Under the pieces are notes generated by a model that ran no database searches, was not told the DNA's origin, and was given only the letters and a program-made list of their open reading frames with translations. DNA of 64,000 nucleotides from contig NC_056752.1 of assembly GCF_018687715.1 (NCBI RefSeq), positions 6,192,501-6,256,500 on the forward strand, read 5' to 3'. The position numbers and the translations under genes were made by a program. The stretch's first letter is position 1; each line of letters starts with the position of its first letter. This document shows positions 1 to 64,000 of this stretch, piece by piece. Source of the DNA: Carya illinoinensis. Its lineage: Eukaryota > Streptophyta > Magnoliopsida > Fagales > Juglandaceae.

Positions 1-606
1 TTGTTAAGGGAAGTGTTGGTATTACATCAGTGATTACAGCAATAATAATGCCACAAGTATGAGCAAATTGCCAAGAAAGAGCTATGATTTGATTCATGTG
101 AGTTTCTCTTTTAATGTTCTTTTCACTAAGTATTTTCTCAGTTTGATTTAATTTTCCATATCCAGTTCTTTCTTAACTCTCACCCTGTGGCCTATCATTA
201 CAACCTTAATAAAGACCTTTTGATCTTTGATTTTGGTGTTGACTACATTAGTGGAGAGGATTTCTGAAAATTGGACTTATGGGGTTAAGTTTTAAGAGAA
301 TTCTTCTGATTTTGGTTGTTCTACTTTTATCTGAGTTTACAGGTGGTTTGAGGTTAAATTGACTATATCACACACACACTCAAGGTCTTAGCTTTAGGTT
401 GAAGTAAACGCCTAACTCTTGCTTGACAAATTGTAAAATTTTTTATTGATTTTTTTGCTATCTTTGATGTTAAAAGAGTAAGATACTAGAGATGAAATCT
501 AAATTCATAAAAGCTTGGTGAGTGATGATACTTCTCTTGGGGGTCGAGTTGATATTGCCTAAACTATCATTTGTTTTTCTTTTTGTTTGAGGACAAACAA
601 AGTTGT
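1..606 (+). other. 3' internal non-coding part of a gypsy LTR retrotransposon
   Basis: This stretch lies directly upstream of a polypurine tract and an LTR and has no open frame of note. It ends in the phrase GAGGACAAACAAAG followed by a G-run. That combination is familiar from the 3' untranslated part of plant Ty3/gypsy elements of the Tat/Athila type. The coding part of the element would lie to the left of the window. Assignment to this superfamily is from pattern memory and was not checked by a search. Confidence 0.5.
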
Positions 607-621
607 AAGTTTGGGGGTATT
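607..621 (+). other. Polypurine tract of the gypsy element
   Basis: AAGTTTGGGGGTAT sits immediately before the TG that opens the LTR at 622. In this group of elements such a G-rich tract is the plus-strand primer during reverse transcription. Its position next to the LTR start supports both calls. Confidence 0.6.
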
Positions 622-662
622 TGATGACTTGCAAAATTTCATATTGCAGATTTTACAAGTTC

Positions 663-867
663 GCTCGAGCGGAGGCTTTTGGCCGCTCGAGCGAATTCAG
701 GCAGATTCAAACGCTCGACTGCCGCTCGACAGGGAGCTCGAGCGGGTTGCTGAAAAACGAAGATCGCTCGAGCAGAGACATTGGACGCTCGAGCGAAATC
801 AGGCAGAGTCGAACGCTCGACGCGCGCTCGACACCCCGCTCGAGCGAACATCGTATTTTGACAGATT
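663..867 (+). repeat. Two 102-103 bp units, each with three GCTCGAGC palindromes
   Basis: The palindrome GCTCGAGC occurs at 663, 685, 736, 766, 787 and 838. The first three recur as the last three at an offset of 102-103 bp, so this is a tandem duplication. Half-sites GCTCGAC are interspersed. The array lies 25-230 bp upstream of the TATA box at 891, in the U3 part of the LTR, where enhancers of retrotransposons sit. A role as protein-binding sites is inference. Confidence 0.85.
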
Positions 868-890
868 TTAGGTTTTCCGCCGTGGGACCA

Positions 891-898
891 TATAAAAG
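891..898 (+). promoter_or_regulatory. TATA box of the gypsy LTR promoter
   Basis: TATAAAAG about 270 bp into the LTR, preceded by the palindrome array. Transcription would be expected to start about 30 bp downstream, near 925. This is a sequence match only. Confidence 0.5.
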
Positions 899-1891
899 CC
901 ATTTTTCACTCTAGAGCCGCGAGTTTGGACTGGAGAACACTCTTTGGGAGAGAAAAACATAGCTAGAGGGATTCAAATCATTTGTTTTGGAGACGGAATT
1001 CCAATTTATTGCACGTACGTTGGATTCATACACGAGCACGGATGGGAGAAAAGCATTGAATCGTTCCCTTGAGCTTTTGACTACGAGTTGAGGCTGCAAG
1101 GAGGATTTTTCAGTGTTTATTTTCTTCTTCCCATCTTCTCAGAACAATTATGGTGAATTCGTTTATGTTGAATTCCATTTCTAGCATGAGCTAAATTTTC
1201 TTTATTCTAGGAAAACGATGTAACCTATTTCCGAACTATGCTTGTTGTCCATGCTAATTTAATGCAATTCTCTCTTTGTTTATCTGATTTATTCTGAGTT
1301 TAATGCTTCTAATTAACTGGCCATTGATTAGATGATTATTAATCTTGTGATTTGCTATCGAAAGAGGGAATCATAGGGTAGATCTTGGATATTTCAGCAT
1401 AGGTAAGTATAGAGATCGAAAGACTTGTATGAACCTGTGTAGTAATTAAATCATTGGTCTTATTGCGTTCTTGATTATTTAATTTGCATACTCTTGTGTG
1501 AATTGATAAACTAGAATCACTTCCAATTGACTATCGAAAGAGGCTTTTGGATGAATTAGAGATTTGCTAATAGACAAAAGAGGTTTAAGTTAAATTAGCT
1601 GGATGAGAAAAGCATAGTGAAGAATTATGGTGAAATCGATTTCCTAGAAGTTTTCTTCCCTATTGAATTTGATCTTTGAAAGTCAGTTTTATTTTCTTTA
1701 CTTATTTCTCTTTGAGTTGATCTAGTTTTATTTGCAACTACAAAAACCTTAGCGATTCCTCTAGATAAAATTGAGGTTAGTATAATTTTGGTATTTGGCA
1801 AGAGTAAGGTACCAATCCCTGAGGACGATACTCTTCTTACCACTTTATTATAAAACTACGATACTGTGCACTTGCAGTTTTGCACCGGTCA

Positions 1892-3595
1892 GTAACACCG
1901 CGTACGGTGGCTGTCCACCACGTAAAGTGGTAGTTTGGGCTTGAGAAAAGCTAGGTGTGGCTTTGGAAGGACCATGGTGGCCTCGTGGTGGTCGAAGGTG
2001 GCGAAGCACGGCGGCATCATGCCGTGAACAGTGAATCCGAATGGTGGGTGTTTGCTTGAGGTGGTAGAAGACCATAGAACTTCATGGCAAGCTAGGGAAA
2101 GGTAGAGGAACATGTGGTAGAGCTGTGGTGGCGAGGTGGTGGCCATACGGTGGCTCACGGCGGCGGATCGGTCGTTTGAAGCCATTTTCGGCCTTGGAGA
2201 GTGAGGGAGAGTGAGAGCTCTACATAGCTTCGTTGGCCATGAAATTTCTTGGGGAAGTTCGTGGTGATGAGAGGAACAAGGTGGTAGTGGTCAAACACCA
2301 TGGGTAGCCGTGTACGGTGGTGCACGGCGGTGCAACCGAACGTGTGTGTGTGGAGACCCATCGGACAAAGAGTGAGAGTTAGGGAGAAAGAAGGACATGG
2401 GGAGGAAACTCTTGACATGGTGGTTCCGTTGGTGGTGCTTGGTGGCCGTTTTGGCCGTGTATGGTGGTCCAAAGAGGTGAAAAATGGTTGAAGACCCATT
2501 TCGTTGAAGGAGGAAAGAGAGAGACTCGGTGGCCGATAAAGCACACCACCGGTGCAGTGGAGGTCGCCGGTGAGGGAGGATCACGCCGGTGTGGGAGGTG
2601 AGGCACGGCGGCCGGAGGTGGCGCCGGCTGGAAGCTTGGACCGAACGGCTATGGTGGAGGAAGTTCACGTCGGGCACGAAGAGAAGGAGAGGAAAGAGAA
2701 AGAAGAAAAAAAAGAAAAAGGAAAAAAGAAAAAAAGTCAAGGAAAAAGGGTAGGGGTCTGGGTATCTATCTTCAATCCTATCCTTCGGGATCCTCAAAAT
2801 GATCTAACGATGAGTTTAAACACTGATTTGAAAACGCGTAAGTATTTTATTTAAAATAAACACTTTAATAAAACACTAAGAGAAATTAAGATAGAATATT
2901 ATTTTATAAACTAAGGTTTATAAAATAATATTTTCTTCATCATTATATAAAATGATAAAGTATCATTAATTAATCAAAGTGCATAAAACACTTAAACAAA
3001 ACACTGAGAGGAATTAAGATAGAATATTATTTTATAAACTATTTCTTCATCATTATCTAAATTGATAATGTATCATTAATCACTCAAAGAGGATAAAACC
3101 ATTTAATTTAAATAAGAGTTTTCAACGTAAAGTTAAACCTCTTAATATTTTAAAATAACTAAAATATTTAATATAAGATATTATCCACAATTATAATATT
3201 TTCAGAGCTCATTAAAATATTATAATTGTGATACATTAAAACATACTTATCTAATAATACTGAAAATATATTCTATAGATATTTTCAAAATATTTAAAAT
3301 ATTCGTAAGCATTAAAATATCTATCTTACTTTGAAATCCACAAGATAGCTTTCAGAACACGCCATCGAGATACAGTACGTAGAATAAGTTTCAATACGTA
3401 GATCGAGGCTCGTCAGATAGACTGACTCTCGACACTTAGAACGAGGCTCAGCACCTACACCGAACCCTGACACGTGGATCGAGGCTCATAAAGAAGAAGA
3501 AGAAAGGAGCGGATATTACAATAAGCTAACTTATAGAGTTTTCACGGGATTTCCAATAGAAATTCCTTAAATTAAATTTCTAGCGGGTTGTTACA
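1892..3595 (-). repeat. Probable solo chromovirus-like gypsy LTR, minus strand
   Basis: Read on the minus strand the segment opens at 3595 with TGTAACAACCCGC, a typical start of plant chromovirus (Tekay/Del type) LTRs, and closes at the left with ...GGTGTTAC. The ends therefore form the short TGTAAC...GTTACA inverted repeat expected of this group. 1900-2760 is rich in GGTGG/CGGTGG and 2830-3330 is AT-rich with internal repeats of about 130 bp. No gag or pol is adjacent, so a solo LTR is likely. The left end abuts the other gypsy LTR exactly, which would fit insertion of that element within a few bases of this LTR's edge. Long frames here are low-complexity and not genes. Confidence 0.5.
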
Positions 3596-5027
3596 CTCTC
3601 CATCTCTGATTTGGAGGAGCCTTTTTTCTTCTGTTGGATTGATAAAAGATGGCCTATCATGGAGGGTTGGAGATGGGAATGTGATAAAAATATGGAAAGA
3701 CAGATGGGTACCTTCGTCCTCTTTCCATTTACTGCAATCTCCTATGAAAATGATTCCAGCTGAGGCAACTGTTAAGTAGTTAATTAAGGAAGGCAGTGGT
3801 GAGTGGAATAAAGAGCTTATTAGAGAGATCTTCAACAAAGAAGAGGCTGAGGCCATTGGTAATATTCCTTTAAGTAAGATGAGTACAAAGGATAAAATGA
3901 GATGGGGTTGTTCTCAAAATGGCTTATTTTCTGTAAAAAGTGCATATCACCTGGAACACTCAAGGATAAGGGCTGAAAAGGGTGAATCCTCAACTATGAA
4001 TGCAGATGAGTTTGGATGGAAGTCGATATGGAAGCTGAAGGTGCAGGGTATGGTGAAACAGTTCCTGTGGAAGGCTTGCCATGACTTACTTCCAACCAAT
4101 CTGAACTTAAAAAGGAAGAAAATAGGTGAAAATAGCCTATGTCCTATCTGTGAAAAGGAAGAGGAGACCACTGCACATGCTTTATGGTGCTGTTCAGCTG
4201 CTTCAGATGTCTGGGCAGAGAATGATAGTCCAGTTCATAAGTGGGCTTGTTCTGCAGGTCACTTTATGGAGCTATGGAAGCAAATCAACAGCTGTTTGGA
4301 GGAGGATGGGGTAAGTCTTGTGGCTTGTATGATGAGAAGAATATGGTTGAGAAGGAACTCTTTTATTTTTGAGAAAAAGTTTGAGAGTCCAAAAGCTTTA
4401 ATTCTTGCTGCCATGCAGAATATTGAAGATTTTAATTCTATAAACAATTCCTTAAAACCTGATCGAGTTGACAGGAGGCTGGTTAAATGGGAGAAACCTG
4501 AGGCTATGGTCTGCAAAGTTAACTGGGATGCTGCACTGGATGTAAAAAATAAACAAGTGGGGATTGGGATCATTGTAAGGGACTCGGAGGGTGAGATTCT
4601 TGCCTGTCTGTGTTCAAGACTTTCTGTTGCTGTTAAGGCTGTAGTGGCTGAGGCATATGCACTGAGGAGAGCTTTGTTTCTCTGTTTGGAGCTGGGACTG
4701 CAGAAAGTGTTGTTGGAGGGTGATTCCCAGGTGGTAGTGAAGGAAATAAACAGTGATGCTGTTATATGGGCAGATTATGGTGTAGTAATTGAGGATGTTA
4801 GAAGGTTGTTGAAGAATAATAGGTGTTGGTCTGTAAATTTCAGTCATAGAGAGGCTAACAATGTAGCTCATTCATTAGCAAAAATGGCTCTTACTTGTGA
4901 TGAAGAAATTGTATGGATAGAGGAGGGCCCTCCATAGATTGTGAATGCTGTGTTGAGGGATAAATATTGTAATGATTGATTGTTGATAAATGAAATATAC
5001 ATGTCATGCTTTCAAAAAAAAAAAAAA
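3596..5027 (+). mobile_element. LINE (L1 type) 3' fragment, copy A
   Basis: This is the last 1.4 kb of a plant L1-type LINE: the C-terminal part of ORF2 (zinc-finger and RNase H domains), a short 3' UTR and a 14-base poly(A) at 5014-5027. The left edge is cut by the solo LTR at 3595. The right edge is confirmed by the paralogous segment at 16368, which has the sequence after the poly(A) without any LINE. Copy A's C-terminus resembles that of copy C (52.0-57.5 kb), so the two are probably the same family. Confidence 0.9.
3597..4937 (+). pseudogene. LINE ORF2 C-terminal part (zf-RVT and RNase H)
   Basis: One frame runs from the insertion edge to the stop at 4937, broken only by TAG at 3777-3779. 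The first part has the WRVGDG...IWKDRWVP block found just before the zinc-finger region of plant LINE ORF2. A zf-RVT-like segment follows (Trp-Lys-Leu then CPICEKEEETTAHALWCC around 4140-4195). The C-terminal third is an RVT_3-type RNase H with the expected blocks: VNWDAALD (catalytic Asp), VRDSEGE, an AEAYALR block with the conserved Glu, LEGDSQ with Asp, and HREANNVAHSLAK. Reverse transcriptase and endonuclease are missing. RNase H would remove the RNA template during integration, but this fragment cannot move by itself. Confidence 0.9.
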
Positions 5028-5412
5028 TAGCACGTTCAGAATCTCAACAACCAACATCCAACCTTAATACCCTGTTGGCTACCTAGAAGTGTCACTTTGA
5101 CGCTACGGCCATTTGTTAAACTTTTAGGATAATTGTGAATCAATATCGTTTCAGCAACCGACATCCAACCTTAACACCCGGTTGGCTACCTAGACGTTTA
5201 ACTTTGACACTACGGCTATTTGTTAAACTTCTAGGATATATAGTTTCAAGTATTTTGAACTTGAATAATTTGAGAGTCAAAGTTAAAAAGACATGAAATT
5301 ACTTACTTCTATAATATTTCTTATATATTAATATTGTTCAAAAAATCTATAGGATAGATGTTGTAATGCCTCCTCCATCTTTCTATTTCTATTTTACTTG
5401 TAACCGTACTTG
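5028..5412 (+). repeat. Duplicated intergenic segment, copy A
   Basis: From TAGCACG onward this matches 16368-16642 over most of its length, including the phrases CCATTTGTTAAACTTCTAGGAT and TCTATAGGATAGATGTTG. Copy A contains an internal tandem duplication (5040-5130 against 5150-5235) that copy B lacks. Copy B keeps a few bases after TAGCACG that copy A has lost. Both are in the same orientation, about 11.3 kb apart, bracketing the NBS-LRR gene. Confidence 0.85.
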
Positions 5413-5577
5413 AATTGCAACAAATACTTTCAAATATATTTTTTTTCAAATAATTATATATAGCTACCATTTGCCAGATTGAAGAGTCCTAAAGTTAATA
5501 TTCGGATTGATATCCCATCTTCCTCTTACGTCACCCTAACTTGGAGATCGATGCCCACTCTACTAGATTTTCAGTTC

Positions 5578-5781
5578 TTGTTTAGTTACACAAATGAGAG
5601 ATATGAGATTAGATAAAAATTAAAGTTAAATAAAATATTATTAAAATATAATTTTTTATTTTAAAATTTGAAAAATTTAAATTATTTATTATATTTTGTG
5701 TAAAATTTTAAAAAAATTATAATAATTATATGAATTAAAATTAGATGAGATTATTTCATCTGTATACCAATTAAACGAATG
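5578..5781. mobile_element. MITE-like element with imperfect inverted ends
   Basis: The left end has TTGTTTAGTTACACAAATGAGA and the right end, reverse-complemented, reads TCGTTTAATTGGTATACAGATGA. About 200 bp, AT-rich interior, no coding capacity. The end similarity is moderate, so boundaries are approximate. Confidence 0.45.
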
Positions 5782-6667
5782 AGTCATCATTTTCACGAGC
5801 AATAGGCTAGTCATTCATTTCAATTTATCGAGTCATCGACCATCATCTAGCACTCACTTCCAATGGGCTGGGAAAGTTTGATCCACCTTCTATCTTATGG
5901 ATCGGGCATTAATATTTTCTCGAGCCTGGTCCAATATCTCCAAAATTAACCCACCATTCTTCATGCCATCTCAAGCGCAGATAACATGCTTTGCTTCCAC
6001 ATAGAATATCTCCGGCAAATATCAAACCAATCCACATGATCCAATTCCCTCTTTAACTTTTTTTTTTCTTAATACAGACCTTCGTTTTCTAATGTACTAA
6101 TAATATTTAATTGCTAAGAAAAAATAAATTACATACACTAGTCTATCTTGATACGAGAAACAATGTCATCTAGGGCGATATCTCAATCAATTTTGTTCTG
6201 CATTCACCTGTCAAAGCCTATATATGATCAAGCATAGAATTTGTTGAAGATTGCTGTTCAAACATAGCTGCTGAATGTCGTGGTTACTACGTATCTAAAA
6301 TAAACTACGTGTCGTATCTGTTCTTCCCCTAAAAAGATTTGGACCAATTAAGAAACATGAAAACTTTAAGTTTCTTAGAGAAATAGTAAAGGACTGGAAG
6401 ATTGAATTATTTTGGCCGTTTCGGGACGTAAAGTATTAATATGTTAGAAATATATAAGATTGTTGACTACAGAGAACCGTGAAGGCAACAAACTATATTA
6501 TTGGTCCCCGAATGGTCATTAATCTAGTGGTTTCTGAAAAGCAGTAACTGTGTTACATAGATAAACATAACAGATTATAAATCTTACCAAGAACAGTGGA
6601 CTATAGATCTGTAGAATATTTCAAGGAATCCTTGACCTCCCAAGTGGTAGGGAAATTCTTGAAATTA

Positions 6668-6807
6668 ATCCTACCGGATGTGTAAGTCTTGTGTATTCCA
6701 TTTGAAAAAATAAATAAATATAAAATTCACATAAAAGAATTATTTTTTTAGTAGTGGATTTACCTTTTTTTCAAATGAAATATACGAGACTTGCACCTCT
6801 TAGGACT
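6668..6807. mobile_element. MITE-like element, 40-bp inverted ends
   Basis: The left arm contains GTAAGTCTTGTGTATTCCAT and the right arm, reverse-complemented, contains GCAAGTCTCGTATATTTCAT, both running on into TTGAAAAA. Total about 140 bp. Arms of about 40 bp with few mismatches make a foldback or MITE origin likely. Confidence 0.65.
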
Positions 6808-7292
6808 ACTGTATCTATCATTACTCAAAATAATATACAATTAGTATTTGATTGATAAATTAATAATTATTTTAATCTCAATCATATCAATAATGATATC
6901 AAGCAAGCTAGCTTAAATAAACGTCTACCAACTAAGAGCTTGATGGTCTTAACTCTTATGGCATATGACCCGGTTCTCTAAATAAAAAATCTGAGCTCGA
7001 AAACACTCACCCCTTGTATAAAAATAAATATATATATATATCTAACAAGTCATAAACAAACCAAACAAGAGAATTGAGTAAAGAAAATTATGCATATTAC
7101 ATCATGAAAAATTATACTCATCATCCCACACGCCACATCTCTTTTAATTTTTTTTTTCCCCTTTTTCTCATAACAAGTATGTGGTATATGGATTATGAGT
7201 AGAGAACAATTCAATTAATTTAGCATAAATAAAATAAAAAATTTAAAATATGTATATTGTACAGTTTGGGATGCTGAGTAGCATAATCCTAT

Positions 7293-7298
<6 letters not shown>

Positions 7299-7332
<34 letters not shown>
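7299..7332. repeat. (AT)n microsatellite
   Basis: An uninterrupted AT dinucleotide run of about 34 bp in intergenic DNA. Confidence 0.95.
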
Positions 7333-7334
<2 letters not shown>

Positions 7335-8021
7335 AATATTTGTAACAATATGGTCATATCTTAGTTGATGGATTTAAAATAAAAAGTGTTAGGGGAGATG
7401 TGTGTTCTTTTCTTTTATTCATCTACACAATTCCAATAACAACTAGATCACAAAAGGGTACATCAAACAAAACCCAAATAAATTACATAAATAATGATTT
7501 CAACGGAATAAATAATGAAAGGAAAAGTTATCCATAACAAATGAATCTTCACGTAAATAAGTAAAATTCCTGACTCCACACAAGTTGTGGTTAATTCAAC
7601 ATGCAGCACTTTATCTCTTATTCGCATTCAATATGCAGCCCTTTATCTTAACTTCAATCTATTTAATTAATTATTCAATATATTTGACTCATTCAAACCT
7701 TTTTTTATTTATTTTTGAAATAATTCAAACCTTAAGTACCATACACTTCACTTTGTTTAACGCACGACCAATGTCATGCTAAAGATCCAGCTGCTTTCCC
7801 TCAAGTCTGCACTAATGACATCATTGGATTTGCCAACAAGTGTTGTTGGGAGAAAATGAATAATTTCAAAGTTATCGTCAGTCCATTTTTTTTTTCTTGT
7901 TGTTTTAAACGATTAAAAATGTTACCACCAATAAATTTTTGTATTTAAAAAACTTCAAAAAATAAAACACACAAAAAATTATATTCAACTAGCAGTAACT
8001 TTGAGGGGGCTAAATGAGGGG

Positions 8022-8190
8022 TTAAGTAGCATCACCTCTAGAAAATTCTTTTTAGTAAGATACTTTTTTATTTTAGAGAAAATACTTTAGCTATTTTTAT
8101 TTTAAATTAGATCTAACATATCATATAAAATTATGTTAATTTATAAATTTATTTTTATATAATCTTATTTGTAGGTGTAGCACTACTCAG
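8022..8190. mobile_element. MITE-like element with short inverted ends
   Basis: The left end TAAGTAGCATCACCTCTA pairs with the right end, whose reverse complement is GAGTAGTGCTACACCTAC. The interior is AT-rich, with 170 bp in total. The ends match at about 14 of 18 positions. Confidence 0.4.
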
Positions 8191-8240
8191 ACAACAACTT
8201 TACAAGCTGCTTAGCGAAATAGAAAATGACTGGAAGATTA

Positions 8241-8530
8241 AGGCCTCGTTTAGACACTTAAAATCTTTGTAAATAGTAATTAAATTATGTATGAATAGTA
8301 ATGAAATAGTTTGAATAAAGATGTTTTATTAATTTTTATAAATGAGAGATAAAATAGTTAATAAAAATATTATAATGTTAAAATTTTATTTGGGCATAAT
8401 TTTTGTTTAAAACTTTCAAAAAGTTATATTGTTTTTTTGATATTTTTTAAAATTTAAAAAAGTTACAATAATTAAGAAGTAATGATTAAATAAAAAATTT
8501 AAAATATTTTATATTTAAGTGAGGTTTAAA
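8241..8530. mobile_element. Possible MITE remnant
   Basis: It opens with GGCCTCGTTTAGACACTTAA, a motif class (GGCC..CGTTTGG) common at plant MITE ends. The right side near 8521 gives the reverse complement TTAAACCTCACTTAAATA, a partial match. The interior is AT-rich without genes. Confidence 0.35.
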
Positions 8531-10829
8531 AAAATATATAATCTACGGATCCAAGTATGTGTTAAAACCCAAAGGAACTAAAAAATAAAAGAAAATTTTT
8601 GTTTATTATTTTCTACCCCAGACACTATATTTTTTTTATTTTATTTTATCAAATATTTAATGATGAGTATAAGAATTTAATTACTTTTAAAAAATAAGTT
8701 CAAAAGATATTTAAAAATAATTAAAATAATATATAATATATGATGCGAAAGAGAATGAGTAACAAATCTCAAAATAAAAATATCACTTAAGAGATAAGAT
8801 TGCACACTAGAAATAAATGAAATGAAAGCAGCAGACAACTGCCCCGATGTTGTCATTTCGCTGGTTTGTTCCCTTAGAACAGTTCAAGGCAATAATTGTC
8901 ATGATTGATTTTTTGGAAGACATTTTTTTATCAGCTCCGCTAGGTACAGTCGTGAAGGGTAGTCGGCATGCAATCGTTGATGCCAGTGTCACGTCAATGT
9001 TAATAAGAAATTAAAAAAAAAATTAAAGGAGAAGCCTCGCAGACGCAGTTTTGACGAAAAAAAAAATATTACAATTCTTTTAAATCCAAACTTTTTTTCA
9101 GTTTGTTTCACAAGTCACTTTCTTCCAATTCTAATTTACTTATTATGTAATCTGCAGATCTATCCCAGTCTGCAAATCCAATTTTAATTATACCAAATCC
9201 ATTTCGCAACTTTCTCTCAAATTCCAGTTTACAAATACCTTGACCAATTTGCAAACATGTACACCTTCTTTCAGTTCCAGTTTCGGCATCCATCTCTCCA
9301 AAAACTTCTTGTTTCCCATTACAAAAAAAATATAAAATATAAAAAAATATATGGCAACCATTGCAGGAAAATAAAAATATGGTTATGGAGATGGAGAGGA
9401 CATCCCATGCGCAAGTTGCAAGGTTTATACCCATTCTCCAATATCCTATTTTTTTTTTATTTTTTAGATAGTTGTGAGAGATTTGGAAATGCTCAAAAAT
9501 ATTTGAACAAAACAAAAATATATTCCTTTTCTTATCTATCTGATTTGGTGTCAGATGTGAGAGACCGAGATGAAGAAGGAGGCAGAGGTTGAAGGAGAAG
9601 GGGAGAGGGGGCCATATACAATAATTAAAGTGATGTGGGCCCACGATTGCACCACGACTGTACAGGACGATTGTATTTAGCTTTTTTCTTTTTTTATTTT
9701 GCCATTCTTTGAATTTGAGTTTTTTCAAAAGATTAATAATATATGTACAATTTTTTATAATTATATTTTAAAATAAAAATATTTATATAAAGTGATGTTA
9801 ATTTTATAAAAATACTTCTCATTTAACATATAATTATATAAAATTTATAAAAATAATTGAATGCCTTCAGTTTTCCTTTCCGAAAACGAAATTACTGGGG
9901 TGGTGTCATTCCAGTGTTTTCTCCACTAGAGAAAGTGAAAGGAACAATGGTCATAATTAACGAGCTAGCCAGCCAAAAAGTGGGTTCTTCCGTCTTCGGC
10001 ATTCCTTGGTTGTGAGTTTTTTTAAAGCAAAATTTCCGCCATGGGTGGCCGACAAAAAGCCAGGGGTGGCCTACAACAAGCAACTGGCCATCCTTTGGGA
10101 GGCCCGATCAGGACTGATGGTTGTCCAGGGCAACCCGTGAATGGGATCTATTTGAAAATTTAAAAATATTTATTTATTTATTTTTTGATAGGAAACATCA
10201 TCTTCATTAATAATAGGAAGATTACGTACATTTATCAACTCATTTGTTTTATTTTGATTTTTATGATGTAAGCAGATTTTTTTATTGTTTATCATTTAAA
10301 ACACATCTATTTCATTTTTTTCTAAAAAAACTATTAGAAATATTTTTTAAATAATTTTTTCATATTTTGATTTTATTTTTAATTTTTATTTGGATTATAT
10401 ATATTTTTTTTTGTATCTATAGAACTGAATTATATTACATTGCATATAAAAATATATTTTAAATATAAAAAATATATGGATATTATAAATTTATTGGTAA
10501 AAATGTAATATTTAAAAAGAATAAAAAATATTATTTAAATAATATGAAAAAAATATAGATAAGTTTATGTATGATATATTGTAAAAGTTATTATATAAAA
10601 TAGAAAAAATGAAATGTGATGATGTATTTTAAAAAATAAGATAAAAAAACTATTGTGAATACTCTTTTGTACTATTTTGTAATCCAATTTTCCTTTTCGT
10701 ATATTTATTTTAAAAATTTTATTGTTTTACAATTTCTACATATTGTTAATTTAAAAACTTAACTATATTAATTTAAAATTTTTTCGTATATAACTATTCT
10801 TCAACACTTAATAATTAAATCGAAAAAAA

Positions 10830-10993
10830 TGCTACTCTCACAGCTCCCGATTGGATCTCGATAAATATTTTTTTTTTACTTAAGAAAGTATTTTTAATAA
10901 TTTTATAAAGTTATAAAAAATAATAAAAAATAAAAAATCAATTTGTTTATCCTTATCGGGACCGTCTCGTGCTAGACCCTCGGTGGGGTAGCA
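10830..10993. mobile_element. Possible MITE with degraded inverted ends
   Basis: The left end GCTACTCTCACAGCTCCCGA and the reverse complement of the right end, which starts GCTACCCCACCGAGGG and includes TCCCGATAA, share the outer five bases and an inner CCCGAT block. The middle is a homopolymer-rich AT core. Confidence 0.35.
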
Positions 10994-11460
10994 GTACTAC
11001 TCTAAAATTGGATTCTTTAAATAAAAAAGACGGGTTTGATAATTTGATTGGATTCTTCGTAGAGGAAAAATTAAAACGCGTTTGATTGGATTCCACTGCG
11101 TAAAAGGACAAAATAAATAAATAAATAAATATATAACTTTTAAAACGCGTTTTTACTTTTCTTCTGCAGCTCTTTGGATTTTGAGTCTCTTCCAAAGCGA
11201 CATTCTGAGATGGGGTCATCCCCGTACTAGTTTCTCAACTAGAAAAATTGAAAGCAATAATTGTCATTTTTAATCAGAAGCTGCGAAAACCGAGTGTTCT
11301 TGATCAGCAGTTCTTTGGCTGTGAGTTTTTTCAAAATTGATAAAAAATACATGATATACACGCAGACAAAATTGTGACATCATGATAAAATTCTATTAAA
11401 CTTGATGAAATCCGCAGGGAAATTAGTGCACAGACTACACTAATAATTACAATTTCAAAA

Positions 11461-11650
11461 ATGCTAAAGCCACATACGAGGATTCCGACTGAGGATCCGA
11501 GAGTGGTATTTTATTTTATTTTTTACTAGGCGATTAAGATAATATTTTTTATAATAATATTATGAAAACATATTAAAAAGTATTAAAAAAATACATAAAA
11601 AAAATAATAATAATTTTACACAGTCCGAATCCCATGTGCGGCTGTAGAGT
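11461..11650. mobile_element. MITE-like element with inverted ends
   Basis: The left arm AAGCCACATACGAGGATTCC and the reverse complement of the right arm CAGCCGCACATGGGATTCGG align over about 25 bp and continue into GACTG on both sides. About 190 bp, with an AT-rich core. Confidence 0.55.
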
Positions 11651-11921
11651 CCCTCTTTACAATTTACCTTGACTCAATCGTTGCAACCCTATCACTATGA
11701 TCCCGAACAAAAAGTGCGGAAAAAGACGCAATATTTATTGCTAGCAACACAGACAATTTAGTTGCTTTTATCACTCATGTTTGGCCTATTCATTCATTCT
11801 TTAAAGAACGAGTTTGTGGAAAGTAATAGGATGACCCATCTAGCAAGGCAAGTTTTCTCGTCCCAAAGTGAAAGCCCTGACGTTTGTTTCATATACACAT
11901 CTTGAAAATAATAAGGAAAAT

Positions 11922-12106
11922 TCTTCACAACCTCTCAATACTTTATACTCTACATTTTTTTTAATTTTTATTATATAATCTTTTATCAAATATTTAATAT
12001 ATAAATAATAAATAAAAGAATTAAATTAATTTAAAAAAATAAATTAAAAAAAATTAAAAAATTAAAAAAAAAATAGAATGTAGAGTGTTGGTAGGTTGTG
12101 TAGCAT
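11922..12106. mobile_element. MITE-like element upstream of the NBS-LRR gene
   Basis: The left arm reads CACAACCTCTCAATACTTTA then CTCTACATT. The right arm, reverse-complemented, reads CACAACCTACCAACACTCTA then CATT. The core is (A/T)-rich. A similar element lies at 15967-16165 on the other side of the gene, so the resistance gene is bracketed by members of one family. It ends about 155 bp before the chosen start codon and may contribute promoter or leader sequence. Confidence 0.6.
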
Positions 12107-12260
12107 TCATCACACTACTATTCGCTACCACGCTGCTCCGATCAACCTGACTCTGGTGTGAATCAAGAATAGCTTTCAGAACACTGTTTCCATCTCTCTC
12201 CCTAGCAAGCTAGCTCATTTAACTTTGACCGTGCCTCCCGTTTTGCCTCCCGTTCCCAGC

Positions 12261-15200
12261 ATGGAAGTCGTGGCTTCGATTGTCAGTGTAGCAGTCGTAA
12301 AAACTGGTGAGGCTCTCTGTTCTACTATCAAGAACATTGCCAAAAGCCCACAACAGCTTCATGTTTTGGAAATGGAGAAGAAATCCCTTATGGCTCTTAG
12401 AGATGAGACAACAAAAGAAATCGAAAGAGCTACGCAGGAAGGAATGGCAATAAAAGATAGAGCCACTGGATGGCTTAAGGAGGTTGACGAGCTGCTTCGT
12501 AAGATGAATGATCAGATTCAAGAAGCAAAGAGTTCCCGATGTTTCTTAAGTTGCAGTACTAAGCGGTGTAGAATAAGCAGGGATGTGGCAGAACAGCTCA
12601 AAGAGGTAAAAAGGCTTCTAGAAGTGGGAAGTTCCATTGCTAGTTCCGTGGCTCATAGTTATCCAGAGGTCAAAGCAGTGGAGCATATTCCTGGACCTTC
12701 AATTCAAGATCAAACAGCATCAGTATCAGAAGATTTAGCCAAAATTATGACTCTATTGTCTGACGATAAAAAGGGGATAATTGGTATATGGGGGATGGGA
12801 GGAGTCGGCAAAACTAATCTGGTGAGAAATTTGAACAATAAGCTCCAAAAAAATTCAAATCTGCGTTTTAGCTGTGTACTATGGGTTACAGTGTCCAAAA
12901 AGTTGGACATAAAAAAGCTCCAGATGGGAATAGCTTCCAGACTGGGTTTTCATCTGGAACAAAGTTCGGAAGCGGATAGAATGGCTATTCAACTTTATCG
13001 AAGACTAAAGGAGGAGAGTTTTCTTCTCATTCTCGATGATGTTTGGAAAAAAATTGATTTGGACAAATTGGGTGTCCCACGGCCTGAGGATCATAGCGGT
13101 AGTAAGATCATATTGACATGTAGATCTTTGGATGTATGTAGGGAAATGCTGACTGATGTTGAAGTTAAAATGAGCATTTTGAGGGATGAAGACGCTTGGC
13201 AACTATTTAGTCGATATGCGAGGGATGTGGTTAGTTCAGAACATATCAAACCACTTGCAGAGGCAATTTGTAGAAAGTGTCAGGGATTGCCTTTGGCCAT
13301 CATCACCATGGGAGCAGCTATGAGAGGAAAGACGAAGCCTGAGTTGTGGAAGCATGCTTTGAATCAGTTGCGAAGATCAGTGCCTGTTGCAGAAGGCGTT
13401 GAGGAGGAGCTCTATAGGCCTTTGAAGTGGAGTTACGACTCATTAGAAGGTAAAGACTTGAAAACTTGTTTTCTTTACTGCTCTTTGTTTCCAGAGGACT
13501 TCTCAATTAATATAGATAAACTAGTATGGTACTGGCTGGCGGAAGGTTTGATAGATGATCGAGAAAACTATGAGGTTTTCTACAGTAGAGGAATTAGTTT
13601 GATTGAAAATCTGAAGGACGCCTGTTTGTTGGAAGATGGTTCCGATGAGGGCACCGTGAAGATGCATGACGTTGTTCGTGATGTTAGCATATGGATTGCA
13701 TCAACCTGCAGCGAGGATGGAAGTAAATCCCTCGTTCGTACAGGGGAAGGGTTGAAAGAGATTTCAACTACTGAGCTATCAAATTCTCTCAAAAGAGTTT
13801 CTTTTATGGATAACGATTTAGAAAAACTACCTGATGATTCTGTGATTCGATGGTCAGAGGCATCAACTCTTTTACTACAAAATAATCCTCGCCTTGAATT
13901 AATTCCTGAAATATTTTTGGAACGATTTAAAGCACTGAGAGTCTTGAATTTCAGTCAAACCAGCATCAAGTCATTGCCCGATTCTCTTCTTCAACTGGAT
14001 GACCTCCGTGCTCTTCTTTTGAGTAATTGCGAGGATCTCGAAGGATTGCCCCCACTGGAAAGGTTTAGTAGACTTCAAGTGCTTGATCTCTCTAGGACTG
14101 GTATCAGAGAATTGCCAAAAGGGTTAGAGCAACTCAGCAACTTAAGGCATCTAAACTTAGCCCAGACTTCCAAACTGGAAGTGGTTAAAGCTGGAGTCAT
14201 ATCCAAGTTGTCCAGATTAGAAGTTTTGGACCTGTCAAACAGTGGCTACATTTGGAAAGAGAAAGGAGCGGTACAAGAGGAGGAAGCCTGTTTTGAAGAG
14301 CTGCAATGCCTGGAGCGGTTACAAGTTTTATCCATCAGATTGAAATGGAACCCGTGTTACACTCCCCAAGATACAATTACTTCCTGGTTAAATGGATTAA
14401 AAGCATTTGAAATTAGCTTCGGACGATCGAGCTATTTTGTTTCAGGTATTTTCTAAGATCTTTTAATTTTAAATATCATTCACATAAAATTAATTTTTAA
14501 TTTTTAATTTTTTTAATTCTAATTTATTTTTTAAAATTTTTTAAATAAAACATAAAAAATCCTATTTTTTTAAAAAATTAAAATAAAAATAATTTTGTAA
14601 TAATTTTATTCAACATTTTTTTTTACTCGTTGAAAATCAAATAAAATATATTTATTTAAAATATTTTATTAATATTTACAAACTATTTTGTAACGCATTT
14701 ATGCTCCATATGGACTATTCTAAGCGATACTTTGAATATCTACAAGTGCGAGATCTATGTCTACTCTCGGATGCGTTTCAAAAACGCGTGACTATGGAAT
14801 GGATTGATCTCTCGGGAGGACAAATCGTGTGGTTGTTCAGCAATGCAAGTTATCTACGCATAAAAAGTGAAGGACTAAATGAGATGCTAAAAGACTTGGT
14901 CATTAACAATGTTGGCAGAAGCTTTACATATTTAAAAAAGCTTGAGATTTTTTACTCTGACAACAGTTTTTGGACTGGAGGACTTGCATCACAATATGAG
15001 CTACTACCCAATTTGGAGGATCTTGTTCTAGTAAAAATGACAGGCGTTGAAAGCATTTCAGAACTAGCCAACCTTTTCGGGCTGAGATTCCAGAAACTGA
15101 AAACAATACATATGTTTGGCTGTCCGAAGATGAAATATCTTCTCTCCCTGGGGAACTCCATTCGCACAATGCCAAACCTAGAGTTAATCCTGGTAGTTGG

Positions 15201-15402
15201 CTGTGACAATATAGAAGAGCTCTTCAATTATCTTCCATTACAGATCAATATGGCTCCAGATCCTATTACCCCAAAACTACAGAAATTGGAATTGGTCAGG
15301 CTTCCCAACTTAAGGAATCTTTGTAGGGACGAAAAGACCTGGCCGGGTAATAAAGTGAAGGTTGAGGTGATCGACTGCAGTCTTTTGAGCACGAGGCAAT
15401 AA
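12261..15402 (+). CDS. CC-NBS-LRR (CNL) disease-resistance protein, two exons
   Basis: An intracellular immune receptor of the CNL class, expected to sense pathogen effectors and trigger defence through nucleotide exchange in its NB-ARC domain. The first ATG of the frame is at 12261 (MEVVASIVS). Upstream codons are open but have no ATG. Residues 1-150 form the coiled-coil region with WLKEVDELLRKM. The P-loop GMGGVGKT is near residue 178, and kinase-2 LLILDDVW near 256 has the Trp typical of non-TIR proteins. RNBS-B is KIILTCRS, GLPL is QGLPLAI near 342, RNBS-D is CFLYCSLFPED and MHD is MHDVVRD near 468. LRRs run from about 520 to the end. Exon 1 (12261-14445) ends at a GT. Joining 14445 to 14747 keeps the frame and gives about 946 residues, normal for the family. 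It resembles the RPS2/RPS5 or At4g27190-like group; the specificity is unknown. Confidence 0.88.
14446..14746 (+). other. Proposed intron of the NBS-LRR gene
   Basis: GT at 14446 (G|GTATTT) and AG at 14745-14746 give a 301-bp AT-rich intron, and the two exons are then in phase (one base left over, two needed). A second in-phase acceptor ends at 14752. The segment has stops in all frames. An alternative is that this is an AT-rich insertion that inactivated a formerly uninterrupted LRR region. Confidence 0.55.
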
Positions 15403-16367
15403 TAAGATGGAAACTAGTTGGGGGAAACGAATTGGAGACGTATGCATCCACAGGCGAAACTAAATAATATTTTACGTGTTTTTGTTGGAGTGAGGTGTGC
15501 AATATATTTATGTATAATTTTCTGGAAGTTTATATATATTACGTGTGCATGTCTATATATATAAAAGATAAATTTTATGTATTTTGATGTATTAATTTTG
15601 TGAGTGACATTTGATGTAATGACCATCAGCTTTTCTTACATGTACATTAATAACTTTTGTTTTTAAAGTTAGATCTTAAATAAATAATAATAGTATTTGC
15701 AACTAAATTAATTATAGAATAAATAGCATCTTTAAGAAAAATTGATGTCTAAATAGCATTTTTTTTTTTTTGTTGGAGAAAAATATCTAGTTATAGATAT
15801 AATTAGCTACATGCTGTATAAAAGAACTAACAAGTAAAAATATTCTTAAAGGGCCAAATATATTTTATGACACTTTCTTATTTGTTATATTTGTAAGCAT
15901 GCATGGCCCATCGATAACTTCTGCTGGGCTTGAAATAGGACCGTACATGAGTGTAAAACAACAGGAACGCTACTCAACCTCTCCCATCTCTATATATCAC
16001 TTTTTTTTTTAATTTTTTTTTAATATTTAAAAAAATTATGAGTTTATTTTTTTTAAATTAATTGAATTCATTTATTCATTATCCATATATTAAATATTTG
16101 ATAAAATAAAAATTAAAAATTAAAAAAAATATGGTGCAAGCGTCAATAGTAAGAGGTTGTATAACTTTTTTCGAAATAGTAAAACAATACAACTCTTTTA
16201 TAAATTTTTAACAACTATTTTTTTTAATCCCAATGTTATTTTTTTTAAAATAATATTATTTTTATGACTATGTTTTATAAAAAAAAAAAATATCCTCATA
16301 ATTGTAAACTAGCTTTACAAAATAGTTGTTTTTATCATTATTTTACACCAATTAGACTCGTGACTAA
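15403..16367. other. 3' flank of the NBS-LRR gene, AT-rich
   Basis: It holds the 3' UTR, many A/T homopolymers and one MITE-like element at 15967-16165. I see no other gene. AATAAA-like signals are numerous in such AT-rich DNA, so no polyadenylation site is assigned. Confidence 0.6.
15967..16165. mobile_element. MITE-like element downstream of the NBS-LRR gene
   Basis: The left arm CTACTCAACCTCTCCCATCT and the right arm (reverse complement TATACAACCTCTTACTATTG) share the CAACCTCT core with the element at 11922-12106. An A/T-rich interior of about 150 bp lies between. It is probably the same family, on the evidence of arm motif and layout. Confidence 0.5.
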
Positions 16368-16642
16368 TAGCACGTGGCAATTCAGAATCTCAACAACTGA
16401 CATCCAACGTAACGCTCGCTTGGCTACCTAGAAGTGTTCTTTTGACGCTAGGGCCATTTGTTAAACTTCTAGGATAATTGTGAATCAATATTGTTTCAAG
16501 TTTTAATTTGAATAATTTGAGAGCCAAAGTTAAAAAGACATGAAATTACTTCATTCTATAATATTTATTATATATTTAATATTGTTCAAAAAATCTATAG
16601 GATAGATGTTGTAATGCCACTTTGATCTTTTTATTTCTATTT
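16368..16642 (+). repeat. Duplicated intergenic segment, copy B
   Basis: It matches 5028-5412 in the same orientation. It has no LINE at its left edge and so represents the pre-insertion state for LINE copy A. It is interrupted at 16643 by a MITE, whereas copy A reads straight through the corresponding TATTTCTATTTTACTTG. Confidence 0.85.
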
Positions 16643-16785
16643 GAGTAATGTTATATATAGTCATTTTTGCATACTCTTGCGCACTCTACTGATGTAATTG
16701 GCTGCATTAATTTTTTTTAATACACAATCAATTACATCAGTAGAGTGCATAAAAGGGTATATAAAAATGACTGCACATAAAATTT
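16643..16785. mobile_element. MITE with arms of about 55 bp, empty site known
   Basis: The left arm holds AGTCATTTTTGCATACTCTT and GCACTCTACTGATGTAATTG. The right arm, reverse-complemented, holds AGTCATTTTTATATACCCTT and GCACTCTACTGATGTAATTG. It would fold into a long hairpin. Comparison with copy A at about 5388-5400 shows the site without it. A relative with the same core (TTAATGTGATTGGTT) is at 58320-58475. Confidence 0.8.
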
Positions 16786-16815
16786 TTCTTTTTATTTTAC
16801 TTATAGCAGTACTAC

Positions 16816-18130
16816 TTTTTTTTTAACTAAAAAACATTTGTATTTCATTCATTCATGATAAATAGTTACACAGATACTTGCTTTACAAGCATGACAAGAT
16901 TACGAATATAAGGACTTTCTTTCATCAATACTCTCTCATCCTCACAATTTAAAGCAAACTTAGCTAACTGATGGACTACCTTGTTCCCCTCTCTAGGCGT
17001 GTATTGAATCTGCCAAGATGGTTTGCTTCTTAATACTTCCTTGATATCTTCCACCATCTGACCATACTTAGAATGGTTCTCTACTACACACTTAACTTCC
17101 CAAACGACTGCATGAGAATCACCTTCAAACACTACCTCATTAAGTCCTATTTCCATACAAAGAGCTAGGCCTCTCCATAATGCATATAATTCAGCAATGA
17201 TTGGCAACTTAACATGTACTTGTGGTCTACACAGAGTTACTAGAATTTCGCCCTCTGCATCTCTTGAATGTAGAACTTCATAAGCTGCTATAATATTATC
17301 TGTAATAAGCCTTCCAGGAATGAAGGCACTTTAATGGTAGGATATCACCTCAGGAAGTATAAACTGTAGCCTATTGGCTAGAGTTTTTACAATTATCTTA
17401 TACAAAACATTGTAAAGACTAGTATGCCTAAAATCTCCCACCCTCTCAGGATGTTCAGTTTTTGGAATGAGTACTATGTATGTAGCATTTAAAGATCTCT
17501 GAAAACTGTCTTCATTAAGAAAATCTAAAATAACTTTGCTCACTTCATCCCCCACCAAAACCCAATAACTTTGATAGACACAAGCCCCAAACCCATCAGG
17601 GCCTAGTGACTTTAGAGGAGCCATACCTTTTAAAGCTTCTTCAACTTCTTCCCTGGTGAACCTTTGTTGCAGGTTTGTGTTCATCTCTTCTATCACTTTC
17701 TGTGTCATTTCCCCTAAGCATTCCATAACTGCCTCATTCTCTAGATTCGAAGATCTGTATACTTCCTTATAATGGCTCTAAAAAGCTTCTCTAATGCTTG
17801 ACTCCCCAAATCTGATTTTGTGTATCTATGATCTTGGTTATAGTATTCTGCTTCCTTTTTTGTATTGCACAGACATGAAAATATTTAGTATTCCTATCTC
17901 CATTTTGATACCAAGTAACTTTAGCTCTCTGCCTCCATTTTAGATGCTCTTCCTCTAATAAATCACCCAGAACTTTCTGCAACTCTTTTATCTCCTGGAC
18001 CTTACATGGTCCTTCTACCCCCTGCAGTCTCTTAAGCTCTTCTTATTTTTCTTTGATAGTTACTTCATTCAATGAGCCTTTGTTCCTATTCCACACTGTA
18101 AGTGCCTCATTGCACAGAAACAAAGAATTT
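16816..18130 (-). mobile_element. LINE (L1 type) fragment, copy B, internally deleted
   Basis: Minus-strand LINE whose poly(A) appears as the T-run at 16816-16824. Going 3' to 5' it shows the RNase H domain, then directly the N-terminal part of the reverse transcriptase and the linker between endonuclease and RT. The RT palm, thumb and zinc finger are missing, a deletion of roughly 2 kb compared with copy C. The 5' edge near 18130 is approximate. Confidence 0.85.
16866..17982 (-). pseudogene. LINE ORF2 remnant: RT N-terminal part fused to RNase H
   Basis: Reading from 17982 down: LKWRQRAKVTWYQNGDRNTK (pre-RT linker), then GPDGFG and PKTEHPERVGDFR (early RT blocks) in the frame 17726-17331, which ends in TAA. 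Right after that stop the same register continues SAFIPGRLITDNIIAAYE (RT block 3). After a few residues it becomes RDAEGEIL and AELYALWRGLA, FEGDSHAVV and PREGNKVVHQLAK, which are RNase H blocks. The junction lies near 17260. In an intact LINE these parts are about 700 codons apart. The frame across the junction is open, but catalytic YADD-type RT motifs are gone and the ORF has other stops, so the element is dead. Confidence 0.85.
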
Positions 18131-18691
18131 TGAACCTCGACCATTACAACACCTTCACGACACCCACAGGGAGGCAACGGGGGCATGATGCCATGCACCC
18201 GGCTGTCCCCCCTCCACAACACCCACATGTTGGTGAGGTCATCACCAGCGTTGACTAAACTGTCAGCGATCTTTGTCGCCAGCGAGTTACCCCTTAACAG
18301 TAACATGTGTCGCCTAGCCACCCAGTGGCGGACATCTCTATCACAACCATGCACTCGGCCAGCTACTTCTCGACCAAGTGAAGTGTTCCTAGCCACCTAG
18401 TGGTCGGCACGTTGCTCAGCCATGCAGTGGTGGGCAAGTCTTACAGTGTTTTGCTTGGCCACCCAGTGGTGGGCACATTGCTTGGCCATGCAGTGGCGGG
18501 CATACCTTCCTCTTCCATGTGGTGAACAACTTGGTCACCCATCTCAGTCACCGTCCCGGCCACTCATCTCGGCCACCTGCTGCTTAGTCGCTTCCTACTT
18601 GGCCACAAAACATCATGCATGTGTGAGCAAACAAGGAGCTCGGCCAGTGCCCTTCCTTGCGTCCCCATGTATGAGCCATGCACATGTTAAC
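18131..18691. other. GC-rich segment with short degenerate tandem repeats
   Basis: The phrase GGCCA(C/T)(C/G)CAGTGG(C/T)GGGCA recurs several times between 18320 and 18510. The base composition is clearly unlike the flanking AT-rich DNA. The frames here are short and repeat-driven. It may be part of an unrecognised retroelement into which the TRIM inserted. Confidence 0.5.
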
Positions 18692-18806
18692 TATTGAGGA
18701 ATAAATCTCACATTACTTGTAGACAAGATCTTGGACATGTTTATAAGATTAAAGCAAATCTCTCTTGTTGATTTGGTTTTCATAGTTAAGCCCATGAATT
18801 TCTTCA
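18692..18806 (+). repeat. Left LTR of a TRIM element
   Basis: A 115-bp copy of the sequence at 26156-26275, sharing TTGAGGAATAAATCTCACAT at the start and AAGCCCATGAATTTCTTCA at the end. The first bases are TATTG where the right copy has TGTTG. Immediately downstream is a tRNA-Met-like primer site. The 5 bp outside are TTAAC, one mismatch from TCAAC beyond the right LTR. Confidence 0.85.
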
Positions 18807-18821
18807 TGGTATTAGAGCCAG
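18807..18821 (+). other. Primer-binding site of the TRIM (initiator tRNA-Met type)
   Basis: TGGTATTAGAGCCAG directly follows the left LTR. The plant initiator tRNA-Met 3' end is complementary to TGGTATCAGAGC, which this matches with one change. The internal part without the hAT is only about 96 bp (18807-18892 plus 26146-26155), which defines a terminal-repeat retrotransposon in miniature. Confidence 0.8.
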
Positions 18822-18884
18822 GTTTAGGACTAATGGAGACCCACACTACTTACTCTGTGACAAGGACAAAAAAAACAATACTGG

Positions 18885-18892
18885 CCTACATG
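18885..18892. repeat. Left 8-bp target duplication of the hAT element
   Basis: CCTACATG occurs here and again at 26138-26145, exactly outside the two ends of the transposon. Eight-base duplications are the hallmark of the hAT superfamily. Confidence 0.92.
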
Positions 18893-18904
18893 TAGGGGTG
18901 ATAG

Positions 18905-19045
18905 TCGGCCAGTCTGGACCGAAAAAACCGACCAGACCGGACAGGGACTAGTCTCGGTTGGTCTCGGTCCAAATTGGAGTGAACCGAAGTCATTCGGTCC
19001 GGTCCACGGTCCAGGGGTTTTTCACCCTGGACCGGACTGAATGAC
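18905..19045. repeat. Left subterminal GGACCG-type repeats of the hAT
   Basis: Many copies of GGACCG, CGGTCC and GACCGG in both orientations, mirrored by a similar cluster at the right end. hAT transposases bind short repeated subterminal motifs; binding here is inferred. Confidence 0.75.
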
Positions 19046-19049
19046 TTTT

Positions 19050-20280
19050 TTTTTTTATATATATATATATTGATTATATAATAATTGTAAATAATTAATT
19101 ATATAATTATCATCTAACCTAATTGTATCACTAACTTGCCATTAAGTAATTATTAATTAATACTATTATTTAGAATTTTATACTAATACTAATATTTATG
19201 CTAAATTACTAATACTAATAGAGTAATAGTCTAGACTCTAGACTTTAATATGGTATAAAAATAAAATAAATACTAATAGTCTAATATAGAGTATAGTTAT
19301 ATAACTTAAAATTATACTTATACTAATATAGACTATAGTTATAACTTATACAAAAAACTAAGTGGGTAGTCTATATATAATATTACTAATAGTCTAATAT
19401 ATATAAGTTTATTACTATACTATATTACTAATAGTCTAATATATATAAGTTTATTACTATACTATATTACTAATAGTCTAACCTATAACTATACTATAAC
19501 TATAATTATCATCTAACCTAATTATATCACTAAGACACTAACTCGCCATTAAGTAATTACTATAGTTAAACTAGTATAACTATACTAATTATAATAACTA
19601 AATAAACTAATCACTTAATTACTATATTATATAGTTATTATATAACTATACTATATTACTAATAGTATAATACTAATTAATTATATTACTAATACTATTA
19701 TATAGTTATACTAAATTACTAATTATAATAAGTAATCACTATAAGTCTATAACTATAAGTAATAAGTCTATATATATTTAGTATTAAAGTATTGTTATAT
19801 TCTTTAATGTATTAATTACTAATACTATTAAGTCTTAAGAGTTATGGTATAAATTACAATATATATATATAATTTTATACTAATAGTCTAATACTAATAT
19901 TTATACTAAATTACTAATACTAATAATCTAGACTCTAATATGGTATAAAAATAAAATAAATATAGTCTATAGTTTAATATAGACTATAGACTATAGTTAT
20001 ACAACTTATACTAATAATTAATATAGTTATAACTTATACTAAATCTATTAAGAGTTAGGGTATAACTTATAATATATATATAATTTTATAATATATATTA
20101 TAATTATATAATGTATTTGTATCAATGTATAACATATAATAACACTATAATAGTATAATTATTAATACTTAGTAATTAGTATTAGTATATATTAATATAT
20201 TATAAGAGTTAATATATTATAGCATAATATAATTAATATTATATATATGTATAATACTATCTGTTTATTATTGTTTTTTT
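19050..20280. repeat. Very AT-rich, locally tandem block inside the hAT
   Basis: About 1.2 kb nearly devoid of G/C, made of ACTAATA/TATAGTCTA variants. A unit of about 53 bp (ACTAATAGTCTAATATATAT and so on) is repeated next to itself around 19380-19490. The motif CATCTAACCTAATT occurs at both ends of the block (about 19111 and 19510). It is non-coding. Confidence 0.8.
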
Positions 20281-20290
20281 CATTGTAAAA

Positions 20291-20470
20291 CCCCTAAAAC
20301 GGCGCCGTTTGGGTCCATTAAAGAACCAAACAGCGCCGTTTATTACTCAGATTTAAGACACCCCCCCCAAAGGGCCACACGGCGCCGTTTTGCCTATCTG
20401 TTTTTCACTCTAAAGCCCCTAAAACGGTGCCGTTTGGGTCCATTAAAGAACCAAACGGTGCCGTTTTATC
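20291..20470. repeat. Repeated AAACGGCGCCGTTT palindromes upstream of the transposase
   Basis: The palindrome or one-base variants of it lie at 20296, 20328, 20377, 20421 and about 20452. The unit CCCCTAAAACGG(C/T)GCCGTTT plus GGGTCCATTAAAGAACC occurs twice, 125 bp apart. The cluster lies 200-400 bp upstream of the (CT)n tract, in the expected promoter region of the transposase gene. Confidence 0.85.
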
Positions 20471-20478
20471 AATGCTTT

Positions 20479-20671
20479 AAGAACCCCCCCCCCCCCCCCC
20501 CGGTGGTCACTCACTTAGTCACTTTCCCTTTTCAGCTTTCACTCTTCACCCCTCCCCTCCCGAGTCCCGATTTACAAACCCTAGCCGTCGCCCCCCCCCC
20601 CCCCCCGCCCCCCCCGGGGCCCTCCCTTGCCGGCGTTGCCCCGTTGCCCCTCTGGCACCGTTTTTCGTTCG

Positions 20672-20739
<68 letters not shown>
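20479..20739. repeat. Poly(C) tracts and (CT)n microsatellite
   Basis: C-runs of about 20 near 20485-20501 and 16 near 20591-20606 are followed by an uninterrupted (CT)n run at 20675-20739. CT-rich tracts are common in plant 5' UTRs, so this may mark the leader of the transposase transcript. C-runs of this length are also places where assemblies err. Confidence 0.85.
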
Positions 20740-20742
<3 letters not shown>

Positions 20743-21684
20743 TAATTTTGTTTGGTATTTCTTGCATTTATGCCCAGTAAGTGTAATGGCTATTATGGAT
20801 AGTGTTTGGATAGGTAGAAAATATAAAGATGTGTTTAGATTCTTGCAATATGTATGATTGTATTCTTTCTTCTTCTTTCTTTGTGCGTGCCACTGACGGA
20901 GCCTTTTCTTTTTCCTTTGTAATTTTTATGAGCAAATGTGATATTTCATCTAATAGGAAATAAGATCTCCAAGGCAATTGGCCAATTTCACATTATCTCG
21001 AACAGCTAGGAGGCACAAAAGATTAGAACTATGTTACTTGCAAGTTTGATGTATCAACATATATACTACTTATTATAAAATCTAGTCATAAAAAAAAAAA
21101 TCAAAACTCTATATATTAGTGGATGTAGCTTATCTTTATATATATATATATATAAATATATCCTCCATATCACTAGCTATATCTTTATATATATATATAT
21201 ATAAATATATCCTCCATATCACTAGCTAATGTGTATCAAAACATAGCTTGTAAATAGATTATTTTCAAAAAATTAATGTTCCGAAAGGTGCTGGCCAACC
21301 TAAATTGGAAGTCAACTGATCCACTCCCCCCCCAAAAAAAAATGTCTGCGTCTTCTTTTCCTGCTTCGACTCTCCATAAAGCAATTCACATTGCCATTGC
21401 AAATATATTTGGAAACATACAATTTAGAAATATCTACTTTCTAATATTCTATATTAACACTTATTAATTAATAAACAATTAAAATTGGCAATAAAGTAGA
21501 AACTGTTTATTTGAATCTTTACGATTGTTAATTCTTTGAAATACCAAACATGACCCTCTATCTTCATGTATCATTTCTTCTGTGAGAGATATGAAATGAT
21601 AGTCTATTTCCTTCTAAATTGAGTAATTTTTTTTTTCACCTAATTGCTAATTATGTTCAATAGAAAGAAATTAAAGAATACAAT

Positions 21685-22230
21685 ATCTGTTTCTTTGTTT
21701 CTGTTTCTGTTTATCTGTTTCTGTATTTTTTTTTTCTGTTTCTCTGTTTCTGTTTCTGTTTCTCTGTTTATCTGTTTCTGTTTATCTGTTTCTGTTTCTC
21801 TGTTTCTGCTTCTGTATATTTTTTTTTTCTGTTTATCTGTTTCTGTTTCTGTTTTTCTGTTTCCATGTTTCTGTTTCTCTGTTTCTATGTTTCTGTTTAT
21901 CTGTTTCTGTTTTCTGTTTATCTGTTTCTGTTTATCTGTTTATCTGTTTCTGTTTCTCTGTTTCTATGTTTCTGTTTATCTGTTTCTGTTTTCTGTTTAT
22001 CTGTTTCTGCTTATCTGTTTCTCTGTTTCTGTTTCTGTATATTTTTTTTTCTGTTTATCTGTTTCTGTTTCTGTTTCTCTGTTTCCATGTTTCTGTTATC
22101 TGTTTCTGTATATTTTTTTTTTCTGTTTCTCTGTTTCTGTTTCTTTGTTTTTTTTTTTCTGTTTCTCTGTTTCTGTTTCTGTATTTTTTTTTCTGTTTCT
22201 CTGTTTCTGTTTCTTTTTCTGTATTTTTTT
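21685..22230. repeat. TTTCTG hexanucleotide array in the transposase intron
   Basis: About 540 bp consist of TTTCTG, TTTATCTG and TTTCTCTG units with interspersed T-runs. It ends about 100 bp before the acceptor TTTTGTAG at 22332. All three forward frames across it are open and encode Phe/Ser/Cys/Leu runs, an artefact of the repeat. The same hexamer recurs beyond the gene at 24640-24920. Confidence 0.9.
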
Positions 22231-22332
22231 TTTAATCTCTACCTATTGGCTAATGGCTATTATCATTATGAGACAACAATTCTGTTTCTTGTTTTTCCTG
22301 TGAATTTATTTTATGTCTCTTCATTTTTGTAG

Positions 22333-24616
22333 ACGGAGTCGTCTACAAATGATGTGCAAGAGTCAACACAAGACATTCCTCTATTTTCACCTCCACCTCC
22401 ACCTCCACAGCCATCCAATGTAAGTAATAGTTCGGTTGGTGGGTCACAACGTGGTAGACAGCAGTCAATGGTTTGGGATCATTTTACAAAAATACCAAAA
22501 GGTGATCCCACTAAACCTAGGGCTGCTTGCAATTATTGTGGTGCTTCGTATGCATGTGATACGAAGACCAATGGTATGAAATCCATGAAGTACCACATTG
22601 AGCACCAATGTAAAAAATGTCCATTTAAGAAGACAGATAATTTCCAGACCACCCTAGGTTGGAAGGTGGAGGGAGAAAGTAGTAGTGGGGGACTTGTGCC
22701 CATTTCATTTTCTGTTGAGGCTTGCCGACAAGCCTTAGCGGAGATGATTATTCTTGATGAGTTGCCCTTTAGGCATGCTGAAAGGGAGGGTTTTAGAAAG
22801 TTCATGCTTGTAGTTTTCCCTAAGTGGGTAGGGATTCCATCCCGTATGACGGTTGCCAAGGACTGCTTTAGTTTGTTTTTGAGGAAAAAACAAAAGTTGA
22901 AAAATGCTCTTAGAGGGCAGCGAATTTCCTTGACCACGGATACATGGACATCCGTTCAAAACCTAAACTATATGTGTTTGATAACACATTTTATTGATGA
23001 TAACTGGAAATTACACAAGAGGATTTTATCATTTTATTTGGTTGAAAATCACAAGGGTGATACACTTGGTAGGGGTATAGAGATGTGTTTGCATGATTGG
23101 GGGCGACCAAAGATACTTGCAATCACTCTTGATAATGCAAGTTCTAATAATGAGCCTGTTTCTTTTTTGAAAAAAAAAACCAAGTATAGGAGAGACACAA
23201 TTTTGGAACATGATTTCTTACATGTGCGATGTTCAGCCCATATTTTGAATTTAATTGTTCGGGAAGGGTTGAAAGAATATGATTAGTCTATTGTGAAGGT
23301 GAGGGGTGTTGTGAAATATGTTAAATCCTCCCCTCAAAGATGGGCAATATTTAAGAGATGTGTGGGTTTAGAAGATATTTAATCCAAATCCCAAGTTTGC
23401 TTAGATGTACCAACTAGGTGGAACTCCACCTATCTTATGTTGGAGAGGGCTGCAAAATTTAGAAAGGCTTTTGAGAGATTGGAGGAAGAAGATCCGTGTT
23501 TCCTTGGTAGTATTCAAGGTGATGACGAAGACGATGTTGATGATGAAGATGTCGTGAATAAAAGAAAGTCTAGGAAGTTAGGGACTCCCAATGCATCCGA
23601 TTGGGAGAAGGTTTCTGTATTTGTGAGGTTTCTTCAATTATTTCATGATGCAACGTTACGTTTCTCGGGGGGTGAATACGTAACTTGCAATATTTTTTTC
23701 TCGGAGTTGGTTGGTATAAAAGATGCTATTAACATGGAGTGTGAAGAACGAAGCCCTGTGGTGGGATTAATGGCCACAAATATGTTGAAAAAGTTTGAAA
23801 AGTATTGGGACAATTTGGAAAATCAGAATATGCTGCTGTATGTTGGGGTTCTTCTTGATCCTAGATTCAAGATGCGATACCTTGATTTTGGTTTGGGACA
23901 AATGTATGCACATGATCCTACAAAAAAAATTGATTTCAGTTGGAGGGTGAGAAATGCATTTACTCGCATTTATGAGGCATACATGGAAAATGAAGAAGGT
24001 AGTTCTCCTCAGTGCACAAGTTCCTCACATGAAGATGTAGGTCCTTCAGTTGACAAGAATGAGAGTAGAAAGGCACAATTGATGGCACAATTTAAGCAAC
24101 AGTTATAATCAGAAGACAGTTTGGAAAGTAAGTCAGAGGTTGATAGATATCTAGCTGAAAGATGTGAGGATCAAGATGATAATTTTGACATTCTAAATTG
24201 GTGGAAGGTGAATTCAGTTAGATATCGTGTACTTTCAAAAGTTGCACGCGATGTACTTGCAATACCAGTATCTACTGTGGCCTCTGAATCTACTTTTAGC
24301 ACTGCTGGTCGTGTGCTTGACCCTTTCCAAAGTAATTTAAATCCGATGAGTGTTGAGGGTCTCATATGTGCACAAAATTGGCTTCGTTCTTGTTCTACTC
24401 CAATAAGCCTTAGGACTTTAATGGATGAAGTAGAGGAATTTGAAAAGCAATTGGATATGGGTATGTAATGCATTTATTTTGTTGTTTATTTTGTTTTATA
24501 ATATATGTTGTGTAAGGCTATTTAACTTGTCTTGTTTTAAATTTTTAGGGGAGTTTGCTGATTCTGTGGAGGCATCAAATTCAATGCCTACCGGCCCAAG
24601 TTTCAATGCTAATTAA
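22333..24616 (+). pseudogene. hAT transposase (BED zinc finger, RICESLEEPER/Ac-like), three nonsense codons
   Basis: Enzyme that would bind the element's ends and cut and paste it. The downstream exon opens after an AG at 22331-22332 in phase. A pro-rich start is followed by a BED-type finger (SMVWDHFTKI, then CNYCG and the His pair MKYHIEHQC). The catalytic-core region includes LTTDTWTS (catalytic Asp) and LDNASSNN. The C-terminal hAT dimerisation domain shows FDILNWW, ARDVLAIPVSTVASESTFS and QNWLR. An intron (24461-24548, GTATGT...TTTTTAG) leads to a last short exon ending in TAA at 24614-24616. Stops interrupt the frame at 23284-23286, 23380-23382 and 24106-24108, all in one register with no frameshift. 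The upstream exon with the true start could not be fixed. Confidence 0.9.
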
Positions 24617-24639
24617 AGACTAAACAGATGAGAAGATTG

Positions 24640-24990
24640 TTTCTGTTTCTATCTTTTTTTACTCAGATTTAATAGGTGAGAAGATTGTAGTGAATTAATG
24701 GTTTATCTGTTTCTGTTTCTGTTATAATAGTTTCTATTTCTGTATTTTTTTTTTCTATTTCTCTGTTTCTATTTTTTCTGTTATAATAGGTGAGAAGATT
24801 GTAGTGAATTAATGGTGCTAATGTTTCTGTTTCTGTTATAATAGTTTCTATTTCTGTTATTATAGTTTCTATTTCTATATTTTTTTTTGTTTCTATATTC
24901 TTTTTTCTGTTTCTCTATTTCTATTTTTTTCTGTTATAATAGGTGAGAAGATTGTAGTGAATTAATGGTGCTAATATTTCTGTTTCTATT
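24640..24990. repeat. Tandem repeats behind the transposase gene
   Basis: GGTGAGAAGATTGTAGTGAA followed by TTAATGG appears three times (about 24675, 24790 and 24941), separated by TTTCTG/TTATAATAG runs. It lies downstream of the stop codon, so the array is in or just beyond the 3' UTR. Confidence 0.8.
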
Positions 24991-25959
24991 ATAATAGTCT
25001 AGTTTTTTACACACCTACTGCAGCTTTCCACATTAACTACACTAAAAACTTATTGGTATTTTGATTTTTTAAAGCTATCTTAGACTATATTAATATAATC
25101 AACATTATCAAGTGCATGTGGAATATCTTAACATTATGGTGCAGAGCCTTATGGCTAAATGTGTTATGTGTATATAAAGAAACTTCTCATAATTACTTTA
25201 TTTTTTGCTTGGTTTATTGAATTTATTCTTTACTGATTTTGAATCTGATTTAATAATTTTGTGCTTTTTTCAATGCAAAATCAGTGCATGAGCATGTGCA
25301 AACTGCAGCAAGATGATTGAAGTAGCAGCTTTGTGGTAGTAGCAGGGAATTAGCAGCAACATGGGAAGCCTGGAGGCAGTAACTTTGTGGTTATGGTTTA
25401 TTATGTGTTTTGTAACTTTTGTTATTTGTAGCAATAGGCTGTAGTAAGGAAGGAACTTCATTTGGTTGCTAGTCTAGATGTGTTCATATATATATATATT
25501 TGTGTTTTGTATTGATGTAAATCAGTAAATATGAGAGGGTAAGAGCCTAAGAAAGTGACACCTGTGTATTATTATGTAATTGTTACTTGTATTTTTTTTT
25601 TATCTTTTTCTGTTCAGACTTTTTATCATAGGATCACTTGTTTGGAATGGATGGAATTAGGGAAACTGGGACTTCTCCTATTCTCTAGTGCTGCAACTGC
25701 ACTAACATGGAGTGTTAGTGTTTTTCTTTTTTTTTTTCCTTTTGGGCATGGCCATTTTCTGCTAGTGTAACTGTGTAACAGTGTTGATAATTGGAATATT
25801 TAATGTTTTCTGGAGTGATGCACTAAAATAATTAGATTGATAATTTTGATTATTTTTATTTTTCCATCAAGATCTTTTTTTTTTTTAGTATTTTTGGACT
25901 TAAAATTTGAAAAAATGTATAGTGGGCTGAAAAAATTGGACATAAAATGCAAGTGTTGG

Positions 25960-26130
25960 ACCAAAGGCCCAGTTCAAACCGAGGTAGACCGACCGGACCG
26001 AGAGCCCTGAATTGGAACGATGGACCGACCGGACCGGCTCATCCTGAATGGGACCGGACCGAATTGGTCCTTACCCATTTCGGTCCGGTCCAGTCCATAA
26101 TACTCCCTTCGGACCGACCGGACCGAATGA
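25960..26130. repeat. Right subterminal GGACCG-type repeats of the hAT
   Basis: Dense GACCGACCGGACCG and GGTCCGGTCC motifs in both orientations, the counterpart of the cluster at the left end. Confidence 0.8.
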
Positions 26131-26137
26131 ACTCCTA

Positions 26138-26145
26138 CCTACATG
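26138..26145. repeat. Right 8-bp target duplication of the hAT element
   Basis: CCTACATG, identical to 18885-18892. After it the TRIM resumes with TGAGGGAGGG, its polypurine tract. Confidence 0.92.
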
Positions 26146-26155
26146 TGAGGGAGGG
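26146..26155 (+). other. Polypurine tract of the TRIM
   Basis: TGAGGGAGGG lies directly before the right LTR at 26156, as required for plus-strand priming. Confidence 0.7.
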
Positions 26156-26275
26156 TGTTGAGGAATAAATCTCACATTGCTTGTGGACAAGGTCTTGTAC
26201 ATGTTTATAAGGTTGGAGTAAACTTCTCTTGTTGAACTGGTTTTATGAGATGAGTTAAGCCCATGAATTTCTTCA
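26156..26275 (+). repeat. Right LTR of the TRIM element
   Basis: 120 bp, TGTTGAGG...TTCTTCA, matching 18692-18806 with scattered differences. The next 5 bp TCAAC match TTAAC left of the element with one change, which fits an old 5-bp target duplication. Confidence 0.85.
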
Positions 26276-28550
26276 TCAACCTCCTTGTATAGTCTGTTCC
26301 TGATCACCTCCTCGGATAGACACACCCCACCTGCTCAGGATAGCCCCTCAAATGCATGGGTCCTCACTTGCTCGGGATAGTGCTTGGGTTGCACTGGTCC
26401 TCACCTGCTTGGGACAATACCTGAGATGGATGGGACTCACTTGCTCGGGGGAATTCTTAAGATGCCCAAGACCCACTTGCTCAGGTGCAGTTCCTCGACT
26501 GCACTAGACTTATCGGGCCACACATTGTACAATCACCCATGTGGCCTAGGCTTGTAGCGCAAGAAAGTTATATGGTGCTGAACGGGTCCTCACTTGCTCG
26601 GGACACTACCAGAGATGCACGAAAATCACCTGCCCAGACACAGTCTCTCACTTGCACAACACTCACTTGCTCGGACAGTCCCTCACTTGCACGAGACTCT
26701 CCTGCTTGGACACAGTTCCTCGGACATAATTCCCAGACTGCATGGGACCCGTTGGAACACACGCTGCATCAGACTTGCATGTCCTATGCAATGGCCTGTC
26801 CACTCACGTGGTTAAGGCCGGTATTGAGATATATGGTGCTCACGGGTTCCTTAAAACAAAAACAAACAAAAAAACAAAAAAAAAAAAAAAAAAAGAGAGG
26901 AAGGAAGAAGAGTCAGAAGGTGGAGAAATTGCAACTAGTTACAGACAATTTTCAATCAAGCAGAAATCAACTATGACGGCTAACACTCTCCAGTTTGTAT
27001 CTCTGAAAATTTGTGTGAATTTGTTTCTACTAATAAAACTACTTCCTATAGTGTGAAACATCGACCACGAGGCCCTGCTTGGGCATTGCCAAGATGTCCC
27101 AACATGACTCCGTCATGACAAATTGTTCAGCACTAACGCGCACGTGGGCACATCAAAACTTTGTCATTGTTGAAATATGACAACCTATAGGCCACACCAG
27201 CACATCTCCAACCTTCGTTGCGCTCCAGCAGATCAATTCAGGTTTGCCACCTCACTTTGTGATTTGGGTCATTTATGTTGACCGAGTTGACCCTTTTTAG
27301 CACGGACAAGCGCCTCCATCAACAAAGTCAAGTCTCTAGACTCGCTGCAATACAACGGTCGAACACAAGTCTCTAGACTTGTCGACCCTCATGCTAGAAA
27401 GTCGAGTCCCTTGATTCGCCATGATATAACGGTCGAACACAAATCCCTAGACTTCTCGACCCTCGCATTAGCAAAGTCGGGTCCTTTGGCTTGCCACAAC
27501 ATTGGTTGGGCTAGAGCATCAGGGCTCACCCACACGACCAGTAGGACACAAGTCTCTAAATTTGTCGACCTTCTTGCCACCAAGCCGAGTCCTTGGACTC
27601 ACCACGATGCATTGGTCGAGCTAGAGCCCTAAAGCTCGCCCACACAACCAGTCGGACACAAGTCCCTAAACTTGTCAACTTTCGCCTTGATATGAGTCCC
27701 TAAACTTAAGCCATAACTGTTACGAGTGGATTACCTTCGGGAACGAGCCTTCGGAGTTAACGGGCCTCCGATCTCCACAACCGCCTTGTGCAGGTTATTC
27801 TTTGGGAACGAGCCGACGGGCTTGGCAATTGCCTAAGGTGGACCCAGGGAATCGATGGGCCGTCTAACCATTTTGCGTGGGTTACTTCATACAAACTCTA
27901 ACACCAATAAAATTGAAAGCGGAAACGTCGGGCAAACATACACTTTCCAATAACGACAAGCATACATACAAACGTACCACCACTATGCACATTACGCGGT
28001 TGAGTAGACCTCCCGCCACATCCAAGCTTTGCGCATGCATCTTACGTGGTCGAGTACATCTCCCACCACATCTGAACTCCACGCTCTCACCCCATGCGAT
28101 CGAGTTCATCTCTCGCCATAGCCAAGCTACGCGCTCGAGTTCATCTCCTGCTAATCTCACTATGTCGAGCCCCACGCTTGCACCCCATGCGGTTGGGTAC
28201 ATCTCCCACAATAGTCGAGCTATGTTCTTGAGTTTTACGCAGTCGAGTTTATCTCCCGCCATAGCCAAGCTATGTGCTTGCGCTCTATGTGGTTGAGTCC
28301 AGCTCCCACTCATCTCGCTAAGTTTAGCCCCACGCTTGCACCCCATGCAGCCAGGTACATCTCCCGCCACAGCCAAGTAACACGCTCGAGCTCTAAACGG
28401 TCGAGTCCATCTCCCGCTCATCTCGCTAAGTTGAGCTACGCGCTCGCGATGAAGGTGGGCTGCTAGAGTCAATAAAGAAATAAATTCTAGCAACTGATCC
28501 CTGGCTATCCATTTCCCTCGTGTTTAAGTAGTTAGGGGAGAAGAGTGTCT
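26276..28550. other. GC-richer region of degenerate short tandem repeats
   Basis: Three blocks of different repeats. 26290-26800 has CACTTGCTCGGGA-type phrases every 50-60 bp. 27300-27720 has GTCGAGTCTCTAGACTCG-like phrases. 28010-28440 has CATCTCCCGCCATAGCCAAG-like phrases every 50-60 bp. A purine/A-rich tract lies at 26850-26900. The open frames here follow the repeats and have no recognisable domain. It may be the untranslated part of an unknown retroelement. Confidence 0.5.
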
Positions 28551-28801
28551 CAGGAGGCAAGGGGGACAGTGTTAGGAGAAAGTGGGAAAGTAAAGAAAAT
28601 AGAAAAATAATAAAAAAAATCCATATGATTTGCCTTTTTTAAAAAATAAATAAATAAATATCGTTCAATTTGTTTTACTATTTTTATTTTTTGACAGAAA
28701 AAACTGATAATATAACATTTTCCCACATTATAATTCATATCAGAAATAAAGAATTCGGGAGTACTATATATATCCAAAACACTGACAGATAATATAACAT
28801 A

Positions 28802-29013
28802 TTCTGGTTCTGGTTGCTAACAGCTTTGTTATATCTTTATCTCTTTCTTATCTTGATAAATTCTGGAAACATTCTAAGTTCATCTTGTTTCCTAGTTATT
28901 TTCTTGTCTTTCCTGTTGTACACCACCGCAGTCAAATAGACCCTACGAGATATCTCCGGAGTCCCAGTTGTCTGTGTGAGCCGGGTAGGCGTGTAAAGGA
29001 CGTGAAGGGATAT
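28802..29013 (+). repeat. Left terminal direct repeat of the pararetrovirus
   Basis: 212 bp, the same length as 35669-35880, with only a handful of substitutions between them (about 97% identical by eye). The left copy lacks the primer site that precedes the right copy. Confidence 0.92.
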
Positions 29014-29127
29014 AGAGATTGTGCTTTGGTCTTGTGGCCCTCCGATATGTGTGAGTCCTGCAACTAGGAAAAGGAAAAGACCTAGGTTTAGAATGTACCA
29101 AAGAATTTTGTTTCAGTAGTTACGAAG

Positions 29128-32100
29128 GTGAGCAAGATGTACAGATCTAGCTCATCTGCTAGTTCCCAGTCAGGTATGCCTCCTGATATTATTAATGAAG
29201 AAGATTGTGAGATTTCAGAAAATGATTTAGATTCTGAATTGCTTGTGATTGATATGATTAATTTACATGTTGATTTTATGTCTAAAGAAAACCATGATAA
29301 GCGAAAAACTTATCATAGGATTTACTCAGTTTCTAAGAAACAGAAGATTTGAAAAGAATGGAAGAAAAAGATGTACAAGGATAACAAGCACATCTTATTC
29401 TTCGATTTCCTTGAAAATCATTATGTTTCAAAGAAAGATAATTCAAAATAGTATTTGAATGTTCTAAAATCAAGTTTTACTAAAGAAGAAGGCATGAAAG
29501 TTGTGAAAACTAGCCACCCTCCTTTAGAAACCATCCTTGTTTCAGTAAAAGGAAAAGAAGTGAAAGCTTCACCTTTTAAAATCTCGGATCCAGGTCCGAA
29601 TGAAAATGTTTTAGCCGAAACTAAAAAGATCATAGAGCCAAACAATTTCGTCAACCAGACCCTCCATACAATAGGTTAACAACTTGACCGTATAGAGGAT
29701 AAAGTTGAAAAACCTGCTTCAACAAGTTTAAAAATGGTTGAAAAACCTCTGATCATCCTGCCAGAAGACAGGTCAAAGATCCATTTTGGAGAGACCAGTA
29801 CTTTGGCTAAAATTGATCAGTTGTTTACTATTGTAAAGCAAGAAAAACCATCTGTTTCAGTTATAGACAAAAACAGCCCAGGGGTTAATTTCGATGATTC
29901 TTTTTCTGTGCATACTTGGAATGATTCTAATGATGATGTTTCTTTGTCTGATAATTCCTTAGTTCAGAAAATTGATTTACTTGAAAAAGAATTTCAGGGT
30001 CTTCAAGTTGAAAAACCCGAACTTGCTAGGATATATTCGAGAGACATTAAACCAATAGGTCTCACGAAAAACTGGTACTCTAGACCCACTCCTCCTGATT
30101 TACAGTACGAAGAGAGAGGTTTACACTCTCAATTCTCCGTATCTGTTGACCAAATGTATGAATGGAATATTGATGGATTCTCTGAGTAAGAAATCCTCAA
30201 TACTCAGAATCGTATGTCCATGGTTGCTGTTGCTTACTACAACAACAAACTCAGCCAGCCTGAGATTGTTGATATCTTGACCCACGGATTTTCAGGGATG
30301 CTTCGTGCTTGGAGGGATAAACATCTCACTGTCGAAGACAGGGAAACTATTCGTTCAGCCATAAAAAAAGATGAAGATGGTTTACCCATTTTAGACACTG
30401 AGGAGAACCGAAGGGAAGGAACCCATGGGTCCCCTGATGGTGTCAATACCCTAATTTATACCATAGTTAAACATTTTGTTGGAACACCTTCCAACATCAC
30501 AAATAGAATTTCTGATTATTTGAATTACTTACGATGCAATAAAATGTCTGATTATCATTGGTATAAAGATGTTTTTATGTCTCGTGTTATGCTTAGAGAT
30601 GATTCCCAAAAACCTTACTGGAAAGAGAAGTTCATTGATGGATTGCCTCGTTTGTTCGCCATTAAGGTAAAGGGCTCACTTACTGATATTACGGGTTATC
30701 TGAATTAAGATAATTATACTTACGGTGACATTGTAAGTATTATTCAGAAACTTGGTATTAGTATGTGCAATGATCAAAGGATGATTGCTCAACAGATGAA
30801 AGAAAGAAAGCCAAATACGAGATGGGAAACTTTTGCGAACAATTTGGCCTTCCTCCTATTGCTCCATCTGTATAGTATAGAAGAAGTTCTAAAAAGTTTT
30901 CAAAACCTCGCAGGAACTATAACAGATCGCGTGAGGAGTTTTATAAAAAACCTGTTTCAAAACCGGTTTCAAGAAAGAAACCATTTTAGAAAAAGGTTTC
31001 AAAAGCCCCTGCAAAGGGAACATGTTTTAATTGTGGCCAACCTGGACACTATGCGAATAAGTGTACAAAAAAGCCATAAGGTTTTAAGAAAAAGCTTAAT
31101 GAGTTAAATATCAATGCCGTTGATCAAGAAGATCTGTTTCGTTTACTCGAACATAGATCTCCTACATCTTCGGATGATGGTGAATTTATTTCTAGTGGAT
31201 CTGATTACCACTCGGACTCTGATCATCTTAACTCACCAAACATTAAGCTTGGTTGCAATGATTCTTGTTGTATTTCTAAAGTCAAAACAATCAATGTTTT
31301 AGACGAAGGAAGAGAACAAGGACCTGTTTTGAGTAAAGAGTAGGAACATGAAAACATGCTCCTCTCTATCATCTCACAGATTCAAGACCCTGAGCTTAAA
31401 AAGAAATATCTCAAGAAACTTAAGGAAATGATGACTCGTAAAGAACCATCGACTTCCAAGGGCAAGATTTCTTTTGAGGAAAATTTGGGACGCTTTCAAA
31501 AACAAAAACCCAAAGATATTTCATTAAAGGATTTACAGCATGAAGTATCTCTTGTTAAAAGAGAGATTACTGAACTCAGAGAAGAGATCAAAACTCTCAA
31601 ATCTGAGAATGCTTCTTTTAAACAAGATTTAGCATGTTTAAAGTTGGATAAAGAATTTGATCATGAATGTCCTTCTGGTGAAGATTCAAACCAGTCAGAC
31701 CATGCTGAACCCTCTAGTCCAACTAAGGAGCTTTGTTTACTTCACCGTTCTGTTCCACAAAAGTGGTTTTGTTTGGTAGAAATTATTGTTAATCATGAAT
31801 ACAAATTCTCTACTGTTGCATTGAGCGATTTAGGGGCGGATCTTAATTGTATCCGAGAAGGCTTAGTTCCTACCTCCTATTTTGAGAAGTCTGAAGAGAA
31901 TTTATTCTCGGCAAACGGATCTAAGATGAAGATTCATTATGAGTTAAACACGGCTCATGTCTGCCAGGACAATGTTTGTTTTAAAATTTCTTCTGTGATT
32001 GTTAAGAATTTAACCCATGATGTTATTCTTGGTATGCCTTTTCTTAACATGATTTATCCATTCCTTTCTGAAGCCGATGGGATCACCACTGACCCCTTTG

Positions 32101-33679
32101 GACAGAAAGTCAAGTTTAAGTTTGCTTCTAAGTTTGAACGTGATACTGCTAGAAGATCTGTGTTTTTGCTTTATGCAAAAGGAAAACATTTAGATTTTCT
32201 TAAACAAGAAATTAAGTTCAAACGTGTTTCTGATAATTTGCATGATTCCTTGCTTAGATCTAAAATTGAAGATTTTCAAAAAACTTTGATTTATGAAGTC
32301 TGCTCGGAACTTCCTAATGCTTTCTGGCACAGGAAGAAACATGTTGTTTCTTTACCTTATGTTAAAGATTTCTCTGAAAACTTAATTCCAACCAAAGCAA
32401 GACCTATTCAAATGAATAGAGAAACTTTGGAGTTTTGTAAAAATGAGATCCAGGATCTTCTTGCTAAAAATATCATCAGGCATAGTAAGTCACCCTGGTC
32501 GTGTGCAGCCTTTTATGTTCAGAAAAATGCTAAGATTGAGCGAGATACACCCCGTTTAGTCATTAATTACAAACCATTGAACAAGGTGTTAAAATGGATT
32601 TGGTATCCCATCCCTAACAAGAATGACTTGGTTCATAGGTTAAGTGATGCAGTTATTTTCTCCAAGTTTGACCTTAAGTCCGGATTTTGGCAGATCCAAA
32701 TTAGGGAGTCAGATAGGTACAAGACTGCTTTCACTACTCCATTCGGTCACTTTGAGTGGAATGTCATGCCATTCGGGCTGAAGAACGCTCCTAGTGAATT
32801 CCAAAATATTATGAATGATATCTTCCTATCATTCACTAATTTCACCATCGTCTATATAGATGATGTTCTTGTATTCTCCAAATCTATTGATGAGCACTGG
32901 AAACATCTTAAAACGTTTCTTGAGATCATCAAAAGAAATGGACTTGTTGTTTCTGCAAAAAAGATTAAACTATTTTAAACCAAGATCAGATTCCTTGGTT
33001 ATGACATCTTTGAAGGCAAAATTAGGCCCATCCAAAGAGCCATTGAATTTGCTGACAAGTTTCCTGATGTCATCCTTGACAAAAACCAGCTTCAAAGATT
33101 TCTTGATTCTTTGAATTATATTTCAGATTTCTACAAGGATACGAGAAAACAATGTCGCCCTCTTTTTGCGAGATTGCGTTCTAATCCTTCTCTGTGGAGT
33201 GATGTTCACACCAACATTGTTAAACAAATCAAGACACATGTCAAAAATCTTCTGTGTCTTCGAATTCCTACTTCAAATAGCTTCAAGATTGTCGAAACTG
33301 ACGCCTCAGACGCAGGCTATGGCGGCATCCTGAAACAGTTGTTTCACCTGGTTCCTCTGAACAAATTGTTCATTTCCATTCCGGAACCTGGAATCATGCA
33401 CAACATAATTATAGTACTATCAAAAAAGAAATTTTTTCTGTAGTACTATGTATTTCTAAATTTCAAAGTGATTTGCTTAATTAACATTTTCTTTTGCGCA
33501 TTGATTGCAAAACTGTTAAAACTGTTTTAGAACAAGATGTTAAAAACATTGCATCAAAACAGATTTTTGCACGATGGCAAGCTATTTTAAGTGTTTTTGA
33601 TTATGATATTGAATTTATCAAAGGTTCTGATAATTCGATCCCTAATTTTCTTACCCGTGAATTCTTGCAGAAGACATGA
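29128..33679 (+). pseudogene. Pararetroviral polyprotein ORF1 (capsid, protease, RT, RNase H), broken
   Basis: The viral polyprotein would supply capsid, protease and the replication enzyme. The first part to about 30200 has no domain I can name, and no movement-protein motif was recognised. The capsid region follows (30214-30990: YWKEKFIDGLPRLFA, then YGDIVSIIQKLG and FCEQFG). A zinc knuckle CX2CX4HX4C lies at 31023-31064, and a coiled-coil-like segment near 31540-31650. The aspartic protease at 31740-32090 has DLG in place of the usual DSG/DTG active site (Asp codon at 31827). The RT has YIDDVLVF near 32853. RNase H has the TDAS block near 33300. Stops are at 29350, 29449, 29677, 30187, 30706, 30987, 31077, 31341 and 32976, with frame changes near 30812 and 33340. 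Confidence 0.85.
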
Positions 33680-35034
33680 GTAAGAAGAAGAAACCCGTCT
33701 TACCGGTTACTTCACCTCCTCCTGCACCTGTTTTACCAATGCTTATGCCTCTGGCATCAGCATCAACCTTGGCTTCCTCCCCACTGGAGATAGCCAATAG
33801 ATTTACCAGTCTGGGACAAGTTCCCAGGCCTATTCCCCCCCAGTTCTTTTGCTTCTACCTTAGCCACGCCATACGATCCGTATGTGAACCCCTTGGCTAC
33901 GGTAACCCCCAGATTTCCCTCTGCCAACAAGGCAGAATATTTCTTGAAAGCATGGTTTCAGAATCTGTTTTACATTGAGAAATCTGTAAAAACAGATCCC
34001 TTCCAAATGACTTCTGATTATTTTCCCCGAGGTTTCCATTGGATCCCTGAAGATCTAAATAAAAACCTCACCTACTATCTTGGAATCTTGATCGGCACCG
34101 GTTCCATCTCCATTAAACCTATTTATTGCAAAGTTGATCCCTCAAAGATCATCTTTCACAATTGTTTTATCATTTACGTTATAACAGAAGAAGAATGGGA
34201 AACCCACCCTTCTACCTTCAAAACAATCAAGGATTCTAACACTCAGTATAATTATTATGATTATATTGAGGCCTGGTTAAAGTTTCCTTTGTTTCAAACA
34301 CCAGTTATGCAGCACTCTTGGTTTTTCAATTTCAACAAGAACTGCAAACAATCATTTCCTTTATGGTTTCAGAAATGGTGGCATTTCTTTGGCCCCATTA
34401 ATGATTTGTTTCTTGATAGTCTTCAGAAGGCTATCAAGCATTATACTATTTCTAGTGTATAAAAAATGAAAGGACGAGACACCTTACTCCCGCCCTTACT
34501 CCATTTTTGCGCCAAATACAAAACTCCCTGATTTGTAGATGGCAGTACACTAAAAAAGACCATATTTTAATCTGACAGTATTTTGTCAAGTGGTGGGATA
34601 AATTTCCCCACGCTAACGATATTGTCTCAAGAATTTCAGCTGATTTTCCCCTTGTTGTTCCTAACCTTAAGGATAAATAAGAATTCCCTTCCCCCATCCC
34701 AAGTCAAGCTTTGATTGCATATCCAGCCATTCCAGGTTCAAGTGATCAAGCTTCAGGTTCAGGATCAAAGAGTTCTTCATCAAGGCAGAAGAAAAAATCA
34801 TCTTCAGCCAAAAAGAAGAATTCTACAGATTCATCCTCTTCTCCAAAATTGAAGAAGCAGGATTTCCTTTTACAAATTGCACTGTTGAAGAAATCCATTG
34901 AAGGAAACTCCAACAGTGAAGATTCAGTTAAGGAGTCAGAAGCTTCGTCAACAGACTCGACGGCCTCTGCTCCCTGCAGCAATACCTTTGGTCATGACTC
35001 AGAAGACTATCCCCCTAGGCTGGGAGATAATTGA
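33676..35034 (+). pseudogene. Pararetroviral ORF2, unknown function, broken
   Basis: It starts with ATG at 33676, overlapping the end of ORF1 by 4 bases. The N-terminus is Pro/Ala/Ser-rich. After a frameshift near 33840 the frame continues with aromatic-rich sequence including PRGFHWIPEDL and FPLWFQKWWHFFGP up to a stop at 34462. Weaker continuation is visible with KWWDKFP, then a Ser/Lys-rich tail to 35034. Florendoviruses carry a downstream ORF of unknown role; I assign this one by position. No enzymatic motif is seen. Confidence 0.6.
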
Positions 35035-35107
35035 ATCGTGCCCGCCCATTTGGCCTCTTCTCAACCCCGGAGTCTCAACTTTTTGGGGTAGAAAGATGGT
35101 TTACTTA

Positions 35108-35336
35108 TTACAGTTTGCTTTCGGCACAATCAGACAGCACAAGAAGACAGAGTTGCTTTCGGTGCTTTGGGTGCAGAAAGAATATTTCACTTTCGGCGAA
35201 AGAAAACAAAACTACTTTCGACGGATGCATGCTTCTGAGAAGTGAATAGTAAAAAAGTCACTGTTCACTTTCACTATTCATCCCGTGATTTATGGGATTC
35301 CCTGTTTGTAAAAGCGCTTCCTTCATCTATAAAAGG
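35108..35336 (+). promoter_or_regulatory. Pararetroviral promoter: TATA box with upstream CTTTCGG repeats
   Basis: The TATA box TATAAAAGG is at 35328-35336. (G/A)CTTTCGG or CTTTCGA occurs at about 35117, 35155, 35191 and 35215, that is 110-220 bp upstream. A transcript starting near 35360 would cross the primer site and, in a circular genome, run on into the leader at 28802, as expected for a pregenomic RNA. Confidence 0.6.
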
Positions 35337-35652
35337 GCGCTTCATTTCGATTGTTAAGCAGAACTTTCTAGCCGAACTCACCTTCAGCAAGAACTGATTC
35401 CCTACTTACTTGCAAGCCCAAATTCACCTTCCTTCTCTTCTTTTCTTTATTTCAAGCTTGTAAGTCTTTTGTTTAAATATTTACTTTCAATTAATAATAT
35501 TTGAAAGTTTTGGTTCATTATTTCCTTATTTCCATATCAAGCATTTCATGCATTGGCAGTCTGAGACTCCAAATATATTCTGTTCATATTTAATTCTTGC
35601 CATTAATCTTTGAGCTCATTTTCTCTCTATCTTCACTTGATTCCACATTTTA

Positions 35653-35667
35653 TGGTATTAGAGCCAT
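35653..35667 (+). other. tRNA-Met primer-binding site of the pararetrovirus
   Basis: TGGTATTAGAGCCAT, one change from the canonical TGGTATCAGAGCC, immediately upstream of the right terminal repeat. Minus-strand DNA synthesis of caulimovirids starts at such a site. Confidence 0.85.
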
Positions 35668-35668
35668 C

Positions 35669-35880
35669 TTCTGGTTCTGGTTGCTAACAGCTTTGTTATA
35701 TCTTTATCTCGTTCTTATCTTGATAACTTCTGGAAACATTCTAAGTTCATCTTGTTTCCTAGTTATTTTCTTGTCTTTCCTGTTGTACACCACCGCAGTC
35801 GAATAGACCCTACGAGATATCTCCGGAGTTCTAGTTGTCCGTGTGAGCCGGGTAGGCGTGTAAAGGACGTGAAGGGATAT
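35669..35880 (+). repeat. Right terminal direct repeat of the pararetrovirus
   Basis: Second copy of 28802-29013. It ends exactly where the left copy's match ends, at GGGATAT, and is followed by an AT repeat of host or filler sequence. Confidence 0.92.
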
Positions 35881-38800
35881 ATATATATATAATGTAATTT
35901 CCTCGATCTTAAACCATATATAGTTGACGTTAATCACGGTGGTCATGAGTTGAGATGGCATTAATGTCAAATGGCATTGCAGGGCTTTTTTCAATTCTAA
36001 TATTTCCTTTTGAATTAAAACACGTGATCATGACTATAAATCGCATGAATTGTAATATATATTGACAACAAGGCCTAAAAGAAACCTCACCTTATCCATG
36101 CTTGTATTAATTGACATGTTAAAAAGCAAATACGCCTATCTTTTAATTATTATTCTTAATTAACGTGTTACCTTCCAATTGCATGTTTTTAATTCCCAAA
36201 GGCATGCAATTTCTAGCTAGCTAAGCTTAAATTCCAGGCTATTAAATAGGAGCAAGGGGCTGTCTTTCATTCAAACTTATAGATTTATACTGGCCGGTCA
36301 TGTACGTATGAACTAGCTCCTAAGTTTTATATATTAGTAAATTTTTCTAAGAATGTAATTAAGTGACAATCGTACTGAATTAAAGCATTGAGGTCTATAT
36401 ATGAGGTTGTTTTGTTGTGTTTTGTTTTGTGTTTTTTTTTTTAAATGTAATGTTGCTTTAGAAGGAACAGATCAAATAAGGAGATCAAGCATATATTAGG
36501 TGTTACCCATAACACAAGTGTTGATAATTTCCAAATATCTTTTGTGTTTTATTTTGTTGGAATACTATAAATTATATTTGTAGAGCCAATATATGAGTAT
36601 GTGTTCCCTTTTTTTTTTTTTTTTTTTTTTGAGATTATGAAACCTCATTTGAACAATAATCAATAGCCAAAATAGAATGTATGTACCTATTTTAGTAATT
36701 GCTTCTTTAGAAAGATGCAGTTTCTTCTTTAGTAATTCAGTACATACTTTTTTCCTCTTTTATCTTTTTGGAGCATGTTACAGACTCTACACCCTCGAAT
36801 TAACAGTATTATATATATATATAGTCCCCCAAAGTTTCATTTGCATGTTGGGTTTGCTGAGGTGTGTGTCTGCATTATGCATGCCTGGCCTAGTACTGGA
36901 TTAGCATATATGTAAGAAAGGAAACTACGGCTGCTTTTTAATACTCACAACCTTTTCATTAGACATATCAGTGAATAACTTGATTTTCTCACACGTGTGG
37001 GATTTAGCACTGTGGTTTTTATTCCATATTGATTCCGGCTACAAACATTGGTGGGTGCTTATGGTTATATGTTGTATTATTATTGAATTGTTCATATTTC
37101 AATCTGTACTCTTATGATTTGTCAAATCTGTTGTGTTTATGGGGTGAAAAGCTAGCATACAACTTTCTAATCTCCTCCTTATAAAAAACTAGCATATACA
37201 ACTTTTTGTGTCAAAGATGCATGTAAACTTGTGCCTGTTCAATCTGAGTGAACTTTAGAGTGACAGGCTGGGTTTAAATTGGATTAAGTTAATAATTTAG
37301 AAGAGCAAAAACTTGTTCACATGTACAATTATCAATTTTGCTTTCTACGTATACATTCTAAAAGCTTGGAGATTTAAGTTAGTGAAGACTTTGGCGCCAT
37401 GATAAGAGTAGATATGTTATATGTATTTTCAGATTTCCTTGTAGTTGCTTATTACTGATTGTGTTCGAAATGTATTGAGAAGTTATTACAAGCATTGAAT
37501 CCACCTTAGCTGCTGAGTGCCCCCCCGCTCAAAAACAAAAGAAAAAGTACAGAAAATTCCTGTTGATTGAAAGATATTGTAGTTATTCTTGGGCTATGCC
37601 TACGGTTTTATTTATAAGATATTCTGGCGAGAAGGTCATTGTTATCATCATACAAAATTGTTGATTTCCATGAACAAAATTTTTTCTTTTTTAGGTAAAA
37701 TAAAATTTTATTGTTCAATTTTCAAGTATCAGTGATAGATATGGGCTTCATGTGCTAATCCAAAGCAGTGAATTTCGTATCAAAAGGCCCACTCTTTAAC
37801 TCACAGGGTAAGTGACCAATTTAAAAAATGTGTATAAAGATATAAACCACATCAACAAATTATCTACCTTGTAAGTATCATCTTTCTCCATGCCTATGAT
37901 AACACCAAAATCTGAATGCCTGAAGTAGTAAACAAAATAAATGCAAATTATCAGATTATTAGATTCAGTATTCACAGAAGGTTTAAACTTCAGGAGCTCC
38001 TCTTCAAATGGCTCAACGCCCTAGCAACTTAAAGAATCTGTTGGTATTTTCTTAAACAAATATCCACCCTCATTGCCCTCTCTTTGAATAAAGCTCACTT
38101 TCCATCTAAAATATGATGGAGAGTTTCTGCTGCAAAGCCTCCACCAGATGACTAGCACTAGAATTATCCCTTTCCCCCTTCCTTACTGCATCAATAACTC
38201 CCTTCACATCCCCTTCAAACTGGACATCCCCTAATCCCAGATTATTAATGTGTCTGAGAGGAACATATTCTATTGCTGATTCTGTTAAATTTGATGGTTC
38301 TATGTTATAACTTATAAAGATGGTTCTATTGATGATTTGGAAATTTAAGTATGTTGTTGCATTTGTTAGTTGTGCACGTTTAAGACTTATAGTTTTCAAG
38401 TTTTAAGATTACTGCTAATACCCGTAATATGTATTCTAATGCTTGTTGTGATGTTTAAAAATGGCCATTTAGGGGATGTACGCAAGATTACCTTTCAATC
38501 ATGACTCTTTAGTCTTGTTCTTATATTGAATGATCTTTCTGCTTGTTATTCATCATGATTTTTGTCAAACATAATATATAGCAGGCCACCCACATATTAT
38601 TTGGCGATGGGCACCAGTTGTTGAAATAGGAATATATATATTCCTCATCATATTAATCCAATTAATATGCTTATTTAGTAAAATATAAATGGTAGTTTTT
38701 TAATAGTAAATGTAAGTATTCCCCTACACTTTAATTTGGAATTAATGGATAATCTTCTAGAAATCTTTTTATTCTATTTTATTTTATTTAAATGTGCTAT

Positions 38801-39799
38801 TAAACATATATATACATGTTTATAGTGGGAAAAGTGGCTGCTGGTGTGGCATAGAGAAGGCGTATGAACATCATGTCCTTTCTATAAATGCCTCTTTGGA
38901 ATATGGACTTATTTTGGATGCATGTATGCAAGCTCTTTCTTACTGTCAAACTGTCAATTTGCATGCTGTTAATTGTTATATATATATATATATAAATCTG
39001 CTATGCCAATAACCACGTACGATAATTAAAGAGGGATCAAGTTGCATATTTCTAATTAATTCAGCAAAGCATAATATTTGTCTTATTTAGTTAATTACTA
39101 ACCAAAACATTTATCATGTAATATTATATATTACATACTTTGATTTCCATATTGCCGACCGCTTGAATAAATGTGTCAAAGGTACAAGTACTACTCATAA
39201 AATAGTATTGGCTATGTTTGAAGAGTTTTGTGCATGGATAGCATTGTTGGTTTGTTTTTTAGGTTGGATTTGTAAATATTTGACCTTGTTGTCCTTTGCT
39301 TGAAACTCATCTATAATGTTTTTGGTTTTAGTGCTAGAATTACTTCTCCTTGTGAAATGCAGCAATTGGATCATTTACTTGTAAAATAATATCTCTTTGT
39401 GGCAATTTAACATGTGCTCATATGTAAAGTTGGTGTGATATACTTAATCGGTGTTGGGTTTCCATCCTAGTATTATATAGCTTATAATACTTGAACATGA
39501 GGCCATTATTTGTGACTATATAAGATGACCCTTCTACAGCTATGACTATTGATATACTATGGGGCATATAGGATATATAGCATCTAGAAATAAGTATATT
39601 TTATTTTGATTGAGATTCCAGCCCTTCTTCTATATAAATACACATGTATATTTGTATATACAAAGGAGTAAAGCTGCCTACCCTTTCAAACTCCAAAACA
39701 AACTTTTGTGATGCTTACGTGATTTAACATACGATCTAGGTGGCATTGAGCTGCATTTATCCCTTACTAAACAACTTTTGCACCTCTACTTATTTCTAG
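35881..39799. other. AT-rich intergenic region
   Basis: No gene recognised apart from a LINE fragment at 38020-38270. It contains a long T-run (36609-36631) and short AT microsatellites. I searched by eye for a CACTA 5' terminus (CACTAC...) matching the one at 48977 and found none. Confidence 0.55.
38020..38270 (-). pseudogene. LINE RNase H fragment, copy E
   Basis: On the minus strand LGLGDVQFEGDVKGVIDAV, then after about 35 codons VSFIQREGNEGG, corresponds to the FEGD...VI.AV and REGN blocks of the RNase H domain in the other LINEs of this window. Nothing else of the element is present. Confidence 0.55.
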
Positions 39800-42700
39800 A
39801 TGGACAAGAGTTGGATGCAAATCTCTGATAGATTTGGATCTACGGAATATGCTAAAGGAGTAAAGGAGTTCCTTACCTTAGCCCAAACTTATGCTACAAG
39901 TGAGGAAATTCGCTGCCCATGTGTCTGATGTTCAAATAATTACTTCCTACCTATAAGTCAAGTAGAAAGACACTTGTTCATTAAAGGTATTGACTAGAAT
40001 TAAACGACGTGGATTTTTCATGCTGAAGAAGAAGATTTAATCATAAGTGATGATGATGATAATGTACATGATCCTGATGAAGAGGATGACTTCATTGATG
40101 ATGTTGATGTTATGTTACGAGATATTCGGGCTGCGGGATTTCCTGATGTTCCCATAAGCGATTCATTCCATGCTGCGGGTTCCACATCGGTCGATACATT
40201 TTCATCTCGGACTTTTGACCAGCTGTTGGCTGATTCCCGGCATCCTCTTTATGAAGGTTGTACAAAGTATTCTAAACTATCATTCACTGTCAAGTTGTTG
40301 CACATTAAAACACTTGGTGGTTGGAGTGTAAAGTCTTTCGACATGCTTTTACACTTGTTGAAGTTGGCTTTTCCCAATGCCCTTTTGCCAAACTCATATC
40401 AAGAATCACATAACTTGGAAAAAGGGCTGGGCTTTACTTACACCAAGATACATGTTTGTCCGAATGACTACATACTTTATTGGAGGGAAAATGTGGATAA
40501 AGATGAGTGCTCGAAGTGTAAACTTTCAAGGTGGAAATTCAGTAACACTAAGAAGAGGCGAATTCCTCAAAAGGTTTTAAGACATTTTCCGTTGAAGCCA
40601 AGGTTGCAGAGATTGTTTATGTCACAAAAAACATCAGTTGATATGCGGTGGCACAAGGATCAGCGTGTCATTCAGCAAGATATTCTAAGTCATCCTGCTG
40701 ACTCTGAGGTGTGGACTACATTTGATCAAGAGCATGCTTGGTTCGCAAAAGATCCAAGAAATGTCAGGCTTGGTTTAGCTAGCGATGGTTTCAACCCATT
40801 TAATAATTTGGCTAAACCTTATAACGTATGGCCAGTGATTCTTGTCCCTTACAACTTACCTCCGTGGTTGTGCATGAAGGATCCATTTTTTATCACTTCA
40901 CTCTTGATTCCTGGACCAAGATCACCAGGAAATGAAATCGATGTTTATCTTCAGCCTTTCATAGATGAATTGATTGATCTATGGGATAATGGTGTTGATA
41001 CATACGATGCAAAGGCCAAAGAGACTTTCAGATTGCATGCAGTGTTGCTATGGACAATCAACGACTTTCCTGCTTATGGAAACCTTTCCGGGTGGAGTAT
41101 TAAGGGGAAGATGGCATGTCCATCGTGCAAGGAAGAAACAGATTCGATGTGGTTGCCATATAGTCGAGAGCATTGTTACATGGGTCATCGCCGATTCTTG
41201 CCACCGGGCCACATCTGGAGAAAGAAAAAGATTATTTTTAATGGCAGTGCAGAGTATCGTGATCCACCTACAATGTATTCAGGAGAAGATGTGCTCATTC
41301 AAATCCAAAATATTCTTGATGCAAATTTTGGCAAAGCTATAAAGAAAAGAAAGCATACCACAGAGGAGTTCAATTGGACCAAGAAAAGTATCTTCTTTCA
41401 ATTGCCATATTGGTCGACTATAAAGATTAGACATAATCTAGATGTAATGCACATTGAGGAGAACATATGTGACAACATCTTAGGAACTTTGATGAATATC
41501 TCTGGCAAAACTAAAGATCATCCTAATGCACGTCGTGACCTTTCCACTCTCAATATAAGGGAGGAGTTACACCTTATTCAGGATGGACAACACATTAGTA
41601 AGCCACAAGCATGTTATACGTTGTATGGAGCTGAGTGGACTAGTTTTTGTAATTGGTTGCATGGTGTGAAATTCCCGGATGGCTTCGCTTCAAACATTGC
41701 CAGATGTGTTAGTGTAAGTGACTACAAAATCTCGGGGATGAAAAGTCATGATTGCCATATTTTCATGCAAAGATTATTTCCTGTTGCAATTTCTGGATAC
41801 TTACGCCAAGATGTACGGTTGGCACTAACTGAGCTAAGCACTTTCTTCAAAGAATTGTGTGCTAGAACATGTAAGAAGGAAGTCTTAGCGCGGCTTCAAT
41901 CTGATATCATCGTTATTCTTTGCAAGCTTGAGATGATTTTTCCGCCTACCTTTTTTGACATAATGGTGCACTTAGCCTATCACTTGCCACGTGAGGCCCT
42001 GCTTGCAGGGCCAGTTCAATATAGGTGGATGTATCCTTTCGAGAGATATCTCGAAAAATTCAAGAGATATGTTAAGAATAAGACCTACCCGGAAGGTTCA
42101 ATAGCTGAGGCCTATATCCATGTTGAATGCTTGAATTTTTGTTCCATGTACCTCCATGATATTGAAACTAGATTCAATCCTCCTGAACGTAATGTCGATG
42201 AAGGAGAAGAGGGTGTACGAGAGGGACTATCTGTTTTTTCACAGAAGGTGCGACCCATGGGTTTTGCATCACGTCACCAATTAGATGATGATGCTTTTAT
42301 AAAAGCCAGATGGTATGTTCTTAATAACTGCACAGAGATTGGAGAATACCTAAAGTAAGTAACCAAACTAGTTACCAACTTAGACACTTTCCATTCTCAA
42401 TATACTAATTTATGTTGCATCCCCTACATATACTTATTAACCGTTACATAGGCTTTTGTCTAGTGAGCACTACATGCAAGTGAGTGAAGAGTATCCCAAT
42501 AATGCCGATAGTATGCATGCTGCAAAATTTTCAGACTGGTTCAAGTCACAAGTATGCAAACTCATTTGGAAGTCACACCTTATTTCCTTTGACCACATAT
42601 GTTTGTTTAATGCGAAAACATGTATTGTTTTTACTTTATTTAATTCCTTATTTGAACTTGTGATAGATTCAAGCTAGGCGTGCTGATAATCCTGAAGAAG

Positions 42701-43461
42701 TTTCGGATGATCTATATGCCTTAGCATGTGGTCCTGACCCTTAGGGTGCGTCCTATTCTGGTTGCATAGCCAACGGTATAAGATTTCACACAAAAAAACG
42801 GGAAGAACATCGTCGCACCCAAAACTCCGGTGTCATGGTCATTAGTGAACAACCAGGATCTAAAAAACTTGAGTTCTTTGGTAGACTAACAGACATTTTG
42901 GAATTCCGCTACATGGGTTGGCGTCGTGTTTACTTATTCAAATGTAAATGGTTTGACATCTCTGATTCCAAACGAGGGATACGTGTGGAACCACATCTTA
43001 CTAGTGTGAATATGTCGCGGACAGCTTATAAGGACGATCCATTTGTTCTGGCGTCCCAAGCATCACAGGTATTTTACCTAAAAAATCGCAACATCCGTGG
43101 GGAATGGTATGTAGTCCAAAAGGTCATACATAGAAATGTCTATGACCTTCCACGATCATCCCTTATTGAAGATGATGAATCTGATTATAGTGACGTTGAT
43201 GCATACCAAGAGGATAATTCTGGTGATGCTTACGTGAGTGTCCATGCTGATGACATCCCACTGCAAACAAACATGCACAGGCCGAATGTTGAACCGGAGC
43301 AGGTTGATGTTGACACATTGGTAATGCAAAGGTCTAATTGGGACCACTTTGAGCAAGGTTTTATCAATGACGATACCAGGGAAGACAATTCAGATCACAG
43401 CGCCGAACTAAAGGGTAGCATAGAAGAAGATAGTATCTCAACGGAGGATGAGATGAACTAG
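39800..43461 (+). pseudogene. CACTA (En/Spm) transposase, Tnp2 type, N-terminus broken
   Basis: Transposase of a CACTA DNA transposon. The ATG at 39800 opens MDKSWMQISDRFGS, the start of the transposase-associated domain, but TGA (about 39926) and TAG/TAA (about 40000) interrupt it. From 40112 a frame of 748 codons is open. It has the Transposase_21 (Tnp2) core with WHKDQRV, SDGFNPF, LLIPGPRSPGNEIDVYLQP, LLWTINDFPAYGNLSGWS, CPSC and HNLDVMHIEENI, then the DUF4218-like segment MVHLAYHLPREALLAGPVQ with YMxRYLE-like WMYPFERYLEKFK. After a GT donor near 42355 come a small exon (about 42451-42551) and the DUF4216-like exon (YMGWRRVYLFKCKWFD, 42835-43461). Domain order is complete for the family. 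Confidence 0.88.
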
Positions 43462-43951
43462 CGAATTGTGTGTTGGTAATAACCTCGTGATTCCACATAA
43501 CCCATTGTGTTTACTTCAATCTGATATCATTTCGCCACTAATTATGCTCTCGTCTTTTCCATCGTTTCTTATCTAATGCAGGAGTTATTACCAGGTTGAT
43601 TGCAGCGTGGCAATATCTTATTGTATTGATGTTTGAATGCCCTTGATACTTCAAGTGATACTTCAAGAATAGCAGATATTCCATTGAATGGATGTGTTCG
43701 CACCCTTTATGTATTTCTGTTGAATAGAAGACTTTTATCACTTTAATATAATTTTGTGTGTTGTGCTTGACAATATATTAGTTTGTTATTTTTCAAAGAA
43801 TTTGACAAAGTTTATTGGTATATTAAGTTCAAGCAACGACTGAGGAATCCCCACACCCCTTAATGCCCAGAATTTGGCAAAGTTTATTGGTATAATTGTA
43901 TGTAATTAGTGTGATTGCAGGGATACTCTATTGGTTGCCTTCGCCTTGGAT

Positions 43952-45777
43952 ATGCCAATCATTGGAAGAGGTAGAGGTCGATCATGTGGAGTGAGGGGTG
44001 GCCGAGGCCGAGGTAGATCTCAAAGAAATGATGAAGTTCAGGATACAGTACCAATTCCTGCCCTTACTGCCCAAGATGAAGCATTCTCAAGCTCAGATGA
44101 CTCAATTGAGCCACCTGATTGCGTCCCGAGCACAGAACCCAATGACATGCCAGCAGTTGATTCACAGAGTGCAAACCAGGATGGTATATTTCTATTTTTC
44201 TGAGGTGTTGTTTTACATAGTATGTTAGTGGTTGCTTAATTTGATTGTTATAGGAGATATATGATGCTAACATGTCAATTGAAAACATTAGTACCACCAA
44301 CCCAGAAGCGTGGCCGAGGAGCAGCAAAAAGCACAGAGTTTGAGAAGTTATGAAAGCATGGAAAGATACCCTTGAGAATTAAGGATGGTGAGACTGCACC
44401 TTGTTGTGAAAATGCTACAATTTTTACTACAAGGGTTACATGGCTAGTCAAGCACCATATGGACTTGAGTCATGCTAGCTGGCATGCCGTTCCAGCTAAT
44501 GAGAAGGAAGAATTGGTAACACACGTTCAGGTTAGCTTAATATGGAATTTCATACATTTTCAAATAGAGTATTTGAAATCCCAACGTTGCAAATATAAAA
44601 CTCGTAACACAAATTATAATTAATATGTTTGCTGTTTGTCCCTAGGCTGACTTCATCCTCGATTGGACCAAGAAGAATCACCGTGATACGGTTACGAAGA
44701 CACTTCGGAAGCGGTTTAATCATATTCGCTATGATTTACATAAAACCTACAAGAAATACGAGAGTAATGAACAAGCACTCGCGAATGTGCCACCGTTGGT
44801 GACACCAACCACTTGGGTGAAGTTATGCGCTCGATATGCAAGCGAGGAGTATAAGGTAAGTTGGAAGTCAATCTATTGAATTAACGTTGCTTTGTGAAGA
44901 ATATTTTTTACGCACTGTTTGATACATGTTAAGCTTGACACGTGTGATTGCTTTCATGTATATCATGTCTCGTGTGAGTGCAGCGAATGTCTGAACGAAA
45001 TAAAGGTAATAGAGATAAGCAAGAAAACAATCACAGGGCTGGACGAAGGTCCTTTGTACGCCTAATGGAGATGAGGGTAAGTCAATTAAGCTCGATATGC
45101 AAGATGCACATCAATGAGACCTTAAGATGATATAGTTTAAGTGTAAGTTGAATTTAATTTGCTTGTATAGTTTAAGTGTAAGTTGAATTTAATTTGCTTG
45201 TATTGGCAGTCTGGGAATGAGGAGAATTTGGTCGATTTTTTTAAAGAAGTGAGGTGGTCAAAGAAAAAGAACAAATTTGTGACTCTCATTGCTGAAGAGA
45301 AATATGCGAGTGTTAAAGTAAAATCCTAAATTAATATGGGTTCAATTGCCAAATTATTATATGGTGTTGTCTAAGTACATATTCCTTACTAACATTTGTG
45401 ATTTTTCCAATGGTTAATAGCTGGAGATGGCTGCAAAGATGTCAGAGTTGGAGCCTGAGAAGAGGACTAATGAGGCTGCAGCAACAATCTTTAAGGAAGT
45501 TTTGGGCCAAAGATCAGGGTATGTAAGGGGGCTTAGCGAGATGGTTATTCCGGAGTCATCTAAAGAAGCAACTGATGCCCAAATAGCATAATTAACTGAA
45601 CGTGCAGAAAGGTTTGAGAAAGCTGCTTCAGATTATAAGGGCCAGCTTGATGACTTACGAGCTAATGTCATGATGCTAATGGAGAGACAAGTTGAATACG
45701 ACAAGTTCATGGAGAGATATGAGTCAGAGCGGCAGAAGCAGGGAGAGTCTCATAGAGAGACTCAGGGACCTGCATAG
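43952..45777 (+). pseudogene. Second CACTA gene, Ptta/En/Spm (Transposase_24-like), multi-exon
   Basis: It starts with an Arg/Gly-rich exon (43952-44183, RGRGRSCGVRGGRGRGRS) ending at a GT. Further exon-like segments with flanking GT/AG lie at about 44290-44530 (WLVKHHMDLSHASWHAVP), 44645-44855 (RKRFNHIRYDLHK, TTWVKLCARYASEEYK), 44984-45075, 45210-45317 and 45420-45777 (long helical C-terminus). This composition matches the plant Ptta/En/Spm accessory transposase family, whose relatives bind the element's ends. Stops within the inferred exons near 44352 and 45590 suggest it is broken. Exon edges are approximate. Confidence 0.7.
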
Positions 45778-46363
45778 TTAATATTTGGCCATGAACCATT
45801 TTTTGTGAATTTTGATAAGGAGATGAAGGTGAAAGTAATATACTTTTCACAAAATGCCTCCTACTTAGTTAATATTTTGTTTAGGGTCTACTGGTGTGGG
45901 GTAGGTAGTGTAAGGTTAGGTTTTGTGGACATTTTGTAGCTTATGCCATTGTACATTTCTCTTGCCACCAACTACTCACATGGAAGTTATTGGTCATTGG
46001 ATGTCAAACTGCTACAACAAGGTAAGTAATGTCCTACACCCATAGGCTTTTTTATGTTCTAATTTGAATTCTTAACGATTAGCATTGCATTTTATTTGCA
46101 TGTTATGATTGACTTCGATTGAATAGTAGAAGAAAGAAAATCATCCCTCTTTGGTGCTACTGCAGTTTTGATTTCTCCTAAACCATCTAGAAACCTATGA
46201 AGTATATATGAGGCCTATTTTGTATCTCTTCCTTTTTTTGTATCACTTTGTATCTTTCTGTTAAAATTTCCTTGTTAAGAGCTTAAAATTTCTGTCCAAT
46301 ACTATTATAGACTGACTATTTGGTTTTTATCAATGAAGCGTCAGACGATGGTTTACAGATTCG

Positions 46364-46546
46364 ATGGCGAGAAAGAAAATTCAGATGAAGAGGATCGACA
46401 ACACCACAGCACAGCAGGTGACTTTCTCTAAGAGGAGGAAGTGCATATTTAAAAAGGCTCTGGAGCTCTCAACTTTCTGCGAGGCTGAAATAGAGCTCAT
46501 TGTCTTCAGGTCTACCGGAAAGCTCTTTGATTATGCCAGCCCAAGG
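46364..46546 (+). CDS. MADS-box first exon (SVP/AGL24-like), orphan fragment
   Basis: ATG at 46364 opens a MADS DNA-binding domain of about 61 residues: [36 protein letters not shown], then [10 protein letters not shown]. It ends at AAG|GTTTCT, the same place where exon 1 of plant MIKC MADS genes ends. Changes from the usual consensus ([23 protein letters not shown] instead of GLFKKAEELSVLCDAEV-type) suggest relaxed constraint or a divergent subfamily. I find no I, K or C domain exons in the following 5 kb. It lies between CACTA genes and a CACTA terminus, so it may be a captured fragment; a relic of a host gene is the alternative. Confidence 0.75.
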
Positions 46547-48417
46547 TTTCTCTCCCTCTCTCACTCTGCTTTACTTATAGAGGAACATATATCCTATTTA
46601 TTAGAGTAAAGTAAGTACGTAGCTGTCTACTTGTTTATGAAGATTGACTTGTTCGTGCATTCACTAATTGGTTGAAAGAGAGATAGATGCTTAATTGAAA
46701 AGATGTATTTTTCTCTTGTTTTGTTGGTAAAGTTTCTTGAACTGATGGATGCTGTAGGTGAGTCCAGATTGCTTTGCATACAGAGTTTCTGGTGATAAAG
46801 AAAGATGTAAAGCTGGATTGGATTAGATATAGTTTTATTTATATGTGTGGGTGTTAGTTCTGAACAAAAACAAGCTAACCGCTACAATTTGAATGAGTTT
46901 TTAAGAATTAATTAAACCCTAATAGAAGAATATAGCTGATTAATAACCAGTCACCATCCAAATTTTTCCTGACATCTGAATCGGTTCAAACCCAAGCTGG
47001 CCTCCATTAAACTTTTCCATTTTAGTCATGTGATGATTAAATAATTTATGCTCATTTTCAGGTTAGAAATCAGATAAATTATTCCCAGCTGTCTTCATTG
47101 TATATATGGGTTAATTCAAGTGAAAACTTGAACAGAATGTCTGTTGATTATAATTAATGTTGATATTAAATGTGAAAAAATGGTACTTGAAATCTTGAGT
47201 AGCTCAATTAGGTGTTCAAGTTTTTATTTAATTAATTACCGAAATTGAGGTATTGGTATTGTTGGAAATGACCATCTCATAAATCATAAAACAATTTCTA
47301 GAAGACTCAGATGTTTTCGTGACTATGGTGTTTGCCAGATTTTAATCATTTCTTAATATCAATGACATTACTTGTAGAAATAGAAAGATCAAAACTCCTA
47401 TTGTTATATGGAGAATTTCCTGTAGTGAGAAATTTGTTGCTACATTGTTAAAAAAAAAACTCCCGTGATAAAGGCATGCATGAAATGCAATTGGTATTGT
47501 TTTGGGATGATAGGTATAGGTGGATGCGCACTGTTTCATGCTTGGGATATTTAGTGAAAGCCTCAAACTGTTCTACTGGTTTAGTTTTAGACACTTGTTT
47601 GATTTTTTGTTTTTTTGCAAGGTCCTCTATCGATTCTTGCTTTGGGTTTTTATTCCTATGTCCTAGAAATACATTACACTGCATACTTTTTGGGTTCCTG
47701 CTGTTAAATGTCTAGAGGGTGAGAGCAAATGGGCTCATTAGTGGGATTACAACCCGTAATATGTATACCATATGCAGAACAAGTGAAACAAATATATTTG
47801 TTTATGTGCTGCCATCCCTGCCCATTTGCTTCTTTATTATCTTGACATGGAGTTCTATACCAACTATGCATGGGGAAATTTGTTGCTACATCGTTAAAAA
47901 ATCTAATTAGAAAATCTGCATGCATAATTGGTATAGAAAACATGTACGAGAAAAATAACAACATTGTTGAATACTTTGATTTATTGCATTTTGCATTCTA
48001 TCTGGTTGTCCATGCTAGCGAGCTTGTGTTTGATGACATCTCTAAAAGCTCATAAGCTATTTTTTGTTCTTGTTTCTCACAGGATTGAACCAAGATATCA
48101 AGAAATAGAGCAAAAACATTTCATAAGCTGTCAATGATTGATGGAACAGCTAGCTAAACCCATATAGAAAAACTTTCACTTGTAAATTTTTGTTACATTG
48201 TGATATGTTGGATGGTTTTATGTAAAACTTAAAACAATGGCAGTGTAGTGGTTAAGCTTCAAATATGTACTTTGAGGTTATATGAATGATTTGTGCTGGC
48301 AAAAATTGAATTTCTCTATATATAGTATTTTTTGGTTTATTAACTTGCTTTGTTTATTAACAAGCAAGTATTCAGGGAAAAACAACATATGAATGAACAA
48401 AACAGGGACTGCTTCTT
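46547..48417. other. AT-rich region after the MADS exon
   Basis: No gene seen. It contains TTTCCTGTAGTG at 47416-47427, identical to the CACTA terminus at 48977. It also has a local repeat: GAAATTTGTTGCTACAT plus TGTTAAAA at 47429 against the same phrase at 47874, each followed within about 50 bp by a GCATGCAT...AATTGGTAT phrase. Confidence 0.5.
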
Positions 48418-48977
48418 TTAAATTTTCGGCGACAATATTCCGCCGGAATTGAGTTTGGCAATAGCAAAGCTTCACTATTTCCAGCTACAAATGTAGCTGC
48501 AAATACTTATTTCCAGCGAACAATATATAGCCGAAAAACAATTAGCAAGCACACCTAGTAACAACTATTTTCGGCTAAAAAATATAGCTGCAAATAAGAA
48601 TTTCCGGCTACAAATATATAGCCGGAAAATAAATTGGCGACTAGAAACTAGCCAGTAAATATTTGCGGCTTTAAAAATGTAGCCGCTAATATGTATTTCC
48701 GGCTTAAAAATATAGCCGGAAAGTATTTTTGGCTATGGATAATGGATATTGACAAAAATTATTGCGCTAAGTTTTATTCATTTGCGACTATTATTATTGT
48801 CAGAAATAATATGTATTCCTGGCAATTATCAAAGTAGCCAGAAATTGTCTAACTTGGCTCTTTAATAGCGGCTATCCCTTGGCGACTAGAAAATAGCGGG
48901 TAATAATTAATAGCGGCTAAACCATGTGTTTTTTCCGGCTACTGGACCCGCCAGAAATGGAGCAATTTCCTGTAGTG
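48418..48977 (+). repeat. CACTA-type subterminal repeats and 3' terminus
   Basis: About 540 bp of repeated TTCCGGCTA/TAGCCGGAAA motifs in both orientations, with GGCGACTA and GCGGCTA variants, ending AGCAATTTCCTGTAGTG. The reverse complement, CACTACAGGAAATTGCT, is a proper CACTA terminal sequence. Such motif arrays are the binding region of TnpA-like proteins. The matching 5' end was not found in the window, so linkage to the genes at 39.8-45.8 kb is inferred from orientation and order. Confidence 0.75.
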
Positions 48978-51882
48978 TGGATGACGCTTACCGGACCGGA
49001 TAGTTACATAGGCATTTGACCTTAAATCCCGTGTTGAAAATATATCTCAATAAATTAAAGCTAGGAGTTATTATTACAATAAATAATGTCTAAATTCATC
49101 AATTTGAACTTAATTATATATGGACTAAACGAATTTTTCAAAGATTATCATACATTCTCTCGAGAAAATTAACACTACTTACCGAGAAAATTCTAGCATG
49201 AGAAATGGTCAATTGATAAAAACAAAAAATAGAGATACACTTCTTTCACAATTATTACTCAAAACTGATATCATTATTTTCAGTTAATAATGATATCTAA
49301 ACATTTCAATATTACACGATAATATCATTAGGGTGGCGTTTAGCTAGGTAACGTAGAAGAGTTAACTTTGAGTTTAGATTTAGATTTGGATTATAATTTG
49401 GATCTAAAATTAACTATAATCACACAACTAAAATCTTGAAAAGCTTAAAAGCCTATTTGGGTTTGATGCAAATTCAAGTTTTAATATAAATAATGCTATA
49501 TACAGTATTAAGATATATAAGTCTCAAATAAAGTGGAGCAGTACTATTAAAAATATATTTTTTTTCACGTGGGTCTAATTAGATTTACACAACTAATTTA
49601 TATTGTAAATATCATTTCCATTTTAATATATGATCCAAATTAATAAGATATTTTGGATTTTAAATCTCTAATCCATTTTTTTTTTTTAAATATCTCTAAT
49701 CCATATTAAATCCTCCTTCCGGGTTCATTCGTCCAAAAGCACCATAGGCGAGGTTTATAATATAATTAGTGTAAACATTGTGCATGTATCGTTGTTAACT
49801 AATAATAATAGTGCAATTTACTAAGTCAGCTGCGACCAGTTCATGAGTGGTTAAATGCATTATAAGCTCAGTGGCCTGTTCCACGTACGTTTGCAGTCAA
49901 AACTGGTTCAGTGGTATATATATATCATGCAGTGCACGCTTGAGAGCTAGCTCTAGCTCCATTGGCCTGAAGGAGAAGTAGTACCGGCCTCCATCAACCT
50001 TTAGTATAATTTCTCTTGCATTTATTACTACTGGATCTCATCATTCGTAGCATTTTAACCAAATCTATGACTACGAGCATGCAATATTCATATATATGCT
50101 AGCTTCGATTAATATGCATTGAATGCTGGCCTGCCCATATTTTCAAAGATACAAATACAAAAAGTACATGAAGAGATAGAAATCAAACCCACTTGATGAA
50201 TTTTTTACCTGCTAGCTGCATGCATTCATGCATTTAACTTTCACAGATCCAACTTGCGGTTGCAGGGACACATTCTCACCCGGCCGCTTAACATAACTAT
50301 ATGAATGCATGTCATTTCTTCTGCAGCTTACTGGATGTAGGATCCATTAATTGCTCTTGATGCCCTTGTCGGTGGTTGACTCACTCAATATGGCTCTGCA
50401 TGCGGCGGCTAAGCTATGGCTTTGAATTTTTATAACTTACATCTATTTTGAGTCTTTGACCGAGGGAAGGATATCAAAAGTTACAAGTCAGCATAATGGG
50501 ACTCAAAGAGGCAAACAAAGGCCAGGGCCGGTTTTTAAAACTTCCTCTGGCCAAAAAAAAAAATGGAAGAAGAAGAAGAGTAGGTAGTAGTTAAGTTTTT
50601 AAGAAATCAATCTCTTCTATGCTGTCTAAATATCCCAACAGTGAACGAAGAAATATCTCATAAGTGTGTGTGAAGTAGGCTAGTCTGTAATTTGTATGTG
50701 GGCATGTGTGTTGGAGTTCTTATGGACTTCGTGACAGATAAATTTTTAAAGGGTTTGAAGTAGTTGTTTGACTATTATCCTTTATATTAATTTATCCATA
50801 TATATGCACTAGATCCATTCTATATTTATCTATTTATAGTACCATTTTCTCATTTAAGGTTTCTGCTATGAAGATCATTCTGTTATTGCAGCTCTTGGAG
50901 ATTGTTGTAGACACATTTGATACAATAGTAAGTTCATGCACTCATTTAGACAAAGTTCTCCCATATGATACAAATTACCAAATCATAAAGTTTTTGGAAA
51001 GCATGGAAGATACAATTCCAAGAAATGGTTTTGGTATGAAAGCGAAACTCTCACGGACCAATTATACATTCGCTTCTTCATTTAGGAAGAACTGCATATC
51101 GGTTAAATGGTTAGGTGATCTGCTTATTGGAAAAAGCTAATGCGGTGATCGACTTCATGAGCAGTGCTTTGTCCGTAGTGTTCTAGATAAATGAAACAGG
51201 CTCCTACAGTAAAATAGGACCATTAGATATGTAATTAGTTGAAAAGGTAATTAGTTTTATTTTATTTTATTTTTGAAAGGAAACACTTCTTATTACATTA
51301 ACCAAAATATTTTTTGTTTTGTATATAAAAAACGATGCTTTTCAACATTTTTTCTTGAAAAAATTGTAATAGAATATAGGCTTTTAGATTAAAAAAAAAA
51401 TTATGCTTTTCAATATTATCTTTTTCTTGAAAAAAAAAAAACCAATATAGCCCGAAACCCGGATTCATTCGAGTTCCGGCCCAGGTCATAACCTGCACTA
51501 ATCTAGTCTGGAACCTGGCCCGGATTTGAAACCTGGGTTCTGGGCCGGGTATACCCAGGTTCTCAATCTGGAACCCGGATGAACAGTTCTAGCTAGCTAG
51601 CTAGTTATTACGAGTCCAACTGATCCTGTTTCCTCAGACATCATCTTCAAGAACAATTGGCCACCTAGTTATTACAATCCATCATCTTGCACCTAACTTT
51701 GAATGGAAAATTTAATTTGATCATTGATCTTATCTTACATTTAACAACATAGCAGAAAAGTACTACGTATTATTGTCATCATCGATCTGCTAGCTGCATG
51801 AGAAATTGGCAATACTTATAAAGCATATTATTGGTGAGAGAAACATTTTGATTCAGTGCTAAATTACCTTTTATATTGCAGC
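48978..51882. other. AT-rich intergenic region
   Basis: No identified gene. A frame of 90 codons at 50868-51140 has no recognisable domain. Its first part, 50894-50929, is flanked by good splice-like signals (TTATTGCAG and GTAAGT) but nothing connects it to other exons. 51445-51590 looks like a hAT end and is listed separately. Confidence 0.5.
51445..51590. mobile_element. Possible hAT terminal segment
   Basis: Repeated AACCCGGAT / CCGGGTTC motifs in both orientations end in GATGAACAGTTCTA. The reverse complement TAGAACTGTTCATCCGGG is a typical hAT-like end. No partner end or 8-bp duplication was found. Confidence 0.4.
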
Positions 51883-51987
51883 CTACTAAAGATGCAGGTC
51901 GTATGGTCTCTAAAGAGTCAGCTACAAGTCGTCCTCAACTTGCTTCACAGCCAACCAAAGCTACTAGTCGTGAAGCATCATCTTCTC
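51883..51987 (+). pseudogene. Possible terminal exon of an unknown gene, interrupted by LINE copy C
   Basis: After TTATATTGCAG (acceptor-like) the frame PTKDAGRMVSKESATSR... is Ser/Thr-rich and open up to the LINE target site. When the LINE and one target duplication are ignored the frame reaches TGA three codons further (the TGA in TTGAGAC after 57564). It has no recognisable domain. The frame could be chance, but the acceptor and the intact reading are suggestive. Confidence 0.35.
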
Positions 51988-52003
51988 ATGTAGCTACATG
52001 TAG
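51988..52003. repeat. Left 16-bp target duplication of LINE copy C
   Basis: ATGTAGCTACATGTAG, identical to 57549-57564. It contains the palindrome TGTAGCTACA. Variable-length duplications of 7-20 bp are normal for LINE integration. Confidence 0.9.
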
Positions 52004-52059
52004 TTTTTTTTTTTTAAAGAAACTACTTGTATTAATTCATAACTGTATCAATACAAAGT

Positions 52060-55000
52060 TTATCATTCAGTACCAAGGAACTAATGCCCATAGGCCCCTC
52101 TTCCATCCAAATTACCTCTTCCCTTACAAGTAATCCCATTTTTGCTAATGTATGAGCTACTCTATTGTTTTTTCTATTTGTATACTGTATTGACCATTGC
52201 CTTCTATTAATTAAAATAGTTTATATATCCTCCACTATCTGTCCATGCCATTCCCAGCAAGCAACCTGTATTCTTATTTACAGCATGTATAATTCCAAAA
52301 GCATCACCCTCAAAAATGACATTTAACCAATTTAAGTCAACACATAGTTGAAGAGCTCTCCACAGCACCTGGATCTTGGTTGCAGCTAGGGTAAAAACAT
52401 CTGCAATAGAGTTGCACAATGATAATAACAATTCCTCATTTTCATCCCTCACCACTATCCCCATCCCCATTCTTTTCAATTCAGAGCTGAGACTTGCATC
52501 CCAATTCACTTTAACCCATCCCTTTCTCGGTTTCCTCCACCTCCCCATATCCATTTGCATATTAGCTCCCTCTCTCCTTTTTCCCAACTCCATTTTTGCC
52601 TCACCAAACATTGACAAACAATCTTGAGCTTGTTTGTATAACACAGAAGGCCCTTGAAACTTCCCTTCGAAAACAAAACTGTTCCTTCTGCACCATATAT
52701 TCCTCATGACAGTAGCTACTAATTCTAGTTCACCAATTCCCAGTTTCTCAGACAATATCGCCCAGATCTCCATGAAGGTCCCCTCCATTCTAGGCCATTT
52801 CTGAACTGGACTTTCACTGTCAGCCCAAACATCAGCTGCTGCCCCACAACTCCATAAAACATGATTAACTATTTCTTCTTCCAATCCACATATACCACAA
52901 AGAGGATCATTCAGTACTTTCCTTTTACACAAGTTTTGCCTTGTAGGTAGACAATTCAGAATGGCTTTCCATATGAACATTTTAACTACTTCAGGTGTAT
53001 TAAGCTTCCAAATTTTTTGCCAACATACCTTCACAGATTTCATATCAGATGGACCCCCTTCGTTTCTATATTTCCTGCATCTCTCCAAGTGATATCCACT
53101 CCTCACACTATATAGACCATCCTTTGTGTAGGCCCATATTCTCTTGTCAGGAGCATTGGCATAACTAATTGGCAGCCCATATATGATATCAGCTTCTTCT
53201 TGCATAAAGGTTTCCTTAACCAGCTTTTCATCCCATCCTCCATTTTTAAACAATTCTTTAACTTTTGCCTCTGCCCTCAGACCCTTTCTTGGTGATTGGA
53301 TACAAAACTGAGATGGCCTTGGTATCCACTTCTCTCCCCATATATTGACCTTCTCTCCATTTCCCACCCTCCAGACTAAACCTTCTTTTAATAGATCAAG
53401 GGACCCCCACAAGCTTCGCCATATTTTTGAAGGCCCATAGCCTAATTTAGTATTCAGCAGGTCTCTATGCTTAAAATATTTATCTTTAAGCACTCGGGCT
53501 GCCACTGAATTTGGCATCATCAGAATCCTCCAACACTGTTTTGCTAAAAGGACAGTGTTAAAACTATTCAGTTCTCTAAACCCCATACCCCCTTCCAATT
53601 TTACCATACCCATCTTAGCCCAACTCCTCCAATGTATCCTTCTATCATTCTGTTGGAAACCCCACCAGAATTTAGCCATTAATGCTGCAATTTCTTTGCA
53701 TAATCTCACTGGTAGTCTGAAAACATTCATAAGTTGGCACAACTTGGATGACTGCTTTTAGCAGAACTTTCTTCCCTGAAGGAGATAGAAAATGATTCTT
53801 TCAGTTATTTATTTTGTTCCACACCCTATCTTTTATACCTCTAAAGGTTTTGTACTGTGATCTCCCCACCATAACAGGTAACCCCAGGTACTTTTCAATG
53901 TTTGTTTGAATTCCCACCCCCACATCCTCCCTTATCCTTCTCCTTATATCTTCTTTTGTATTGGAACTGAAAAATAAAGAGGTTTTCTGCCTATTTAAGC
54001 ATTGCCCCGAAGCCTTCTCATAAATCTGTAGTAGATCCTTGATCTTAAGCCACTCCTGCCAAGAGGCTTGTCCAAATACCAAGCAATCATCAGCAAATAA
54101 TAGGTGAGTAACACTTATACCCCCTTTTGCTACTGCTACTCCCTTCAACTCCCCCCTCCTTTCAACCATATTAATAAGGGTACTTAGTCCCTCTGCACAA
54201 AGGAGGAAAAGGTATGGAGATAGTGGATCTCCCTACCTTAAACCCCTCGATGGTACAAAAGAGTTCCCAGGTTTTCCATTTACCACAATGGCATACTTAA
54301 CAGTTTGCACACATTGCATGATAAGGCCCACCCATCTTTCATCAAACCCCATTTTTATCATCACCTCCTTTAGAAAACCCCACTCAACTCTATCATATGC
54401 TTTCGAGATATCCAGTTTTAAAGCCATACTCCCCTTATTTCCTCTTTGTTTAGTTTTCATTGAAGGAAGTATCTCATAGGCAACTATAATGTTATCTGTC
54501 ATGAGTCTTCCCGAAACAAAAGCACTCTGATTTGCTGAAATGACATGATCAAGTACTCCCCTTAATCTATTTGCTAGAACCTTTGCAATGATTTTGTAAG
54601 AAACATTGCAAAGGCTTATGGGCCTGAAATCCCCAACATTTTTTGGTTCCTTCACTTTTGGAATAAGCACCACATTGGTTTGATTGAAAGAACTAACAGT
54701 ACCTTTTCCTGTTAAAACACTCAACACTGCGTCTGTCACCTCTCCCCCCACAACACTCCAATAACTTTGATAAAAAGAAGCCCCAAACCCATTTGGGCCT
54801 GGCGCTATCAAAGGCCCAATCTGTTTAATTGCACTCTCCACCTCCTCTTTAGTAAACTCTTTCATCAACTGTAAATTCATCTCAGAGGTTACCCTTTTGT
54901 CCATTGAAGAAAGACAAAACTCCATAGATTCCTTTGATGGGAATGAAGATTGATATACATTTTGGTAATGGTTATAGAAGGCCTCTTCAATTTCCTCTTG

Positions 55001-56170
55001 TTTCTCCCATAGAAACCCATCTCCATCATACACTTGATTTATCTGATTCCTTTTCCTTCTTTGAGTAGCACATGCATGAAAAAACTTGGTATTTTTGTCA
55101 CCAAGTTTATACCAGTCTATCTTTGCCCTTTGTCTCCATTTCAAATCCTCTTGTGTAAGTAAAACCCCTACTTCTTTTTGAAGCCTCTTGATCATTTCCA
55201 CATTATTAGGTCCCTCACTATCCTGCAGATCTCTTATCTCTTTTGAAAATCTGGTAATGTCTTTCCCCCTATCCTTCTCTTTCCTTTTTGCCCACTCTGT
55301 TAACCTCTCACTGCATGAAGTGAGTAGTCCTTTTATCTTACTTATAGGATCAAAAAAAATTTTCTGTAGAGTCCCACCCCCTTTCACTACCTCTTCACAT
55401 TCTTCATTCTTCACCCATGAAGCTTCCAAGTTAAATCTTCTACTTCTTTTAACAAAAGTGTAAGAGGAATCAAAAGCTGTCATCAATATAGGTTTATGGT
55501 CAGAGCAGTGAGCAGTGAGCCCTACCACTTTCACTTTTTTGAATATATTCCTCCATTCATGATTGCCTAAAAATCTGTCTAGCCTCTCCTTAGTAAAGGT
55601 ATGGTCATCATGCTTATTGCTCCATGTAAAGGGGCATCCCTAACACCCTAAATCTGTTAACTGTTTTTCCACCAATACCTCCCTAAACTAACCCATACTC
55701 TTCTCATCTCTCAGTTTAACCCCCACTTTTTCAGATTGTAACAATATTTTGTTAAAATCTCCAGCCACACACCAGGCCTCTCCTTTTTTCGGAACCAAGG
55801 AAGCTAGAAGCTCCCAAGACAAATTTCTCTTTGAAGAGTCAGGGTGCCCATAAAACCCAGTAAAGAACCATTCCTTTTTTCCTCCTTCCTTTCTGATTTT
55901 GCTGCTAATATGCCATTGGGAGAAATTTAAAATCTCCAACTGCACCCCTTTACCCCAAAACAAAGCTAAACCCCCTCTCTTTCCAATAGGTTCTACAACT
56001 AGACATTTATCCAGTTCCAACCTTCTTTTTAAGGCCTCTACTCTTCCAGCCGTAACCATAACTTCCATGAGAAAAACCACATCGAGCTTATTCACCTTTA
56101 CCAATAGGCAAAGGTCCTGAACTGTCCTAGGATTGCCCAATCCTCGGCAGTTCCAGCTTAGGCAAATCAT
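52060..56170 (-). pseudogene. LINE ORF2: endonuclease, reverse transcriptase, zf-RVT, RNase H
   Basis: It starts at the ATG at 56170 with MICLSWNCRGLGNPRTV, the apurinic-endonuclease N-terminus, and GDFNKIL near the end of that block. The frame breaks at 55688 and resumes 55534-54233 with the RT blocks GPNGFGASFYQ, FRPISLCNV, NQSAFVSGRLMTDNI and LKLDISKAYDRVEW. A stop lies at 54233, then LLFADDCLVF (catalytic FADD) in 54169-53801. After another stop near 53801, 53742-52207 holds the zf-RVT (CGICGLEEEIVNHVLWSC) and RNase H (VNWDASL, VRDENEE, FEGDAFGI). The last block (RVAHTLAKMG) is shifted to another frame near 52150. Normal family layout with at least four lesions. Confidence 0.92.
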
Positions 56171-56237
56171 TGTAATAGGCGGGGCTGCTCAACAGCCTCC
56201 GCCTTTATTTCAATATCAATCAGTTCCAAATTGTCCA

Positions 56238-57400
56238 TCATTTTAATTTTTTAACTCCCACACCTTCCTCTTTATTCACCTCCTCCCCTCCACTTCTTTT
56301 TTTTACCACCACTAAACTTTGCACTCCACTAGTCAAATTCCCTCTCAATATTCTTTTCCAACTCTTCGCCTTCCCCTTCCCCTTTTTAACTAATCTTGCT
56401 TCAGATTCAACAGTTTCCTGTACCCCTTCAAAATCCTCATCAAGTCCCCCACAACTCCTCACTAACCCTTCAGTCTTTTTGTTAACCCTGTTTCCCAGTG
56501 TTTTTGACCCTTCACTCTCACTTACCTCCTCCATATTCCCCTTATTTTGCCCCCTTTCTATTAACCCCTGGCACTCCTCCAGCCATGCATTTTGATTCCC
56601 CTCAGTGCCTGCATTTTTACCTTCCATAACACTCTCCCCTTCTTCTTCTTTCCTCCCTTCATCTCTTGTTACTCCATGATTTTTCTCCATTGTTTTTGCT
56701 CTCAACCAAGGCTCATACTGCCCTGATTCCCCTTCTTCATTCAAGCACCCCTTTGCCCCGTGCACTATACATCCACACTTTAGGCAAATTCTAGGTAATT
56801 TCTCATACTGAAAGGGGATCCACATCTTCTCCCTTGTTTGAGCAATAGTCCTACCTCTAGCTAGGCTCCTCCTTATATCCAATTCGACCCTAACCCTTAG
56901 GAATTTCCCCCAAGCTACATCCCCCTCCTGAACTTCCACCTCTAAAACCTTCCCGATAGTTCCCCCTAATCTTTCCCCCATGCTACGATTCATGCAATCT
57001 AATGGTAGATTAACCATTTGGATCCAAAACTTTGAATAAAGAAATTCATAGCTTGGATCTGGATCTTCCCCTCATACGGCATTAAGGCAAACAAGTGATT
57101 ATCAAATAACCAAGGGCATCCCCTCAAGACCTTAACCCTATCCTTCCGATTCGAAAATGTAATAATAAAACAGTTAGATGCAATTTCTCAAAAGGACATA
57201 GGGGGACTAACCTTCCAAATCTTCTCCATTGTCACACGGACCACCTCCTTCCCGATTCTTCTTCCAGCAAAGACCTTCCCTAACAGGCTCCGATCCCCTA
57301 ACTCCCTGAGATCTTCATTCTCGTTCTCTGAAATTTCTATCAGCTCACTCTCTTCGTCGTCCAGCTTCAATCTCTCCCAAGTCTGCTCGAGTTCCTCCAT
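56238..57400 (-). pseudogene. LINE ORF1 (DUF4283-like, CCHC zinc finger), broken
   Basis: RNA-binding protein of the element. ATG at 57400 gives MEELEQTWERLKLDDEE, and the DUF4283-like region continues with VLRGCPWLFDNHLFAL after a stop at 57188-57190. A further break near 57070 is followed by the frame ending at 56238, with KMWIPFQYEKLPRICLKCG and CX2CX4HX4C (CLKCGCIVHGAKGC, zf-CCHC_4 type). The C-terminal half is Glu/Lys/Gly-rich and ends in basic residues. Two interruptions make it non-functional. Confidence 0.85.
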
Positions 57401-57548
57401 AGAGGCCTCCTCTATTTACCTCTAGCAAATAGATACTCACCCTGAGCCCCACTAGCGTGAGAACTTGGACCACACTCCACCTAGCAAACGTTCGCACCCT
57501 AATCGCCTTCGGAAAGACGACGAAGGGGAGAGAACGGTTAGAGGAGAT

Positions 57549-57564
57549 ATGTAGCTACATGTAG
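57549..57564. repeat. Right 16-bp target duplication of LINE copy C
   Basis: ATGTAGCTACATGTAG, matching 51988-52003, followed by TTGAGACTAAC, where the host sequence resumes. Confidence 0.9.
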
Positions 57565-58956
57565 TTGAGACTAACAATCTTCTTGCCATTCTGTTTTGCT
57601 ATTTTATTTTATTAGTGAGCTGTACGGTTAGTTATTTTTGGTAAGTTAGGTTAGGCTATACACGACAAGCTGTATATATGAGCCCTTTCTTTTGATGATT
57701 GTGACTCGGTTTTAGAGTCTTGTTTTGACTTGGTTTTACACGACAAGCTGACCCTTTCTTTTGATGATTGTAATATTAAATGGGAAGATACAGAGATATA
57801 TAATTAATTCTTCCCATCAGAAGACAATGTTGCTGAGTCGCTGACTTCTTGTCCAGTGCTTGACAAATTCATACGTTAGCATGACAAATTCATACGAACA
57901 AAGTATTTGAAAAGGTTGACGTTGTCCATCATGAATAATTAGTGACATTTGAAACGTTACAACTCATATATATCATATGTAAGGAAGGATATATTTTGGA
58001 TATAATATTAATAGCAATGATACTGAGTAAGAAAATATATGGTTAGATCAATGATTTTAATTTTAATTAGGTTCTAGAACAGTTAGAGAGGGTTGTTGGA
58101 CGGGTACATACATGTTTGACTCCATTTTAATTTTTAACATTAACCCATGAAATTAATCACGCTTATTATATCTTTTCTTAAAAGCAATATTATCTATATG
58201 AATATTTTGAAATTCACTTTATATTTATAATTATTTCTTTCATAAATGTTTAGTTTATGAAAAAAGTAAAGTTTATAAATTGATATGATTTGTTATCATA
58301 ATATATTATATTATAAGGGATATACTATTTATAATTATTTTTACATATTTTTTATACATTTCATTAATGTGATTGGTTAAAACAGTTATTTTATATTAAA
58401 AATAGTAACATAATCAATTACATTAATAGAATGTACGTACAAAATATACAAATATGACTTCAAATAGAGTTTTTATAAAGTGATAGGCACTGAAAAGTGA
58501 CAACTTAACAAGCGAAGAAACAAAAATGGAGAAATTAATTGGTGAGGGTATTGGGTGGCTCCAACTTTTTATTATATTCGAATTAAGAAAAATGTATTTC
58601 GGTTGACTTCAAAATTACAGTCTTGCCCCTTTTGGTGAACTTTGTTTTGACATGTTATTAAGCATTTTTCCCATTGAGGTTCTTTAGTGGCGTTCAATAG
58701 GGTCTGTTGCGGCGGCGCATTGAGACGTCAACAATTTTGTCCTCGTCACCGTCCACTCAAATCACATTGAGACATTAGCAATTTTGTCCTCGTCACCGTC
58801 CACTCAAATCACGCTTAGACCGTATAGTGGGATCCATCAAAACACAAGATCTCTTCCATCGACGGTGGAAAAATGGGCACAACCATCATAGTGCTGTCAC
58901 GGAGTTCCTTGACTGTTTTATTGGTCTTGTGAGAAGCTGGTGCAGTAAAGTGAGAT
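57565..58956. other. AT-rich intergenic region
   Basis: No gene seen. It contains a MITE at 58320-58475 and a local duplication of GCAATTTTGTCCTCGTCACC plus GTCCACTCAAATCAC around 58730-58812. Confidence 0.6.
58320..58475. mobile_element. MITE, relative of the element at 16643
   Basis: The left part has ATACATTTCATTAATGTGAT then TGGTT, and the right part, reverse-complemented, has ACATTCTATTAATGTAATTG then ATT. Outer arms resemble ATATTTTTACATATTTT. Layout and core match the 16643-16785 element, so one family is likely. Confidence 0.6.
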
Positions 58957-59291
58957 TGTAACGCCTCGATCTTATAGGGATCGCAGAGTTGACTTTTTGA
59001 AACTTTATACTCTAATACTAATAATATAATTACATACTTCAAAATATAAATATAATCGGAACATGACAACATTTTGTAATAAAAAATCATCAATATTCAT
59101 AGAAACCTTCTATACTAAATACATTAGGCTAAAATAATCATCTCCCCCATGTATCATAATCTTGAACTTTAAATCCTTAGCTGAAGTGTTTAAAATCATA
59201 TAAAAAATGTTATGAATTATCAACAATTCAGTAAGTAAATAACATAGGCTAACATGCAAATAACAATTTAGTAAGTAAATAACATAGGCTA
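58957..59291 (+). repeat. 5' part of a gypsy-type LTR (possible)
   Basis: TGTAACGCCTCGATCTTATA at 58957 looks like a chromovirus LTR start (TGTAACGCC). It is cut after about 335 bp by LINE copy D. 59226-59291 includes a 40-bp tandem duplication (AGTAAATAACATAGGCTAA twice). Confidence 0.4.
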
Positions 59292-61228
59292 AGAAAATTA
59301 GCAGAGCAAGGGGCAGAGGTCTACCACAGATAACGGCTTTTGTGGATGGACAATTCCCTGCAATGTATCTTGGTGTGCCATTGAGTTCTGGTCGTCTAAC
59401 GGCTAGAATGCTTGAATCATTGGTTTCAAAAATTCGAGGGAAGGTAGCGAGTTGGAAGGGGCGGTTACTGTCTCAAGGAGGTCGTCTTATTCTGATTCGG
59501 TATGTCTTATCTTGCATGGCGACTCATACGTTAGCAGTGTTGGTAGTTCCAAAGATGGTGTTGAGAAAGAAAAATGCCATCTTGTCGTCGTTCCTCTTGG
59601 GGGGAAATAATGGGAAAGGCAAGAGGAAATGTTGCTCTTGGGATAAGGTATGTAAACCAGTGAGTGAAGGGGGTGTTGGGGTACGAGATCTAGTTAAGGT
59701 ACAAAAGTCCTTTCACATGAAGTTTGCATGGAGGTTGATGGCGATCGACAGTCTTTGGACTCAGTTCTTTAAGGCAAAATATTTTAGACATGGACATATG
59801 GCATTAGTTACTCCTTCACAAAATGATTCTCTGTTCTGGAAGTCAGTTTTGAAGGTCTTTCCAGAGGTGTATGAGAATATGTATGTCAAGATAAGAGAAG
59901 GAAAAGCTTCATTTTGATTCGATAGGCCACTGAGCAGTGGCCCTCTGGCTGAGAGTATTGAATTGGTATAACATCCTGCGCTAAAAGTACAAGAGTGTTG
60001 GGAGTTGAGGGCTTGGGATACTATCGCTCTAGAAGAGTTGGTAAGGGAAGAAAAAATGAATGAAATACTGATGTAGAATTTAAACTAGAAGGTGGGGTCT
60101 GATGTGTTCGTTTGGAAACCTACCACAAATGGAAAGTTTTCTACTGCTTCGGCTTGGGAAGTCATCAGAATTAAAGGGATGAGAAGGCCATGGATGGACT
60201 GGGTCTGCCACAAGCTTCTTCCAATGAGAGTATCATTGTGTATGTGGAAGGCGTTATTCCATTACCTGCCATTTGACGAGAGAGTTCGCATGTTGGGAAT
60301 TTCGATTGTCTCAAGGTGCGACTGCTGTGTGGAAAAAACAGAGACTTTGAATCATGTGTTAAGCATGGGACTTATAGAAAGTATGGTATGGAAAAGAGCG
60401 GCATCAGTGTTTGGAATTATGAACGTGGAAAATGAACTTTGGAGGGTGAAAATCAGTAGGTGGTATCGAGTGGCAAAAAAATCAACTCAAAAGGGGACGG
60501 TAATTGGTTTGCTTCCTGCAGTGATCACTTGGAGGCTATGGCTTCGATGATGTAAAGCCCGCATGGATGGTGAGCATGAATCGGGAGAGGTAGTGTGGCT
60601 ATTGGTGAGAAGTTGGCTTGCGAAAATAGCAGGTGGTGTGACGGGTCTGCTATATTGTTCGGATCAGAATTTCTTGAAAGATTTGTAGGTGAGATAGAGT
60701 AAACCAAAGAGTAGAATTCCGCGTAGGGTGGTCTGGGAAAAACCCCTGAGTGGTTGGCTGAAGCTAAATGTGGATGGGTCATGTAGAGGGAATCCGGGTT
60801 CTTATGGGGGTGGGGGCATTATCCGAGATGCAGATGGTAACATGAAGGCTGCTTTCTTTGAGAATTTTGAACCGAGTACAAATAATGGAGCGGAATTGAG
60901 AGCGATTACGAGCGGTGTTCGAATATGTAAAGAGATGGGATATCAGAATATTTGTATTGAAAGCGATTTAGATATAGTGGTGCATTGGCTAATTTCTGGA
61001 GTTTGTGACATTTGGTACTTATGGGATTTTTGGGAAGAACTAGAAGAGGAATTAGTTGGCCTTCGGGTTTCGTTTGGGCACCAATTCAGAGAAGGAAATC
61101 AGGTTATCGATTTTTTGGCTCGACAAGGAGAGGGAGGCAGCACGAGAAGATATTTTGAAGGGGATGCAATACCCAGTAAGATGAGAGGACTAATGCGGAT
61201 GGACAAACTTCGAATCTCAAACCTTTGA
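59292..61228 (+). pseudogene. LINE ORF2 C-terminal half (late RT, zinc finger, RNase H)
   Basis: From the left: FPAMYLGVPLSSGR (RT thumb block), SWKGRLLSQGGRLILIR and the SFLLGG...CCSWDKVC linker in the frame ending at 59917. A broken stretch follows to about 60090. Next is VWKPTTNGKFSTASAWEVI, with a degraded zinc finger (CDCCVEKTETLNHVLSMG, where the usual last Cys is absent), ending at 60550. Then 60728-61228 is an intact RNase H frame: NVDGSCRGNPG, IIRDADG, a NNGAELRAI block with the Glu, IESDLDIVV and REGNQVIDFLAR. The separate frames need two or more lesions between them. Confidence 0.88.
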
Positions 61229-61470
61229 ATGTAATTTTGTCGAGGCTTGGGGCATGTGTTTGTGTTCTGGTGTTTTTCTTGATTAATTTTTTTTTTTATG
61301 CATTTGATTGGAAGGTCTAATATAGATTTTTTGTATAAGAATATTTATTTGGTTTTTGGAAAGGTTTTTTTACAAGGTATTCCTCCACCATAAGTGAAGT
61401 TTCTTAAAAAAATGGGAGGAGGTCACTCGTGGACATGTGATCTCATCTCTTTCTCAAAAAAAAAAAAAAC
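59292..61470 (+). mobile_element. LINE fragment, copy D (different family)
   Basis: The 3' part of a LINE from late RT to a poly(A) of about 14 A at 61457-61470. Its RNase H starts NVDGSCRGNPGSYGGGG, unlike the VNWDA(A/S)L type of copies A and C, so it is a separate lineage. The 5' edge is at about 59292, where coding similarity begins in mid-domain, typical of 5' truncation. Confidence 0.85.
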
Positions 61471-61730
61471 AATAGGTTGAATGATTTATTATATTTTATT
61501 TTAAAATATAAAAAAATATATTGATTATAAATTAAATAATATATTTTTAAAAATTTAAGTTTTGACTTTTATTTTGATATGATGCTTTTAAATATTTTAA
61601 AAATATTATTTAACCATGCGTCCATGTGCTGCAATCCAAAAGCCGAAAGTCTCACATGTGTTGCTCTTTTCTTTGTCAAAACCGCGAGTGTTGCTCTTCA
61701 CCCCCATTAACTATGGGGTGAAGAAAGAAA
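61471..61730. other. Short AT-rich gap, no gene
   Basis: Between the LINE poly(A) and the hAT-type element; nothing recognised. Confidence 0.6.
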
Positions 61731-61738
61731 GGAAACAG
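61731..61738. repeat. Left 8-bp target duplication
   Basis: GGAAACAG, repeated exactly at 62938-62945. Confidence 0.88.
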
Positions 61739-62589
61739 TAGGCCTGAACATCTGGTCTGGCCCGAAAATCAAAGTTCCAACCCGACCCGAACATGGATCA
61801 TTCTGAAGTAGGTAGTTCCGAACCGACTAAATTAACCGATTAACCGAATTCGACTTTTCTCTGAAATTAACCGATTAACCGATTACCTTTTTTTTTCATC
61901 TCTCTCTCTCTCTTCATCTTCTAAGGATTGCCCACATGTTGTTCTTTATCAATGCATTAAATCAATGTATCTTTATCATTTTTGTGTTAAACTTGCTCTT
62001 TTAAAGCTTTTGTTTTGGTCCTTGAGTTTCGTTTTATCTACAATACCGGTTTTGCTTTATAGATGTTGGTTTATTAGGTTAAGAATACCATTACAAATCA
62101 ATTAAAGAATAGTACAATATAAAACTGGAATACATGTTATAAGAAATATATGACACAAGATATACTTGAAGGCTTTTTTTTTTTTTTTGAAATATACCTC
62201 CTGTTATCATTTCATTCGTAGTTCAATAATATTGGAATACTTTGAAGGTTTCATTGAAAGAAACATAGCAGTTTTACTTTTCTTCGATCAGAAGTGTAAT
62301 GATCATTTAGTTCCCTGGCTCCTGCGTCCAAAGCACTAGACGTAGTAGTACTATAATTTATCAAAAACTACAAATCGTCTTAAATTACCACAGTGCGCAG
62401 AATTAATTAATCTAATCCCATATTTCTAGCAGTTGCCATATTTGCTTCACCATAATTAAAACCAAACAAACACACACAGATTTGCACAAAAACTCCATCC
62501 AAACAAACAACGCAGTTATGTAAAACCAAGGGTTGGGGAAAAGCTGTCATGAAAACTCCTAATCGAAAAACCTAGAGTATTTACCTGCG

Positions 62590-62657
<68 letters not shown>

Positions 62658-62937
62658 TTGAGAGTGTGAGAGTCAGAGAGAGCGAGAGCCTTGAGAGTGT
62701 GAAATGGAGGTAGAGCCCAGCGGCCATAGAGTCAGCTGAAGAATAAACGTATTGGCCCTACTAGGTAAAGCAACTAAATCGGGTATTGGGTAATTACCCG
62801 ACCCAACTTGATCCGAATAGAAAACAGTTCAGAAGCTCATCATTCCTACTCGTTTAAAAACGGTTCGGGTAATTTTGGGTCAGTATAATCAGATATTCGG
62901 GTCGGGTCAGTTATTTCGGCTTAATTGTCCAGCCCTA
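61739..62937. mobile_element. Non-autonomous hAT-type element, 1.2 kb
   Basis: Bounded by a perfect 8-bp duplication. The ends are TAGGCCTGAACATCTGGTC and, reverse-complemented, TAGGGCTGGACAATTAAG. Subterminal regions carry CCCGA/TCGGG and ACCGATTAACCGA motifs (61775-61890 and 62778-62925). No transposase frame is present. The interior holds the (GA)n run and a T-run. It needs a transposase from elsewhere. Confidence 0.85.
62592..62655. repeat. (GA)n microsatellite
   Basis: Uninterrupted GA run of about 64 bp inside the hAT-type element. It is followed by two copies of GAGAGCCTTGAGAGTGTG. Confidence 0.95.
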
Positions 62938-62945
62938 GGAAACAG
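62938..62945. repeat. Right 8-bp target duplication
   Basis: GGAAACAG, matching 61731-61738; host sequence resumes with TACATGCTG. Confidence 0.88.
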
Positions 62946-64000
62946 TACATGCTGCACAGTTGTTAAGAACTTTAAGCTCTTGCCTTTTTTTTTTTTAATT
63001 TTTAATGGCACAGGTGTTGCAGTGATTGTCTCTCTTGTCATTCTCTCTATTCGTGAACGAGGAAAAGCATGGTGAATTTCACAGCAAATTCGGCCAGTTG
63101 ACGGGTCGTTCTCTCTATTTCTCAACGCTTCTCTCTCTCTCTCGTCTTTTTTCTTTTTTGAAAGACTCTCTCTCACGCCTTGAATCCATCCATTAAAGAT
63201 GGACTTTCGCACTCATTCTCTCTCTTTCGCTTTTTGTTGTGCAACAAACTTTTCCCGAAAATCAAATTATCTGCACGCTTTGTTGCGACTGATATTTTGG
63301 GTGTTCAAGTATCATTGACCTTTTTCTTTCCCTCTATATCTTCCGGTAATCCTATGCTTTCCGGCTAAGAGTCTTGGAGTCCTGCTCTTTCATGCTTCTT
63401 ATGGAGAATCGATTCTTGGGTTTCTAATTTCTATTGATTCTTGGTCTCTATTTGTGTGGAATAGCCTTAGTCCAATTCTGACGGGGGTTGTATGTCTGCA
63501 AGGAAACTTCAAGGTAGGATTTTGGTCGACCATTTTCTTTTTGATCAAGGAAAAAATGTTCAACTTCTCCCCCAACTCTTGAATAAGACCACTCCATTCT
63601 TATTAATCTGACCTACTGCGTTCGGTGGTCTATCAATTATATGTTTCTTCTTCTTTTATCTTTTAGTTCCAACTTCCAAGAGAGGAAAAAAATTCTATCT
63701 ATTCAATATAATAACACAAACAGCATAGACCAGCCCGCCTTGATCATACAGCTCTCTCTCTCTCTCTCTCTCGCGCTCTGGTCTATCTGGTCTATATGAT
63801 AAAAGATGCATCTTTCTATTCTCTTTAATTAACTTCCAATCACTGATTTGGTCAGCTGTTGCAATCTGGCCAGCTCTTCCTTGCTCATATCTATAAGTAA
63901 ATTTTCTCCATTTAATTCATATATATCTTTCTATTAGATTAACTTTGCATGAAATAGTGATTTATTACTGTATTAGATCTAGTAAAGATCTTGAATCTTA
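62946..64000. other. Right-hand flank, pyrimidine-rich, no gene assigned
   Basis: CT-rich runs near 63130, 63210 and 63750-63775, and only short frames without domains. CT-rich leaders are common upstream of plant genes, so a 5' UTR or first intron of a gene beyond the window is possible but not shown. Confidence 0.4.

Follow-up and report, generated by a model that had tools for sequence, protein, structure and literature searches.

The element at positions 28802 to 35881 of the window, that is, the whole 64,000-nucleotide stretch of pecan (Carya illinoinensis) DNA analyzed here, is probably a degenerate endogenous caulimovirid of the florendovirus type, formed when end joining captured viral DNA with an opening at the minus-strand start.

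Terminal redundancy and primer site of the window copy

The element lies at C1:6,221,302-6,228,380 and is delimited by a direct repeat pair on the forward strand, 28802-29014 and 35669-35881, matching over 213 nt with 6 mismatches at a spacing of 6,867; with 9 mismatches allowed, the pair extends to 28798-29019 and 35665-35886. The left copy, part of the 5' leader, forms the left end of the integrant. A tRNA-Met primer binding site (PBS), TGGTATTAGAGCCA (35653-35666, forward strand, 1 mismatch to TGGTATCAGAGCCA), sits 2 nt ahead of the right copy. The sole other site in the window with at most 2 mismatches is at 18807, so that no PBS lies by the left copy. On a circle numbered from the first PBS base (c1), the left copy corresponds to c17-c229. 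The sequence-only reading had reported near-identical end repeats of equal length (212 bp), a primer site ahead of the right repeat only, and a TATA promoter at 35328; these observations were borne out, with the repeat length now measured as 213 nt and a TATAAAA box, presumed from its sequence to be the pregenomic RNA promoter, at 35328-35334 (forward strand).

At the right junction, an (AT)7 run (35877-35890) shares ATATA with the virus. The host DNA directly adjoining the left end (28785-28801) is a near-duplicate of 28703-28719 (2 mismatches in 16 nt), a likeness equalled in 3 of 2,000 shuffles, and is possibly filler DNA. No tRNA genes were found in the window, and an Rfam search gave no match.

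Coding content, movement-protein deletion, and family placement

All coding pieces lie on the forward strand. The start of ORF1 (29137-29352, MYRSSSS...) leads directly into DUF7588 (23.9 bits, below the 27-bit cut-off). It is followed by a piece between stops containing DUF7746 (45.3 bits) and the caulimovirus coat-protein domain (30190-30708), another with aspartic protease and reverse transcriptase (RT) (31344-32978; RVP 26.4 and RVT_1 112.9 bits), the best PDB match of which is the CaMV RT, and an interrupted RNase H (32979-33443; RT_RNaseH_2, 32.2 bits). Coat domain (26.8 bits, cut-off 27), protease, RT, and RNase H are thus in caulimovirid order. A broken second ORF (33661-35034) comes after RNase H; relatives of its piece 33794-34462 occur in pecan (84-87%) and in Prunus (37-38%), making up 13 of the 229 retrieved proteins. 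The earlier claim that domain order and lack of integrase agree with a caulimovirid stands as to integrase, none being found in the scanned pieces of the element, but the movement protein is missing.

Caulimovirids carry a movement protein (MP) of the 30K type. In the window copy, it is absent by deletion: comparison with gene-bearing copies places an in-frame 1,119-nt deletion at ATGATT (29222-29227, forward strand), and the copies that keep the gene have ATGATT (AATGATT in some) at both breakpoints. The MP lies between the anchors in all 15 relatives that hold both of them, and 28 of the 32 copies readable across the deletion site retain 1,108-1,122 nt there; it is missing in 2 of the 32. 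Judging from these comparisons, the absence is a loss in the window copy and not a family trait. Because of this deletion, 6,867 bp, previously taken as the viral unit, reflects a deletion derivative and not the native unit, which is estimated at about 7.99 kb. The gene was probably lost through deletion between the ATGATT repeats, before or after integration. An MP-less viral lineage was considered, since one other copy (L015, C1:55.16 Mb) has the same deletion. The leader tree opposes it: L015 groups with the MP-bearing copy L013 (96/97), and a grouping of L015 with the window copy was rejected (AU p 0.025). Given this separation, the deletion probably arose in two separate events, between repeats of 6-7 nt, although the two copies may share it through recombination.

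The view of the element as a caulimovirid and not an LTR element, put forward in the sequence-only reading, is settled by two findings: close relatives encode movement and coat domains, and other copies have ends that cluster at the primer site (see below). In the RT tree, the element leans towards CaMV (88/91; 75/90); grouping with Ty3 was not rejected (AU p 0.168 and 0.201), and with so few references the tree is a weak test. This unrejected grouping, together with the equal length of the terminal repeats and the presence of integrase in two Citrus gene models (P0282 and P0311), would be the case for a Ty3-type LTR retrotransposon with 213-bp LTRs. Yet the PBS lies ahead of the right repeat and not behind the left one, the repeat termini are TTCTGG...GATATA and not TG...CA, and the repeat is single in most copies seen. 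Furthermore, integrase is absent from three complete ORF1 relatives that have MP and coat domains and RTs 63-68% identical to that of the window copy, whereas the RT piece of P0282 is 29% identical; we read both Citrus models as fusions with Ty3-type neighbours. PBS position, end letters, missing integrase, and where other copies end together rule out an LTR element, leaving it a negligible residual probability. No relatives were found among viral contigs. The genus assignment rests on organisation, since the tree includes no named florendovirus sequence; a second ORF after RNase H, as in the window copy, is florendovirus-specific according to Geering et al. 2014 (PMC4241990).

Ends of other copies in pecan

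We scored the best 40 of 55 and the best 40 of 119 candidate copies, a sample that is biased to window-like copies because only the best-ranked candidates were included. Most loci represent separate insertions, given that their flanks differ; some (C15, C8) are mutual duplicates. Among the matches listed, 23 of 43 leader copies have their left end at the PBS (c-12 to c22), 15 continue through it, and 5 end further in. The left end lies at the first PBS base or a few nucleotides upstream in 16 of these 23; that of the window copy lies directly behind the PBS. Right ends cluster likewise: among the matches listed for 40 ORF2-anchored copies, 29 stop no more than about 15 nt from the PBS (c6853 to c15), 4 (window copy included) pass it, and 7 end elsewhere. 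Ends spread uniformly over the visible stretch would put about 0.7 at the PBS per side (for left ends, the value of 0.70 used 35 ends with 7 upstream breaks; a count nearer 11 gives about 0.8 and leaves the conclusion unchanged). As a control, over the 1.5 kb upstream of the ORF2 probe, virus was lost in only 2 of 30 loci. Both ends are at the PBS in 9 of 15 hand-paired copies. Ten ORF2 copies lacking a leader match were checked where unit spacing predicts a left end, and none showed it.

Across the family, this clustering excludes circles or concatemers broken at random. For the window copy, the right end of which is at c229, away from the PBS, and has microhomology to (TA)n, such breakage would leave the left end near the PBS by chance, which we consider quite unlikely. 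At right ends lying at the PBS, the overlap does not exceed about 15-18 nt, compared with 213 in the window copy, which is an outlier in this respect. Accordingly, of the earlier proposal of a circle opened at the minus-strand start and integrated with a short overlap, the opening point agrees with the clustering of ends at the PBS, but an overlap as long as 213 nt is not typical.

The expectation that junctions of other copies would cluster at the primer site was thus confirmed on both sides; the accompanying one, closure of a circle of about 6.9 kb, held in part, that size not being the native one. The circle was closed at the PBS point, as the 15 leader copies that continue through the PBS run from c6867 into c1; the element has a single tRNA-Met PBS, and circularity is seen at the c6867-c1 junction. 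The same 15 copies, along with longer-than-unit florendovirus loci in Prunus persica (a 1.2-mer and 5.36 copies, published in PMC4241990), would suit an origin of the window copy as the remnant of a longer tandem array, shortened after integration. However, blastn of 1-kb pieces found no viral sequence in the window beyond 28798-35886, and we regard this origin as unlikely.

By script, (TA)4 or longer runs occur within 40 nt of 19 of the 29 PBS right ends (20 with L107, added by eye), against a background of 180 of 9,137 window stretches; (TA)n is rarer at left ends (7 of 22). Several PBS left ends adjoin inverted viral pieces instead of host DNA. Ends this precise at one viral position could point to a retrotransposon integrase acting on viral ends, a route discussed in a 2023 review (PMC10377300); the spread of right ends with microhomology to (TA)n, and the variable left ends with filler or inverted viral pieces, make it very improbable.

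Integration route and comparison with known systems

We therefore favor capture of open viral DNA by end joining. The integrating DNA would be open at the minus-strand start, either as an uncircularised reverse transcript or as an open circle parted at the minus-strand gap, overlapping by no more than about 15 nt. End joining would capture it at (TA)n breaks, where TAT within the PBS would often pair with (TA)n. The window copy would have gained its left end directly behind the PBS; its right end would derive from a molecule that extended 229 nt beyond c1, through strand displacement at the gap or as a dimer, and that joined (TA)n at the viral ATATA. Dozens of base-placed ends at the PBS in one genome restrict the substrate to DNA with an opening at the minus-strand start.

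In one copy (listed both as L079 and as L050, C8 near 2,997,360), the right end is TGGTATCAGAGCCAGGTT: 14 nt occur in virus and tRNA alike and are followed by GGTT, as in initiator tRNA-Met, where the virus has TCTT. The total of 18 nt equals the tRNA stretch classically copied in retroviruses. These 18 nt matching tRNA-iMet hint at pre-circular linear DNA. Tentatively, the integrated molecules might be linear reverse transcripts before circularisation, with left ends determined at the PBS by the RNA template's 5' edge and right ends from plus-strand synthesis onto the tRNA primer; this is possible but doubtful. If this holds generally, the fossils would document that caulimovirids pass through a linear intermediate like that of retroviruses. 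The bases after PBS position 14, tRNA- or virus-derived, offer a simple means of distinguishing linear intermediates from broken circles.

The entry of caulimovirids into plant chromosomes is called speculative in the 2023 review (PMC10377300). A preference of ends for discontinuities and AT repeats is already published; the base-level picture obtained here is sharper. For rice RTBV-like endogenous sequences, Kunii et al. 2004 (PMC526188) placed over half of the ends in the intergenic region and others at discontinuities, found AT repeats at 93% of ends, and proposed open circular DNA as the substrate. The pecan copies resemble these in ends at discontinuities and in AT repeats, but belong to another genus and host, and the rice ends were reportedly mapped to regions, whereas here they are mapped to bases at the PBS on both sides. 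With Florendovirus (PMC4241990), relatives of the window copy share the ORF1 order MP, coat, zinc finger, protease, RT, and RNase H, and the family shares a second ORF in another frame, a tRNA-Met PBS, (TA)n beside insertions, and loci longer than the unit; the window copy differs in lacking the movement protein. Loss of an essential domain recalls the non-autonomous pararetroviruses of grasses, which Chen et al. 2017 (PMC5491270) describe as viral species missing RT/RH or CP, whereas in pecan the MP is lost in only 2 of 32 readable copies, apparently in two separate events.

Structure and surroundings of the pecan copy

The degenerate caulimovirid in the window is bounded by a left repeat (28802-29014) and a right repeat (35669-35881) that lies 6,867 nt from it. 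Each is 213 nt long, with six mismatches between them (97.2% identity), in agreement with the sequence-only reading of two nearly identical 212-bp end repeats. The same reading had a tRNA-Met primer binding site (PBS) directly before the right repeat and none before the left one, and this arrangement was confirmed: the PBS, TGGTATTAGAGCCA, occupies positions 35653-35666, 2 nt before the right repeat, and no PBS was found in the window sequence in front of, or behind, the left repeat. Neither repeat has TG...CA ends, and a TATAAAA motif is located at 35328. On the viral circle, numbered from the first PBS base (c1), the left end could be placed only to approximately c13-c17 because CAT(A/C)TTCTGG is present on both sides of the left junction. 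The right repeat finishes with GGGATATA and is followed at the junction by (AT)7 (35877-35890), where the virus itself has GAGATT. The last 16 host bases to the left of the virus have a near-duplicate nearby (matched by 3 of 2,000 shuffles) and may represent filler. Given a host substitution rate of 1.5-7 × 10⁻⁹ per site per year, the six differing sites of the repeat pair (2.8%) date the insertion to roughly 2-10 million years ago, if the repeats were identical at integration.

Tandem repeats of approximately 35-50 nt, now degenerate, occupy 26352-28417, a short distance to the left of the virus. A second TGGTATTAGAGCCA (18807-18820), followed by GGTTT and without similarity to the virus unit, probably served as PBS for an unrelated LTR element. 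The window also encodes a disease-resistance-type gene with NB-ARC, winged helix, and leucine-rich repeats (12162-15402). Mobile-element pieces, found at 22333-24108, 40004-42358, 54236-55639 (minus strand), and 60698-61228, include a BED finger with a hAT-like transposase, a tnp2-type transposase, a reverse transcriptase (RT), probably from a LINE, and an RNase H-like piece.

Junctions at the primer binding site

The sequence-only reading proposed asking whether the junctions of other copies cluster at the PBS, and they do, with 23 of 43 left ends and 29 of 40 right ends located there. In the 674-Mb genome (17 contigs), the left repeat yielded 43 matches, two of them the window's own (best 40 of 55 candidates scored), a lower bound biased to close copies; left ends were assigned after orienting the loci and reading the letters. 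Among the 23 PBS left ends, 16 (including locus L039b) are at c1 or up to approximately 12 nt upstream, two are at c14, and one each is at c5, c8, c9, c13-c17 (the window copy), and c22. Fifteen leader copies continue past the PBS, with viral sequence still present upstream of it, and five end at c41-c71. Inverted viral pieces adjoin several PBS left ends (e.g., L009/L023, L011, L015, L026, and L039b), as if free viral DNA ends had been joined to each other.

A probe from the second open reading frame (ORF2) gave 40 matches (best 40 of 119 candidates scored). The 29 right ends fall between c6853 and c15 (L107 read by eye), typically as CCGCTTTTA TGGTAT/ATATATAT or CACTTTA TGG/ATATATAT, with an overlap of about 15-18 nt or less. 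Four copies pass through the PBS (window, L049, L051, and L092), and seven end elsewhere (L052, L055, L058, L081, and L100, plus L085 and L102, which lack a match to the stretch preceding the PBS). The right ends of L096 and L097 fold back, the first into an inverted PBS piece and the second into a hairpin surrounding viral letters, a pattern resembling self-copying of the open end. Ten ORF2 copies that have no leader match weigh against the clustering: at the position given by unit spacing, the expected left end was found in none of them, so the left side of these copies has been truncated or rearranged. A (TA)4+ run occurs within 40 nt after the right end in 19 of 29 copies by script (20 with L107), vs 180 of 9,137 control window stretches, and within 80 nt of the left end in 7 of 22 (L039b left out), vs 337 of 9,131.

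Under a uniform distribution of ends across the visible stretch, the PBS stretch should hold 0.65 right ends and approximately 0.7-0.8 left ends, compared with the 29 and 23 observed. The 1.5 kb lying upstream of the ORF2 probe served as a control; the virus is lost there in just 2 of 30 loci. Both ends are at the PBS in 9 of 15 copies paired by hand from the left-repeat and ORF2 matches. The loci are partly non-independent, with one pair on contig C15 having a common right flank and one on C8 a common left flank. The inverted pairs L076/L094 (C15:46.1 Mb) and L036/L040 (C8:3.0 Mb) have common host or junction flanks, indicating inverted duplication of entire loci.

The minus strand begins at the tRNA on the PBS, leaving a discontinuity there, as described in excerpts of PMC5902531. 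Viral DNA open at the minus-strand start would have been captured by end joining. Because the window copy extends to a right end 229 nt past c1, where a viral ATATA matches (TA)n, its donor would have been longer than one unit or extended by strand displacement. The right end of L079 (the same copy as L050) reads TGGTATCAGAGCCAGGTT, followed by inverted viral sequence, and has GGTT where the virus has TCTT; GGTT is the sequence expected from copying initiator tRNA-Met. TGGTATCAGAGCCAGG is given for another caulimovirid in an excerpt of PMC13308828, and the window's other PBS, at 18807, likewise continues GGTTT. The right end of L106 carries the viral T at position 15. Judged from these letters, the L079 end could be a hint of a tRNA copy, with one case for (L079) and one against (L106).

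Domains, relatives, and the lost movement protein

The between-stop pieces of the window copy contain DUF7588 (weak), DUF7746, a caulimovirus coat domain (26.8 bits, cut-off 27), protease, RT, and RNase H; no integrase was found in the pieces scanned. ORF1 is interrupted by several in-frame stops and frame shifts and ORF2 by one frame shift; the copy is therefore dead. The protease-RT piece retrieved 720 relatives (E ≤ 0.001), of which the closest among the matches listed are pecan proteins (identity up to 94%); among the best 120 listed, those with a named organism are from plants, except for one archaeal MAG record (P0102). Three relatives with complete ORF1 (P0258, P0260, and P0264) show the order movement protein (MP), DUF7588, DUF7746, coat, RT, RNase H, and their RTs are 63-68% identical to that of the window.

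An integrase in related copies would have spoken against the viral reading; none was detected in these three relatives at E ≤ 1e-5. Two Citrus gene models, P0282 and P0311, hold one (under the cut-off in P0311), and because P0282 and the window have only 29% identity in the RT piece, we read both as putative gene-model fusions with a Ty3-type neighbor. An RT phylogeny inside Ty3/gypsy would also have spoken against the viral reading: in RT-only trees, the window clade groups with CaMV (support 88/91 and 75/90), whereas the AU test does not reject placement with Ty3 (p 0.168 and 0.201).

In the window copy, ...EISEND is joined straight to LDSELL..., and the MP between them is gone; all 15 relatives holding both anchors have 225-373 residues there. 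Of the 43 leader matches, 32 are readable across this site, six retain the left anchor only, and five neither anchor. Twenty-eight readable copies keep 1,108-1,122 nt; L005 keeps 225 nt, L039 keeps 270 nt, and the window copy and L015 keep 3 nt. ATGATT (AATGATT in some) is present at both breakpoints in all eight MP-bearing copies inspected. The window copy and L015 are not sisters in the leader tree (AU p 0.025), so the identical deletion probably arose twice. The 6,867-bp unit originally proposed thus corresponds to the MP-deleted size, and the native unit is approximately 6,867 + 1,119 = 7,986 nt.

The virus family is large in the pecan genome, where a 212-nt RT probe has 292 candidate sites (40 scored). 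A 12-copy subfamily (L060-L069, L072, and L073), 98.6-99.8% identical (66 pairs, 2.6 kb), is a recent burst; part of the family is therefore younger. Most of these copies have different flanks, and the c6312-6383 stretch is repeated in most.

Comparison with known endogenous caulimovirids

In the parts of Kunii et al. 2004 (PMC526188) available, more than half of rice RTBV-like ends were intergenic and others lay at discontinuities, AT repeats accompanied 93% of the ends, and the open-circle idea is credited to Jakowitsch et al.; the corresponding parts of Geering et al. 2014 (PMC4241990) describe (TA)n and longer-than-unit florendovirus copies. Therefore, the principle of preferred ends is already known; neither base-level mapping of both ends to the PBS nor a florendovirus of pecan was met in the open-licence literature searched. 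According to an excerpt of PMC4241990, the presence of a second ORF distinguishes Florendovirus from petunia vein clearing virus, and that of the pecan element fits the genus, an assignment by organization only. The native unit of approximately 7,986 nt falls inside the 7.1-9.8 kb span of Caulimoviridae genomes given in an excerpt of PMC7660458.
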